Part shown: positions 1 to 64,000 of the stretch, piece after piece | Numbering within the stretch: position 1 is the first letter of the stretch | How the letters are laid out: every line of letters starts with the position of its first letter | Source: Owenia fusiformis | Taxonomy: Eukaryota > Annelida > Polychaeta > Sabellida > Oweniidae | Assembly (NCBI GenBank): GCA_903813345.2 | Contig: CAIIXF020000009.1 | Location: 25,580,740 to 25,644,739 of the forward strand | Length of the DNA stretch: 64,000 bases | Direction: 5' to 3' | Position numbers and translations under genes: made by a program | Notes under the pieces: generated by a model | The model's input: only the letters and a program-made list of their open reading frames with translations | Databases searched by the model: none | What the model was told of the DNA's origin: nothing

Positions 1-69
1 ACCCTTTAATATCAGATATCTACACTGCACGTTTATTTCTATGCTTAGTCTACTGTTCACTTCTGTTCC

Positions 70-731
70 TAAGGGGAGGCATCAAAAGTTCGATGTCGGA
101 TAGAAAACTAAATAAATCTAGTTAGGGGGGAGGGGGTTCAAACCCATTTCAGTTTGCTATCCGACAAATTTCAACATTTCAAATTTTTGGCCATTTTGAC
201 TCAGAATGCCTTGGAATGGTTTAAAAATAAAGATTTTGCCTGATGTTTTCTTTGTCAAGATCATTCCAATGGATTGTATTCTATCAATAGTACAGTAATG
301 TCATTTCTAAGGGCAATTGCTCGCAGAAATGACGTTATTAGTATTATTACCACCGTTAACGACCAGGACTGAAACAGCAAGAAAATCCAGAAAGTCCAGA
401 ATATATTCTAGACCGGTCCATATGGACCACCACTATGACGTCACACATTTCTCAGGTCGATATAGTAAAATGAATGCCTTCTAAACTAGCACTAAAACCC
501 CTAGAACTGGCCCGGCAAGGTGGTAATAATAGTTGTTAAAAGTCGCAAATTATGATAGGAATTAACAAAAACTAGATCGTGTTTAAGCAATAACATTTCA
601 AATTCTCAAACCGGAAGTCAGCGATCAACTTTTATGGTATTTAGTTTTGCGGGGAGGGGGGGGGGGGGTCAAAGTCAAAACTAGATTAATTTAGTTTCCG
701 ATCTGACATCGAACTTTTGATGCCTCCCCTA
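70..731. mobile_element. MITE-like element with about 60-bp inverted ends
   Basis: The left end AAGGGGAGGCATCAAAAGTT continues into CGATGTCGGAT..AACTAAAT..ATCTAGTT. It is mirrored at the right end by AACTAGATTAATTTAGTTTC, then GACATCGAACTTTTGATGCCTCCCCT. About 660 bp, no coding capacity, so a non-autonomous DNA element. The internal poly-G tracts sit just inside both ends. Confidence 0.75.
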
Positions 732-1911
732 ACTGACATCATCCAAATATCAAAAGGTCAACTGTGATGAATATAAAGGAAATCCAATGCTCAATTATTC
801 ATTGTTGCTATCACTTCTAACTTAGTTTTGGCAAGTTGATATACTCTAATTATAAGATCATCCATCTTAGATTTCCAGGTTATTCAGACTGGTTAGTGAG
901 TTCAGAAATCTTCAGTGATTTAGCGAATATTTTAACAATTTCTTATATTTCATAGGGGCATTATGTCAAGGGATGCTTGTCTGGGTAAGATATATGCACA
1001 GGTGCAAAAGGGAAAGAACCAATACTTGTTACAGAACACATCAAGTAATATGAAAATCTAACAATACACCAGTCATAAGGAAAATAAAGTTGCCAAAACA
1101 AATCCCAACTATCCCAAACCATAAGCTAATGTGAAGAGAAACAATGTCTAAAACCCTCTACCCCATAATACACATTGAAACATATTTATCTGTTTTGACT
1201 ACAAAGGTGTCTGTGTTCGAGCAGTAAAACTTGTGTTTATGATCTCCGTATGATATCTTAAGAATTAGAACCGTCAAATGAGAACATTTCCCATTGATTA
1301 AGGTTTTACTGTAATTTTTACATTTAATGATCTTGTTTATTCTTAAATAAATAAAAACAAAAAACAAAGACAGCAGAAATCACGAACCAGTGGTGTTCAT
1401 GCATACACATCTTGCAGTTATATCATATAATAGGGTTTATTAATATTCAAGATCTCATGTTGTTGTCGTTGCCAGGAGAGATCTAAACATTATGCTATAA
1501 TGATCTATTTTTATTAAATTATTGTTGTATGTCATGTTCATCGTCTAACCAACCAATGTCAGCCTGAGTCAAGTTCGTGTTGTTTTGATATTTACATATA
1601 TTTTCAATTTCAAACATGTGCTATCTCATCCATCAACTGATTAACATCAACTTTTCACATCTTAAATTGTATTTTGCGCAGATAATTGGGCATCTTGACT
1701 TGCTGTTTAAAGTTCAACAAAGGATAGACATAGGTTTAGGGATGGTAACTTTTAAAAAAACTGTCACCGTGCATTTGTGTAATATTATTTGCAAACAACA
1801 TTCGTTTTCATGTTAAAATGTGTTTAGCTTTTGCCAAACTTTTAATACTGTAGATATAGTACATTTGAACAAAGTAAGATTTTCTGTAATGAAAAGCAAT
1901 GACTAGGTGCA
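732..1911. other. A+T-rich sequence with no recognised feature
   Basis: Only short, non-conserved open frames. The missing 5' exon of the plus-strand gene could be here or before the window, but no convincing one was found. Confidence 0.4.
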
Positions 1912-2337
1912 AGTAGAAATAATCTTACGTCATTAAAATTTACGTCATTAACAATTCAAAATTCAGTCAAACTGGTCTCATATTTGGAATCTACATCTAA
2001 AATTACATCTACAAATGTGGTTTTGAAAAGAGTTTATCAACTTTGAAAATTCAATTTACTTTGAAAATATGACTTCAAGGTAGGGGAGATTCCCCATAGA
2101 CCCCATATTGTAAAATCACAAAAAGTGAAATGTATTTTCTTGTGCTGGGCAGATAATATTTTCTTTTACTGGACATATTTTAATTTGTATAACCATAAGA
2201 GTAATATGAAAAGTGAACCACTAAAACTGATGAATAGTCAAGTTTAAGAGAACTTTGTAATACCCTTCCATGTTATTTCCCCCGAATCATCCACCTGGTG
2301 GCGAAACTGGTAACTGCCTAGTCACATCTGAGTAATT
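1912..2337 (+). repeat. Dispersed repeat R1, copy 1
   Basis: About 400 bp, similar throughout to 8669-9045 in the same orientation. Shared words include TTACGTCATTAA, GAGATTCCCCATAGACCCCA and CCACCTGGTGGCGAAACTGG. No inverted ends or coding capacity seen. Confidence 0.8.
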
Positions 2338-2564
2338 AAATGTTTCTTAGTATGTAGCCTATCTATATGTGGCCATATGTAATACTTCAAATTCATGTGT
2401 ATTGAACTAAATAATTTGACCAAATAAGGACTTCATATTTATATGCAGTAATGCATGACCAAAAATATCAATATTCTGGTTTGCTCAAGACAATTGATAT
2501 AATTATTTTCTGCATTTTATTACAAATTCTAAAAACAAGATAAAATAGAAATTTATTTTTACAG

Positions 2565-2657
2565 CACCCAACATTGGCATATGACGGATTACATGATAGA
2601 CCAGTGAAACATTACTTCAGGCCGCAGGTGCGCCAACCTATTACACAAATGAGATCC
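2565..2657 (+). CDS. PLAT-ankyrin gene, first visible coding exon
   Basis: Acceptor TTTTTACAG and donor GTAAGT, phase 0 to 0, 31 codons. It encodes HPTLAYDGLHDRPVKHYFRP and then QVRQPITQMRS. There is no Met before the acceptor in frame, so at least one exon lies upstream. Confidence 0.75.
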
Positions 2658-5600
2658 GTAAGTATATTCGCCTTCTACCAGAGAATATAATATCTGTCAG
2701 AAAGACATGTTACAGAGTAGACAAAGTGAAGTTTTTAAAATAAGCAATTAATTAATGGAACATATCCGGTGTGCAGTCTGCAGTATAAATATAGTGATTG
2801 AGAAGATTGTGAAGATTCAAGTCAAGAGAAATGAGGCCAGAAAACCATTTGACAAGGGTGTACATGTATTAGATTGTTACGTCAATCTGTGTAAATGCCA
2901 ATGGGAATGAAAATATACCTTAGAAAATGGATCCCAGGTATGATCCATCAAGTTATTACTTTTTTTAATTGAAAAATATAAATCTGTGTGTAATAAAAGA
3001 ACCCCAAGAAAACATATGAGTTGAAGTAAATGAACTAATATGGCGCCTTCGTTTAAGCGTTTTTTGGGACAGTAAACTGATATCACCATGGAAACATCAA
3101 ACAACAGGTCCATACCATATCAAAACATCTGAACAATTTTGACGAGTCAAGTTGACATTGAAATAACATCAAATGATTCATCCAATATGGAGTAGATTGA
3201 TTTGATCACTTTTTAATTGTAAGTTTATCCTGTTGGATACAATGTCTCTTGAAAGGTTGTTAGATCTCGATACTTCAGTACTTTCCTAATGCTAGGTGAA
3301 GTGCATTGATCAGTTATCTATTACTTCATACCATCTAGATTTAATGCGAGTGAACATGCTTCAAAAGCAATGTAAATAGCAGTTTCATGAATTGTTAATA
3401 TTATAAATGTATTCTAGACAAACATGATGATTTTTCTAAAGTATGTGGTTTTTCATGAAAATCAATTAAGAGAGTTTAGACAAACCCGAAAATGTAAACC
3501 ATGATTCTTGGAAAAGTCAAAATTAATGACATTGAGAATTTCTTGAAGCTGGCACCTGATACACAACTCAGTTAAATTGTTGTAATGAAGCTTTTTTCTC
3601 AAAATGCTTCATTTGATGAACCTGTTGTGTAACTTCAACCATTGAAAAGCCGATGCTTACATTTAATATTATCTCCACAGGTTCGTTTGTTATTGTCATA
3701 TTTCAATAGACAGCACATTGTTATTCAGTATTTGATTTATCATATTGGAATAGTAAAGTACTATCTCTCATTATTGATTTATACCAGTGATTGTTGATTT
3801 TGTTTCAATGATACCTTATTGAATCACTGAGATAAGCATACCATTATATCGATAACATTGCATCAACCATAGTCATAGCCAGCAGGTAGAGTTATATTGC
3901 TCTCAGGATAAAAGAGATTTCGTTGTTTTCTTCATTATAGGTTTTGACCAATCACAACATGAATCACAAAAATGTTATTTTGAATGTACATTGAAAAAAT
4001 GTTTGATAACATATTTTACAACAACAACATTCTATGAAGCTTTAAGGAATGTTCTACATAATGTGAGATGAACATGATTTTTAAATTTGTGTTTTACAGA
4101 CTAATGGTGGACGGAGGGACAGAGAATATCAAACAAAAGCTGATATGGCAAAACATATGAAGAAAGTCAAGCATCAGGTAAAATACTTTAATTTACTTCA
4201 TTTACTTTAAATCAAAATAATCACAGTCCTTGTACCAGGCTTCTGTATTCACACTCAATCATGTAAAAATAATGTGCGAAAAATGTAAATAGTCACTTTT
4301 GATTGGTCACTACATTCCTCCAACTTCGTGATTGAACCAGTTACATTTGCATCGTGTTCTCTTTTCTCTACATTTATGTTCTCAAAATTGAATAAAGTTT
4401 TAGCTTGGCTGTTGACTTATTTTTATTTTTTACGCATTTCCTAACTATCCAGTTGATTTGAAAACATATTCAGCCAAAGATTATAGTAGTTTGGGCATGC
4501 TGGATTTTAGGCAGCTATGTTTGATTTTTAGGTACAATATTGATCACTGTATTAGTCTATACGCCTTGATTTCTTTACATTATTTGCTTCTTAAAATCAA
4601 TTTTCTTCTTACTGATAACTGCTAGCAAAACAAGGTTCCTGGTAATTCTAGAAATGGTTCGAGTCAAGTTCGCCATTCTAGTGCCCAAAGTCAGGTAACA
4701 ATGGATGTTGTACATAGTAAATGCGTAGATCCGCTTTCCTTGTTTTTAAAGGTGGTAATGTTTTAGTTTTAATATTACATGTACCGACAATGTGCAGAAA
4801 ATCATAAATTATGGCCATTGTCAATTTACTGGTGAAAAGCAATATATCAATGAAAAATACCATAAAAATCATTTTTAGACTAAGATTATTTGAAAAAAGT
4901 AGGTATGGATGTAAATGGTCTGGTGAGTCGCTTTAAATGTTGTTTAATCGGTAAATGGTGCTTTTGGTTTTAGTTTGTGACCCTCCCTTAATATATACTA
5001 TGTAATGTAGGTATGGTTCACTTATATTGTCTCAGTGTGCTTTTTATTAGGGTTGAGATACTAGAGATGTTACGAAGTTACCTTGTCAAGTTTTTGGTGA
5101 TATCATCTGTAATATTCGTAGTTCAAAAATGAGATTCCTCTTGGTGAAAGCTGGCCACTGGGATGTTTGACTTTTTGGGTTTTATACTTGATCTATAGTG
5201 ATGGCATTTCGGATACATGTAGTACATGGGTTCTAACCAGGAGGCTGTTGCTCGAAACTATTCATTATTAACAAAAGGTTTCGAGCATCAGCCCCCAAAT
5301 GCTGATCTCAACATACTGTGAACATTTGAAGATCAACATTGAACTGAACATAGCATTGAGCTCATTAATACATATAGCCCTGTGCTTTAGCCATGATATT
5401 GAGCAAGCTCACCTTATAATGAGGTCTGCTTAGTACCAGAGAAGAAACCTTTTTTGCATGTCACACAAGAAGGCAATTAAGTAACTTTAAATATCCTCAA
5501 GACATTTACTTTTACCATCCCATGTTTTGTATCATAAAAAGCATGAATTCATGACACACATAAAATAACTGATTAATTGCTACTTAATTAATGAGTCTTT

Positions 5601-8600
5601 GAGTGTTTTATTATATCAATTAATATATAATTATATAATCATTCTCTATTGTTTTGTTGCTATGGAGATGATCCTTCTAAATATCAAATAGCTTCATCAA
5701 TAGGAAACTACTCAGGGTTATGTCATGTTTAATCACCATGGTAATAATAGGCCAAATTATCCAATAATCAGATATCAAAACACTAAGTACTCTTTGGATA
5801 AGTTGAAATCCATTAACAGCTTATTAATGACAGTTTGATTCATTAACAGTCACACTATTGCATGATTAAAAGCATAATGGGGCATTTCTATTAAGAAGGA
5901 AACATCTATAATTCATTAACTGAATCTATATACAACGTATAGGTTCAATTCGAACATGTCCTAGTTTTGATGCCTTAAAATGTATCTTGGGTTATTGGAC
6001 TAAAGTGTGAGATGACAGCCAGCCAGCTTGCATTGCAATTACAGTGAAGTTTTGTCAAATTGTTTCAAATTTTCGAATCCAACAATGTAAAAGCTATTCC
6101 TCCTCCCAGTTTTGAAATGAAGCCTTCCCAATATAGAGCTCCAGCATTATGCTATGCTGCCTTAAATGCTTGGTAGTATAATGACACCACCACAAGTTGT
6201 CTCCAACTTTTTAGTGGCGGTGTTTGTGTTTGGCAGTTAGTATTTGGTGTTTGGTGTTCGTCATCTGCATCAAATTGCAGATGATGACATTTTGCATGTT
6301 AATGCCTTGTTTAAAAATGCAGACCCACTATATACATGTATTTGATTTATATATTACAGCACCCCTGGTATGTAAATGGCCAGTTTGTCTACACAAAGGG
6401 GAAAACTAGCAGTAGAAGAAAGCCTCTGAAGAAGCAAGATAAGTAAGTGATGTACAGTATTTGAGAATTTATTTATTTGGAAGTACTGTACTTTATTTAT
6501 ATTCAAGATTGCAATCCTACTATAAAATCTTTCAGAGTGAAAATGTAATTTTTAGCTGGCATAAAGTAGTCACCTACATGTATGGATGTTTATCATTGAT
6601 GAGGAACTATTTTCTTCTAGTTATGGAGTAACATTAATTTTTGTTTTGTTTCAGGCCATTCCAAGGTGGTCACCCCACATTACGCATGGCGCCCCCTGTG
6701 TATATATCAAAGGGAGAAGCAGCCAGACTGGTCAATACAGCAACCAAGCTCTTAGTTGCCACTGTAAGTATTGTTGTCCATGTACATGTTATTTAAGGTG
6801 ACCAATGATTGCACTGGAATTCTGGTTTGTATCAAACATTTTACACAAACGTCTACACTTTTTTGAGACTTTTAATGTGTGCTAAAATAAAGAAAATGTG
6901 TGCAATATACGTACTATTCTAGTAATCCTGCATCGAGGCCTTACTAATTTCACTCAAATAAGACAGCTACAATGACTAGATGTGAGAGTTAAAATCAAAA
7001 GTTGAGTTGACCTGGGGTTGAGTTTTACTGGGTTGAGTTGACTTGGGGTTGAGTTTTACTGGGTTGAGTTCACTTGGGGTTGAGTTTTACTGGATTGCGT
7101 TTACTTGGGGTTGAGTTTCATTGGTTAAGTTGATTTGGGGTTGAGATAACATGTCACCATTTCAAGGAAACTAATATTGATTTATTTTCAAAAATTAGAA
7201 ATAATGTAGCATCAAGTTAAAGTTTGAATGTATTTATATGTTTTTTACATTGCTGCACATAAAGTATTATATATTGATTAAGACCTTTTATATAAATGAC
7301 ATTTTGATCTTCTTTTTTAGGAAACTGTTGATATCGGCGAAAAGGGGAAATCTAAAAGGCAATCGGCACCCAAATCATTTGAGGTACGAATCTATGTCTT
7401 ATTATTGTAAATCAATGGTTCCATTTGCTTTCATGAAGTTTTTGTTGTTATTGTTCAGTGGTTAACACAAGAAAAAAATGATTGATTTGTTTGTTGCTAA
7501 TAACTATGTTTTCTACCATAGGAAAGATTCGGGAAATATAATAAGAATAATCAGGTTTGTAATGCATGTTGAAAGCATGAAATATGACATTCTTAAAATC
7601 ATCTTTTAGAGGTCTTGTATTTGAGACAAGATTTCAGCACAATTTCCTTTCCTTTTGATTTTGAGAGTTTTATCTACATGTATTAGTTTCTGACACTTGG
7701 GCATCAGCACGGGGCATATTGGAATATTACTTTTGGCATCGAGAGCATGTTTCCTCTGTACAGCATTTCATTTGTGTACCACACATAACATGTTTGCACA
7801 TAATACACTTACAGTATATGCTCACATATAGTCTATATGTCATATGTCACATATTCACATGCACATTAAAGAATCATTACACCAAACATCTTGTTCATCA
7901 TTTGTTCATATATATTTCTTAACTATTTTTGATCAACACTGCATGATGAAGATTGTTAATCAGTTAAATCTAAAACCTTGTCCCAGGAATTATTGCATCT
8001 ATATAGTTATATATGTTTATCAGCTACAGGTGAATTCAATTGTATATTATGAGGATTTCTAATTTATCGTTTTTACAACTTTGATTTCAGTGCACACACA
8101 CACTATTGTGAACATAGTCTCTCTCGATCATTATTAAATTATAAATTAGTGATCCAGTTTCCCAAAACTCGTGGAGACTTCCCATTCATATACATGGACT
8201 GGGTGTCATTAACAGAAAGTTTAGAATTTCCTATTCCATTATTATCTAATAACAATGATGTCATTATATCCATGGCTACAATTGATATAAGAATTTTTGA
8301 CTTCATGAAGCTTCTATAACCAATTCATTATTCATATAATCTTAGTTGTCAGGTTTTCTTTGGGTTTTCTATACTATTTCATATTTGGTGTCGATATCTG
8401 GCATCTACTCAGTAGATCTAACACCTAAATATCCTACCTTGAGATTGCATGGTTAACAGAATAAAGCACATTTTGATGACAGTTACTGGAATTTAGCAGA
8501 TATAGATTCTAGTTATGGTATAAACTTATCAATATCTGCTGGATGATATCAATAGCCATTATTGGATACTGACACAGAATCACGAGATTTTTCTATATTA

Positions 8601-11600
8601 ACTGAAACAATTTAAAAAAAATATTAATTTTTCAAGACATGTTTATCAAGTACAATAACCCAGATGCGAGAAGAAAAAATCTTGATTTACGTCATTAAAA
8701 ATTCAAAAATTACATCTAGAAATGTGGTTTTAAAAAGTGTTTATCAACTTTGAAAAATTAATTTTCTTTGAAAATGTGACTTCTAGCTCGGAGAGATTCC
8801 CCATAGACCCCATGCTATAAAATCACAAGAAATGAAATATCTTTTCTTTTAGTGGACAGATAATATTTTGCTTTACTGGAAATATTTTCATTATTATAAG
8901 TATCAGACGCATATGAAAATTGAGCCACTTTAATTGATAATATTCAAGTTTAAGGGAACTTTTTCATATACCTGCCATGTTAATTGACCCGAACCAGCCA
9001 CCTGGTGGTGAAACTGGTAACTACCTACTCGCATTTGGGTAATTGGTACTTCTCTATATTGCAGACAGGACACCATTGTTTTCTCCAGTCTCTGCATTCA
9101 AACAGTGATTGTAGTAATTAGCGATATTCATTATTCATTTTATTGAATACCTATGTCTGTTTATACAATATGGAATGTTGCACCAAGAAAACTATTGGGA
9201 ATAAAAAATATTACAGCACGACATGTTTTGGCAATAACATGTAAATAAGTCTTTATTTGTCCATAAATCATCTACTTAAGCTTATGAGAGAAAAAAGTGA
9301 ATGAGATCTATCATATATAGTTGAATGATTTGTAACCAAAATGCATTGGAATTCAGTCTCTTCATTTGAATTAAACCCCTTATTTTTTGAAAAAAGGTGT
9401 GGTCAAAATAGCATTAAAAGAATTAAAATTATGAAATTATGTGTTTTTTTCAATCTCAGCATTTGCAATTTCACTGTATAAATTATGTGTATTTCAGTCT
9501 CAATATTTGCTGTATAAATTATGTATTTTTTCAGTCTCAACATTCGCAATTATAAATGATGTCGCAATTATAAATTATGTGTTTTTTTCAGTCTCAACAT
9601 TCGCAGTTATAAATTATATGTTTTTTTCAGTCTCAACATTCGCAATTATTAATTATATGTTTTTTTCAGTCTCAGTATTCGCAATTATAAATTATATGTT
9701 TTTTTCAGTCTCAACATTCGCACAGTCTCCCGCAATTAGATTACAATGAATCCAGCAATAAAGCCAGTTCAACACGTAACAGACCCAAGGTAATGTTAGA
9801 TAAAGTCTTGTTTAATTGATTTTGTGTTGCCAGTTAATACTGAACTGCTATTTTTGCTTTTTCAATGTAGAGCTCTCAGTGTAATATGATCTTAAATCTG
9901 TAAAGATCATAGAAACTCGTACCTTGTATTATTGATAGAATATGTTTATGAACTTACTTATTTCCAAAAATGTTCAATAGTCTTGCTCTTAGAAATACAT
10001 AGAGGTTATTTTATGGGAGGGATGGAATATGAATTTTATTCTGTTGGAAAATATGATATAAGGCAAGGAAAATATACTGACCGAGGGCGATAGCCCAAGT
10101 GTCAAAATGATATTTTCCGAAGTTGTCTGAATCCCTAAAGAAAATATTTCAAATTGGAATTTAATTGGAAATAAGTCACGACTCTGAAATAGTGTCATTG
10201 AGATAATTTATCTTCTTATAACAACACATATTAAAAAGCCCCCATCAGACCATCAGAATGTAAATAAGATGTTTATAGTAAAACCTGTGTAGATTCAACA
10301 TTTTTGCTGGCTAAAAGCGTCCAGTGTTGGTAGGTGTTCCCTACAGAGAGGGTAATTTATACAGAAGTCAGTAGAGTATGCAAAGGAAGGTTGTCCACTA
10401 GAGACAGGTGTTTACTATAGAGAGATGTTCACTAAGACAGGTTTTAATGTATTTGGCTCATGAACAGCTAAAAATACAAATTTCGCCACTCTTAATCTTA
10501 CCTAAAATATTAAAATATAACTGTATAAATCTTTAATATTATCTTTACTTTTATCTTTTTAGAGTTCCAAGAGTGACACAGGGACTAGAGCGACCTCTAG
10601 TGGCAAACATGTTAAGGGAGTTTATGTTTGGGATATTGACGGCAGACGTCATAAAGAAAAGCCAGAAAAAGAGAATAATGAACACGATAGAAATAATAGA
10701 AATGACAGTGGATATCAAACTCAAGCCACTACAAGCACATCTGCAGGGATGTACGTAACAATAGATGGAAAACAAGCCGATCGAGATCAACTCCCCGAAT
10801 GGTTGAGGCGAGAAATGCAGAAAATGGATCGGGAAGAGCGCTTAGAACGACACAGGAAGTCACAGTTGCGCCCTCTATCTGGTTCTGATTCATCCATGAA
10901 TTCTGAACATGCCCCTCACAGACCTAATGGTAAGAGAACATGCGATTGATAAGTGACACAATGGTCATTTTAATGAAAAAAGTTTTATATGTAGATGAAT
11001 ATGTGAAGATAGTAGCACTAAAAATGTGATTTATGATCCTGTCCCAGAATGTAAATTCACTGAAAATAAAATATATATTTCACGTTTATTTTTTCCAGGC
11101 TCTAAACCCAAATCTGTGTGTATTTATCGCTATCGGCGACGTAAAGATCCCCAGGCCCCGATAGAACCACATTTTTACAAAGAAGACCCCCCTACCTATG
11201 CAGATTCTACCCCCAAACCCCCACCTCGAACAGACAATGCATGGAATGAAACGAAAAAGGAAAAGAGCAGAGGAAAAAAAGAGGAAAGAAGAGATAAAGA
11301 AAAAACTACTAGAAGGAAGAAAAAGGAACGCATTCATGAAAAAGAGGAGACGATGAGTGAGGATTCTCAATCACATGTGATTCAGCAAGCAAAATATTCT
11401 GAGCCCACCGCTACACAAACAGTTGATGAGGTTGGCGTACAGACAGGAACAGATCTACTCACAGGATATGACCATGTAAATATATTTTTACAAAAATCAA
11501 GCCTAGTGTTAAAAGAAAAAGAAAATGTACACCAATATGCTTATTAGTACAAGAATAAAATGATCACTGAAATTAATCTTCATCTTAACAATTTGAATTT

Positions 11601-14600
11601 TGTATCATCAAAATTGTAAATGTGAATATTAAAAAATATTTTGGCGTCAAAGAATGATTTAGATATTATGAATTGATTTATATCAGCATTGAATTTGTCC
11701 CTTATAAATGTAGAGCACCTTAAACGTCTCAGGATCCAGGTTGGATTGCAATATAGCTCACTATTTCATCAATATATTTCAGTGTGAAGAGAGAATCAAA
11801 ACAGGAGACAAGGCAAACTATAACATCTATGTTAGAACTGGGAATAAGCTTGGTGCCAGCACAAAGGCTGATGTAAAGGTTGTCCTGTATGGAGACAATG
11901 GGCGCACTGAGAGCATACCTCTATTGTCATCTAGTACACATAAGGTCAAGTTTCAGAAGGGACAAGAGGATGTGTTTGAGATCAATACCTGGCATGTTGG
12001 TGCTATGAAGAAGGTTTCTATTGGCCATGATAGAGAAGAACTAGGTTGGTGTATAATAGTTTGATTTTTAGACTACATTTCTTGGTTTTCCCATGTAGGA
12101 GCAAGCATGTGTGACAGCTGTGACATGTAATAATTGTGACAGTATCTTAGCAACTAAAATACATAAAAAAGCACAGAATAATCAATGAATTGTGGCAATA
12201 AAAACAAGAACAGTAAAAACAATGAGGCAATGTTATACCAGGCTGGTATTGTTTGATAGACCCCACACTCCATATTAGATTAAACCTTTTGAATTTCCTC
12301 TTGCCATTATTTCACAATTCAATGTCCTTTTATCCTCTAGGGTATGGCTGGTTTCTAGAGGGTGTCACAGTTCATGATATGAGAGATAGGATGAGTTATG
12401 AGTTTCCATGTGAACGCTGGATGTCAACACGTGATGGTGATGGTAAAACCATCAGAGAATTGACCCCCAGTTCTCAGAGACCACTACCTGCAGGTAAGAT
12501 CATTCTGGAAACAAAGAAAAAAGAAAAAAATGAATGTGAATGTGAAATATTTCAGAGGTGCATAATGAGGTAAAATGCTCCCTAGGGAACTTGTAAGTTA
12601 ATAATCAATTAATTGAAGCACGCAATGTATGAAATTGTAACCACTTTCTTATCTCAGTCAGTCATGCTAAAATCTCATTGTTACATCACAAGAGGATAAT
12701 ATATCATTGGAACATGGATTAGCCAATTGTAGAGGGTCAGGGCTTTTATTATTATAATCATATCACCATTTGCTGAACCACATGACAATTACAATAGATA
12801 ATGGATATATCGGTGATGTATTTTTGCAAGATTGCACCAATAGCTGACTTGCTGTACAGATGGATAAATGAATAGATGGCAGCAATGGTTTGGGTTTGTC
12901 GGGAATGCGAACTAAATAATTTTACTTTATTGATTCCAGATTCTGAAGTGAGCCATAGTGACACAGAATACCACAGCTCAGATGGAGAAAGTGAAATTGT
13001 TATTAACAAATCTAGTAGAACAGAATCGACACATCCTAACAAATCAATTTACTCTGCTTCCCATACAAGTCTAGAAGCCCAACAAAGCAGAACTAGCCTG
13101 TACTCAAATTCTAACAAATCAGTATCTGAAACTGAAGACTCTGATTCTGACTCTAGCTATACAACTACAGACAGTTCAAGTAGCGAGACCTCCACAACGC
13201 GTAGTTATCGGAGCAACCACAGTGGGCGAAGCACCCGCAGTGCAAAAAGCAATATTAGTCATAGAAGTGGGTTGAACTATAGATCTCCGGCAGGTTCGGA
13301 GCAAAGACTTTATCAACTCGAACTGGAGGCAAAAACAAAAGACTCAAAATCTAAATCGCGAAATGAAAAAGATTATGACTCTGATAAGCCACAGTATTCT
13401 GATATGTCATCAGAAAGTGAGACGGAGACAGAAGATGAGACTGATACAGCTGGAGATGAAACAGAGACAGATCTGGAACAAGCTGTGATGGATACTAAAG
13501 ATGGACGTAAAAACAAAGGAGCTGATGGCTTTATGGATGGTTTCAAGGTGAGAAAATTAACAACTTACATGTAACATATCATTTTTGGTTCATATAATTG
13601 ATAGTGGTTTGAAATATATGTATTATTCCCATTTGAATAAGTACAGTGGGTACATTGACAGAAGAAATCTCAAAAAATCTCAAATGAAATTTTGAGAAAT
13701 TTGAATGAAGGAGGAAATTTTAAATTGCATGTCTCAAACTTCTATGCTAGTTTGGAAACATCAAATGAAATAAAAAGCATAACAACATATAAAACTTTAG
13801 CAGGAGTGAAAATGTTTAACCAATCAACCCCTTGATCTTATTCACCGCAGGCTGGTGTAGAGGCCACTAGGAAGATCAGCGTAGAATCTCAACGATCGTC
13901 AGGTACCGAGGATATGGCAATATATAGAGGTTTAACCATACACCAAGCAGCGAAAAGCAATAACTTACGACGCATTCAAGAACTGGCCAATCATAATGCC
14001 TCACTCATCAAGTAAGAACGTAACCATGATGATAACTTTGCATTTTTAGAGTTGCTGATAATTAATTACAATAATTAATTACAAAATTTTCTGTTTTCTG
14101 ATTGGTATACTTATAGAGTTATCGGTAGATCAAAGAAGCCTTATAGTCTTGCATTGAGTTTCTGCCCCAACCCCCCCCCCCCACCCCCCATATCATCTCC
14201 AACATTATCAGGCAGATGGTTGTAATAAAATAAACTCATACTTTCATGTATTATGAGGATGAAAATGTTCAGAAAGAATATCTCTTTGTCTTATATGATT
14301 GAGTTCAACATATAATGAATGATTCAGTATGCCATGGATTTAAAAATGAAATTTTGTATTGTAGTTCGACAGATGAGAAAGGTTGGCGAACACTACACGT
14401 AGCAACCTCAGAAGGAAATTTAGATATCGTGAAATGGCTATCAGTAAATGCTGCAAATCTTAATGCTGAGACACCAACAGGGTACACTGCAATGCATCTT
14501 GGGGCTTTGAATGGTCACGTAAATTGTATGATGGTCCTGGCGGCCATGGGTGCTTCAATTGCCTGCAAGTCCATAGATGAGCAAACCCCACTGCATCTAT

Positions 14601-17600
14601 CAGCTATGAAGTAAGATTCCAATATTTAGTTAAAATAGATAATTGTGATGATGTTGAAATTAGAAATGGAGTGGGTATGGGAAATAATGCCACTAAGATG
14701 CAACATTTGAAATAAATAGAGTATGTGCAATTTAAAATTCTTTTGTGATATCGTCAGTTAAAGGATATGTGATTTTCTTTAATTCATTATGATGTGATTT
14801 TCAGTGGCCATCTTGAAACTGTGAAATGGTTAGTTGCTAACAGAGCAGATCTTAATGCAGTTGATGTCATGGGTCGCACATCACTAGAACTCGCTGAACA
14901 ATATGACCATAGAAATGTAATCAACTTCCTGTTATCATGCCAGAACGAAATGGATGACCCAAAAAGCACATTTGCCCAATTAAGGCAAAATACTCGCAAA
15001 GTTAATCTCCCGCGAAAGCCACTTGATGATGGTTTAGAGAAAGAGTCGGAAAGTCGACGTAATAGTCAGGTTGATGTCACTCTTCACGAGCCACCCCCTA
15101 CAGAATGGTCGGATGACAGAGAGGTAAAAATGCTTAAATCAAATAGAAGCTTAAGAACTAGTAGTTTGTTCAGAATAATTTCTGATCTTACAGAAACAGT
15201 GTGTGGTTTAACATTTTTTAATGTTGTCCTGAAGGAATATAGAGATCTCGGTGAATGGTTCATTATTTGTGAAACACAATCATTGTCTTATTTTGTCAAA
15301 CACATTCATTGTTTTATTTTTGTGACAAAATCATTGTTTATCATGTTACAACCACCAAACATCTGGAGAAATAATTGATTTTACAAACTTTGAACCACGA
15401 TCATAGTAGAATAGAATTTAGGAACTATTAAACCATGAATTCAGCTTTATGTGACATATCTTGCATTAACATTTACATTTGAGTTCCCATCCATATTTTT
15501 ATTTTTTTTTATTTTGGTCTAATATATGATTTATTTAAGATGCAAAATATAGGCTCACATCAAGCTTTTCATGGCAGGGTCCAATATACCAGTAGATAAT
15601 CTACGCACTCTGCAATGCATGCTTTCAGAATTTAGAAACTGAGTTGTCTTCATTGAATTAACTACATATTCATTACATTTTATCATAGATAAGATTGTCT
15701 CTCTATCTGAGAAAATAATGTTATTAGATGTTTCATTTAAGTTAGGTAGGCAGAGTTGAACAACATTGGAACATTTTTGTGTAATCCTACTCATAAAATG
15801 TTCTGGTTATTAAGCCTTCTTTGGTCACCTTATGGGAGCATGCCACATCAATAGTTACAGAGTACAATGGCTACAAAGACTAGTCTTATAGAGATAAAAG
15901 CATTGATAAATCATGTTGAAGTTCTTTTACTATTTCTGCCATTAATGGATTCCCAAAGTGTCTTGCAAGGTGTAATATTATTCTGGGGATCAATTACAAA
16001 AACGTCATAAGTTAACAATTCCTAAATCAATTTTTGCAACTATGGATATAATGACATCATAGCAATTCTTAGCTTTGAAAGTTTTTGTTAATTACCCCCC
16101 TGCTACCATACAATTCTAAGAAGTGCAACATGCAAAGCTATATGTTATATTCACATCCAGATCAATCCATTACATAGTTTTTAATGTGTTCCCGTATTAC
16201 GACAGTCACAGTCACTACACATTGTCTTATCATTCAGTGAATTATAGCTTGATGTGTGCCTATTTCAGCATCAGTTGCTACGCTATATAGAAAAACACGA
16301 GGCCGAGATGGTCGACTCTGTACCTAGCTCTACTCTATATGTGATGTAAGTCACACTGTTGCCTGTCATGTGCTGTGATGTCACACTGTGGCCTTTTGTG
16401 ATGTCATAATGTGTCCAGAATGTCTCCTGTTTGTAGTTTTTTCTAGTGATTCTTCCAGGTTATTTTGCACTGGATATTCTAGATTTGTACTTTTAGATAT
16501 TTTATAGATGTGACATACCCAATTCTGCTATTTTACCTGCATTTTCTATATAGCATGCATTTAAGCTGTTTTAATTTTTAAAGCTTTATGTGTACTGCGT
16601 TTGGTGTTGATTTTCTGCTCTGTTCATTTAGGTTTGCGTATTTGTATACAGAGATCTTCTGAATGAAACTTAAATTAATGATTTTATGTTTATATGAAGA
16701 TATCAGTCATATTGCCAGACATTTCGTTCCCTCTTAATTAATTGCATGATTAAGTATTGATCCTTCATTTATTATGGTCTAAACATGCATGTGCTTGTAA
16801 CATTTTAGTTCAAGACATAAGTTACTATCACTAAACTTTTTCAATTGTAGTTTAAGTAGTGCACATTTTTTTCAATATTTGGGATAATTCAAATCACAAC
16901 ACATTTTAGTACACTTTATATATTATTTCAGTCTTCGTCGTATGCTCGACCCAATCAGGGATCTTCGACAGCACCAGAAAGAGGCTCTGGTTCAGCAAGT
17001 TCTCTCGAAAAAACGGGAGAAGCTGGCGAAAGATCGGGCCAATCGGCAGCTGGATCGAAAAAGGAGAAAGATGAGGGAGAAGAGAGAGAGGAAGGACAGG
17101 AGGATGAGGGAGAGGAGGGAGGCACTGGGAGACCATTGAAGACTGCTGAGGAAGAGAAAGACTTAGAGGTAAGAGCACCATGTAGAATACACTTAAAATG
17201 GTAGGAAACAATGTGGTTATCAGAGAAAAAACTTGATGTACAATTTAGCAAAATGTTGGGGCCTTTAAAGAGCATTTACTCTCAAGTTGTGATGAACCTT
17301 TGACCATGTTGGTCATGAAGTACAAATTAGTGGCTGAAACACCTACATGTTTAAATCATGCTTATGTACATGTACTCAACCAATTATCAACTCAATAGAT
17401 TTTCAACAAAATATCAAAGGAATGAGTAAACCTGACTTGATCAAGTGAAAGCCCACCTTGGTGAGATTGTGATAGCAAAGGACTCTTAACAATGCCACAA
17501 GTCATTTGTGTACAATGACAATGTTAAGGCCATTCACCTAATGTATGCATATGCAATATTTCAGGAAAAGAGAAAGATGTACGAAGAAGATAAAGTACAG

Positions 17601-17675
17601 CGAGAAACTACTGGAATGAGTTTCCTGGACAGTTTGAGAGCTGAGTTTGATGATGATGTGGAATATGCAAAGTAG
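2565..17675 (+). CDS. PLAT/LH2 and ankyrin-repeat protein, multi-exon gene (5' end not found)
   Basis: Gene-level entry for exons 2565-2657, 4100-4177, 4626-4694, 6360-6442, 6655-6763, 7321-7383, 7522-7554, 9709-9789, 10563-10929, 11099-11475, 11783-12044, 12341-12493, 12940-13547, 13851-14011, 14365-14610, 14805-15123, (16269-16345 optional), 16932-17168 and 17565-17675. All have GT-AG borders and compatible phases. Skipping the optional exon leaves about 1,149 residues. Order of parts: basic, low-complexity N-terminal part (1-325); Lys/Glu-rich segment (326-451); PLAT domain (about 452-560); Ser/Asp/Glu-rich linker (590-790); about five ankyrin repeats (about 800-1000); charged tail. No signal peptide or membrane segment is visible, so it is probably cytoplasmic. 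PLAT domains usually bind membranes or proteins, and ankyrin repeats bind proteins. The exact function is unknown and I recognise no named family. The initiator exon must lie upstream. Confidence 0.85.
4100..4177 (+). CDS. PLAT-ankyrin gene, coding exon
   Basis: Acceptor GTTTTACAG, donor GTAAAA, phase 0 to 0, 26 codons. Basic and hydrophilic, with Lys-rich ending MAKHMKKVKHQ. Confidence 0.75.
4626..4694 (+). CDS. PLAT-ankyrin gene, coding exon
   Basis: Acceptor ACTGCTAG, donor GTAACA, phase 0 to 0, 23 codons rich in Asn, Ser and Gln. The acceptor has a weak pyrimidine tract. The exon is chosen because it keeps the phase and has exon-like composition. Confidence 0.6.
4695..6359 (+). other. 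Intron with a 16-bp-arm hairpin
   Basis: At 5243-5293 GGCTGTTGCTCGAAAC is followed, 19 nt later, by GTTTCGAGCATCAGCC, giving a stem with one mismatch. At 6181-6250 there is a reverse-oriented fragment of the CACCACAAGTTG dispersed repeat. Nothing else recognised. Confidence 0.5.
6360..6442 (+). CDS. PLAT-ankyrin gene, coding exon
   Basis: Acceptor TATATTACAG, donor GTAAGT, phase 0 to 2. It encodes HPWYVNGQFVYTKGK followed by a basic Ser/Arg/Lys stretch. Confidence 0.75.
6655..6763 (+). CDS. PLAT-ankyrin gene, coding exon
   Basis: Acceptor TTGTTTCAG, donor GTAAGT, phase 2 to 0. The reading frame fixed by the neighbouring exons gives PFQGGHPTLRMAPPVYISKG and then EAARLVNTATKLLVAT. This is not the longest open frame here, but it is the only one that joins in phase. 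Confidence 0.75.
7001..7145. repeat. 31-bp minisatellite
   Basis: About 4.5 diverging units of GTTGAGTTGACTTGGGGTTG followed by AGTTTTACTGG, in an intron of the plus-strand gene. Confidence 0.85.
7321..7383 (+). CDS. PLAT-ankyrin gene, coding exon
   Basis: Acceptor CTTTTTTAG, donor GTACGA, phase 0 to 0, 21 codons (ETVDIGEKGKSKRQSAPKSF then E). Hydrophilic and basic. Confidence 0.7.
7522..7554 (+). CDS. PLAT-ankyrin gene, 33-nt small exon
   Basis: Acceptor CTACCATAG, donor GTTTGT, phase 0 to 0, 11 codons (ERFGKYNKNNQ). Its size is a multiple of three, so it could be skipped without a frame change. It is short, so the support is modest. Confidence 0.55.
8201..8330. mobile_element. Degenerate palindromic MITE (TCATTAACAGAAA family)
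   Basis: The left end GGGTGTCATTAACAGAAAGT and the internal TCATTATATCCATGG..ACAATTGAT resemble the elements at 15985-16100 and 25437-25571. The right end is eroded. Confidence 0.45.
8669..9045 (+). repeat. Dispersed repeat R1, copy 2
   Basis: Diverged direct copy of 1912-2337, inside an intron of the plus-strand gene. Both copies end near CACCTGGTGG..AAACTGGTAACT. Confidence 0.8.
9441..9708 (+). repeat. Minisatellite of repeated 3' splice sites
   Basis: About six units of roughly 38 bp, each TTTTTTTCAGTCTCAACATT followed by CGCAATTATAAATTATATG, run straight into the real acceptor and exon at 9709. Each unit repeats the pyrimidine tract, the AG and the first exon bases. In the exon frame the intact decoys would read SQHSQL and then TAA. 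Confidence 0.85.
9709..9789 (+). CDS. PLAT-ankyrin gene, exon preceded by duplicated acceptors
   Basis: Acceptor TTTTTTTCAG, donor GTAATG, phase 0 to 0, 27 codons beginning SQHSHSLPQLDY. The acceptor is the last and only non-terminating copy in a minisatellite that repeats the splice site and exon start (see 9441-9708). Confidence 0.75.
10275..10451. mobile_element. MITE, TACAGTAAAACCTG family
   Basis: Ends TATAGTAAAACCTGT and ACAGGTTTTAATGTA are inverted. Internal words TGTTCACTAAGACAGG and GGTGTTC match the copies at 24422-24579 and 26.7-27.0 kb. TA-flanked, so probably Tc1/mariner-type, non-autonomous. Confidence 0.65.
10563..10929 (+). CDS. PLAT-ankyrin gene, long hydrophilic exon
   Basis: Acceptor ATCTTTTTAG, donor GTAAGA, phase 0 to 1, 122 codons. 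Contains VKGVYVWDIDGRRHKEK, YVTIDGKQADRDQLPEWLRR and a predicted helical segment rich in Glu/Arg (EMQKMDREERLERHRK), then a Ser-rich end. No known domain recognised. Confidence 0.85.
11099..11475 (+). CDS. PLAT-ankyrin gene, Lys/Glu-rich exon
   Basis: Acceptor TTTTTTCCAG, donor GTAAAT, phase 1 to 0, about 125 codons. A Pro-rich start (EDPPTYADSTPKPPPRTD) is followed by a highly charged Lys/Arg/Glu block, probably helical, and then an ATQTVDEVGVQTGTDLL segment. Confidence 0.85.
11783..12044 (+). CDS. PLAT-ankyrin gene, PLAT/LH2 domain exon 1
   Basis: Acceptor TATATTTCAG, donor GTTGGT, phase 0 to 1. It encodes most of a PLAT domain: NYNIYVRTGNKLGASTKADV, a VVLYGDNGRT strand, FQKGQEDVFEI and a VSIGHD strand. 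This is the usual PLAT order (Y.I.V.TG....GT.A.V...L.G..G.T). The domain finishes in the next exon with GYGWFLEGV. Confidence 0.9.
12341..12493 (+). CDS. PLAT-ankyrin gene, PLAT/LH2 domain exon 2
   Basis: Acceptor ATCCTCTAG, donor GTAAGA, phase 1 to 1. It encodes the C-terminal PLAT signature GWFLEGVTVHD and the following YEFPCERW strand, matching the W.L..V.V .. Y.F.C.RW pattern of LOXHD1-type PLAT domains. Confidence 0.9.
12940..13547 (+). CDS. PLAT-ankyrin gene, Ser/acidic-rich linker exon
   Basis: Acceptor TTGATTCCAG, donor GTGAGA, phase 1 to 0, 202 codons. Low complexity: runs of Ser, Thr, Asp and Glu, such as SETEDSDSDSSYTTTDSSSS and SSESETETEDETDTAGDETE. Likely disordered, with many potential casein-kinase-type phosphosites (an inference from composition). 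Confidence 0.85.
13851..14011 (+). CDS. PLAT-ankyrin gene, exon with first ankyrin-like repeat
   Basis: Acceptor TTCACCGCAG, donor GTAAGA, phase 0 to 2. The second half (GLTIHQAAKSNNLRRIQELA) fits a degenerate ankyrin repeat start. Confidence 0.85.
14365..14610 (+). CDS. PLAT-ankyrin gene, ankyrin-repeat exon
   Basis: Acceptor TTGTATTGTAG, donor GTAAGA, phase 2 to 2. Contains DEKGWRTLHVATSEGNLDIV, TPTGYTAMHLGALNGHV and DEQTPLHLSAM, which are clear ankyrin helices with the G.T.LH.A pattern. Confidence 0.93.
14805..15123 (+). CDS. PLAT-ankyrin gene, last ankyrin-repeat exon
   Basis: Acceptor GTGATTTTCAG, donor GTAAAA, phase 2 to 0. Completes repeat 4 (NGHLETVKWLVANRADLNA) and carries repeat 5 (DVMGRTSLELAEQYDHRNVI), followed by a hydrophilic linker ending TEWSDDRE. 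Confidence 0.92.
15124..16268 (+). other. Intron of the plus-strand gene with one MITE
   Basis: Apart from the palindromic element at 15985-16100 I see nothing recognisable. Open frames are A+T-rich and lack splice or domain support. Confidence 0.4.
15985..16100. mobile_element. Palindromic MITE
   Basis: The left arm GGGGATCAATTACAAAAACG and right arm GTTTTTGTTAATTACCCCC are imperfect inverted copies, 116 bp overall. Similar in plan to 25437-25571. Confidence 0.6.
16269..16345 (+). CDS. PLAT-ankyrin gene, candidate frame-switching cassette exon (77 nt)
   Basis: Acceptor GCCTATTTCAG and strong donor GTAAGT at 16346. It reads HQLLRYIEKHEAEMVDSVPS and then STLYV in phase with the upstream exon. 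Because 77 is not a multiple of three, inclusion puts exon 16932 in a second open frame. A weaker donor, GTGATG at 16341, would make it 72 nt and keep the frame. If the intron is retained, translation stops at TAA just after the donor. Confidence 0.65.
16932..17168 (+). CDS. PLAT-ankyrin gene, charged tail exon, open in two frames
   Basis: Acceptor TATTATTTCAG, donor GTAAGA. In the frame that leads into the last exon it reads SSSYARPNQGSSTAPERG and then an acidic Glu/Gly/Lys run ending TAEEEKDLE. In the frame reached through the 77-nt exon it reads LRRMLDPIRDLRQHQKEALV and then a strongly basic helical run, ending at TGA 17137-17139. Confidence 0.8.
17565..17675 (+). CDS. PLAT-ankyrin gene, terminal coding exon
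   Basis: Acceptor AATATTTCAG, phase 0, 36 codons and TAG. Encodes EKRKMYEEDKVQRETTGMSF and then an acidic end LDSLRAEFDDDVEYAK. Confidence 0.85.
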   Translation, partial: EKRKMYEEDKVQRETTGMSFLDSLRAEFDDDVEYAK

Positions 17676-18165
17676 ACACGTCAAGAATCAACCAATCACG
17701 GTGCAGTATCAGGACAATGTCATAATAGAACAGCTAGGAACCTAATGGACAATCACATGTAAAATATGAGAATTATTACTAATAGACTATGTCATTGAAG
17801 TAAAATGTATGTGATGTTTCCATATAGAATGACGAAACACAAAGGAGGTTCAACTTTCAAACTTAATAATATATTGGAATGCACTTTTGATTTTATGTGT
17901 ATCATGTGCCCTAAATTCAATGAATACTTGTAGTAAATACTTGTACAGTACATTTATTTTTAGTAAATCAGAATAAACTGTAATTAGACATTCCATAATA
18001 TTTTATGTAAATGAAGCTTTTGTAAAATGTATATGCCTGTGCTGGAACACAATTTGTAAATGTATTGACTTTCCATCTCGTAAAAAATCTAGATTATGTA
18101 TGTGATTTCGCAAAGGGTTTGTGCAAATAAGGAAAAAGTAAATAAAAGAATATAAAAGTTATATG
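17676..18165 (+). other. 3'UTR of the PLAT-ankyrin gene with two polyadenylation signals
   Basis: A+T-rich non-coding sequence follows the stop codon. AATAAA occurs at 17972-17977 and 18140-18145, so cleavage is likely near 18.0 or 18.16 kb. The exact 3' end is inferred. Confidence 0.55.
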
Positions 18166-20639
18166 TATATATATAATATGTATAGTTTTATTATATGTAT
18201 ACATAAACAACATATCCAATGTATCTAATATGTACAAAAACATATGCATTAAGTCATCTTTGAATTATTGGTAAATTGAATTATATGTAAACATAGTATT
18301 TTTGTAGATTATATGTAAAGTACATTGTATCATATTTAAGATTAAAACTTTTATTGCTTTGAATAATATTAAGAGTTCATTATACAAGAAAATATATACA
18401 TTGCTGTTATCAGTTTTAAAGTGACCCTGCTTTGATTTTGCATTTGGCATTATATCATCATGAAATTTTATCAAAAAGAAATTTTTGCCTGTTGTTGGAT
18501 TGATAGATTACTTTCAATCTGTTGAAAATCTTAATTTCACCAAAAAATCTAGATTGGCATATTCACCAAATTAAATTGTGCCAAAATATCCAGGGTTACA
18601 GTATATCACTACTGAATATGTTCCGAGTGCTTTCCTTGTAGAATCTCAAGTTTGTTATTCTTCAGATAGTAATATTTCTTATTTAGACCTTCTCTTGTAG
18701 AATTCTAAGCCTTATGTTATAGTTTTATCTGCCATACTGAAGTGCATCATTATAAGAGAATGCTATCTTCAGAAAATTGATTTACTATTTTCATTTAGAA
18801 ATTGTTAGCTCTGGAATACTACATTCATATTGTCACAGCTGATGTTTACTGGTGCCTTGTATAAATATCATAACTCCAGATAACCACCGATTTATTTTAA
18901 GTCCATACTTAACTTTGTAGAAGTACAAATAAATTACAATGTATATTATACTATAAAGTATATTTTGTTGATATTTTTATTCATATAAGTTCTATGGAAC
19001 AAAGTTGAAAGGTTAAATAGTACTTTGAATAGTTGAATAAGAAGCTAGTTTAGTTTTACCAACCTCCAATTAACTGCACATAACGTACTCTTTTTTTCAA
19101 TATGGTAGCCACTTAATATATGATTTTTAAACTCATTGGGCGATTTAAGCCATCCCAGGTATCAAGAAAAGAACAAAAAGCCCCGTAGCGCAAATTACAT
19201 GGTCGCGTGCTTTCAACAAAAAACCTTATCCGAGTGCACGAACACTCACATAATTCTTTTGAAAGACATCTAATCACGGTTTATTGCAATCAAACTCCTG
19301 TGGTGCAGTAGCAACAAGCCGGCGCAGTTGACATAACGCTATTACCCGACAAGTTTGACACATCATAATTAGCGGAGTAAGTGTGCTGGGGTGAACTACT
19401 TCTGTTGAAAACGTGTGAGCATGTAATTTGATACCTAAGGGGAAAACTTATTATACATCATGCAATGCACTTGCCCGCGGGTAGTTCAAAAATGCAGCCT
19501 TTTAGAGCTCTAAAGAAGATGATTTCACAAAATCAATATTCATATGTTCAATATCTCATTAATGCAAAGAGCAATGGTGTCTTATGAGGTCAATAATTGT
19601 AACGTGATAGGTGGTAGAGTATGGATAAACTATACTATTTATTTTGAGTAGTTTCAAACAGAATTGGCGCTCAAGGTCACTTTTGGGATGTTCAAGAAGC
19701 CAATTATGTATGTGTTGAATTCTTATGTCAGTGATATATATAATCCTTTTGATAGGGTGTAAACAGATTTTTAACAGGGTGACTTGTAGTTTTCAAATTA
19801 TCAACGGGGTGCAGAAGCAAGTTGCTCTAATGATAGGGAGATCACCGAATATATGTTTGATGAATGTCCGAAGGTATACATTGGGTCCGATCTATAATAT
19901 TTTTCCAATAATCTTTCCAAAGTACACAATGAATATCAATAGGGTGGGCAATAGGATGAAACCATTCTGTGGGCTCAGATAGTGAAAATTCATGCTGCAA
20001 AAAATGTAATATTGAATAAACGCACAAAACGAAGAGAATGAGAGAGAGGTCATTATTAGGTCAACTATGCACAATAACTATCTTCTCCTATTGGTTGACT
20101 CTGAAAGTCAACAGGAGGAAAACATACATCTTTAATGAGAACAAGAAACAAAATGTAGGAATGTCATTTTCTGTATTCTTACAAAAGTGCTTTGTACATT
20201 TATATACATCAATTTACAGATTACAAGATATTATTTACAGTTTGTATAAAAAGTTGAACGATCAATGCAATTATTGTAAATTACAACATGTACATGTATT
20301 TGTCTAGTATTTAAAGTAAACTGTCTATTATTTGGCATTATTTAAACCATAAAAATCATAGGATGCCTTATCAACCCTATGGGTTTGAAAAATAAACTAA
20401 TAAGTTACAGATAACCCAGTATAAATAGTAAGATCTTGTGTTGATTAAAATTCTCATAGCTTTTGATAAAATTATCTAATATTAAAGACAGTGTTCATTT
20501 AATCTAATAGAGGCATCTACCAACAATCGTCATATTAATATTTCACTCTGTCTATTACAGCATTTGTCTATTCTAAATGCAAAGGTAGCCCAAATTAAAT
20601 TAAGGATTTATTTGAAAGTTATTTTTCAGGAAATTACAA
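18166..20639. other. Intergenic region between convergent genes
   Basis: A+T-rich. A short stretch at about 19180-19500 has clearly more CpG (GTAGCGCAAA, GGTCGCGTGC, GCCGGCGCAG, CCCGCGGG) than its surroundings but no recognised gene. Open frames at 19.7-20.3 kb have no conserved content. Confidence 0.4.
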
Positions 20640-20783
20640 TACAGTAAAACCTGGAAACTGGAACAACTCTGTAAGGATGGCAGTTACACAAGTGGAACAC
20701 TACTTTGAGATCAAGGACGGACCAACGGATGGACGCCTTGTGGATCCCCAAAAAGATGATCCACTCACACAGGTTTTACTGTA
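20640..20783. mobile_element. MITE, TACAGTAAAACCTG family, intact ends
   Basis: TACAGTAAAACCTGG at the left and CACAGGTTTTACTGTA at the right form perfect 13-14-bp inverted ends. Total 144 bp. The TA at each end fits a mariner-like target site. Confidence 0.8.
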
Positions 20784-23174
20784 GCATTGGGTAAAAAAAT
20801 ATATTTCTCAGAAAGTTTGGAAATGAAAGTAACCCTTCTAAATAAATTACATCAATCATCTCACTCTATTAAGAGCGTGAGTCTTCAATATTAAAGAATA
20901 TAAGAAAAGCAGACAGGACAATATGCAATAATAAATAACCTAATATTGTACATTGCTATTTACAAAGCAGAAATCAGTTCATACCTATTGGCATTTCTTC
21001 TGAACGATTTAACCCATAATTCAATGACCAACATATTCAGGCCATAGTACACTAGTACAGTAAACATTGGATATACTACACCTCAAAGCTGCTAACAACT
21101 CAAATATGAACATATATTACTCCTAAAGTGTTCGCATTATACAGGTTTTTCTGCACATTTTTATGGGCCACAAATTATGGGTCACATAAAATGTTAAACA
21201 GAGTGCTTACCATCTTTCTAAATTGAGATCAGAACATATTGCGATTTCTCATTTTTTAATCAGACCACGAGTCCTTTTTTACAACCTCATTTAAGGCACT
21301 ACTTTCTTTACTGCCTCTTTACTAACTGAAATTTTCAATAATATTCTCAGTAAAGGCAATACGCTACCAGAAAAAAGTAATTAAGGCTCCCATTATGAGC
21401 AATAAATCTAGTCTTGGGATTAAATCTTAAATTGATGAAAATTTAGATTGAATAAAACAAAACAAATTAAATGCATATTACTATTAACTTTTTAACTTGA
21501 ACACATCATTTTCTAGCAAATCATACAAATGATATAATATGTGATTTCCAAACTCTTTCAGAGCATAATTTAAAGAAATGTTACATCTTTATATACAATT
21601 TGGCACATATCAACTTAAGCCTTGGTCAAATTTGCTCTATGGCATGCATACGACCGCAGTAGCTTCACAAAAGTGATATATCTACATCGTACTGCTTATC
21701 CCTATATATTTGGATATTTCTCTCGATTTTGGGAAGCTACGACTGGTGTACGGTTGCTGTAGATCAAATGTGACTGAGGCATTACATATATGAGTACAGT
21801 TTATAAAGAAAGTACAAGCCATCATATATTACTAAAGATGACATATTACTATAGATGACATGGCTCATATCTTATTCCATGTCATCATTTTCTTCATCAA
21901 TGTGTATGTTAAATATTTCTTTGCTTTTTCCCGAATCATATACTTGTCTATATAGGCCTACATATGAGCGTAAACTGTAAACCATATTTTATATTGCAAG
22001 TGAATATAGGGCACAGTTAGCATACAACAAGCTTCCTTACTTAAATCTCAGCATCAAGCTAGGAAAGATTTTCTCCAATTGACTAAAAATGATATGCTTC
22101 ATAAAAAACACTCAGAACACTTTGGATAAATCAGAATTGCAAACACATCATCTTTTCATATATATATGTATGCCAGAAATGAATAATAATATTCCATTTT
22201 TGGCCCCTGTTATGAAATCCAAACTCAGCTGTTGTAATCATGGATATGATGATGTCATAATAAGAGAACAATGAACACTTCTGTTAATGGCTTCAAAGGT
22301 TGTAACTGAGCACAATCTGAGGAAATTTTCATTTGTGAGCCCTCTGGATAATTTTTTTAAAATGCTCTCCATGACAATTTTCTATAATGTGTGAATACCC
22401 AAAGTCAATACAATTTCAACTCGTAAATATTCTACATCTAACACATAAATTCTCATAACATTTGTATATAATAGTCAGATTAATAGAAAATGCAGGTTTC
22501 TCTTGTCTTCGTTTTCACTCTATTAGAGACATAAATGTTCCCTTCTATGTTCTGTAATGAGACCTGTAAACTCAGTTCAGGTCTTTTTTAATTTTCCATC
22601 AATGAATCAGCAGATTTGATAATATTTGGCGGATCACTTATAGCATCAGCATGCGTTCTGGCACTTACAATACGTTTGTTATTTGCAGGTCTATCTTTCT
22701 AAATAGTTCCACCATGCGTAATGATTTACATCCTGGCACTTGTGATGATCTGTTGGAAGTTATTTGCAGGTCTATTTTTGTAAATAGTTCCAGCATGCGT
22801 AATGATTTACATCCTAGGACTTATGATGATCTGCTGGAAGTTATAATGCAGGCCTATCTTTGTAAATAGTTCCAGCATGCGTAATGATTTACATCCAGGC
22901 AATTATAATGATCTGTTGAGGTTATTTGTAGGGTTGTCTTTGTAAATAGTTCCAGCAAGCCTTATGATATAGTTTGTTTGAAGCTATTTGCCAGACTATC
23001 TTTGTAAACAGTTCCAGCATGCTCCATAACTTACATCTTGATACATATAATCCAGGTGGCACCTTTAACACCACACAATAATAAATGATTTCAGTCAATA
23101 TGGCCACTAAGAATTGATATAATTTGACACTGCGGAATGGCAAAAACATGGGTAATATTACCCATGATCCTTCA
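20784..23174 (-). other. sdk: Presumed 3'UTR and downstream region of sdk
   Basis: Non-coding, A+T-rich sequence after the sdk stop (minus strand). It contains the 81-bp tandem repeat at 22681-23034. The polyadenylation site was not assigned. Confidence 0.4.
22681..23034. repeat. 81-bp tandem repeat, about 4.3 units
   Basis: Unit motif: GCAGGTCTATCTTTGTAAAT, then AGTTCCAGCATGCGTAATGA, TTTACATCC and TGATGATCTGTTGGAAGTTA. The first three units keep one open frame because 81 is a multiple of three; the last ones are eroded. It lies just downstream of the sdk stop codon. Confidence 0.85.
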
Positions 23175-23411
23175 TCATACAAATGATGAAAATCCAGCTA
23201 ATGGTGCCCGAGAGCCGGCACTATTGTTCATTATGACATGGCCGCCATTTAAGTTGACTGAATAATTATCAGGTTCACTGTCAGTGTAACTATATGCATT
23301 GTTTGGATTACTGGATTGTCTTTTCCATGACTGTCTTACAGGATCATTGACATAATGGTTGGCAAATGATCTATCTGGTTTTTCACTCTCTGGTTCACTG
23401 TCTTCTGAATT
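23175..23411 (-). CDS. sdk: sdk terminal coding exon with PDZ ligand
   Basis: Acceptor CTACTTGCAG, phase 0, 78 codons and TGA. Contains FANHYVNDPVRQSWKRQ, AYSYTDSEPD and ends GSRAPLAGFSSFV. The C-terminal GFSSFV is the invariant Sidekick PDZ-binding peptide. Confidence 0.96.
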   Translation of the reverse strand, partial: NSEDSEPESEKPDRSFANHYVNDPVRQSWKRQSSNPNNAYSYTDSEPDNYSVNLNGGHVIMNNSAGSRAPLAGFSSFV

Positions 23412-26400
23412 CTGCAAGTAGACAATTGAAAAAATGTCTATACATGTATCAGACAAATAAATTTGAAATGAAAATAAAGCTCAAAACGAGCAGAGAATTG
23501 GAGACAGATATTGAAAAAAACATGATTTCAGACTAACACTTTTGAGACGATTAAAAATAGAAAATAAATAAATAGAAATATAAAACAACTCAGAACAGTG
23601 GTTTATTTAATTGTTGCATGGTGTTGAATAGCCATCAATAAACTGAAGATATAAATATACAAAATACCAATGTCTCATATTTTACACAAACTGTGCTATT
23701 GAAGAGTGCATATATAAATAGATAAAAGGTGTAAATTATAAATAAACAGTATACATTGTATTGTGTAACATAATGTAACATAAAAGCAAAGCAAAGCAAA
23801 AGCTAAACAAAACAAAACAGTGAATGGTGATCCTAGTTCTGATATATGTCACCTTTTACAGGGTGTCCACAAATTATGTCACATTTTGCTATGGTGTCAG
23901 TTGTGTAAATTAAAGTAGATCTGTCTTTGACAAGAAAATGGGGAAGTGCCTTTTCAACATTTGATTAATTTCAAATTATGTTTTTCATTCTACCATATAT
24001 AGCCCCCACAAAAAGTGACAAAAATATTTCCCATTTAATTCACTATTCAATTTACTTGTGTACATAGATCATCAGGAATATTCTACCAAGTTATTGAATA
24101 TCATGGATGCCTCCATTTCCAAAAATTGACCGAATATAATCCCATTTCTTAGCTGAGCTCAATATGAGGCATTTTAGGGTTGGAACAGACTATTCACTAA
24201 CTTGTAAGGCCTGCATTTTTCAAATCAATAAGAACCACAAAAGAAATCACACAAATGAAAAAAAAACAATTTCCTATTTGTGTTCCACTCTAAAAAGGCA
24301 CTATTAAGGTACAATTCCATTACACATATACAACCCCGTGGACTGCATCTCAACTACAATATTCTTCAGCTAAACAGATGCATATTTTGACTAAGATCTA
24401 GACTCACAACTGAACAAAACGTACAATAAAAGCTGTTTTAGTGAACACCTCTCTCTAGTGAACACCCTTCATCCACACATATTGAATTCTGTATAAATTG
24501 CCCCTCTCTAGTGAACACCTACCAACACTGAACATTTCTTCGCAGCAAAAACTGTTCAATATACCCAGGTTTTACTGTATTATATCAAGGGCAGTCCTAT
24601 AAGTGAAGGTGCTAATGGTGAAATTTCACAGCAGACAAACGGCAAGCGTACAATTAAACACTGCGCCTTACCACTAGTTTTACCTGTGAATCTGTAATGG
24701 AATCTACATCAGAAGGTTTATCAGTGAGGCTACTTGACTCATCATCTTCCATGTAAGACTTCCGATCTTCTTCAGCATCTGAGTATGTGACACTGGCAGG
24801 GCTGGGCCTAGGGGGTGCCCTGGAATAAACATTACATTTCTTTAACTTGTAGATACAACATGTATATGTGCATAAGAAGTACATGTTCATTTCATATGAT
24901 TTTCATGTCTAGTTTACATGTACAAAATAGATACAAAAATCATTAGATTGGGCCGAGGGAGAGAAATATTATCTCAGATTTATCCTGGATTTAATACATG
25001 TTATACAGTAAACCCTTTATCTAAAACTGAATGTTCACAACATATGTATCCAAACCTACTAAGATTCATTTTCATCCACTGACATTTTGAAATGCATTGG
25101 AAAGATGAATATAAATTGAGTTTGAAAAATGAAGGAGAGATATTTCTATATGCTCTGGACCCCAGAGATTAGATATGGAAAATATCCAACCTGCTTCATC
25201 AAAAACAATATTCATTCTTCCATTATCTTAATAAAAAAAGAAATAATACCTTGCTGCATATAAACTATTTCTAATTTCTTTTGAGTTGCGATTACTGCTG
25301 GGTTTTCTTCTTGACTGGCGTAATTCAAATGTGCCGAATCCCCCATCATCTGTACGAACTCCATTCATGCCCTCCATACTCAATGCCTTATTGATCACCT
25401 CTGAAACAACAAAAATACATTAAGAAATAATGAATCTGGGGCATTAACAGAAACTTCTTAAAGTTAAGAATTCATAAAATCCATTGTTCTCTAACTGTGA
25501 TGGCATTAAATCCATGGTTACAACAATTGATTTACTAATTCGTAACTTTACGAAGTTTCTGTTAATGACCGCCAGATAATTGCAAAATAATTAGTACTTT
25601 TTTTTCTTATAGACCACACACTAAGATTTTCAGCACCCTTCGTTATCATTGTGCTATAATCGGCAAATTTTCCTCAGAGCATAATTAATTGACTTTATTA
25701 AGCAATAATATACAAACTTATACATGATGATGATGAACCAAAAGTATATATTTTGTTTCACTTTTAATTTGCCTTACTCTTACTTTTGATGTACTTATCT
25801 CCCTGTGTGTTTTATTCTCACCTTGCTTATATTTGGCATTCTTCTTGTTTCTGCCAGATATACAAAGGATGGCGATAATGATGATGATAAAGATAAGACC
25901 AGTCAAAGCAACGATCACAAGGAACCACCACTGCTGGTAGAATGGCAACTGCGCAAAATCTGGAAATAAAAAATATTGGTATGAAGTCATGGAAATGCGA
26001 AGAGATTAAATGTCCATGTGAGATACCAGAAAGGAGATGCATTCTTCATTCTTACCTCTAAACATGAGTGTTATTTCTACTATTTGGTGACTCTAACGTT
26101 ATGATTCCAATCAGTTACGTGTAATTGTCTCACTTGTGATGATGACATAAAAATTGTTCAAATCGACCTGTTTATGGAATAATGAAAATATAACATAATT
26201 GACTAAACCTAATGTGGAGTCTTACAAACTGCAATACAATTAACATTCTTTCATGGGAATGACGTAGCGTCATGTATGCATAAAATGACGAATGCAAATA
26301 AGTTCTATTTTCAAGAAGCACCTATTCCATCATTTAAAAATGTGTTCATGTAATTAAACATTAAATAGTTTCTACATACCTGGTGTTCTCATAATGGCCG

Positions 26401-29400
26401 AAGGCTGGCTTGGTGCACTGATACCCTTGGCATTAATAGCTATAACTCTGAACTGGTAGTTGGTACTTGGGTTGAGATTGCGATAGCTGATGATCACGCT
26501 GGATTCACGCATGTTTGTACGCATTATAGTGGTCCACTTGATCTCAGCTGGAATAAACAAACACTCTGTGAAATGTTCATGAAAGATTGGGGACATAAAT
26601 GTTTCTCTAATGAGATGTTTGTGTTGTATCATTTACGAAACCCCTATATGGTAAAATGTAAAACAATATGTACAGTATAAAATCTCCCGACCCTAATATC
26701 AAGAATGGATCACTGTATTCAAAACTAGCAGGATATAATCTGGTTTCACAGAGCAGAGAGGTCATATCCCCATATGCCAACTGAATGACTACCTTCTGTA
26801 CCTGACCTGAGCCACTTTTAATTGTACGTATACATAAATTGACTGTTCCACTTAGCAGGTTAATTTTTCAATATGGGGTGTTCACTGTTCAAGTTTGGAG
26901 GTGTTCCACTTAAAAAGGTTCAATTAACATTAAGTCAATGGGTTTTTAAAACGGGACTTTGAAAAAGTGTTCCACTTGCGAGATGTTCCACTTATGGAGG
27001 TGTTCCACTTAGCAGGTTTTACTGTACTTACTAGTTGGTTTTGCCTGTATGATATATCCAGTTATCGGCGACTCCCCTTCATTTCCATTCTTCCAAGAAA
27101 TCTGTACTGACATATCACTGGGAACAAATGTAGGCTGACTAGGGACCCCAGGAGATCCTGGCTGAGGCCCAGTGGTGATATTTCCCTGTCGTGGTTCCCC
27201 CCAACTGATAGAAGTTCGTCCCTTCACACTAAAGACATATCTAACGTTCTCATCTAGATCCCCCGCAAGGTAGTGTGTTATTGTTCCATTTACTTGAACT
27301 TGGACAGTTTTACTGATTGTGCCTAGTTGAAAAGAAATATTTAGAATTCAGTTAGTGGTTAATAGAATGTAATATGCTATGGCTTGAAATTCCAATTTAT
27401 TTGCAGGACTGAGGTTCCTTTAACATTAAAGGTTAAAACATGCATATTATTTGGACAATTGCACCTGTACCATTTCACTATAACACAAAACCAAATCCAA
27501 ATTAAAATATAAAGTATGTTCTAATGTCTCAAAATTTGACAAAAATATGTGTTTGTAAAACAGAGTCACTCAGTCTTTTCTTCCATTGTAAAATCTCACC
27601 TTCAGAAGCCTCACTCTGGAAATACAGTATCTCATATTGTGTTATGATGCCATTGGATCTCTCAGGGGCACTCCAACTGACATTCAAAGAGTTCAGAGAG
27701 ACATTCGAGAACACCAATACTCCTGGTGGACCAGGTACTGAAATGAGAAATGAAAACATCAATTTTATTACCATTTATGTAGATAACCACCAATAAAGGT
27801 AAGGCTTTATTGATAATGTCATAGAAAACTGTTGATTGATAAGACTGTTTCAAATTGAATTTCATTTTACCATACTAGCTCATACTTAGTTTGTGCTAAT
27901 TGACAACTGAGTTACAATCTGATGTGAAGGCTCACATATAGAGAGCAGAGACTGGATGTAAATATTATAGATTAATCATAATTGGTAGGAGAGATGGATT
28001 CAGATTATACGCTGACTGGAATAACTTGGGTACTACAGTATATCACATCAGATTCATATCAATTCAATAAATAACACCTCATACCTCCTTCGTGTGTTTT
28101 AGCAATGGCTACAGTACTATTTGGTCCATCTCCAGCTGGATTAAATGCCAGGACTGAGATCCTATATGTGGTGAAAATAGACAGGTTATCTAAAATTGTG
28201 TCACTAACATCTGCCGATACAATGTGAACCCGCTCTGTCTCTCTACTGTTTTCTACCCAGTAATACACCTGGAAAACAACAAGTTTACATATACATGTAA
28301 TTAGAAGTTGTGTTTTTTTCATAATGCATCAATTCCCAAAATTCAGACAAATGTACTTGGAGAGGACTTTTGGATTGTGAGACTGACTGATGCTCAAATA
28401 AAATCAGGTCTAGCTAAACTTCCATTGGTGGTTTATAAAATGTAATTATTCAATGGTACATGTTTTATATTTATATTTTGTTTGGAATAAAATGAGAGAA
28501 TAAAAAACTGACATACCTTATAGCCCAGTAAGTCTCCGTTCCACGTCTCCTTGGCAGGTGGACTCCAATTAACAGAGATTTCTGTAGAACTTTTTGGAAC
28601 AGCAGAGACATCTTTTGGTTCTTCGGTCGGGACTAGAAATAACATGGACGAGTGAGGTTGGGATTGTATTTGACCAAAAATGTTGAAAAAGCATCAAATA
28701 TGTAAAGAATGATGGAGCTGAGTTTATAAATAGTGAATAGAAATGCAAAAATCATTAATTTAATTTATACTTGTGGTCAAAGAAGTTTGTGTCACTCATG
28801 ATGCAACAAAAAAAGTAAAGGTTAAAATTGTAAAGGTTAAAAAGTTTCTAATTTTATCATGCAATAATTCTCTACCAATATTCTATGTACAGAATGTATT
28901 CAATATTTCTAGTGTACATCCTAAATCTATCTAATGTTAAATCATTATCTACACATATTAATTAACTCTAATATTCAATACATGAACAGGGTGTTCCATA
29001 AGTATGGACTGATAATACTTGCACGAAACCTTACATTTGGAGCACCCTGTAATCAATAATTATCATACATTGTTAAAACTATATTGAACACCTACCAGCC
29101 TCCCCGACATATACATCAATAGGTTTACTAGGGGGTCCAGCACCCTGAGAATTATATGCTATGACACGCATTTCATACACTTTTTCTGGGGTCAGATTGG
29201 TGAGAAATGCATCCTGGGAAGGAAATTGGATAGTACGCTCCTGCCAGTTTGGCCCGTAAAGTTGACGATATTGTACCCGATACCCAGATAATCGTTCATC
29301 ATTCCAAGTATCTCGGACAGGGGGCTGTTAAGCGATAAAAGTTAAATAAAAATTTAATATTAATTCATGCTAAATCATGCTGTTAGGAAACTATCAGATG

Positions 29401-32400
29401 CAGGAGGAAGGGGGGGGGGGAGTGGTTCACTTGGTACTGTAGAGGCTAAAACATGCAAAGTAAATAATAAAACAGAATATCTAAAACAAAAATGAGCTAT
29501 GTTAATCTTACATACAACATGTAGCATACCCTAAATATTAGTTCAAAACAAAATAATATACATGCATAAAAGGTTATACAAATATGAACTAAATACAATG
29601 AGTCGATATTTCCCATGCCCATAAGAATTAACAAAAAAAATCACTGGAAATATCCTCCATAAGTAAAAACTCCTATCAAAACAAGAATCAGTATTTTACT
29701 TGGATTTGATGGAAGCTTGCATGTGATCTCTTTTGGTATGTTGTGCCTGACCCCCCCCCCCCCCTCTCTCTCTCTGAATGTGGTTATGATTCTATCTTTA
29801 TGAAAGCAGAATACTGATTTTTGTATTAACATTTTAACAATAACATGCAACTCTTGTTAATGCTGAAACATCTCCATGCTGAAATAGCTATCAGAGTACT
29901 CATGTACCTATCTCCATATAAACCAGTATAACATTGCTCCATGGGCCAGCTCCGTACATATTAAACGCCTGAATTCGACACTCATATGCCTTTTTCAGTT
30001 GCATGTTATCTAGAAGGAGAGTATCAATCTGGGCATTGAGGACAGTCTCCATACGCCATTGTATCTGGCTCTGATCTTCTCGAACCTGAACATGGTAGCC
30101 TATCTTATCTCCATTCCAGGCTTTATCTTCGGGAAGCTACAATTTTAATATGTGAGTGTGATAGACATGATGGTTGTTCAATAAATAATCCCTGTATTAT
30201 ATTAAAATTGTCAATTTTAATCTAAACTTTGCTTATTATAGCACGGACCTGAAGAAATGGATTGGAAACTCATCAAATTCTTGTCTCGGCCTATTTCAAC
30301 CGCTAGAGGCGCTGTAGTCTACGGCGCATGCGCAAACGTTTCATTTTTTGGGAGAAAATATGGCGGAATGTCAATTTTGGTAAGTTTATCGCCTGTATAT
30401 CGTGCTATATTGATCGTATATTGTCGAAAGTATCGCATTTCACTAGATTAACAACTGTTCTATCCATGGAACAAGTTTCAGATCATTCCGACTTGATTTA
30501 GATAGCGGTTAACGACCCCACAATTTGAAATCAACATTCTCCGTGTTTCGTCCATTTTCAATGAATTTGTTCATAAATTATTCACTCCTGCTTTTATTAT
30601 TATCGTGTTCGATTTCAAAACATCCGACTTAACTAGATTAACTATCATTTTAATTACCTGGAAAGTTTCACATTATTCTGACTTGATTTTCATAGTCTAT
30701 AAGGACCCCACATTTTTGTTGTTTCATTTTTTCTGGTCTTTTTTGTCTCCAAATCTGACAAAAATCTGAGTGAAATGTTACCTTTTTGTGTCATGATATG
30801 ATATATCACTTTGAAGCTTCTTCATTTCACCACAATTTTAGAATTTCAATATTTTGACTTTGTGTAAAGTCCATTTCACTTTTTTTTGCGTCAGTAGAAC
30901 CCCAGAAATAAGAAATAGGGAGACAACTGTGCAACAATATATAGAAAAGTATATTCACATTGTACATGAATGACATTTGTATATTTCAGATTTTTTAGTT
31001 TTTTGTGCAATATGAATAAGCCTGAGCCCTTTGTAATGTCAGCCATGTTATCTTATTGAAAATAACATGGCAGAGAAGCATCAAAACATAAGAGGCCACA
31101 CACTTTATAAGCCAAACTAGAAGCAATCCAAGATATACAAATGTCATTCATGTACAATAGAAATATATTTTTCCATATATTATTGCATATTGATATTTTG
31201 ATTTCTTATTTTATAGGTTTTACTGATCAATGGACTTAACCATGCATACTCACAAACATCAGAGTTTTTCTTAGGAAATACCCCCTAGAGGTTTCTTTAG
31301 CGGGTATTTCTTAGAAAAATTCTGATATCTTTATGTGTAATGACATGTCAAGCTCAAAGTCTGTAACCTCTTATATTTTGATGCTTTTCTGCTATGTTAT
31401 GTTAATTCTGCAAAAAATAATGTTGCGGATAGACCTCAAATTACAAGGGGCACAGGCTTATTTCAATGAGTTCATCAGCTTGCCTTTGAAGCAGTTTGTA
31501 ACTATCTACTGACAACACAATATTTTTTGTAGATTAAGGTTATTGAAGTACAATTTTAGATGTAAGATATTTTAATTTTTAGCCTTCCTTCATCTTCCAA
31601 GATTCCCAACAAGAAAAGTCTACACAAAAGAATGAAAGCAGGGATTGTTTGCCTACACTGCCTATATAGGTAAGAATAAGATTAATCTAAAATACATGTA
31701 TTGCAATTGAATTAATTGAAAAATGAGGTTTCATCAGATCTGTACCTCATATCATAACCCTATCTAGTCTTAATTTAAGTCACTTGACTTAAACACTAGC
31801 TATTTGAACACGTTGGCTTTGGCTAGGCAATTGTGCTGCCATCTGCTTCAGCTTCAAGTACCTAGAATTTGCAGCATGACTTAAAATTATACCTTATCAT
31901 TAAATCAAAAACAAATAAATCAAACTAGACTTTAAAATTGAGAGAGATGCATATTTTTCTATAAGCAGTAATGATCAAGCTAATTTGAAAACTTCCCTTT
32001 GTTACAGAGAGAAAGATATTGGAGGAGGTGTGGTGCCCCTAACCATAAGCTGATCAAGTAAGTTATAAAACTAAAAAAGTAAATTACACTATTATTGCCA
32101 ATAATTAGTTTGAAACAGCAGTGCAAAGGCATAGCATTCTGGCATTAGCAAATCCCCCAAAATTTGAATTTATAGTGATTTGTTCTTAGTATTCACATAT
32201 AAACTCTCTCATATATTCTAGCCAAAAATGTAATATAACACACATAAAAATGGCTGACATGTTTCAAAAGGGTCACTTAATAGCCAAAATGTCATTGGAA
32301 AGTGTTATGCTTTTAAGTTTTCATTTATAAAGTTATCTCCTTGTTCTTTCAGTTATTCCCATGGGATAGCAGATGACCACAGATATTGTGCTCCAGATGC

Positions 32401-35400
32401 TGAATCTGAAATGTAGGTATCCAATAAATGGTGAATGTTCATTAATGTTTTCCATTGGTAAATGCACGAGCATTGCAAAATCCAACAAAAAGATGGTAAT
32501 TTTTCATATTTAGTTAAAAGCAGTTTGAGTTTAGCACCATTCAAAAGTTTGCATGTGCGCGGGAGTCAGGACTTTTGACTGGAATCGTTTTGTCCAGTAT
32601 ACACTTTAGAAACTCATGATCTGCAAATGTAGTCAAAGTCATTAGACATCTAGAGGTGGAGCAGTCTGCCTTAGCATAGTGCCATTGAGAAAAGTCCTTT
32701 TAGGCACTATTTACCAAATAAACATAATATAAATACAGGTTTATACAAGTTTTTAGAGCTTTTTAAGTATTTTTTATTTGGTTCTTAACTAGACATATGT
32801 TTTTAAGGAAAAGGACCCCTTAGAATGACAAAATAATTTGGACACTATTTACCTAAAATGCCAATGTCAAACTGAAAGTCCACAAATACCAGGTTTACTA
32901 AAAGTAAGACAATGCAGGCAATGATCTCTCCGGTATTTTTTTATCAGGCAGGTGTAAAATTCTCATTTTCATAATTAAGACCAAAATTGGTCAAAATATG
33001 CCAATTTTTCATGATTTTTCTCATTTTCAAGTGGGTGCAACTGGATTTTCAGGTGGTTGCAAGCCTGTATTTGAAATCTCAGGTTGGTGCTGCACCCACT
33101 TGTTTAAATGCTTGGGAGATCACTGGCAAGGAAAAAACAAGGAAATACACACATACCTTCATACTTTATTTTGTACCAGAAAATAACATGTGCAGGTATA
33201 CATAGCAATTTTTAATTTCAGGCAACATCTAAATAATGGTGTACAAGAAGATAAAATCATCTGAACTAATGGGCAGGAAGTAGGAAAAATCCAAGTCAAC
33301 ATCCTTGACAAGGTATGCATCACCCCAGTTAACAGTGTTTCATTGGTCAACTTTATGGGTTGAGGTCAATCAGAGGTCAATATCTTTTTATTTGGTGTTT
33401 TAAGGAAATTGGTGTCGCTGTGACACTTGGCGACCCATGATTATGTGACCTGAGGTTAAGTTCATTCCAAGGTCAAAGGTTCATTTCAAGCTCATCTTAA
33501 GGCCAAAGGTCAATATATAAGTATTTGGTGTTTTACTGACCCTCTGTATCTCCTGATCAGGTACCTGAGGTAAAAGTTAGTGTTAATTGGCCAAGGTCTT
33601 CTTAAGGTCAAAGGTGTATATCTAGGTATTTAACATGTCAAGGCCTTTTGACAAGTTCGCCTCTAATCAAGAGTCAGTCAAGGTCAAAAGATCAGTATAC
33701 GGGTATTTAGCATTTTATTGGGGCTCCTGCCATGTGAGACCCTTGGTGACCCACTTAAATGGATAGATTGCTAGTGGTGTTTATAAATCAATTTTTTCTC
33801 TCGAAAGTTTCTTGTAATATATGAATAACTTTGATATTCATGTAGCCTATATTTCTATTTTTCAGATTGGTAGTGTCTAACATGTCTAATGGATGATGTT
33901 CCCTGCCATAAGTGCAAGAAATGACTGGCTTCCAAGGTTACTGATTGATACAATAGCAATATCCAGCTCAAATCCAATACATTTACAGCTTAAAAAAACA
34001 CTCAACAAACTGGCATTGTAATTTCGCATCATTCACAATCAGCTATGCTCACAAGAAAAATGTACTATAAGCATGGCTAAATCAATTTGGCATGCAAAAC
34101 TCTATTCCTGATAAACACATATGAAGATTATGAGACCAGACCAAGATATAAAAATATGTATATGCATTCTAAGCAAGTGTGGAATTCACACCTCACATTT
34201 CAAAAATCTTTGATTATGCTCTAGTAAAAAGTACTGAGAGTAGCAATTAAAAAAGCGAAAAAAGTGAAATCACGCAGTAAAACTGTTGACACACTAGATG
34301 ATTGATAACACAACTCTGACATTATGATAATACTTTATTTTAATGATATGAAACCAAAACTGTTTCTGAAAGGACATTTTCAAAGTGTTACATTGTCCTC
34401 ATTTTGTGCTCATTGGCATACACTGTACTCGCTGTATATTTTGACATTATTTAATTTCCCCAATTTCACAAATTAAAATTTATAGACCCCTGAAGTTTTA
34501 AAAATATGCTTCAAGAATGTACAGTATTTATGTCTACCAAACTTTATATTTCCCTGGGGAATTGACAAAGATGACCATTTTTTCCTGATTTTACCACCAT
34601 GGCAAATTATGTGTTTAATTAAATTGCATTTGAAAAATACTTGGATAATGCAAACTAGAGCCAACACTGATTAGGTTTTAGACAAAAAAAGGTAAATAAT
34701 ACATAGCCTCCATTTTGAATTTTTTCATTAAGATCTAGGAGGATTAGCTCCCAGGGTTCCCTGCTTAGTATTTTGCCATATATGATTATGATATATGGAG
34801 TGTCGTCATGAATTCAAAATTAAATACTGTTGATTGGGTTAATTAAGCGCTACTTAATTTGGCGATTTTGCCACTTTTGGCATATTGGCGGCTATTTAAT
34901 TTGGTGGATATGCAAAAAAATGTTAAATGTGCGCTGTTTGCGAATTACCAAGTAAATGGGCATATTTGGCTATGTTCATTTTTTCCTTTGAGGACCACTG
35001 GCGATATTCACCATGTTTGTACATTTTTGTGAGATCATCCTTTACATTTTGCACCTAGATCGATGCTGCTACTATACCGCGCTTTTCCTTTCTAGTTTTT
35101 GCCTGAGTATTAATGAGTGACTGACGAGTTCTGAGCCAGTTCTGAGAGACATTTTTTCATATTTTTTGAAAAAACTGAACCCGAAGTGACCTAAATACAC
35201 TGGACGAAATACCCTATATAATTCCCGGGGATTCATTCTAAATTTTGGCGAAGATTTATATTGGCGAATTTTTCAATTTCGCCTAATTAAAGTGGGCGCC
35301 AAATTAACCCAATCTACAGTAGCTGCCATATTAGCCATTCTCCTTGCAGTTCAGTCTTGCATTCATTGGCATAGAAATCATCACTGGAAAAATTGTTTGG

Positions 35401-38400
35401 ACTTTTTGGGGAAAAAAATATTGAGTTTGAAGCCTGGGAAACCAATGCCTTGTTGTCTCGACATCAAAATTAATTTCATGAGTGGGATTCAGTTTTAATG
35501 TACATGAAGCTTTAATATAATTCTGAAGGATATGACTTGGTATGTAAATTACTTGGTGCTATGTTCCCTGAGAGCAATTTATTGCTGTGTGTCTTGTTCT
35601 ATCATTTTTATGTTAAGAAGCAAAAACAATAATATTCATGAAAACTAGATTTTTGGGATATCCTCATTACAAAAATTTTGGGAAATCTATTCAAGTAGTG
35701 TTGAAGGCATATGTTCAGTTTTCGCAATAATCCATTTCTCAATTGTCTGTACAATATAAAATATAAATGTATTTGAATGTGAAAATAAATGTGAATAATT
35801 CTTAATAATAACATTTCTTGTTTGTTATGTTTAGCATATATATTTTTTTAATTTAGGAATGGTTAAAAAGTTAAAAGTCGAATTTTTTATATTTGATTTG
35901 GATCATCAAGATAACTTATCTTGTTCAGTAATCTGTATGGTAACCGTATTTAGTAATCGGTACGTTGTTATTTGCCTTTTGGGTCACTGTACTCAGTGAC
36001 CGGTATCCTTGACCATTAGGTCAATCAACATTTCTGCGGATAGATGTCGTACTCACTAATTGACATCGTTCCTGCGCAGTCAGGAGTAAAAGACTGATTG
36101 TTATTGTGAATAACCTCACTTGTGCAGTTTTGAGGTTTATGCAATACCTTCACGATAAAGACTTCAATTTTACATCGTTGACCAGGTAGTTATTTTGTAC
36201 AAAGACATTAAAAAGCTCATGAAAAACATCGAAGTTATACGGTGATTTTTATTCGATTTTTTCAAGGGGTCTCCGAAATTTTCGCAATTTCTGTTGCAAT
36301 TACCCTACCTATAAAGAATTTGCACAATCAAAACCCGTCTAAATCGTAACAACTAATTGATTTTTATGTCTCTGCCAAGTATCAAGTGCAAATACTGTCT
36401 AGTTTTAACAGGGTTGGAAGAATCTATTATTGAGATGAGAATTCTCGTCATCGCCAAGATTTGTTGAGCAGTGATTTTCATGACGTCATTTGTTTGGTTT
36501 AGCAATGACGTCATATGTAAACAATGATTTACGCATGCGTGAAAACGGCAGCGCCTCTAGCGGCAAAATGAGGCCGAGACCATTGGATCAATGGGAGTTT
36601 CCAATCCATTTCTTAAAGTCCGTGTTATAATATAACTTATAATGGTTGGCATCTTCTCCACAAAGATCGACTTAAATTACTGTATGTTAAGAGGGTGTAT
36701 GGTTGTCATGGAAACCACTCATCGGCAATGATACGTTAGATTTGTCATAGTATCTGATTTTGAAGATCCTCTCATTTCACATCATCAAGTCAATTTGGGA
36801 AATTGTTTTATTTCCCTTTAGTTTCTTTATACACACAAAATATATATTCATATTCCTAATTTGATAATCAATAGTTGTTTGGTATTATATTTTTATTATA
36901 CATATGTTTGTTTTCTTAGAATGTTGCCCTGTATAAGATCTGAAGAGGCCAAAAATGTTAATAACAAGAATGCTTTTTTCTGAATTGCCCTATACTATTT
37001 AGTACTAAGAGATATATACATGTAATTTCACATACCTCCCATGTGACTTTCACAGAAACAGTTGTATATGGTACAGCCCTTAAATTATAGGGGGCACCAT
37101 CGGGTGCTAGAAAAATAAAAAAAATATATAAAATTACAAAACTATAATAATCATAAGTTTAACAAAGTTAGAAATTACCATTATAAAAACAGAAAACAAG
37201 TGTCCTTTCCAACGTTTTTTCACTTTTTATATTAGTAAACAGAAAGCCAACTCACCATCTGGAAGAGTGCGAGCCTCATCTGATAAAGGACTATAATCAC
37301 TGGTCCCAACATCATTGCTGGCAGCAAGTCTGAAGTTATACTTGGTGAAAGGCTTCAAGCTGTAAAAGAAACAAGTAAAAGTTATAATGATGAATCAGGA
37401 AATGAATCCCTATGTATTCTGTATATTATATTCTCTAGTAGATTTTTAAATCATTAACCCACTAATGTTAATGAGATTTTTCTATGTCTAAATCAGTCTA
37501 ACATTTGTTCATCTTACCCATAGATAGTGTAGGAAGTCACATCAGGTGGCACAATATCTGGCAGGGTCACCCATTCACCACCCTCCTTATAGACCTGTAT
37601 TGTGTAGTTTCTAAGGGGTCCATATCCATCATTCCCAGGTTGCCAACTGATTGTGACTTCACGGGAAGACACTTGAGACTGGCCAATGGTAGGTTTCGAT
37701 GGTGGATCTGGTCGATCTAAAATGAGAAGTTTTCAAATTAGAGGTATACAACTTCCCCAGTGTACCTCCAACTCTGTAAAAATCATACTTGGGCCAACAA
37801 AAACAAGCGCAATAGGTCAATACATGTATCAAAAACCTGTTTTGTTTTTGTAGCATACAGTAGTTTTTATTTTATTTTCGAAAGTCGAAAATACATATAA
37901 CATCTACTACCAATCGCCTGGGCATTCTAGGTAGTTAAAAATTATAAAAAATTAAAACCCTGGTCTACAATGGAGGTATACAGTCAAGACAGTTTACCTC
38001 TGGAAGAGTCAATAGTTGTGTCAAACAATGTCAGTAATTTACTTACTTCTGTTGATCATGGTGACAACTTTCACTGTTGCAGTCTCACCCCATCCTTCTC
38101 CATCACCCTTAGCAGTAAGATTGAACTCATAATCTGTCATTTGTTGTAAATCGTTCACTTCATAGTAAAGTCTATCTGCACCTAAAACAAGAAAAAAAAA
38201 TGGAGTTATAGCAAGTTGATCTGCAATTCCTGACATGTTTTAATTTGCTTTCATGAATCAAACAAGACACAGACAGAGTGGTAAATATCACACTTTGAAC
38301 AACAAGGCACTGACAATACAGCACTTTTATACTCTCATTCATGCCTCTGTAATATTAACATATTTACCTAATGTTTCATCTACGAATGGGTCATCACGAC

Positions 38401-41400
38401 TGCCAAACTCTTTATAAGCGATTCTATATCCTGTAATAACTCCATTGGGCTCCACTGGAGGGCTCCACTGACACTTGAGGAAGGTGTATGTCACATCAGG
38501 GAAATAGATACTTGATGGGGGACCTGGTTCTGTAAACAAACATTCAATGACTTACTGAAATGTATGAAAAGAATAGAGACTTCGGATGTTGGAAGCTGTT
38601 CATTATAAAAAAATAAGATGAAGTCTAACTTTGTCATTCTTGATAGATTTCCCCTAAACACAATCAACACTTACTGTCTGAGAACGTCCTAGCCACAGCA
38701 GGTGGTCTACTTAACACGCCATCTCCAATTCTAGTATAGGCCAACAACTGCACCTCATACTGGACATATTTCTTCAGATCGTTCAACACTGTTGTTTTTG
38801 TATTGTTGTCAGTTATCTCCTAAAAGATGCATGAGAAAAAGTCAAGGCAAAAGTTTCACCACACATTTTCATTAGCCATCAATATGAAAATTCTCATGGA
38901 TTGTTATGGATATTAAGCCTATTTAGTTTATAGCATTTGTATTCATACAAACATATTACGTATTTAAACATCGGTAATATGTTCGTAAATTGGCAAATAA
39001 AACTGCCATTTTGTACACCGATTTCGGACAAATTAGACACACATGTATGCATAATACAAAGAGAAAAAAGATACTCATAAACCTACAATATAACAAGCTA
39101 GACATACCTTAAGAACAGGTGCAATGTTGGCCTCTGTAGATCCATACTGGACTTTATAGCCTACGATGAGACCATTACGATGTAGCTCAGGTACATCACC
39201 CCACACAACACGAATGCTGGTTGAAGATAGAGTTGTTGCTTCAACATTACTTGGACCTTCACTTGGGGCTGAAAAATATCACTTGAAACTTAGACGCCAA
39301 AAATAACCATCTCCAGAACTGAAAATTCGATATATTCTGTGTTATATGTATCAGATCTCTAGTATCAAATATATATCTACATGTATTTCATTTTTAATAT
39401 TTATATGTATGTCTCTTTGGTTTGTATTTCCTTTCATGCCTTAATAACCACTGAATACATAGCACCACTTACTGGATTCTCTAGTCCTATCAGATGCCAC
39501 TGGGCTGTAGCCACTGTTCCCAACATCATTGTACGCCTCCACCTTCACGTCATACACAGCCCATTGGTGCAGCTTTGAGAGAATGTAGCTGTTCGCAGAG
39601 GGTTTCTCAAGCTCCAGTGAGAGATACGTAGTGACATCACTGCGCTTGTATGCAATCCTGTATCCCCTGGGAGCGCCGTTCCACTCTGTGGCGGGTAATG
39701 GCTGCAACATGGTGGCAATGATGATTGGGGGTAAATCAACATGCATGCATGTTAAATGTACACAATGGCTTAATATGTCAAAAAGAATCCAGAAATATAA
39801 ATAACAGGTACAAAATATCTACTTAAATATGTTCAAAAAATAATTGAAATTGTTTTGTGAATAAATTGTCAATTTGTTGTTATACAAAACAGAAAACAAT
39901 GGAACTCATTTCCTGATTTTGCATGTTACACTCCCATATAGCAATAGATCATGTTATCAATATGTCATTCTTAAATACTCAGTAAATGATGTCATCTCTC
40001 TCTACTCGATTCTGCAATTTAATTTAGTTTATTCATCAAAGTTTATTCATCTTACCGTCCAACGAACTCTGACTGCTGTCTCGTTCACTGCTCTTACAGT
40101 CACATTCTTAGGGGGCATAGATGGAGCTGCCTGTATGGTCTGAAACTTTGATGTTGGCTCACTAGGAGGACTAATTCCCGCAACATTCTGAGCTTTCATT
40201 CGCAGTAAATAGTTAGTGTATGGTCGTAGATTCTCGACCACAATTTTTTGAGCATCTGGGTCAGAGTACTCATATATCAACTCCCAATTGAGATCATTTC
40301 CCACCTGGCCTTCAACCAGCCATTTTGTAATTGATGTTTTGCCGTCATATCCGGGTTGGAACTGGAGTAGGACTGATCTGGCTTTTCTGTTTGATACACC
40401 TAGGTTGGTAGGGGCACCTGGGGGCTCTGAAAATACATAGAAAAATAATTTTAAAATTGAAAAAATAGTTAAGAGATGTCAGGTTCAAGTCCTGCAGAGT
40501 GACATCTTTACATCTAGAGCCAACAAAATGTTCTAAAAAGCAAGCCCAATGTCCTGTTTGCTGAAGCCCAATGTCTTGTTTGTTGTTTAAGAACACCTAT
40601 TCTTACAATTAAAAATGGATTCTACCAATACCCTCACACGGATATTTGAGTTAATGTGTAGGCAGTTAAGAAAAATCTGTGAAGTAAACATGTACAAACC
40701 TGGTGGCACTCCAGATTCTATGTCAGCTGATCTCACTGGACCTGGCCCAACTCTTGAACTGGCGAATATAGATATTGTATACACAGTCTCTGGTTGGAGG
40801 TTAGTTATATCATCACTCAGGGTTCCTGGTGGTAAGATGCGCTCCTCAACATTTCTTCGACGTCTTCTTTTTGTTGTTGCTGTAATGTTCTTTTTGACCC
40901 ATTGTAGTGTATAACCTATAAAATATTAAGTTTTGAAATCTCATTGGAATGACCTGAGTACAATTGTAACAGGGCATTTACATGCAAAATGTTACAAGCT
41001 GCCATTTGTTACAGACACCAAACACCGCTACAAAAATGGAGACTATAACAATATGTCACCACTTGTGATGGCGATAAAAAAGGGGACAAACATGTTAGTA
41101 TGTAAATGGGGGTCTGGTGACTCATCTCCAAAATGGATCAATGTTATTGGTAAGGAGCCCCCCTCCCCCATTGATTGACTCACTTACTTAATCAGTACCA
41201 TGCTTTCCAACTAAAACTTGAATCAAAGCTTTTGTTTTTGATCTATGATTAATGTTCAGTAATCAGTAGTGTACTTACCAACTAACTCTCCATTGATATT
41301 TTCGGGTGGGGTCCAGCTGACTTTAACAGAAGTAAATGTAATATCTGTAAATTCCAAACTGCTTACTGCATCAGGAATATCCTCCTTTGTTGTTAGTGCT

Positions 41401-44400
41401 ATACTCGCTGATTTTGGACCATCGCCTTTACCAGTGTAGCAAAGCACTGTGATGTCATACTGTGTATATTTCCGTAAATCTTCAACAGTTGCGCTTTGGT
41501 TGCCGTAAATGTTTAAGACATCAAGTGGTACAGTGAGAATTACATCAGGATTCAACGTGTTAGGCCTCTGAGCTGAGATTTTATAGCCTTGATTGATACC
41601 ATTTAGAAACTGAGGATCAGGGGGACTCCAATGTACTGTGATTGAAGTTGAACTCGCAGCAAATGCTGTCACATTCACAGGAGATGCCGTGGGTACTCCC
41701 TCTTCTGTCCATTCCCGGATACTACTACTAAAAACTCCCGTCCCTTTACGATTGTATGCAGCAACCTGCATCTCATACTCTTGGAACACAATCAGCTCTT
41801 TCAGTTCATAACGTCGTAAAATCACATCTGTGATGTTGTGTTCGGTAAAACTCCCAGGATACCCTGCAAGTTTGTAGCGGATGATGTAACCTTTGAGGGG
41901 ACCATTCCAGAAGACTTCCTCGGGAGGCGACCACTGAATGATGATTGACGAATTAGAGCTGGCACTAGCAACAACACCTAGTGGTGGTGCACTGGGCGCT
42001 GAAATACATAAAATGCAATCCATAGACATCATAATAATCATACATGATAGTACAGCTTAAAATCTTGATAAATTACTTCACCAGAAATCAAACAATTATT
42101 GAAACAAATATAAAATTCTAGAAGTTGAATTAAGAAATCATGATACAGCCTGTGATACATTCTCCACTAATATTTGAAGAATTTTAAAATCGAACATCAA
42201 AATTTCCAATTTTACAAAATATGCCCTTACGCTGTTCAGGTAGTGTGATATCCTGACTTGGCATGCTAGATGGCCCTTCCCCTACACCATTCACTGCACT
42301 GATTCTGAACTGGTATTTCTTAGCTGGCAGCAGGTGTGTGACAGTGTAAAGCCTGAGATCCTTGTTAATGTTACTGTTAGACACCTGCCAGTTATCATCT
42401 GGACCCAACTCACGATCTGAAATAGAAAATCCAATTTGAAGAAATAGTAATGGTATAGTTCTCATTCATAAATCAGACAGAACAGTCCATCATGAGAAAT
42501 CATGGCCTTCTATGAGCTTCTTTCTCATTGAAGGCAGAAAGATGTGATGCGTATCAGAATGAAGGAGGTCAAATTTTTCAACTGTTAACTTTATTCAGAT
42601 GAATGTTCACAAACGCAGAATTAATTGTAAAATGAGACTGCTTTATGAACACTTATTCACCATATGATTTCATACAACATAATTATCATATAGACTCTCA
42701 TGTAAAAATATTAACAGAAGACATATGTCCTTGTGTATATATTGATTCAGTGAAAGAGTCTCAATAACTAATAGCATGTTACAAATTATAACATATATAT
42801 TTCCTAATATTGTAGAGCATTTATAAGTAAAATCTCTACCTTCTGGTTTAACTCTGTACTGAATGATGTACTTCTGAATTGGACTGTTGCCATCAAACCC
42901 TGGTGCCCAAGATACATCCACAGCTTTTGCATTATCACTGTTTAACTTCACCGATGTGATACTTGGAGGATGGGGCAGTTCTATAAGAAACACATACATG
43001 TATGTTGAAACTTAACAATATACTAACACTGGGTTCTGACGCCAACGAATACTACTGCATTACACAGCACAGAGTTGCTAAATTGACTTTACTAAGTAAA
43101 ACAGATGACAGTACAAATGTCCAAATTCTTCATTGGTAAAGGTTATGGTCTCTGGTTATGGCTTATTCTATGCATTTCTCTTTAACATCCAGTAAAATCC
43201 GGATTTTCTGACATTTCTTTGGGTGCTGTTCTCCATGGTAAGTTGATTTCTTTCTGAGCTAACTTTCAAACTGAGTTCAATGTTCTATCTATATTTCTAG
43301 TACCTACCTATAACTTGTAGATTAGCTTGTCGGGAATCATCTCCTCCTCGCGACGTCACCTCACACCTATACACGCCAATATCATCAGTTCGTACTTGGC
43401 GTATTGTCAAACCGCCCTCTGGTGTCATTGAAATACGACTGGTCGGATCGGTGATTGTCAGCTGTCTACTGTTGTGGAACCATTTCATAGTTATCTGTAC
43501 ATCTGGGTCATGTGACACACCACATGACAAAATGGTCGTTGATCCCATTATGGCAGAGGTGTCTTGCGGGGGTTGAGTAATGCGGGTTCTCACTGAAAAA
43601 TATTTCAAATGTCATCATACTTCAATGAGCCAATGGAAAGTATCAAGCAAATCTTTAAACAAGGCATTTAAATGCAAAAGTCACAACCTGTCATTTGTTA
43701 CAGACTGTGAACTCAAAACAACGGATGCTGACCATGGAGCAACGTCGACTAAAAGTTGGAGACATAACAATATGTAATAGGAAAATGTCATTCTTTTCTT
43801 TGAACAGAACTGTCTGATCTGTTATTCTTATAACATATCTTGAATGAATGAGCATCAAATGTACATTTCTAGAAGAGTTTGTTAAGTTACAAATTCTGTC
43901 CTTTTGTTCTCTCACTGTTACCATAGCAACAATTTAGCAATGTTTACAGGTAAGAACATTCTGGCAATATACCACAGACAACTCACCTGAGACTTCTAGA
44001 TATGCAAAGGCGATGGCATTTCCTTTTGTATTTGTGGCATTGCAGGTGTATTTTCCAGAGTCTTCCACGTCAGATGTAGAAATGAGCAGGATATCGTCAA
44101 GGATACGAACAGTGCTTGATGGGCCAACTATCCCTTCTTCTGGAATCACTTCTAGGCCACTTGATGTCTCTGTAAATATTGAAGAGCAAAAACTGAGTGT
44201 GGATTTAAACATATATAACATTGTGGTGGGTTTGGGAAATTATTTGGGAACCAATTTATTTATTCAATTTAAAAATGGCGTCACAGACACTTGTTTTGAA
44301 ACTAATTCTTCATATTAGCAAATGAAGCTTTGTGACATATTACATTTTCTCGAGATACAATTATATAGACAAAAACATGAAAAATGTCAACATGGGTATT

Positions 44401-47400
44401 GTTATGGATAAACAATAACAAAAATATGTCACTGATATATTTACATTTAGACAAAATAGAGTGTTTAGGAGAGGATACAAAAACATGATATTTTCATAAA
44501 ACATTCATAAATGAAAACATTCATAAGTGCATGTAGCATTTAAAATTCAATTTTAGTTCACGAATTCTTGAACTAAATAGCTGAATAGGGCCATTTGGTC
44601 TCTTCAATCAGGTTTGACAGATATCAGTGAAGTTGCATACTTGCTGAAAGCAATGCCCCGAGCAACATGTGTTATAATGTCAATCTACTCAAATTATTCC
44701 ACATGATTTCTATTAAAACTGATTTTCTCATTTTCAAACATTTCAAACACTAAAGCTAAGTTCACACCAACGTTGATAGCGCTTTAAAGCTATGTGCAAA
44801 GCGGCTTTGCACGGCACTTTAAAGCGCCATCAAAGCGCCATTGGTGTGAAGCTTTATCTAGGTGCTGGCACCATAACCATGAAGTCGTGGGTTCAAAACG
44901 TGTGAGCACCTTGCATTTATTCATCTATCACTGGCTTTGCATGTGTTTCCCTTATTTCGTACTAAGTGCCATGCTTCTGTACTCAATTTCAAATTGATAG
45001 ACACAACCAGCAGGAGATGTTATCAAGAAGAAAGCATGTGTGATCACTTGTTACATAAAAGGGGCCATGTATCTGTCAGTTCTGATTAAAGCAGACTTTC
45101 ATAAAATCATTCAGTTTTCTCAAGCTTTGCTTGCATGGGCTTAAAATAGATTCAAACATGAGAAAAATATCAAGAAATTGACAAATAAATTACTTGTGTA
45201 AATCTATGAAATCAATGTCACCACTCAAAAGTGCCATGGTACCATAACTCTTGGCCTTTTAGTCCTTTATATCATTATGAGTGATTAATAACAAAAAAGG
45301 TACTTTCATTCTTTGCATCTCTGATCTAATCTCATTTAATATGAGAAACATTTCCGAAGACACAAAATTTTAGTAAGTAAAAAAAATGTATAGCACATTG
45401 TTATACATGGTGCCATAAATATACATAAACAAAAGCGTTTCCAAATGACTTTCTAACACATCAACATAAAAAACATATTGAAGGATAAATAATAGTGACA
45501 GTAATGTCAACATGCCAGGTTAATTAATAGTGCTCTAATTACAATGATGACAGGTACGTGTATTGCATAACCCATCATGTATCCATCATGACTGTTCAGT
45601 ACATACAGGTGTTATGATGTCATGGCAACCATCATTAGACAATTACTCATTTCATTTTACATTTAAATGACATGTGTAATACTATTAAATGAGAAACAAT
45701 GTAATAGTTCATGATCAATCTTGGATGATGTTGCACTCACCCTTCCACAATGTTAACATGTATACCCACTTTTTAAGAATTCTCAGAATATGTGAATATT
45801 GAATTATCTGCTATATCAGTCAAAATTCTGGGACAAGAAAGAATGGTACTTTATTTTATGATCATACAGAGTGTCTCATAAGTATGCCTTACCTCTGGTC
45901 CAAACTACAGTTGGTTTTGGAGCACCCTGTACTTTACAAGGGAATCTAGCATCATTTCCTTCTACAATGGAAAGATTTGATGGCTTCTCTGTTATTTCTG
46001 GAGGCGAACCTGAAAATACAAGAATAAACTTGGATTATAACTTGGCCACAGGGAAGAGTCTCAGGCTCTTGGGCAGATATATGATATTTGCCATAGGATA
46101 ATGCAAAATCTTGAACCTCATATCGTTAAATAGGATAAACTCTGAGAAAATCTTGATGTTTATCCATGATACTGAAAATATTTCACCAATATACCGAGGA
46201 AATTTCCAAGTAAGATTTCAATTCACATTTGATACATAAAGCATACTGATACAAGAGCTCAATCCATTTAATCTCTTAATTTAATGTTATGATTCAGTTT
46301 ACTTGCTAACTCTTATTGTCTTAACTTAAAACAAGTTCCATTTAATCTCTCAATAGTGTTGACATTATGGATACATTTATTAGACATTTCAATCATCTAT
46401 AATTCCACATTATTTGCACGTTTTCGGAATATGAAATGGGATTAAAATCAATGGCAGTAAGTTAATTATAAAAGCACTTGGATCCAATACCAATGTTATT
46501 GTAACATCTTAAAACAGGACATGCCAAATGGAATTTAGGGAGGCAAATTAATGTAAATGTAATTTGCTTCCTAATGCCTTATTTGAATATGTAACTTGGG
46601 ACTCAATTTTGCTTGCAATAGAATGTTATTCAATTATTTGTTGTTCTCTGAACTCATACAATAGTTCCTGCATTGGGGAATATGAGGTGGGGGGGGGGGG
46701 TGAGGTAGAAACAGGGGGAGTTGATGTGAGTAAAAAGTGAATGTTTGTAACAACTGTACCCCCCCCCCCCTTTACTTCATTGCTGCCCTTTCTTCCTTCT
46801 ATGCTTATGACAGTCTAGAGAAATCTCAAATTATTCATCATTAATACCATACTCTCCCAACGGTACCATCAATCTATGTGCTCCTTGATGGGATATGTAC
46901 TTTGGATATCATAAGTTAATAGAACAAGAATCTCAAACCAATATAAACCACCATTTCTACTCAGTCAATTTTTAGCTGAAAAAGGAAGTGATGAGTACTA
47001 GTATGAATGGAGTGGAGAACTGTGTATTTATTTCAATGTGATTGATTGGGGAATTCACTTAAATGACTTTTATTTCTAATAAATACAGTATGGTAATATG
47101 GAACTTGCTAGGTTGAGATGAATAAATATTTATGAATACTTATTTATGTAATATTTGGGATGTAATACAATTGCTTTACAGTATTGTTCTTGTGTCATGG
47201 AATTGTCAATTTAAGATGGAGCAAATGAAACAAGGCATTAACATGTAAAATATCACCACCTGCCATTTGTCACCACTTTTGTTGGTGACATAACAACCAA
47301 AGTTGACCAAATATAAGTAACATTGCAGCAATATTGATTGAATGATGATTTAAAACTAAATTGATTAACTTAATTAGATTATGGCTTTCATCATATTATG

Positions 47401-50400
47401 TTGAAATATTGTTATTACAAATTACTGTTAATGAAATCATACGAGTTCATTTATATGTAATCTATTGTTTCAATATAACCAACACTAGTACTCAAATAAA
47501 GTGCAGTGTATTTGAATGTACATTTAATCTTATATTGTTTCTGCATTAGCCTAATGAATACTTGCATTCCCAAATTGTATTGAAATATGCAAAAAGGTAC
47601 TTTTTGTGTTTGAGAAAAAGAAGATACCGAAATACAGCTTGATTTACAATAAAACATTAATAAAGACACAACATTCTCCAAGGATGCAATATTTAATGCA
47701 AAGGTCTGTTAAGTTAGGGTTAAAATTCATAACTCATGTCATATTATATGATGCACTTGTCCATGTGGCAAAGATAAGACCACTTGAGAAAACAAAATTT
47801 TTCTAGAGATGATAATTAAAATGTCTCTCGGGGATTTATAAGTCTTCAAGTTCTTTTAAGATAGTCGAGGGAATATGGTTTGTAGAATAACAATTGGTTT
47901 TAGGCAATGTTGTGTTGTTAGATCATTTCCAAATGGTGTAATGAGTATTCAGACTGTTAGACTCTTCAAGATGTGCTAAAGGGACCATATTATTTTGCTG
48001 AAGTATTGTATCCCCAACTACGAGGTTTCACTTTGTAGGTAACATTGATTTTTCTGACTTCAGATTAAACTTTGGGGGAAATGATTGTTTAGTAATGTTT
48101 AAACAGGAGAGAGAAGTCAAAATGAAAATAGAATTATTTTTTGGTCTAACATGATTGATATGATCCCTTTGATAATAACCTTAAGATCATCATGAACTTT
48201 ATACACCTGGATAGTTATCTACCTTCTAAGACTTGAGCTACCTATTTGTTTCAGCTGTTCTGGATTGTTTTGCTGTGTTTTTCTAATCTGACTGTTTGTG
48301 CATGCTGTTTAATATGTTGCTCTTGTTTTGTAAAGAGTTAAGAAAATCAGATATATTTTTATAAATATTACTTGCCATTAGTAAAATTAGGGAAATACTC
48401 AAAGGAATTATGATTCATAATCGTATATCAACGTTACAATAAAATAAAATAAATCCATCTATGTCGTTCATTGTTCTAGCAACCCTTAAAAGAAATGCTG
48501 CATACAGTAATTGAAAGATTTCAAATACAGAATATACTCCAAAGGTAAACTGGTACAATTATGCACATTGGAATTGTTTTTCTCTCTATATTCCTCACAG
48601 ATTCAACATGATACATTACATGTAATATTTTGCATTCTAATACATGGCATTTATTCATTCTAGAACTCATATCTGCTTGGTTTATCATGAGGCCTGTAAT
48701 ATTTATCAATGCGTGGCTATGTATTTGTAGTCCTGGGTGAGCTCTCATTGGGATGAAGTATTAGGCGTTGACACCTCATTTGTTGATTTGCCATCTCAGT
48801 CAGAAAATTGATATTAATAATTCTTGTTTTTTGTCTCTCTTGGAATAAATTGCTAGAATGTTTTTTTTGTGACTCTTGTAATAGACAGTTTTTGGATGTT
48901 ACCTAATAACATACCAGTGATCTCCCTAGAATTAAAGCAAGTTTGCGCAGCACCTACCTGAGATTTTGAAAACATGCTTGCACCCACCTGAAAATCCATA
49001 TGCACCCACTTGAAAATGAGAAAAATCATGAAACATAGGCATATTTTTGCCAATTTTGTTTTGAATTGTGACAATGAGAAATTTGCACCCACTTGAGAAA
49101 AAATCCTGTGGAGACCACTGTCTTATAGAAATCACAAGGCATAAAATCCAAAATCTCACCACATACCATTTGTTACAGATATAAAATGCTGAACACCAAT
49201 AGCCAAACACCACCCACAAAAAAAGTTGGAGACTTCAACAATATCTCACCACTTGTGGTGGTTACATAATACACTGAATATGTAACAATCTGTAGTTAAC
49301 ACAAAAAAAGTTTATCACTTTTTCAAGTATTCAGCCATCTGAACACAATTTTTCAAGAATCAAGACTTATTTTTCCTAATTATCCACAAAATGAGGCCTA
49401 TTTTACTTCTCCCAATGCCTCTTATCAAATTATAAGTTATATATAGTATTATAGGTTAAAAGTTATCAATCAAGTAAATCGATCACGAAAATAGTCAATA
49501 TGTAGGAATTAATAATAATCCTATCATGTACATAACCCGATGGCATATAAGTATCGGACTGATTAGCGAATGTAGGTGGTAAATCATTGGATGATGCAAC
49601 AAGCACAGTGGAGGTTGCACAATACTGGCTGTTTCAATTAAATAAACCAATGATATTATTGTATTGTGTTTAGCTTAACATACCAAGCTGTGTAAACCTA
49701 TATTATTCTCGGTTGGAGTGATTATATAGGAATTCTTCCAATCTAGCACTGACTATATTTTGCATATCAGAGTAGGTTTTACAGCACTGAACTACCCTTA
49801 TTTCCTTTTTAAAAATGTACAATACCAAATATCAAAATTTTACAATAAGCCTATTGTTAACATTTACAGAAATATTAGTATTAAATAATTTTGGATTTTT
49901 AGGAGGTTATAATGCTAAGACCTAGTAAACTGCTTCATGGATTGGTTTTATGAATGTCTTTTAAATCATGCTACTTCATCCCAAGATATTTGAATTAACT
50001 CGCTGACTCACTTAATGAACTGATGTATCCTGATTTATGTCGGCGTGACCTCATTCATCTTCTGTCTGAATTAATTTTTGGGAAAATTGTTCAATCATAC
50101 TACTTAACAAAACTAGTTCACATTTGATTATGCGGAAATGAAAGTGTTAAAGGAATGACATACCAAAAAATAATAAAAAATCCATATGTTTATAGATATT
50201 ATTGTATCTATGATTTGAAATACATGTATACCAGTTTTGCTGATTAATGTCGATATTGTATTTCCTTTTCCTTATCAGTTAGTAAAATTGTAACTGTGAG
50301 AATATCAATTTCAATATCAATATCAATTTCTGTGTTATGAGGCTATACACAGGGATAAATATATCTAGCTATAATTTACATCAATATTTTATCAAAAAAG

Positions 50401-53400
50401 CAATCCTGCAAATTGTATTGAAATATATTCATATAATTTATATGGTTTTCACACGTGTGTGTATATTGATGAGTTTCTTTGTTTCATTCATGAACAGTTG
50501 TTTTAATAGTGACAAAATGCATGTACTCCTCACTTTATTGATTTAATGATAAATATAACAACAATGTTAATGATGAAAACACAGAAGAACACATGGCACT
50601 CATCATGTAGAACTCATGTTGAACAAGGTTAAAAACCAGCATGGAAATATTTCATACATAATATTTCATCATATTATGACTTAACCCTTTTTGGAACTTG
50701 GCTGACTTGGGTGATTCTTTCTTGCATTTGCTCTTTTATATGATAAGCTAATTTATCTTGAATTCATTTTATTGAGTTAAACGATTTGAGAAAATTTTTG
50801 TTCAAAAATTTGGACAAAGTGTTAGACTTCGGATATTAAAGGACCCGTGACACGGATTGATTTTGCATGTTTTTGGGATTATTTATCTCTGATGACACTT
50901 AAGTTCAACAAAAAAGGATAAGAACATGCAGACAATAATATGCTGGTATTATCAGTACATTGTATTTAATTGCTGAGGAGTCTCCATTTAATTGATTTCA
51001 TCCTCTTTTCTTACTTGGGGCCTAAATATGTGTTTAATACATACTATAGTACTTACTGATAACTCTAATCCAAGATGCTCCATCGACAGATCCCGCAGGA
51101 TTTGACGCAAAACACTGAAACATCCCAGAATCTTCAGTGGCTGCATCCGTGATAACTAAACTCCCAGAGGGTTGTGGTGTATACCTAAAATATGAAAAAT
51201 TGACCATCATCTGATTCCTGGTCAAAAATCATTTTCCCAAGATACTTCATTCGTATTGAAAAGGAATAAACTCAAAGCTTTTTAGTTTTTTATGTATATG
51301 GACAGACACTCTATAAAAAACAAAAAAAAAACATATGATTGTACTACAACTTTAATCTTTGACATTATAAGATGATTAATGTCCACAATTACTTAAAGCA
51401 TGCCTTACCTTGGTTCATTTAAATCTGCAACTTTCTTTCCATTTTTATACCATGTGATTGTTGGTGTGGGGATTCCCGTTGTATCGCAGGGGATCTCTAT
51501 CCTGTCTCCAAAGTCAGTTCTCAGCTCGCTTGGTAAGTAGGTATTGAAGCGAGGGACCACTATAATCACATTAATAATGAAAAATAATCTAAGTGGAAAT
51601 GTGAAAATGGCCAAACAAAAACTCCGAAGTCTTTCATTCTCTACTTAGTTTAATGAACACAATCTAGTTCAATAGGGTGAAAATGGTCAAATAAAACACA
51701 TTCTCTCCTAATGACACAATCAAGTTAAGTGGGGTGAATCATAAACCCCCCCCTTCCCCTACATACAAACATCTCAGCTCTATTGTACTTACAATGTATG
51801 GTAAGATTGAGTGTTGCTGAGGCAGGGTTATACAGTCCTGGACTCCCAGGAATGTTAAGGTGAGCTTCACAGGTATACAAGCCACTATCTGAAGTCAAGG
51901 GATCCTTGATTGTCAGCGTGCGATTCCTTGAGGTAAGGATATATTTCGATATGTTGTCATTGATGGCAGTTTTCTCAGAGCCGGTCTTTCTGAACCACAA
52001 GATCTCGAGATAATTCAAAGGTCTGTAAAATAGAAAATGTAGTATAACAACAATCAAAGAGCATATGAATATAATGCATTTGTAATATTTCTTTTAGGTA
52101 TTAAAATAAGCACATGAATATGATTTTAAAAGGTTAGCTAATTCATTAGAAAAAATATCTTTTATGGGTACCGACTTGACAAAGATCTTAAGTCTAACAA
52201 TGAACAATTTTTTGGGTGGTCAAGCGCTATTTCACATACCTTGCATTTGCAATACACTCCAAGCGCACGGGACTATCCCCTCCCCCAAGAGACTGAACAC
52301 CTGTAGTATCAACTGGTGGAATGATGATCTGGGGAGGAATGCGGGACACAAGGCTACCAACATCTGAAATACAAACACAAGGGTTAACACATGAAATATT
52401 TACACAAAAGTTAACATATGAAATACAGACACACAAGGGCTAAAATGTGAAAAACAGACACACAAGGGTTTACATATGAAATATAGACACATAAGGGTGA
52501 ACATAAAATATGGACATATAAAGGTCTTCTGTGTTTTCATCATTTTAACTTAATATGGCGGATCCATTGAATAATAAAAAATATATATGGATGCTCTATA
52601 GTTTTCTAATGTATTTCTTGCAATGACGAGCCTACATTCATGTAGAATGTAATATACAAAATCACTGACAATCTTTTTAAATGTGAAACACAATGAAAAA
52701 GAGTGATAAATTAACAAGCTTGATGTTATTCATTAAAATGTGTACAAATCAGAGAGAAATTACATGAAATTAGCATGACCAAATGAATATCTAAAGCATG
52801 GAATCTGTCTACTTCACAGTCGCAGTATTCAAGTACACCAACTGTAACCACATGTCCCAAATAGTAAAATATTATTAATGTTTTTTCTCACTTTAAGGTT
52901 ATACATACAACACAAGGTTTAAATTACACCTTTCACACACTTGTCATAACAGAAGGCAAGTTTGTCATTTTTTATCAGCAAGTGTGTTTTTTTCCTGAAT
53001 GCCAACATCTGACATTTCTTATCTGTACTTGTTGTCTGTAAGGGATATCCTGCATAAGTGAATTAATATTTTTCCTGTTTAATTGTTTAATTTCCCACAA
53101 AAATACGCTCATAGGTATAACATTTTCTGATTTTAATCAAATTAAACTATGATATCAAATTACAAGACTTTATTAAGGAAGTACATAAAAATGACAGTTT
53201 TCTTTTTATTCTTGTCAAAATAAAAAAAATGATAATGAATGATATCCTTCATTAAATCACCAGAGAGGAGTTTGAATACATGTTTGTTTCAACTCTTGTG
53301 ATTGTAAGTATCTACCGGAGGAAAGTTTTCAAATTAAAGTAGGTCACAAGAGAAGATCCTCTCACCATGCTACCTGGACCCTCCTGGAGGTTGGCCAGGG

Positions 53401-56400
53401 AGGATGGACAAGGGGTAAGTAGTCGGGAGGGAGCATAGATCCCAACCCATTCAAGAATTCTTATCAAGTTTACCAATGGAACAACATTTTTCACATGAAA
53501 AAGGTTTTACTGTTTGTTTCAGTACCAAAGAATGACCAGGCTTCAAAATGGCTTTGATAGCTAATGAATAGCTTTTGACATTTTTGGATGCAAAATGACA
53601 CTTTGACATGCGATTCATTGATATCAGAAACCACCGGCCAGGTTATCTATGAAAATAGGGAATTTTTTATGATATTAAATTCATAACATGAATAAATTCC
53701 TAACTGTACAAAAACTGTACTTGATTAATCTCCTGTTTATTGAATCTCATTAAACTCAAGTAAAAATCACTAAATACAACGTACAAGAAGTGGACTCCTA
53801 TAAAAAGTGACATCTGATAAAACACTTATTTAGTTTATATTCCAATAAAAACTAATTAGTGAAACAAAAGCAAAACCAGAAGAAGTATAACAAAGATCTT
53901 AAAACTGTCTAGAGTTTCAGATTCTCATTTCAAGAAACATAACAGATATTAGTAATCAGATATATGATCAGCCAGTTGTGAAAATATAAAGGACAATCTT
54001 AGTTTTTTCAAATACCAACAAGGATGAATCTTGCTCCAAGACTATGACCCCTCCTCTATTAGACTACACACCTTCTCACACTTCTTGTGGAGAGGTATTT
54101 AGGGGGGGGGGGGTCACAAGGGTTTGTAGCAAGACTAACAAGGATTTTTTGCTTTATCAACTTATATGTTATTATACTTAAATGTTGCTCTTTTTGTTAC
54201 AGGCAAAACCATACCATATTATATATTGATTTTGACCTCCATCTCAATGGGAACCCATCAATGATTTGGCCTTCTTATGGGGCTGTTGAGGATCAACTTT
54301 GTCACCTTCAAAAGATGAATTCATGTGTAATTCTCAAGGCTACATAAATATATGATCTCTGCTCATCACTCTGATATCCATCAATACATCTGTATTACCA
54401 TAACAAGGAATGAGATGACACTGTTGAACATTCCTCATAATGGTAACTAGGGCAACCCCCTACCTTAGCTTTAGAGACAAGATATCAACACTGGAATGTT
54501 TGAGGGTGGAATGTTTTCATAAGTGACTGGGAAGGAGTGTTTGGGAAAGTGGAAGCAAGTGGCACTTAAAACCAGGAAATTGTTTTTCAATCACCCATTA
54601 CTGTACAGCTATATATGGTGCATCTAAATTATATAAGGCTTGTCTTTCCCATCTTGATCCATCAAGGTATTACATATGACTGAAGGAATACACTGGTTTA
54701 GTATGTGTCTTACCAGCAGTTGTATATAAAGAGGATACAGGGATTAAACTGGGTTATATCAATTACTGCTATTTGATTGTTACCTAAGTTATATCTGGTA
54801 AAATACTTGATAAAATGGAAAGGCTCTACAATACCATTCAATATATTAATGCTATAGTACATGTGGATTTTGTGTTTTTTAATTTTATGATCCCTCCGTG
54901 TCCTTTGATAAACTACAATGTATGTACAATGTTGTATCAATGAAGTACAATCGAATGTCAAAAATGCTCATTTTCGGTCAGTAAAAGTAAATCCTCTTTA
55001 ATGTTTAATTTTACTTGAAAATCCATATTATACATGCACAGTACTTGGAGATCACATCAGAGCATCAGGCCTTATTATTATCTCCTGATCCTCTTTAAGT
55101 CTCTACTTAATGAAATGATGAGGCGTGACTCCAGCAAATTACTTTACCAGAAGATACACTGGTTTAGCAATCAGCCAGATTCAGAAGTCAATCAAGTTAT
55201 CTCTACAGTAGAACTCAATTGCCAATGGTATGAAATACAATGAAACCCATTCTGATTTTTCAGAGTCTCTCTAAAACCTTTTAGAGTATATGTACTTGTT
55301 CTTTTCCTGAGTTAGTCGACGCTGTAGAAGTGAAAAGTATGATAGAACCTGGTTAATATGAATAACTTTGAGGCAGACGAGCAAAACAAATTTATTCTTT
55401 TATGTGTAATTTTTAAAATTATATGAAGTATCATTTGGTTATCTTGCTAATTGTTAATACTGGTCAAAATTGAGTAAAAATATATCAAAAACTGCAATTA
55501 GTCATCTCCTTCAGGGAGGCCTCTCCTTCAGGAGTCAATAGACAATAAGTTATGTGACAGAAAAAGAAAATACATATAACACATGTATCTAGTTCAATGT
55601 TGGGTAATAGGAATTTGGCTGGTGGCTCCATTATTCATGCATTCTGACATTTAATCACCTTCAGATATTGGAGTTTCAAGGTTAAGCCAGACATTTCAAG
55701 AATAAATGGAAAATGGATCAGAGGTCACTTGAGAAATAGCACAAGGTTTAATAATGAAGTTGATTATTTGATAGATTCCAGATAGCATCAAATATGGACA
55801 TGATGGATGAGTAATGAACTGATCAAGATCGAAGAATATTTCATTTTGCAAGACAAAAATTTGATTTGGTTTGTCTCCATCAGTACAGGGTTTTCTGCTG
55901 TCATATGAAGTATGACTCAATATGAGAATTTCAGCTTACATAGCCAAATTCCTATCACTTCTTCATCATGAATTACCAGGGCAATCTCTGGATTTTGATA
56001 CATCCATTCAAGAAAGGAGATGCAATGAGTATCAGAATAACAGAATAACACTTCTTATGATTAGTATGAGACTTTTAATCTCATATTTTTCTAAGACAGT
56101 GGCATTTTCATTTCGACAGTGACTTTATCATTTTTGTCACTCAAGACGTGTATGACTCAGAATATAACAGTGTATTGATAGTATTTAACCTATAGCTAAG
56201 TACAACTGGAGTTGGCCAAATCTCTCATAAATCAAAAAAAAACGCGTGCTGATTTCAGGTTTACCAACTCACAATTTTTCATTGTTCTCTTCACCTGAGG
56301 GATGCCCTTAGTTGCAACACCTGGTCATAATGGCCTAAATAATAGCATACCATCAGAGAATCCCAAAAATGAAATGGTCACAGAGAAATAATGTAACATG

Positions 56401-59400
56401 GAAAGAATTGGAACTACCAAGGAATAATATCATTTTTACAGAATAACATTACTTTGATTGTAGTAAGCAATAAAAAATATGCTCAGAAAATTAGGCAATG
56501 TAATGATTTTAGGGAAATATAATATTTGAATAAGTATAAGCAACATCTATTTTGAGCGAGGGTTCTAAAATAGATAAATGTATGTGCATGCAATGTGTGT
56601 GTAAGCGCATCAATATAATGAAGAATTTTTCTTGGACGAAGAAAAGTGGTCAAAATATCAAAAGTGATGATGATTTTTGTAAATTCAAATGGGGGAAATG
56701 ACTCTCCTTCCCTAGTCTAGCTACGAGCCAGAGCTGGCATCGAATAGGATTTTAATGTCGACATGTCGGAGCTCTCGATCGTCAACGATATCGACATTGT
56801 CGGGTCCAATGATATTCGAAAAATGAAAGAAATTTTGAAGAAAATCCGTCTGAATTTTAGAGTTTCTAGGCTTGTAATTAGCAATACGATGCACAATAGG
56901 CATCCTCAGTTGTATGTTTTATATCTAACTTACAGGTAAACCATGTTTAAGTATCAGACTTTGACGAATAAGCAATAAATAGACATAAAACTATGATTTC
57001 TGTTGTTATTTCCGGGCAGCCATTGAAAATACTCAGTAAATCTCGAGGGTAAATCTCGAGGGGCACCGAGACCTAATTCGAGAGCAGGAGGTCGATCAAA
57101 ACAAAAAAGAAAATTTGAAAATGTAGGCGGTAAAACTTCACTTAAATACACCATACAGCAGGTAGTAACAAAGATTTTAATTCATAGGGAAATAGCTTAT
57201 TCACCCTATGCAGACAGAGCCTGTGGGAAATATTGGGTGCGGAGCAAATGAGCGGAGGGTGCGGAGCTAACGGTCATTTTTGAATTTAAATTTGGGATAT
57301 TTCTGAAACTAAGCCGTTTTGGGACTTCAAATATACCAAGATATGTGTATTTGACACTAAATATCAATACAATTGTGAAAATAGTAGCGGAATTCATTCT
57401 ATAGCGACGTGGTTAATCTTGTCAGGAGTTAATCTGACCTGGCACCTGGGGAAACCGATAAGGCCAAACTCAAGTAGTTTTTACCCTTGCATAACACTAG
57501 TTACTCTTTGAATATCCCTTGAATAAAATGCTTGGATGGTGATTATGTATTCAAATGCAATATAGGGTGAAAGGGTAAAATTGACAAAATGGTAAAAAGA
57601 AATGTAATGTTGACAACAGATTAAATTATTCAAGAAAAGCTGAATATTCAACGTTATACATATAAATAAGAGAAACTGTGTTCTACTCAAAGCGATAATG
57701 TTGGTTAATATCCAGGAGCATTCTGTACCTAAATAATTCAAAGTTCTTTAAAGAGATAAGAGTATCTTAGGCTATTTTTGTGGTGAAAAAGTACAGGCTA
57801 CATAATAATACAGTGACTTATTATCTACATGTCAAAAACACACATTTACACAGAACTAATAATAAAATTCAAGTGATTTTCGACTCTTAGATGAGGCAGT
57901 TTTATGTTATTTGTTCTCGAAATTACATAAAATTGCTACATTATCAATGTTATTACACCCTACATTTTTACTGAAAATAAAGTAAAGATCAAGTGTCATA
58001 TTGACACATCAATACTACAAGAGTGACACATCAACGAGACACATCAATGTGCCATATTAAAGCAACACGAGGCTAGATCTCAGTAAAGCACGACAGTGAA
58101 GCACATCAATACAACATTTATAAACTAATCCCAACTAACCCAAAACATATTCTTGTTAATTACGTGATATCATTTGCAAGTGTGACAAAATTGTGTAATG
58201 AAAGCTTACCAATATTCAAACTATGAGACGGATTGATAGGAGTGTATTCCAAATTATTGAGTCAGATCCTAGTCAATGATTCTACTAATGATTCTTGTGT
58301 TCTTTATCCCAAATCATTTATTTTTTTAGATGATTTACCGATGATTATATCCAAGAAAATTTTTTATTATTGTGAATTATCATGATAAGTGCACCTCCGG
58401 AGATAGATCTTTGAATTCTGAGGGACTTAATCCCAAATTTCAAAAAGAGCCATATTTCAAATCATACATAGTACTTTATCCCAGTTGACATCCTCCTAAG
58501 CAGGTGTCCAGAATCCGTACCTCCTTCTTCCCCCTGCTATAACCAATTTTGAATTGCCCGATTAAACTGAATCACGTGATCCAATTATGCGCAATGACTT
58601 ATATATGATTTTTGTCACAGTGTTGCCACGTCCAATCAGATTGCGAGTTCTTAATTGGGGAAAAGCTAACTGCTTATCGCAGGGGGTAAAAAGAAATAAT
58701 ATATTCTGGATTTTGAAGCCCTGTGATAGGAGGTTGCCCAGTTGACTGCATGGATCTTTATTATCCAAATCTTGTATCAGCCCTATCAACCCTTTCTCAA
58801 TGTAGAGGTCTAAAAGAATGTCACAAGGCACAACACCTACCTTCCACATCTAAACAGGCAACAAAAACAATAAAACAGATTTACAGAATGAAAAAATGAA
58901 TTTACTAGAAATGATTCAGTTGGAAAACAGTCTGGCGCAAAGTATAAAAACACCAAAAGCAGAACTGATCATAATTTCTCAAAATATATACATCTCACGA
59001 TATTACATTAATATTAGTATATCGATGAGAGAAATGCAATGACAGGTCAAAGCAAATTATATGATAATGAAAATGTATATGGCAAAATAATCAAATGAAA
59101 CAACGATGATATTACGTGTCACCACAAAAAATACTAGTCTACTCACTTTGCACTCGTAGCGTGAACGTTTTACTATCACTTCCCGACGTGAATTTGTTTG
59201 TGGCGGTAACTTTAAACAATTTCCCATTATCTTTATCCAAATCAGTGCCGAGGATAACAAGCTTGTGGTTTAACGTGACGTGATAGCGATGAGATTCTAA
59301 AGAGTTCTGCACGAGTATATTCTGATCGAACCATTCTACCCAGGGTTCCGGGAAACAGTCAATAGGTGGCATCTCAATGACGGCAGCCTGTCCTTGGTCG

Positions 59401-62400
59401 ACGCTGATTTCAGAACCAGCTCCGGGATTGGAGAATGGGAATATATCTAAAAATACATTAATAATCATATAAATATAACATAAAGTAATAAATATTTTGA
59501 AATTCATGAAAATAGTCTTGCTTAGATCGATTGCAAACCCCCTCCCTCGCTACTACATTTATAAAAGAACCTCAACACAACTATAATGGCACAAAAAGAT
59601 GTAGGTACAAAGGAGGATTATATGAGAAAAGGTGCAAACTTAAATGAACAACATTTCTGAAAGAATCAATTGAACTATTGGAATACTCTACTACTACAAG
59701 AAGCATTATATTGATATGGGATATGGGAGTCAATGAGTCTATGAGGTTAGTGCGCTAAAGGCAAAGGACATTATAGAATAATCAAAAAATGTAAAATGGT
59801 TGTTAACAAAGGTATTGAACTCTATTGTTTGGAACGATCTATTGCATGTTATTGAAAAATTGCTGGAGTCATTTATCAGGTCAGAGCAGTCTTGTAAAAC
59901 CATGTAATGTATTCTAATGAAGATGTGTTATTGAAATGAAGTCCCAATGGAGGCTGATGATTTCTTGGTTTCCTAACATCAAAGTCAAGCTGGAAAATTT
60001 ATTCTACTCTGCATCAGAAACATGTTTGTCTATAAAACATTTTACAGAAAAATACTGGGTTTTACAAAGATAATAGTCTTGCATTGAGCCTCTTAGCGTC
60101 TTGTCTATTGCCTATAGAAAAAGATCTGATGAAAGCTAGAAAATTCCTATATCCGAAATATTATGGATGAATATTTTTACAGAAACAATGGCTAAACCAA
60201 AAAGTCTTGTATCAAGCCTCCACGACTATTTCCCTTATGTAGAATAGAGGAAGAAGGTGTATATTATACAAGGCCTTGATGCAAGATTATCAAGATTAAG
60301 ATTACAGTAGTTATTTCTACTGAGGTTGACTGGGATTTCTACTGGGGTTGACTGGGATTTCTACTGGGGATGACTGGGATTTCTACTAGGGTTGACTGGG
60401 ATTTCTACTGGGGTTGACTGGGATTTCTACTGGGGTTGACTGACTTTTTCAGGTTAGCCCTTAACACGGAATTCAATTCTGTGTTTTCATTAACCAGATT
60501 TAATAATATTCAGGTTCTGATGCATAGCATATTCTACAAATTACCAAAGTATCACATCAACATCTCAAGTTCTACTCCACAAAAGATCACCAATAACATA
60601 ACAATATGTTCAGACACTTGGAATGCTTATATTGATCACTCTACATGTATGGTCAATATGCTATATACAAATTCAATGAAACTGGAAGAATTAACCATAG
60701 AAGCTGTACAAAACAAAAGGTTCATACAAACTCAAGCTCTCTACAGAGATAAAGTGACAAATCCAGGTGTGATATATGATGATGAATTCTCTCTTATTCC
60801 AGGATAATTACATTTCTGTCATTATTTATCTATTAGAGATTAATGTTAATCCTTAATAGTGAGGATTAGTGTATAATGACTAATATTTAGTAGAATTGTG
60901 ACTAAGTGCTGACCTCCCACATGAACTCTGAATGACTGGAAATAATGTATTCTAATTTTGTTGTTTTTTAGATAAATCTATAATTGACCAGTGACTGGAA
61001 TGAAAATAAAAGTTATGTGAACAGTTTTCAGTATTGCTATATCAGAGAATCAGCTTTTACTATAATCCTTTACGTTTGAGTCACAAAATTATAACCAAAG
61101 AATATAAACAAGATCCCATGCCTAGTATATAAATATTCATTTGAGATTGATTTTCTAAATGGGATTGTTTTGTAGCTTTTTGAACTACCGTGGATTGCTT
61201 TATATTATTATTTTTTTATTCACTCATGCTTCCATCTTGAATCAAGGTCTTGAATATCCCCACATCTATTATCTATCAAATACTGGGTTCGGAAAAAGAT
61301 AGAGAGGGTGCTGGAGATCTATAGAATTATATAAGAGAGTATAGAAGTGAGTAGTAGAAAAAAGTAGGTTATCAACTCTTTTTCAACATAACACCCATGG
61401 ATAATGTGACACAAGCTTCATGTTTTAGGATACATAATAAGAGTTTGAATGGAGTATGTCTTTATAAATTGAGTTAATGAATATACGGGATATAAGAAAG
61501 CACTCCATATGTCAGAAATCTCTAGAAATGACAGAAAATCAGGAGAACCATTCATATTTCTGTTGGAAATTGGCATAAAATCAACATTGGCTTGTAGGTT
61601 AGTTGTGTTATGTGATACTATTTGGTAGAACATGATCAGTGCCATCAAGGCTGTTAAACCATTTATATTTTCGCTCAGTCAACAGAATACATCAATGAAA
61701 TTCAAATGAATGTCAGATTTTTGCTAAACATTTGGAGTGTTACTGTTGACTATAGCAATTGAAAACTTATTTCTTTATACAAGGTTAATCTATTTTGCCC
61801 TAATTGAGTTTTACAATCTAAACTATGCTTGGATATTATATCCAAGCAGTGGGAAAACACGAATCTGTATTTGGTTTCTTACTCCAGCTGATTTCAATAC
61901 AGATCTCACAGAAAAACGTGTAACACAAAAAATATCTGGATTACCAGAATTGGGATGAATACCACCACAGGAGTACTCTGTCCGATATACAACTCTTGTG
62001 TTTTCACTCATTACTGGTACCAAAGACAGGGTTTGATAACTCAGAATGCTCTGGGTACTATAACATTGAGATGAGATCATCAACAGTAGAGGGGTATGGT
62101 CTGAATAAGATCTAATTCATTAATTGAATCTCTGCTGTTTGGTATGATCATATAATCTTTTATCATGTCTCAGAAACCCATTTCTATCTACATAACTTCA
62201 GGTATATATGGTAGAAGGGAATGCATAAGTACCTGAAGCAAGACTTCACCATCTTGAACTATATCATTACAATAGAAATTAGAAATACTTGGACATGTTT
62301 ATCATCCTTGGTCCAAGGGTATTTCACTAATTTTAAGCATAAATGAAGTCCTTTGAAGAAGGATGATGTTATTTGCCTGAATTCATTGTAGGAATCATTT

Positions 62401-63662
62401 AACACATCAGCAGAATCAATTAGAGACATTAACACCATCTAGGCAATGTAATAATCTGGAGTATGCAAGTCAGGTAATAGAGATCAATCTCCTGTCTACC
62501 CTCTGATGTTTCTACTTAAGAAATGTCTTGGTTTTATCGATGTAGAATTCAAATCAAGATGAGTCACAGATGACCCAAAATATTCATTTCATCAGTACCC
62601 TGCCTGCAGAGTCTAGTTATACTATTGATGAAGCTCTCTTTTAAGAGGCGAAGTCAATGGATGCAAAGAGTACGAAATCAGCTATATTGGCAAGAAAATT
62701 AAAAAGTTAAATCAAAATCTATAATTACTGTCGAAATGTCAAAGGTATAATGGTGCATCAAACAACTGACAGGGTGCTAGATATGGATTTTATCTGATAC
62801 CAATAGCCTGGAGTGCATTAATATGTTGACATATCCGATACATGATAATAAGAAATTGAAAGAGGCATGTTATATTGCACAAGATAATTATTGAACATCA
62901 CTTAAGATAAATACATTCTCAATCAAATTACAATAAAAAAGTCTAAAAGCGAGTGCTTTTGTAAATGAACCTCCTCTAGACTGTATAATGACAGCAATAA
63001 AATACATTTGAACATTGGAAATAGCTTTCTTGTACCTATTATGTTACAAGATGTGAGAACCCTTCAGGTATTTTTCACTTGTACCTTGAAGAGGACTTTT
63101 ATACAAAGAAACCCCCTTGAACTGAGTGTTAACATATTATCAAAACCTACAAATACTATGAAACAGTTGATAAGTATTCCAACATGAAATAAAATTGTCA
63201 ATGATTATATTTTTTGCCACTTCAAGTACAGGGTGGCCAACTATTACAAGGTGGCCAATACAAGATGCTAGAATAATAAGTGATTTAAGTACTTATTTTT
63301 TGTGCCAAATTCAACTATAGGGTGGCCAACCATTACAAGGTGGACAATACAAGATACTATTAGAATAATAAGTGTTTCAAATAAGTACTCACAAGTGACG
63401 CCAACTTTGGATGTTCGACTGAGCACTGCACCAAACTGGTTAGCAGCAAGGCACTGATATAACCCTGCATCGTTACGTTGAATATTCTCTAACTTTAATG
63501 TCCTATCTGTACTATTTTCTGTTATAAATACATTATCCTTCTTCCACCTATAAACTGGCGCTGGGAATGCTGATCCGTCACTGATACATAACAGGAAGTG
63601 CCGATTCCCGACATGAGTGGTATCGCCCCCTAGTGGATATTCTATAGAACGAGGAGGGGCTC
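23175..63662 (-). CDS. sdk: Sidekick cell-adhesion protein (6 Ig, 13 FN3, one TM), 5' end outside window
   Basis: Gene-level entry for 33 minus-strand exons, 32 per transcript, all GT-AG and phase-consistent, with most phases class 1 as usual for Ig/FN3 modules. Visible protein: about 2,137 residues, close to the roughly 2,200 of known Sidekick proteins. Order: Ig1 to Ig6 (63.7-43.3 kb), FN3-1 to FN3-13 (43.0-26.4 kb), a WWFLVIVALTGLIFIIIII membrane segment, and a cytoplasmic tail ending GFSSFV. That hexapeptide is the conserved Sidekick PDZ ligand, known to bind MAGI scaffolds. Sidekicks are homophilic adhesion proteins at synapses and, in insects, at tricellular junctions. Only the signal peptide/5' exon(s) are missing. 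The FN3-10 exon pair, a TE-enlarged intron and a microexon candidate are listed separately. Confidence 0.95.
24422..24579. mobile_element. MITE, TACAGTAAAACCTG family
   Basis: Left TACAATAAAAGCTGTTTTAG and right CCAGGTTTTACTGTA. The interior has repeated TCTCTAGTGAACACC, as in the copy at 10275-10451 in reverse. Located in an sdk intron. Confidence 0.7.
24684..24819 (-). CDS. sdk: sdk exon: cytoplasmic tail
   Basis: Acceptor TTATTCCAG, donor GTAAAA, phase 2 to 0. Contains PPRPSPASVTYSDAEED and ESSSLTDKPSDVDS, which match the PPRPSPxSxxYSDxD and ESSSLTxKPS blocks of other Sidekick tails. Confidence 0.94.
25250..25400 (-). CDS. sdk: sdk exon: cytoplasmic tail
   Basis: Acceptor TTGTTTCAG, donor GTATTA, phase 1 to 2. 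Contains DDGGFGTFELRQSRRKPS, the conserved E-L-R/N-x-RR segment after the membrane. Confidence 0.9.
25437..25571. mobile_element. Palindromic MITE in an sdk intron
   Basis: GGCATTAACAGAAACTTCTT and GAAGTTTCTGTTAATGACC are inverted arms, extended by AAAGTTAAGAATT/AATTCGTAACTTT. About 135 bp, could fold into one long hairpin. Confidence 0.75.
25822..25959 (-). CDS. sdk: sdk exon: juxtamembrane and transmembrane segment
   Basis: Acceptor TATTTCCAG, donor GTGAGA, phase 1 to 1. Contains LPFYQQWWFLVIVALTGLIF, IIIIIAILCI, then a basic stop-transfer GRNKKNAKYKQ. FY..WWFL is the Sidekick membrane-entry motif. Confidence 0.95.
26380..26547 (-). CDS. sdk: sdk exon: FN3-13, C-terminal half
   Basis: Acceptor TTTATTCCAG, donor GTATGT, phase 1 to 1. 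Contains YRNLNPSTNYQFRVIAINAK, then GISAPSQPS. Confidence 0.93.
26671..27026. mobile_element. MITE, TACAGTAAAACCTG family, abutting an sdk donor
   Basis: The right end GCAGGTTTTACTGTA at 27012-27026 is clear. The interior has repeated TGTTCCACTTA(G/T) words seen in family members. The left boundary is uncertain (TACAGTATAAAATC at 26671 is one candidate). Confidence 0.55.
27032..27322 (-). CDS. sdk: sdk exon: FN3-12 end and FN3-13 start
   Basis: Acceptor TTCAACTAG, donor GTAAGT, phase 1 to 1. Contains LAGDLDENVRYVFSVKGRTS, PGSPGVPSQPTFV and VQISWKNGNEGESPITGYII. A MITE end (TACAGTAAAACCTGC) begins inside the donor region, sharing its TA with GTAAGTA. Confidence 0.93.
27600..27737 (-). CDS. 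sdk: sdk exon: FN3-12, N-terminal half
   Basis: Acceptor TCATTTCAG, donor GTGAGA, phase 1 to 1. Contains PGPPGVLVFSNVSLNSLNVS, then WSAPERSNGIITQYEILY. Confidence 0.93.
28085..28268 (-). CDS. sdk: sdk exon: FN3-11, C-terminal half
   Basis: Acceptor GTTTTCCAG, donor GTATGA, phase 0 to 1. Contains VYYWVENSRETERVHIV, LSIFTTYRISVLAFNPAGDG. Confidence 0.93.
28517..28632 (-). CDS. sdk: sdk exon: FN3-11, N-terminal half
   Basis: Acceptor TTATTTCTAG, donor GTATGT, phase 1 to 0. Contains PTEEPKDVSAVPKSSTEISV, then NWSPPAKETWNGDLLGYK. Confidence 0.93.
28986..29050. mobile_element. 65-bp inverted-end repeat next to sdk exon A
   Basis: ACAGGGTGTTCCATAAGTAT at the left, GGAGCACCCTGT at the right. The ends are inverted and resemble termini common in invertebrate DNA transposons. 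It ends 45 bp from the donor of the FN3-10 version A exon. Confidence 0.5.
29096..29324 (-). CDS. sdk: sdk exon: FN3-10 second half, alternative version A
   Basis: Acceptor CGCTTAACAG, donor GTAGGT, phase 0 to 1, exactly 229 nt. Contains PPVRDTWNDERLSGYRVQYR, LTPEKVYEMRVIAYNSQGAG and ends DVYVGEA. The W-PP junction with exon 37036 and the VGEAVPT end match other Sidekicks best, so this is probably the ancestral copy. Confidence 0.92.
29908..30136 (-). CDS. sdk: sdk exon: FN3-10 second half, alternative version B
   Basis: Acceptor AAAATTGTAG, donor GTACAT, phase 0 to 1, exactly 229 nt. Contains LPEDKAWNGDKIGYHVQVRE, YECRIQAFNMYGAGPWSN, ending LVYMEI plus one G. A complete FN3 C-to-G segment. 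Joined directly to the next exon the frame breaks (stop TGA after eight codons), so it must be an alternative to 29096-29324. It joins in phase to exon 28517-28632. Confidence 0.88.
30295..30362 (+). promoter_or_regulatory. Promoter-like segment in the left terminal repeat
   Basis: Contains GGCGCATGCGCAAAC (NRF1-type palindrome TGCGCATGCGCA with small differences) and AAAATATGGCGGAA (YY1-like ATGGCGG), directly before the ATG at 30360. This is a typical TATA-less, CpG-containing start arrangement. Function is inferred from motifs only. Confidence 0.4.
30360..32053 (+). CDS. Candidate small three-exon ORF inside the 6.4-kb element
   Basis: Exons 30360-30379 (ATGGCGG.., donor GTAAGT), 31583-31669 (acceptor TTTTTAG, donor GTAAGA) and 32008-32053 (acceptor TTGTTACAG, stop TGA) join in phase to a 50-residue protein. 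It begins MAECQFCLPSSSK and has a second CxxC in IVCLHCLYR, so a small zinc-binding fold is conceivable. Another exon-like block, 32353-32416, would follow as 3'UTR or belong to a different frame. No family recognised; it may be a remnant of the element. Confidence 0.35.
32920..33125 (-). mobile_element. hAT-like MITE, copy 1 (reverse orientation)
   Basis: Reverse-oriented relative of 48915-49120: shares CAAGTGGGTGCA, TTTTCAGGTGG, CTCAGGTTGGTGCTGC and the terminal GGAGATCACTG. Nested in the 6.4-kb element. Confidence 0.65.
33360..33780 (+). repeat. Degenerate tandem repeat with AAGGTCAAAGGTCA-type words
   Basis: About four diverged units of roughly 100 bp, each with (A)AGGTCAAAGGT and TATTTGGTGTTTTA or TATTTAGCATTTTA. 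The words resemble nuclear-receptor DR1 sites but their repetition suggests a satellite-like element. Confidence 0.6.
34825..35321. mobile_element. 497-bp MITE nested in the 6.4-kb element
   Basis: Left TACTGTTGATTGGGTTAATT and right AATTAACCCAATCTACAGTA are inverted. Inside, TTAATTTGGCG-type words are mirrored near both ends. TA-flanked. Confidence 0.75.
36475..36560 (-). promoter_or_regulatory. Paired CRE sites and NRF1-like site in the right terminal repeat
   Basis: TGACGTCA occurs twice (36481-36488 region and 36507-36514 region), with ACGCATGCGT beside it. This could be a promoter-like end facing into the element on the minus strand. Motif evidence only. Confidence 0.35.
37036..37106 (-). 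CDS. sdk: sdk exon: FN3-10, N-terminal third
   Basis: Acceptor TTTTTCTAG, donor GTATGT, phase 1 to 0, 71 nt. Contains PDGAPYNLRAVPYTTVSVKV then TWE. The domain is completed by either of the two following 229-nt exons, after an intron enlarged by the 6.4-kb insertion. Confidence 0.93.
37256..37359 (-). CDS. sdk: sdk exon: FN3-9, C-terminal part
   Basis: Acceptor TCTTTTACAG, donor GTGAGT, phase 2 to 1. Contains LKPFTKYNFRLAASNDVGTS, then DYSPLSDEARTL. Confidence 0.94.
37518..37716 (-). CDS. sdk: sdk exon: FN3-9, N-terminal part
   Basis: Acceptor CTCATTTTAG, donor GTAAGA, phase 1 to 2. Contains RPDPPSKPTIG, VTISWQPGNDGYGPLRNYTI and EGGEWVTL. Confidence 0.94.
38047..38181 (-). CDS. sdk: sdk exon: FN3-8, C-terminal half
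   Basis: Acceptor TTGTTTTAG, donor GTAAGT, phase 1 to 1. Contains LQQMTDYEFNLTAKGDGEGW and GETATVKVVT, the KGxGWGE loop typical of Sidekick FN3-8. Confidence 0.92.
38368..38529 (-). CDS. sdk: sdk exon: FN3-8, N-terminal half
   Basis: Acceptor GTTTACAG, donor GTAAAT, phase 1 to 1. Contains PGPPSSIYFPDVTYTFLKCQ, then WSPPVEPNGVITGYRIAYKE. Confidence 0.93.
38675..38819 (-). CDS. sdk: sdk exon: FN3-7, C-terminal half
   Basis: Acceptor TCTTTTAG, donor GTAAGT, phase 0 to 1. Contains LNDLKKYVQYEVQLLAYTRI, then GDGVLSRPP, matching the LGKY..YEVQVLA.TRIGDG pattern of Sidekick FN3-7. Confidence 0.93.
39108..39268 (-). CDS. sdk: sdk exon: FN3-7, N-terminal half
   Basis: Acceptor TTTTTCAG, donor GTATGT, phase 1 to 0. 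Contains PSEGPSNVEATTLSSTSIRV, then VWGDVPELHRNGLIVGYKVQ. Confidence 0.93.
39473..39701 (-). CDS. sdk: sdk exon: FN3-6, C-terminal half
   Basis: Acceptor ATGTTGCAG, donor GTAAGT, phase 0 to 1, 229 nt. Contains PLPATEWNGAPRGYRIAYKR, WAVYDVKVEAYNDVGNSGYS and RTRES. Confidence 0.94.
40056..40426 (-). CDS. sdk: sdk exon: FN3-5 and start of FN3-6
   Basis: Acceptor TATTTTCAG, donor GTAAGA, phase 1 to 0. FN3-5 opens EPPGAPTNLGVSN and contains VLLQFQPGYDGKTSITKWLV, nearly invariant in Sidekicks. FN3-6 opens APSMPPKNVTV and stops at VRVRWT. Confidence 0.95.
40700..40915 (-). CDS. sdk: sdk exon: FN3-4, C-terminal half with polybasic loop
   Basis: Acceptor TTTTATAG, donor GTTTGT (weak), phase 1 to 1. 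Contains YTLQWVKKN, a TTKRRRRRNVEER insertion in the C-C' region, then LQPETVYTISIFASSRVGPG. The five-Arg run fits a furin-like R-x-R/K-R motif. Confidence 0.92.
40965..41085 (+). repeat. Dispersed repeat R2 copy
   Basis: GGGCATTTACATGCAAAATG..TGCCATTTGTTACAGAC..GGAGACTATAACAATATGTC then CACCACTTGTGATGG. The same order of words occurs at 43655-43780, 47228-47300 and 49133-49268. Confidence 0.65.
41279..41998 (-). CDS. sdk: sdk exon: FN3-2, FN3-3 and start of FN3-4
   Basis: Longest exon (720 nt), acceptor TATTTCAG, donor GTAAGT, phase 1 to 1. FN3-2 starts SAPPLGVVASASSN, FN3-3 starts VPTASPVNVTAFA, and FN3-4 starts IPDAVSSLEFTDITFTSVKV. Each has W.PP and the Y.....G.G pattern. Two domains without an intron suggest past intron loss. 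Confidence 0.95.
42231..42416 (-). CDS. sdk: sdk exon: FN3-1, C-terminal half
   Basis: Acceptor TATTTCAG, donor GTAAGG, phase 1 to 1. Contains TVTHLLPAKKYQFRISAVNG and VGEGPSSMPS, the L.P...Y.FR..AVN.VG.G FN3 pattern. Confidence 0.94.
42840..42980 (-). CDS. sdk: sdk exon: FN3-1, N-terminal half
   Basis: Acceptor TTCTTATAG, donor GTAGAG, phase 1 to 1. Contains LPHPPSITSVKL, VDVSWAPGFDGNSPIQKYII, the FN3 B and C strands with Trp and the Sidekick-typical FDGNSPI loop. Confidence 0.94.
43308..43592 (-). CDS. sdk: sdk exon: Ig6
   Basis: Acceptor TTTTTCAG, donor GTAGGT, phase 1 to 1. Whole Ig domain: TRITQPPQDTS start, ILSCGVSHDP, MKWFHN, DIGVYRCEVTSRGGDDSR. The TRIT.PPQD opening and the SxGGxDSR end are typical of Sidekick Ig6. 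Confidence 0.95.
43655..43780 (+). repeat. Dispersed repeat R2 copy
   Basis: AAGGCATTTAAATGCAAAAG..TGTCATTTGTTACAGACT..AGTTGGAGACATAACAATATG. In an sdk intron between Ig5 and Ig6. Confidence 0.65.
43987..44169 (-). CDS. sdk: sdk exon: Ig5, C-terminal half
   Basis: Acceptor ATATTTACAG, donor GTGAGT, phase 1 to 1. Contains STSDVEDSGKYTCNATNTKG, a standard E-F-G Ig segment. Confidence 0.93.
44752..44860. repeat. Long imperfect palindrome
   Basis: AAAGCTAAGTTCACACCAAC..GCGCTTTAAAG..GCAAAG is mirrored by CTTTGCACGGCACTTTAAAG, CGC..TTGGTGTGAAGCTTTA. A near-perfect hairpin of about 50-bp arms: a MITE, with the tRNA-like fragment at 44861 beside it. Confidence 0.7.
44861..44913 (+). repeat. tRNA-Met-like SINE fragment
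   Basis: AGGTGCT..CCATAACCATGAAGTCGTGG, then GTTCAAAACG..AGCACCT. The CATAACC..GAAGTCGTGGGTTCAAA block resembles the anticodon-to-B-box part of tRNA-Met-derived SINEs. AGGTGCT/AGCACCT could pair like an acceptor stem. The D-arm is missing and the T-stem does not pair, so this is not a functional tRNA. Confidence 0.45.
45893..46009 (-). CDS. sdk: sdk exon: Ig5, N-terminal half
   Basis: Acceptor TATTTTCAG, donor GTAAGG, phase 1 to 1. Contains SPPEITEKPSNLSIVEGNDA, FPCKVQGAPKPTVVW. The intronic sequence just after the donor resembles the end of a small mobile repeat (ACAGAGTGTCTCATAAGTAT). Confidence 0.92.
47228..47300 (+). repeat. Dispersed repeat R2, short copy
   Basis: CAAGGCATTAACATGTAAAA, TATCACCACCTGCCATTTGT and CACCACTTTTGTTGGTGACA keep the R2 word order with an internal deletion. 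Confidence 0.5.
48915..49120 (+). mobile_element. hAT-like MITE, copy 2
   Basis: Inverted ends CAGTGATCTCC and GGAGACCACTG, 206 bp, interior rich in repeated CACCCACTTGA/CACCCACCTGA words. CAGTG-type ends are usual for hAT elements, but an 8-bp target duplication was not visible. Confidence 0.65.
49133..49268 (+). repeat. Dispersed repeat R2 copy
   Basis: AAGGCATAAAATCCAAAATC..CCATTTGTTACAGAT..AAGTTGGAGACTTCAACAATATC then CACCACTTGTGGTGGTTACA. It lies 12 bp beyond the hAT-like MITE. Confidence 0.6.
51057..51184 (-). CDS. sdk: sdk exon: Ig4, C-terminal half
   Basis: Acceptor ATATTTTAG, donor GTAAGT, phase 2 to 1. Contains SGSLVITDAATEDSGMFQCF and ASNPAGSV. Confidence 0.93.
51409..51559 (-). 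CDS. sdk: sdk exon: Ig4, N-terminal half
   Basis: Acceptor TGATTATAG, donor GTAAGG, phase 1 to 2. Contains DRIEIPCDTTGIPTPTITWY, with the B-strand Cys and the C-strand Trp. Confidence 0.93.
51793..52022 (-). CDS. sdk: sdk exon: Ig3, C-terminal half
   Basis: Acceptor TATTTTACAG, donor GTAAGT, phase 2 to 1. Contains LEILWFRK, RTLTIKDPLTSDSGLYTCEA and the domain end. The Ig D-G-Y-C signature is intact. Confidence 0.93.
52240..52363 (-). CDS. sdk: sdk exon: Ig3, N-terminal half
   Basis: Acceptor TGTATTTCAG, donor GTATGT, phase 1 to 2. Contains PPQIIIPPVDTTG, a Gly-rich loop and VRLECIANAR, the B-strand cysteine and the conserved CxANARPL junction. Confidence 0.93.
56700..57450. promoter_or_regulatory. 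CpG-rich island inside an sdk intron
   Basis: Dense CpG (GTCGACATGTCGGAGCTCTC, GATCGTCAACGATATCGACA, repeated TCTCGAGG, GTGCGGAGC twice), in strong contrast to the flanks. It could be an internal promoter, an enhancer or an unrecognised mobile element. No conserved protein was recognised. Confidence 0.35.
58841..58849 (-). CDS. sdk: sdk candidate 9-nt microexon between Ig2 and Ig3
   Basis: On the minus strand a pyrimidine tract and TAG (GTTGCCTGTTTAG) are followed by ATGTGGAAG and the donor GTAGGT. Phase 1 to 1 matches the flanking exons, so it would insert three residues near Val-Glu in the Ig2-Ig3 linker. It is too short to prove by eye. Confidence 0.3.
59147..59446 (-). CDS. sdk: sdk exon: Ig2
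   Basis: Acceptor TTTTTAG, donor GTGAGT, phase 1 to 1. Contains PEPWVEWFDQN, KLVILGTDLDKDNGKLF and VTATNKFTSG. The B and F strand cysteines are absent (IEMPPID and LFKVTATN), as in Ig2 of other Sidekicks, which also has no canonical cysteine pair. Confidence 0.92.
59447..63392 (-). other. sdk: Large sdk intron (Ig1-Ig2)
   Basis: 3.9 kb, phase 1. Apart from the 22-bp minisatellite at 60313-60442 and a duplicated AGGGTGGCCAAC(T/C)ATTACA word near 63232 and 63320, nothing is recognised. The 123-residue plus-strand open frame at 60436 has no conserved content. Confidence 0.55.
60313..60442. repeat. 22-bp minisatellite
   Basis: About six near-identical units of GACTGGGATTTCTACTGGGG TT, in an sdk intron. 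Confidence 0.9.
63393..63662 (-). CDS. sdk: sdk exon: Ig1
   Basis: Acceptor TTTTTCAG, donor GTGAGT, phase 1 to 1. Complete Ig domain: Cys in FLLCISDG, Trp in VYRWKK, and the DAGLYQCLAANQFG signature. Alignment to known Sidekick order makes this Ig1. Confidence 0.93.
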
Positions 63663-64000
63663 CTGAAAAACATATATAATTATGTTTAGTTAAATCAGAC
63701 ACAGTCCTGAAAAAGGAGAATCGTCAAAACTCATATTTATGGCTTTTCCAAAATCGATTACCTTAACAAAACAATGACTTTTTGTAAAGATTTCATTATG
63801 ATTCTACAGTTATAGAGATATTTGTTTAGATAATTGGATAATTTGTTTATTACCTCTCATGAAAACTCATGTTTTGATAATAGACCCTGAAATAAACAAA
63901 CATTTTCAAGGGCTACATTGTATTTACATTATGGGTTTTTATATTTTGTTCAAACAGCTGATTTTCGAGTAGGATCAATACGTACATAAAACTGTCTGTG
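63663..64000 (-). other. sdk: sdk intron continuing past the window edge
   Basis: Sequence 5' of the Ig1 exon. No signal peptide or start codon exon is visible, so the sdk 5' end lies beyond the window. Confidence 0.6.

Follow-up and report, generated by a model that had tools for sequence, protein, structure and literature searches.

In Drosophila Dscam2, mutually exclusive Ig exons give rise to alternative ectodomains. Alternative ectodomains of an IgSF adhesion protein are also obtained from tandem homologous exons in Drosophila Dscam1 (PMC8042237). In FGFR2 (IIIb/IIIc), a common exon encodes the first half of one extracellular domain and either of two mutually exclusive exons supplies the second half (PMC2880598; PMC4236556), an arrangement also proposed here for a pair of Sidekick exons. 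The intron separating IIIb from IIIc contains UGCAUG, and Fox2 represses the downstream exon and hence favors the upstream one (PMC2880598). Fox proteins also act in the exon pair 5B/5A of the nematode FGFR, egl-15 (PMC2880598), which represents the same half-domain exon choice as that of FGFR2 and as that proposed below for Sidekick.

Sidekick is hallmarked by six N-terminal Ig domains, 13 FN3 domains, a transmembrane segment and a GFSSFV tail, and is represented by two genes in vertebrates and by a single gene in the invertebrates named in a review (PMC7479261). Ig1-4 mediate its adhesion (PMC5045292). Little is understood of what the 13 FN3 domains do, and no ligand of theirs has been reported (PMC7479261). 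As to splicing, the major Sdk1 variant described lacks some of the Ig domains, and no alternative FN3 exon is described there; the review regards the significance of variants without Ig domains as unknown (PMC7479261). No description of mutually exclusive exons in Sidekick was found in the open-access papers searched, although absence there is no proof, and annelid gene models may already list isoforms of this type unnoticed.

The Sidekick gene and its two second-half exons

The window, i.e., the whole analyzed stretch of 64,000 nucleotides of Owenia fusiformis DNA, harbors on its minus strand (~23-64 kb) a gene which, judging from its architecture and GFSSFV tail, is Sidekick. Domains of the annelid erythrocruorin linker family score above the cut-off of that family in this genome; COX1 was not found in the assembly. 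The GFSSFV motif closes the frame 23480-23178 (the Sidekick C-terminus), a hydrophobic (transmembrane) segment is located at ~25.85-25.95 kb, and about six Ig-like exon groups, delimited by eye, occupy 43.3-63.7 kb, with the gene start beyond the window. The profile scan of the FN3 region revealed exactly 13 first halves of FN3 domains, which is the canonical number, vs. 14 second halves. The features concerned are as follows:

23178..63723, minus strand: remaining Sidekick exons inside the window, with Ig-like exons and FN3-1 to FN3-9 upstream, and FN3-11 to FN3-13, the transmembrane segment and the GFSSFV tail downstream
37036..37106, minus strand: 71-nt exon common to both forms, which encodes the first half of FN3-10 (phase 1 to 0)
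29908..30136, minus strand: exon A (229 nt, phase 0 to 1), a putative alternative for the second half of FN3-10; both its acceptor and its donor are weak
29096..29324, minus strand: exon B (229 nt, phase 0 to 1), a putative alternative for the second half of FN3-10; its splice sites are strong, and it is likely the default
28517..28632, minus strand: the following exon, again common to both forms, with which FN3-11 starts (phase 1 to 0)

Several other elements were recorded in the window. An 81-bp tandem repeat (3.6 copies, 22678-22968) lies just 3' of the Sidekick stop codon, and a 29-bp tandem array (52359-52525) adjoins an Ig exon. A second gene on the plus strand (10500-17700), arranged tail to tail with Sidekick, encodes a PLAT/LH2 domain at 11714-12061 and, on the assumption that both belong to one gene, ankyrin repeats at 14303-14611.

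The coordinates, length and phase of both exons, as given in a preliminary description, were reproduced, and AG/GT ends are present in each. It had also been claimed that either exon completes the FN3-10 domain begun by the shared 71-nt exon. Indeed, joining the latter to A or B yields one fn3 domain in each case, scoring 45.8 and 59.9 bits, respectively; on their own, A scores 28.5 and B 42.7 bits (Pfam fn3, cut-off of 25 bits). When all six frames of the entire genome (498 Mb) were searched, the proposed homology of the two exons proved to be far above chance: A retrieves B as its best non-self match (E=6.3e-5, the next being 0.17), and B retrieves A at 7.3e-5, second to one exon of a non-Sidekick FN3 gene at 2.9e-5. 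FN3-like matches were also encountered as dense arrays within very long open frames (1770 and 2331 residues) in contig C58 (10-60 kb) and contig C7 (15.706-15.712 Mb); these are perhaps titin/twitchin-like giants.

Exons A and B share 28 of 74 aligned residues (38%). The conserved positions belong mostly to strands C, F and G (assigned by eye), and the B-C loop and the C'-E region are replaced, in agreement with the suggestion that the differences reside mainly in exposed loops. An N-glycosylation sequon, NLT, is present in B and absent from A; in the F strand, A possesses Cys at a site expected to be buried where B has Met. The opinion that A resembles other Sidekicks more than B does was not supported with A taken as the upstream exon: it is B that fits the canonical FN3 better by its Pfam fn3 score, although, when compared with FN3-11 of this gene, A is marginally the closer of the two. 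The end of exon B, VYVGEA|VPTEEP, seems to resemble the vertebrate Sidekick sequence VFVGEAVPTAAP. An assembly or haplotype duplicate was ruled out by the 38% residue identity and by the single match of genomic DNA.

The surplus second half could, in principle, belong to a separate FN3 domain whose first-half exon was missed, so that Sidekick would comprise 14 FN3 domains or a swappable whole domain. Whole-domain duplication could leave two tandem second halves, and FN3-10 and FN3-11 are themselves alike. Still, the profile scan at maximum sensitivity found no spare first-half exon in either the 6.9-kb intron or the one separating A from B, and 13 FN3 domains are the canonical number (PMC7479261). 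A missed extra domain was ruled out on this ground, and A and B placed in two separate domains is a scarcely credible arrangement. There being 14 second halves for 13 first halves, and no first-half exon to spare, a single slot is contested by A and B.

The reading frame is in line with such a competition. As was noticed before, joining A and B shifts the frame and leads to TGA TGA after eight codons; skipping both exons likewise shifts the frame. Thus, the members of this tandem, homologous pair of equal length and identical phase break the frame when included jointly and when skipped jointly.

Selection on exon A and the strength of its splice sites

The silent sites of A and B are saturated, so the NG86 method returns no finite dS, and 4-fold sites agree in only 2 out of 13 cases. 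At the same time, the proportions of differences at codon positions 1, 2 and 3 are 0.46, 0.38 and 0.70, respectively (position 2 vs. 3: Fisher p=1.3e-4). Since positions 1 and 2 are constrained in spite of the saturated silent sites, A is not a neutral relic. A neutral copy would have stayed open with a probability of ~0.003-0.008 at 1-2 substitutions per site, and would have stayed open with both splice dinucleotides intact with a probability of ~0.0003 or less, in either case even if indels are disregarded. The codon usage of A is coding-like in frame (7.6 vs. a null of -27.1, SD 9.6) and strongly non-coding in the other two frames; its score is, however, below that of other exons (12.4-40.5). 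On this evidence, A has been under selection as protein through most of its history, and it is almost certain that two homologous exons, both under selection, are present.

The FN3 halves are too short and too divergent for a tree to resolve A with B, and by score FN3-11 is marginally nearer to A than B is. Hence, the origin of the pair by duplication of a single FN3-10 exon is deduced from their common intron position and phase.

Both exons had been credited with good splice sites. A generic site matrix was applied to the exons of the FN3 region one by one, except for the donor that follows the long exon at 41.3 kb and the acceptor that precedes 28.3 kb. The claim held for B (acceptor 7.7, donor 9.5) but not for A (acceptor 0.7, donor 4.2). 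Within the scored FN3 part, A has the lowest acceptor, and all other clearly placed donors outscore its own; other exons of this region display acceptors of ~3 to 11 and clearly placed donors of 5.4-10.6. This pattern is that of a putative strong default exon (B) accompanied by a helped exon (A). With sites this weak, use of A may be rare, or the exon may have begun to decay recently.

Taken further, the latter idea would leave B as the working exon and reduce A to a dying duplicate, or to an exon spliced only at noise level, with no functional switch in existence. The acceptor and donor of A, weakest in the scored part of the gene, its fn3 score lower than that of B, and its codon-usage score of 7.6 vs. 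12.4-40.5 are compatible with decay. On the other hand, the frame, length, splice dinucleotides and FN3 core of A are intact despite the saturated silent divergence, codon positions 1 and 2 are constrained, and the intron separating it from B harbors a GCATG cluster (see below). Any decay could, therefore, be only very recent, and this scenario is considered unlikely.

The A-B intron and its candidate regulator

The 583-nt intron between A and B possesses the following features:

29325..29907, minus strand: A-B intron, 583 nt, with seven GCATG
29879, 29848, 29618, 29565, 29456, 29380 and 29370, minus strand: starts of GCATG
29849, 29566 and 29457, minus strand: TGCATG, three of the seven GCATG

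The seven GCATG compare with 0.49 expected, and the Poisson p of 9.1e-7 survives correction for ~1,000 pentamers, the cluster having been sought after the intron was read and the motif being known beforehand. The background comprised 368 kb of strand sequence, i.e., the two strands of the window (with the A-B intron masked) and both strands of twelve 10-kb stretches of the genome. None of ~12,000 control windows (overlapping, of the same size) contained above five GCATG. Apart from G and C runs, GCATG is the top enriched pentamer of the intron; no enrichment in MBNL, CELF or STAR motifs was detected there.

RBFOX proteins bind (U)GCAUG. Two of the GCATG are located within ~65 nt after the donor of A, and two others ~40-55 nt before the acceptor of B. 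The intron thus displays the layout of the RBFOX type, with (U)GCAUG enriched where the intron follows the upstream exon (A) and where it precedes the downstream one (B). An RBFOX-like RRM was found in the same genome as three co-linear exons (C9:4.004-4.007 Mb), 60-75% identical to a vertebrate-type query. By analogy with the known Fox-regulated pairs, control of the A/B choice by RBFOX seems fairly probable, and the packing of the motifs suggests a cell-type switch.

Control by RNA pairing was considered as well. The donor of B (29082-29097) and a stretch just upstream of A (30168-30183) are 81% complementary over 16 nt, which is near the chance level; as a controlling element this pairing was rejected, since in a post-hoc test it ranked only 83rd of 41,041 window pairs and was reached by 17 of 500 shuffles. 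A C-run (29404-29426) and a G-run (29750-29772) on the minus strand of the A-B intron could form a very stable stem (-45.7 kcal/mol). Such a stem would fold the intron, but the runs may be only simple repeats.

The weakness of A and the regulator motifs flanking it would also suit a poison exon, i.e., double inclusion serving as a deliberate off switch with a truncated ectodomain or decay as the outcome, since A joined to B meets TGA within eight codons. An exon of this kind, however, would need neither an FN3 fold nor residue constraint, nor the exact length and phase allowing it to replace B, and this role for A is held to be highly improbable. Mutually exclusive use, with inclusion of A being predicted, appears to be the best reading of one first half, two homologous second halves, a frame permitting exactly one of them and an RBFOX motif cluster in between. 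It is very probable that both exons are used, one at a time.

The proposed switch and its relation to known systems

According to the mechanism proposed here, an old tandem duplication of the second-half exon of FN3-10 gave rise to A and B, both of which, as their sequences show, have been retained as functional coding exons. The shared first-half exon would be joined to one of the two; a message containing both, or lacking both, is out of frame and would presumably undergo nonsense-mediated decay. Exon B would be the default owing to its strong splice sites, and A, with its weak acceptor, would be chosen upon binding of an RBFOX-type protein to the (U)GCAUG cluster of the A-B intron. As judged from FGFR2 IIIb/IIIc, the sites just downstream of A would aid A and those just upstream of B would block B, so the A form would be expected in RBFOX-positive cells and the B form in all others. 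The outcome would be two Sidekick ectodomains with different FN3-10 loops, probably differing by cell type. Taken as a whole, this explanation (old tandem duplication, A/B choice, B as the default and RBFOX-helped A) is regarded as the best one, with a probability of roughly 0.75.

Since FN3-10 belongs to the FN3 stalk, outside the Ig1-4 adhesion interface, homophilic specificity is a less likely target of the switch than cis-packing, membrane association or a ligand site. If selected, the exchange of half of FN3-10 would demonstrate a specific function of this domain and would indicate the exact place to seek a partner. If true, it would also offer an animal with one Sidekick a further route to two recognition forms. 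The existence of an ancient RBFOX-controlled, cell-type-specific FN3-10 switch in Sidekick across a wide annelid or spiralian group is a tentative and rather doubtful extension; if it holds, one Sidekick gene would have two ectodomain identities, and FN3-10 would be a functional site in the stalk.

Of the systems outlined above, Dscam1 and Dscam2 vary Ig domains of the recognition face, whereas A and B encode a part of an FN3 domain of the stalk. The choice in Dscam1 is made by RNA pairing, while in the Sidekick pair nothing convincing was found beyond the stem of the G-run and the C-run. FGFR2 differs in that its swap concerns an Ig domain of a receptor kinase rather than an FN3 domain of an adhesion molecule; its regulation has been tested experimentally, whereas that of the Sidekick pair is deduced from sequence. 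Anatomically, the analogy to FGFR2 IIIb/IIIc appears to be the closest.
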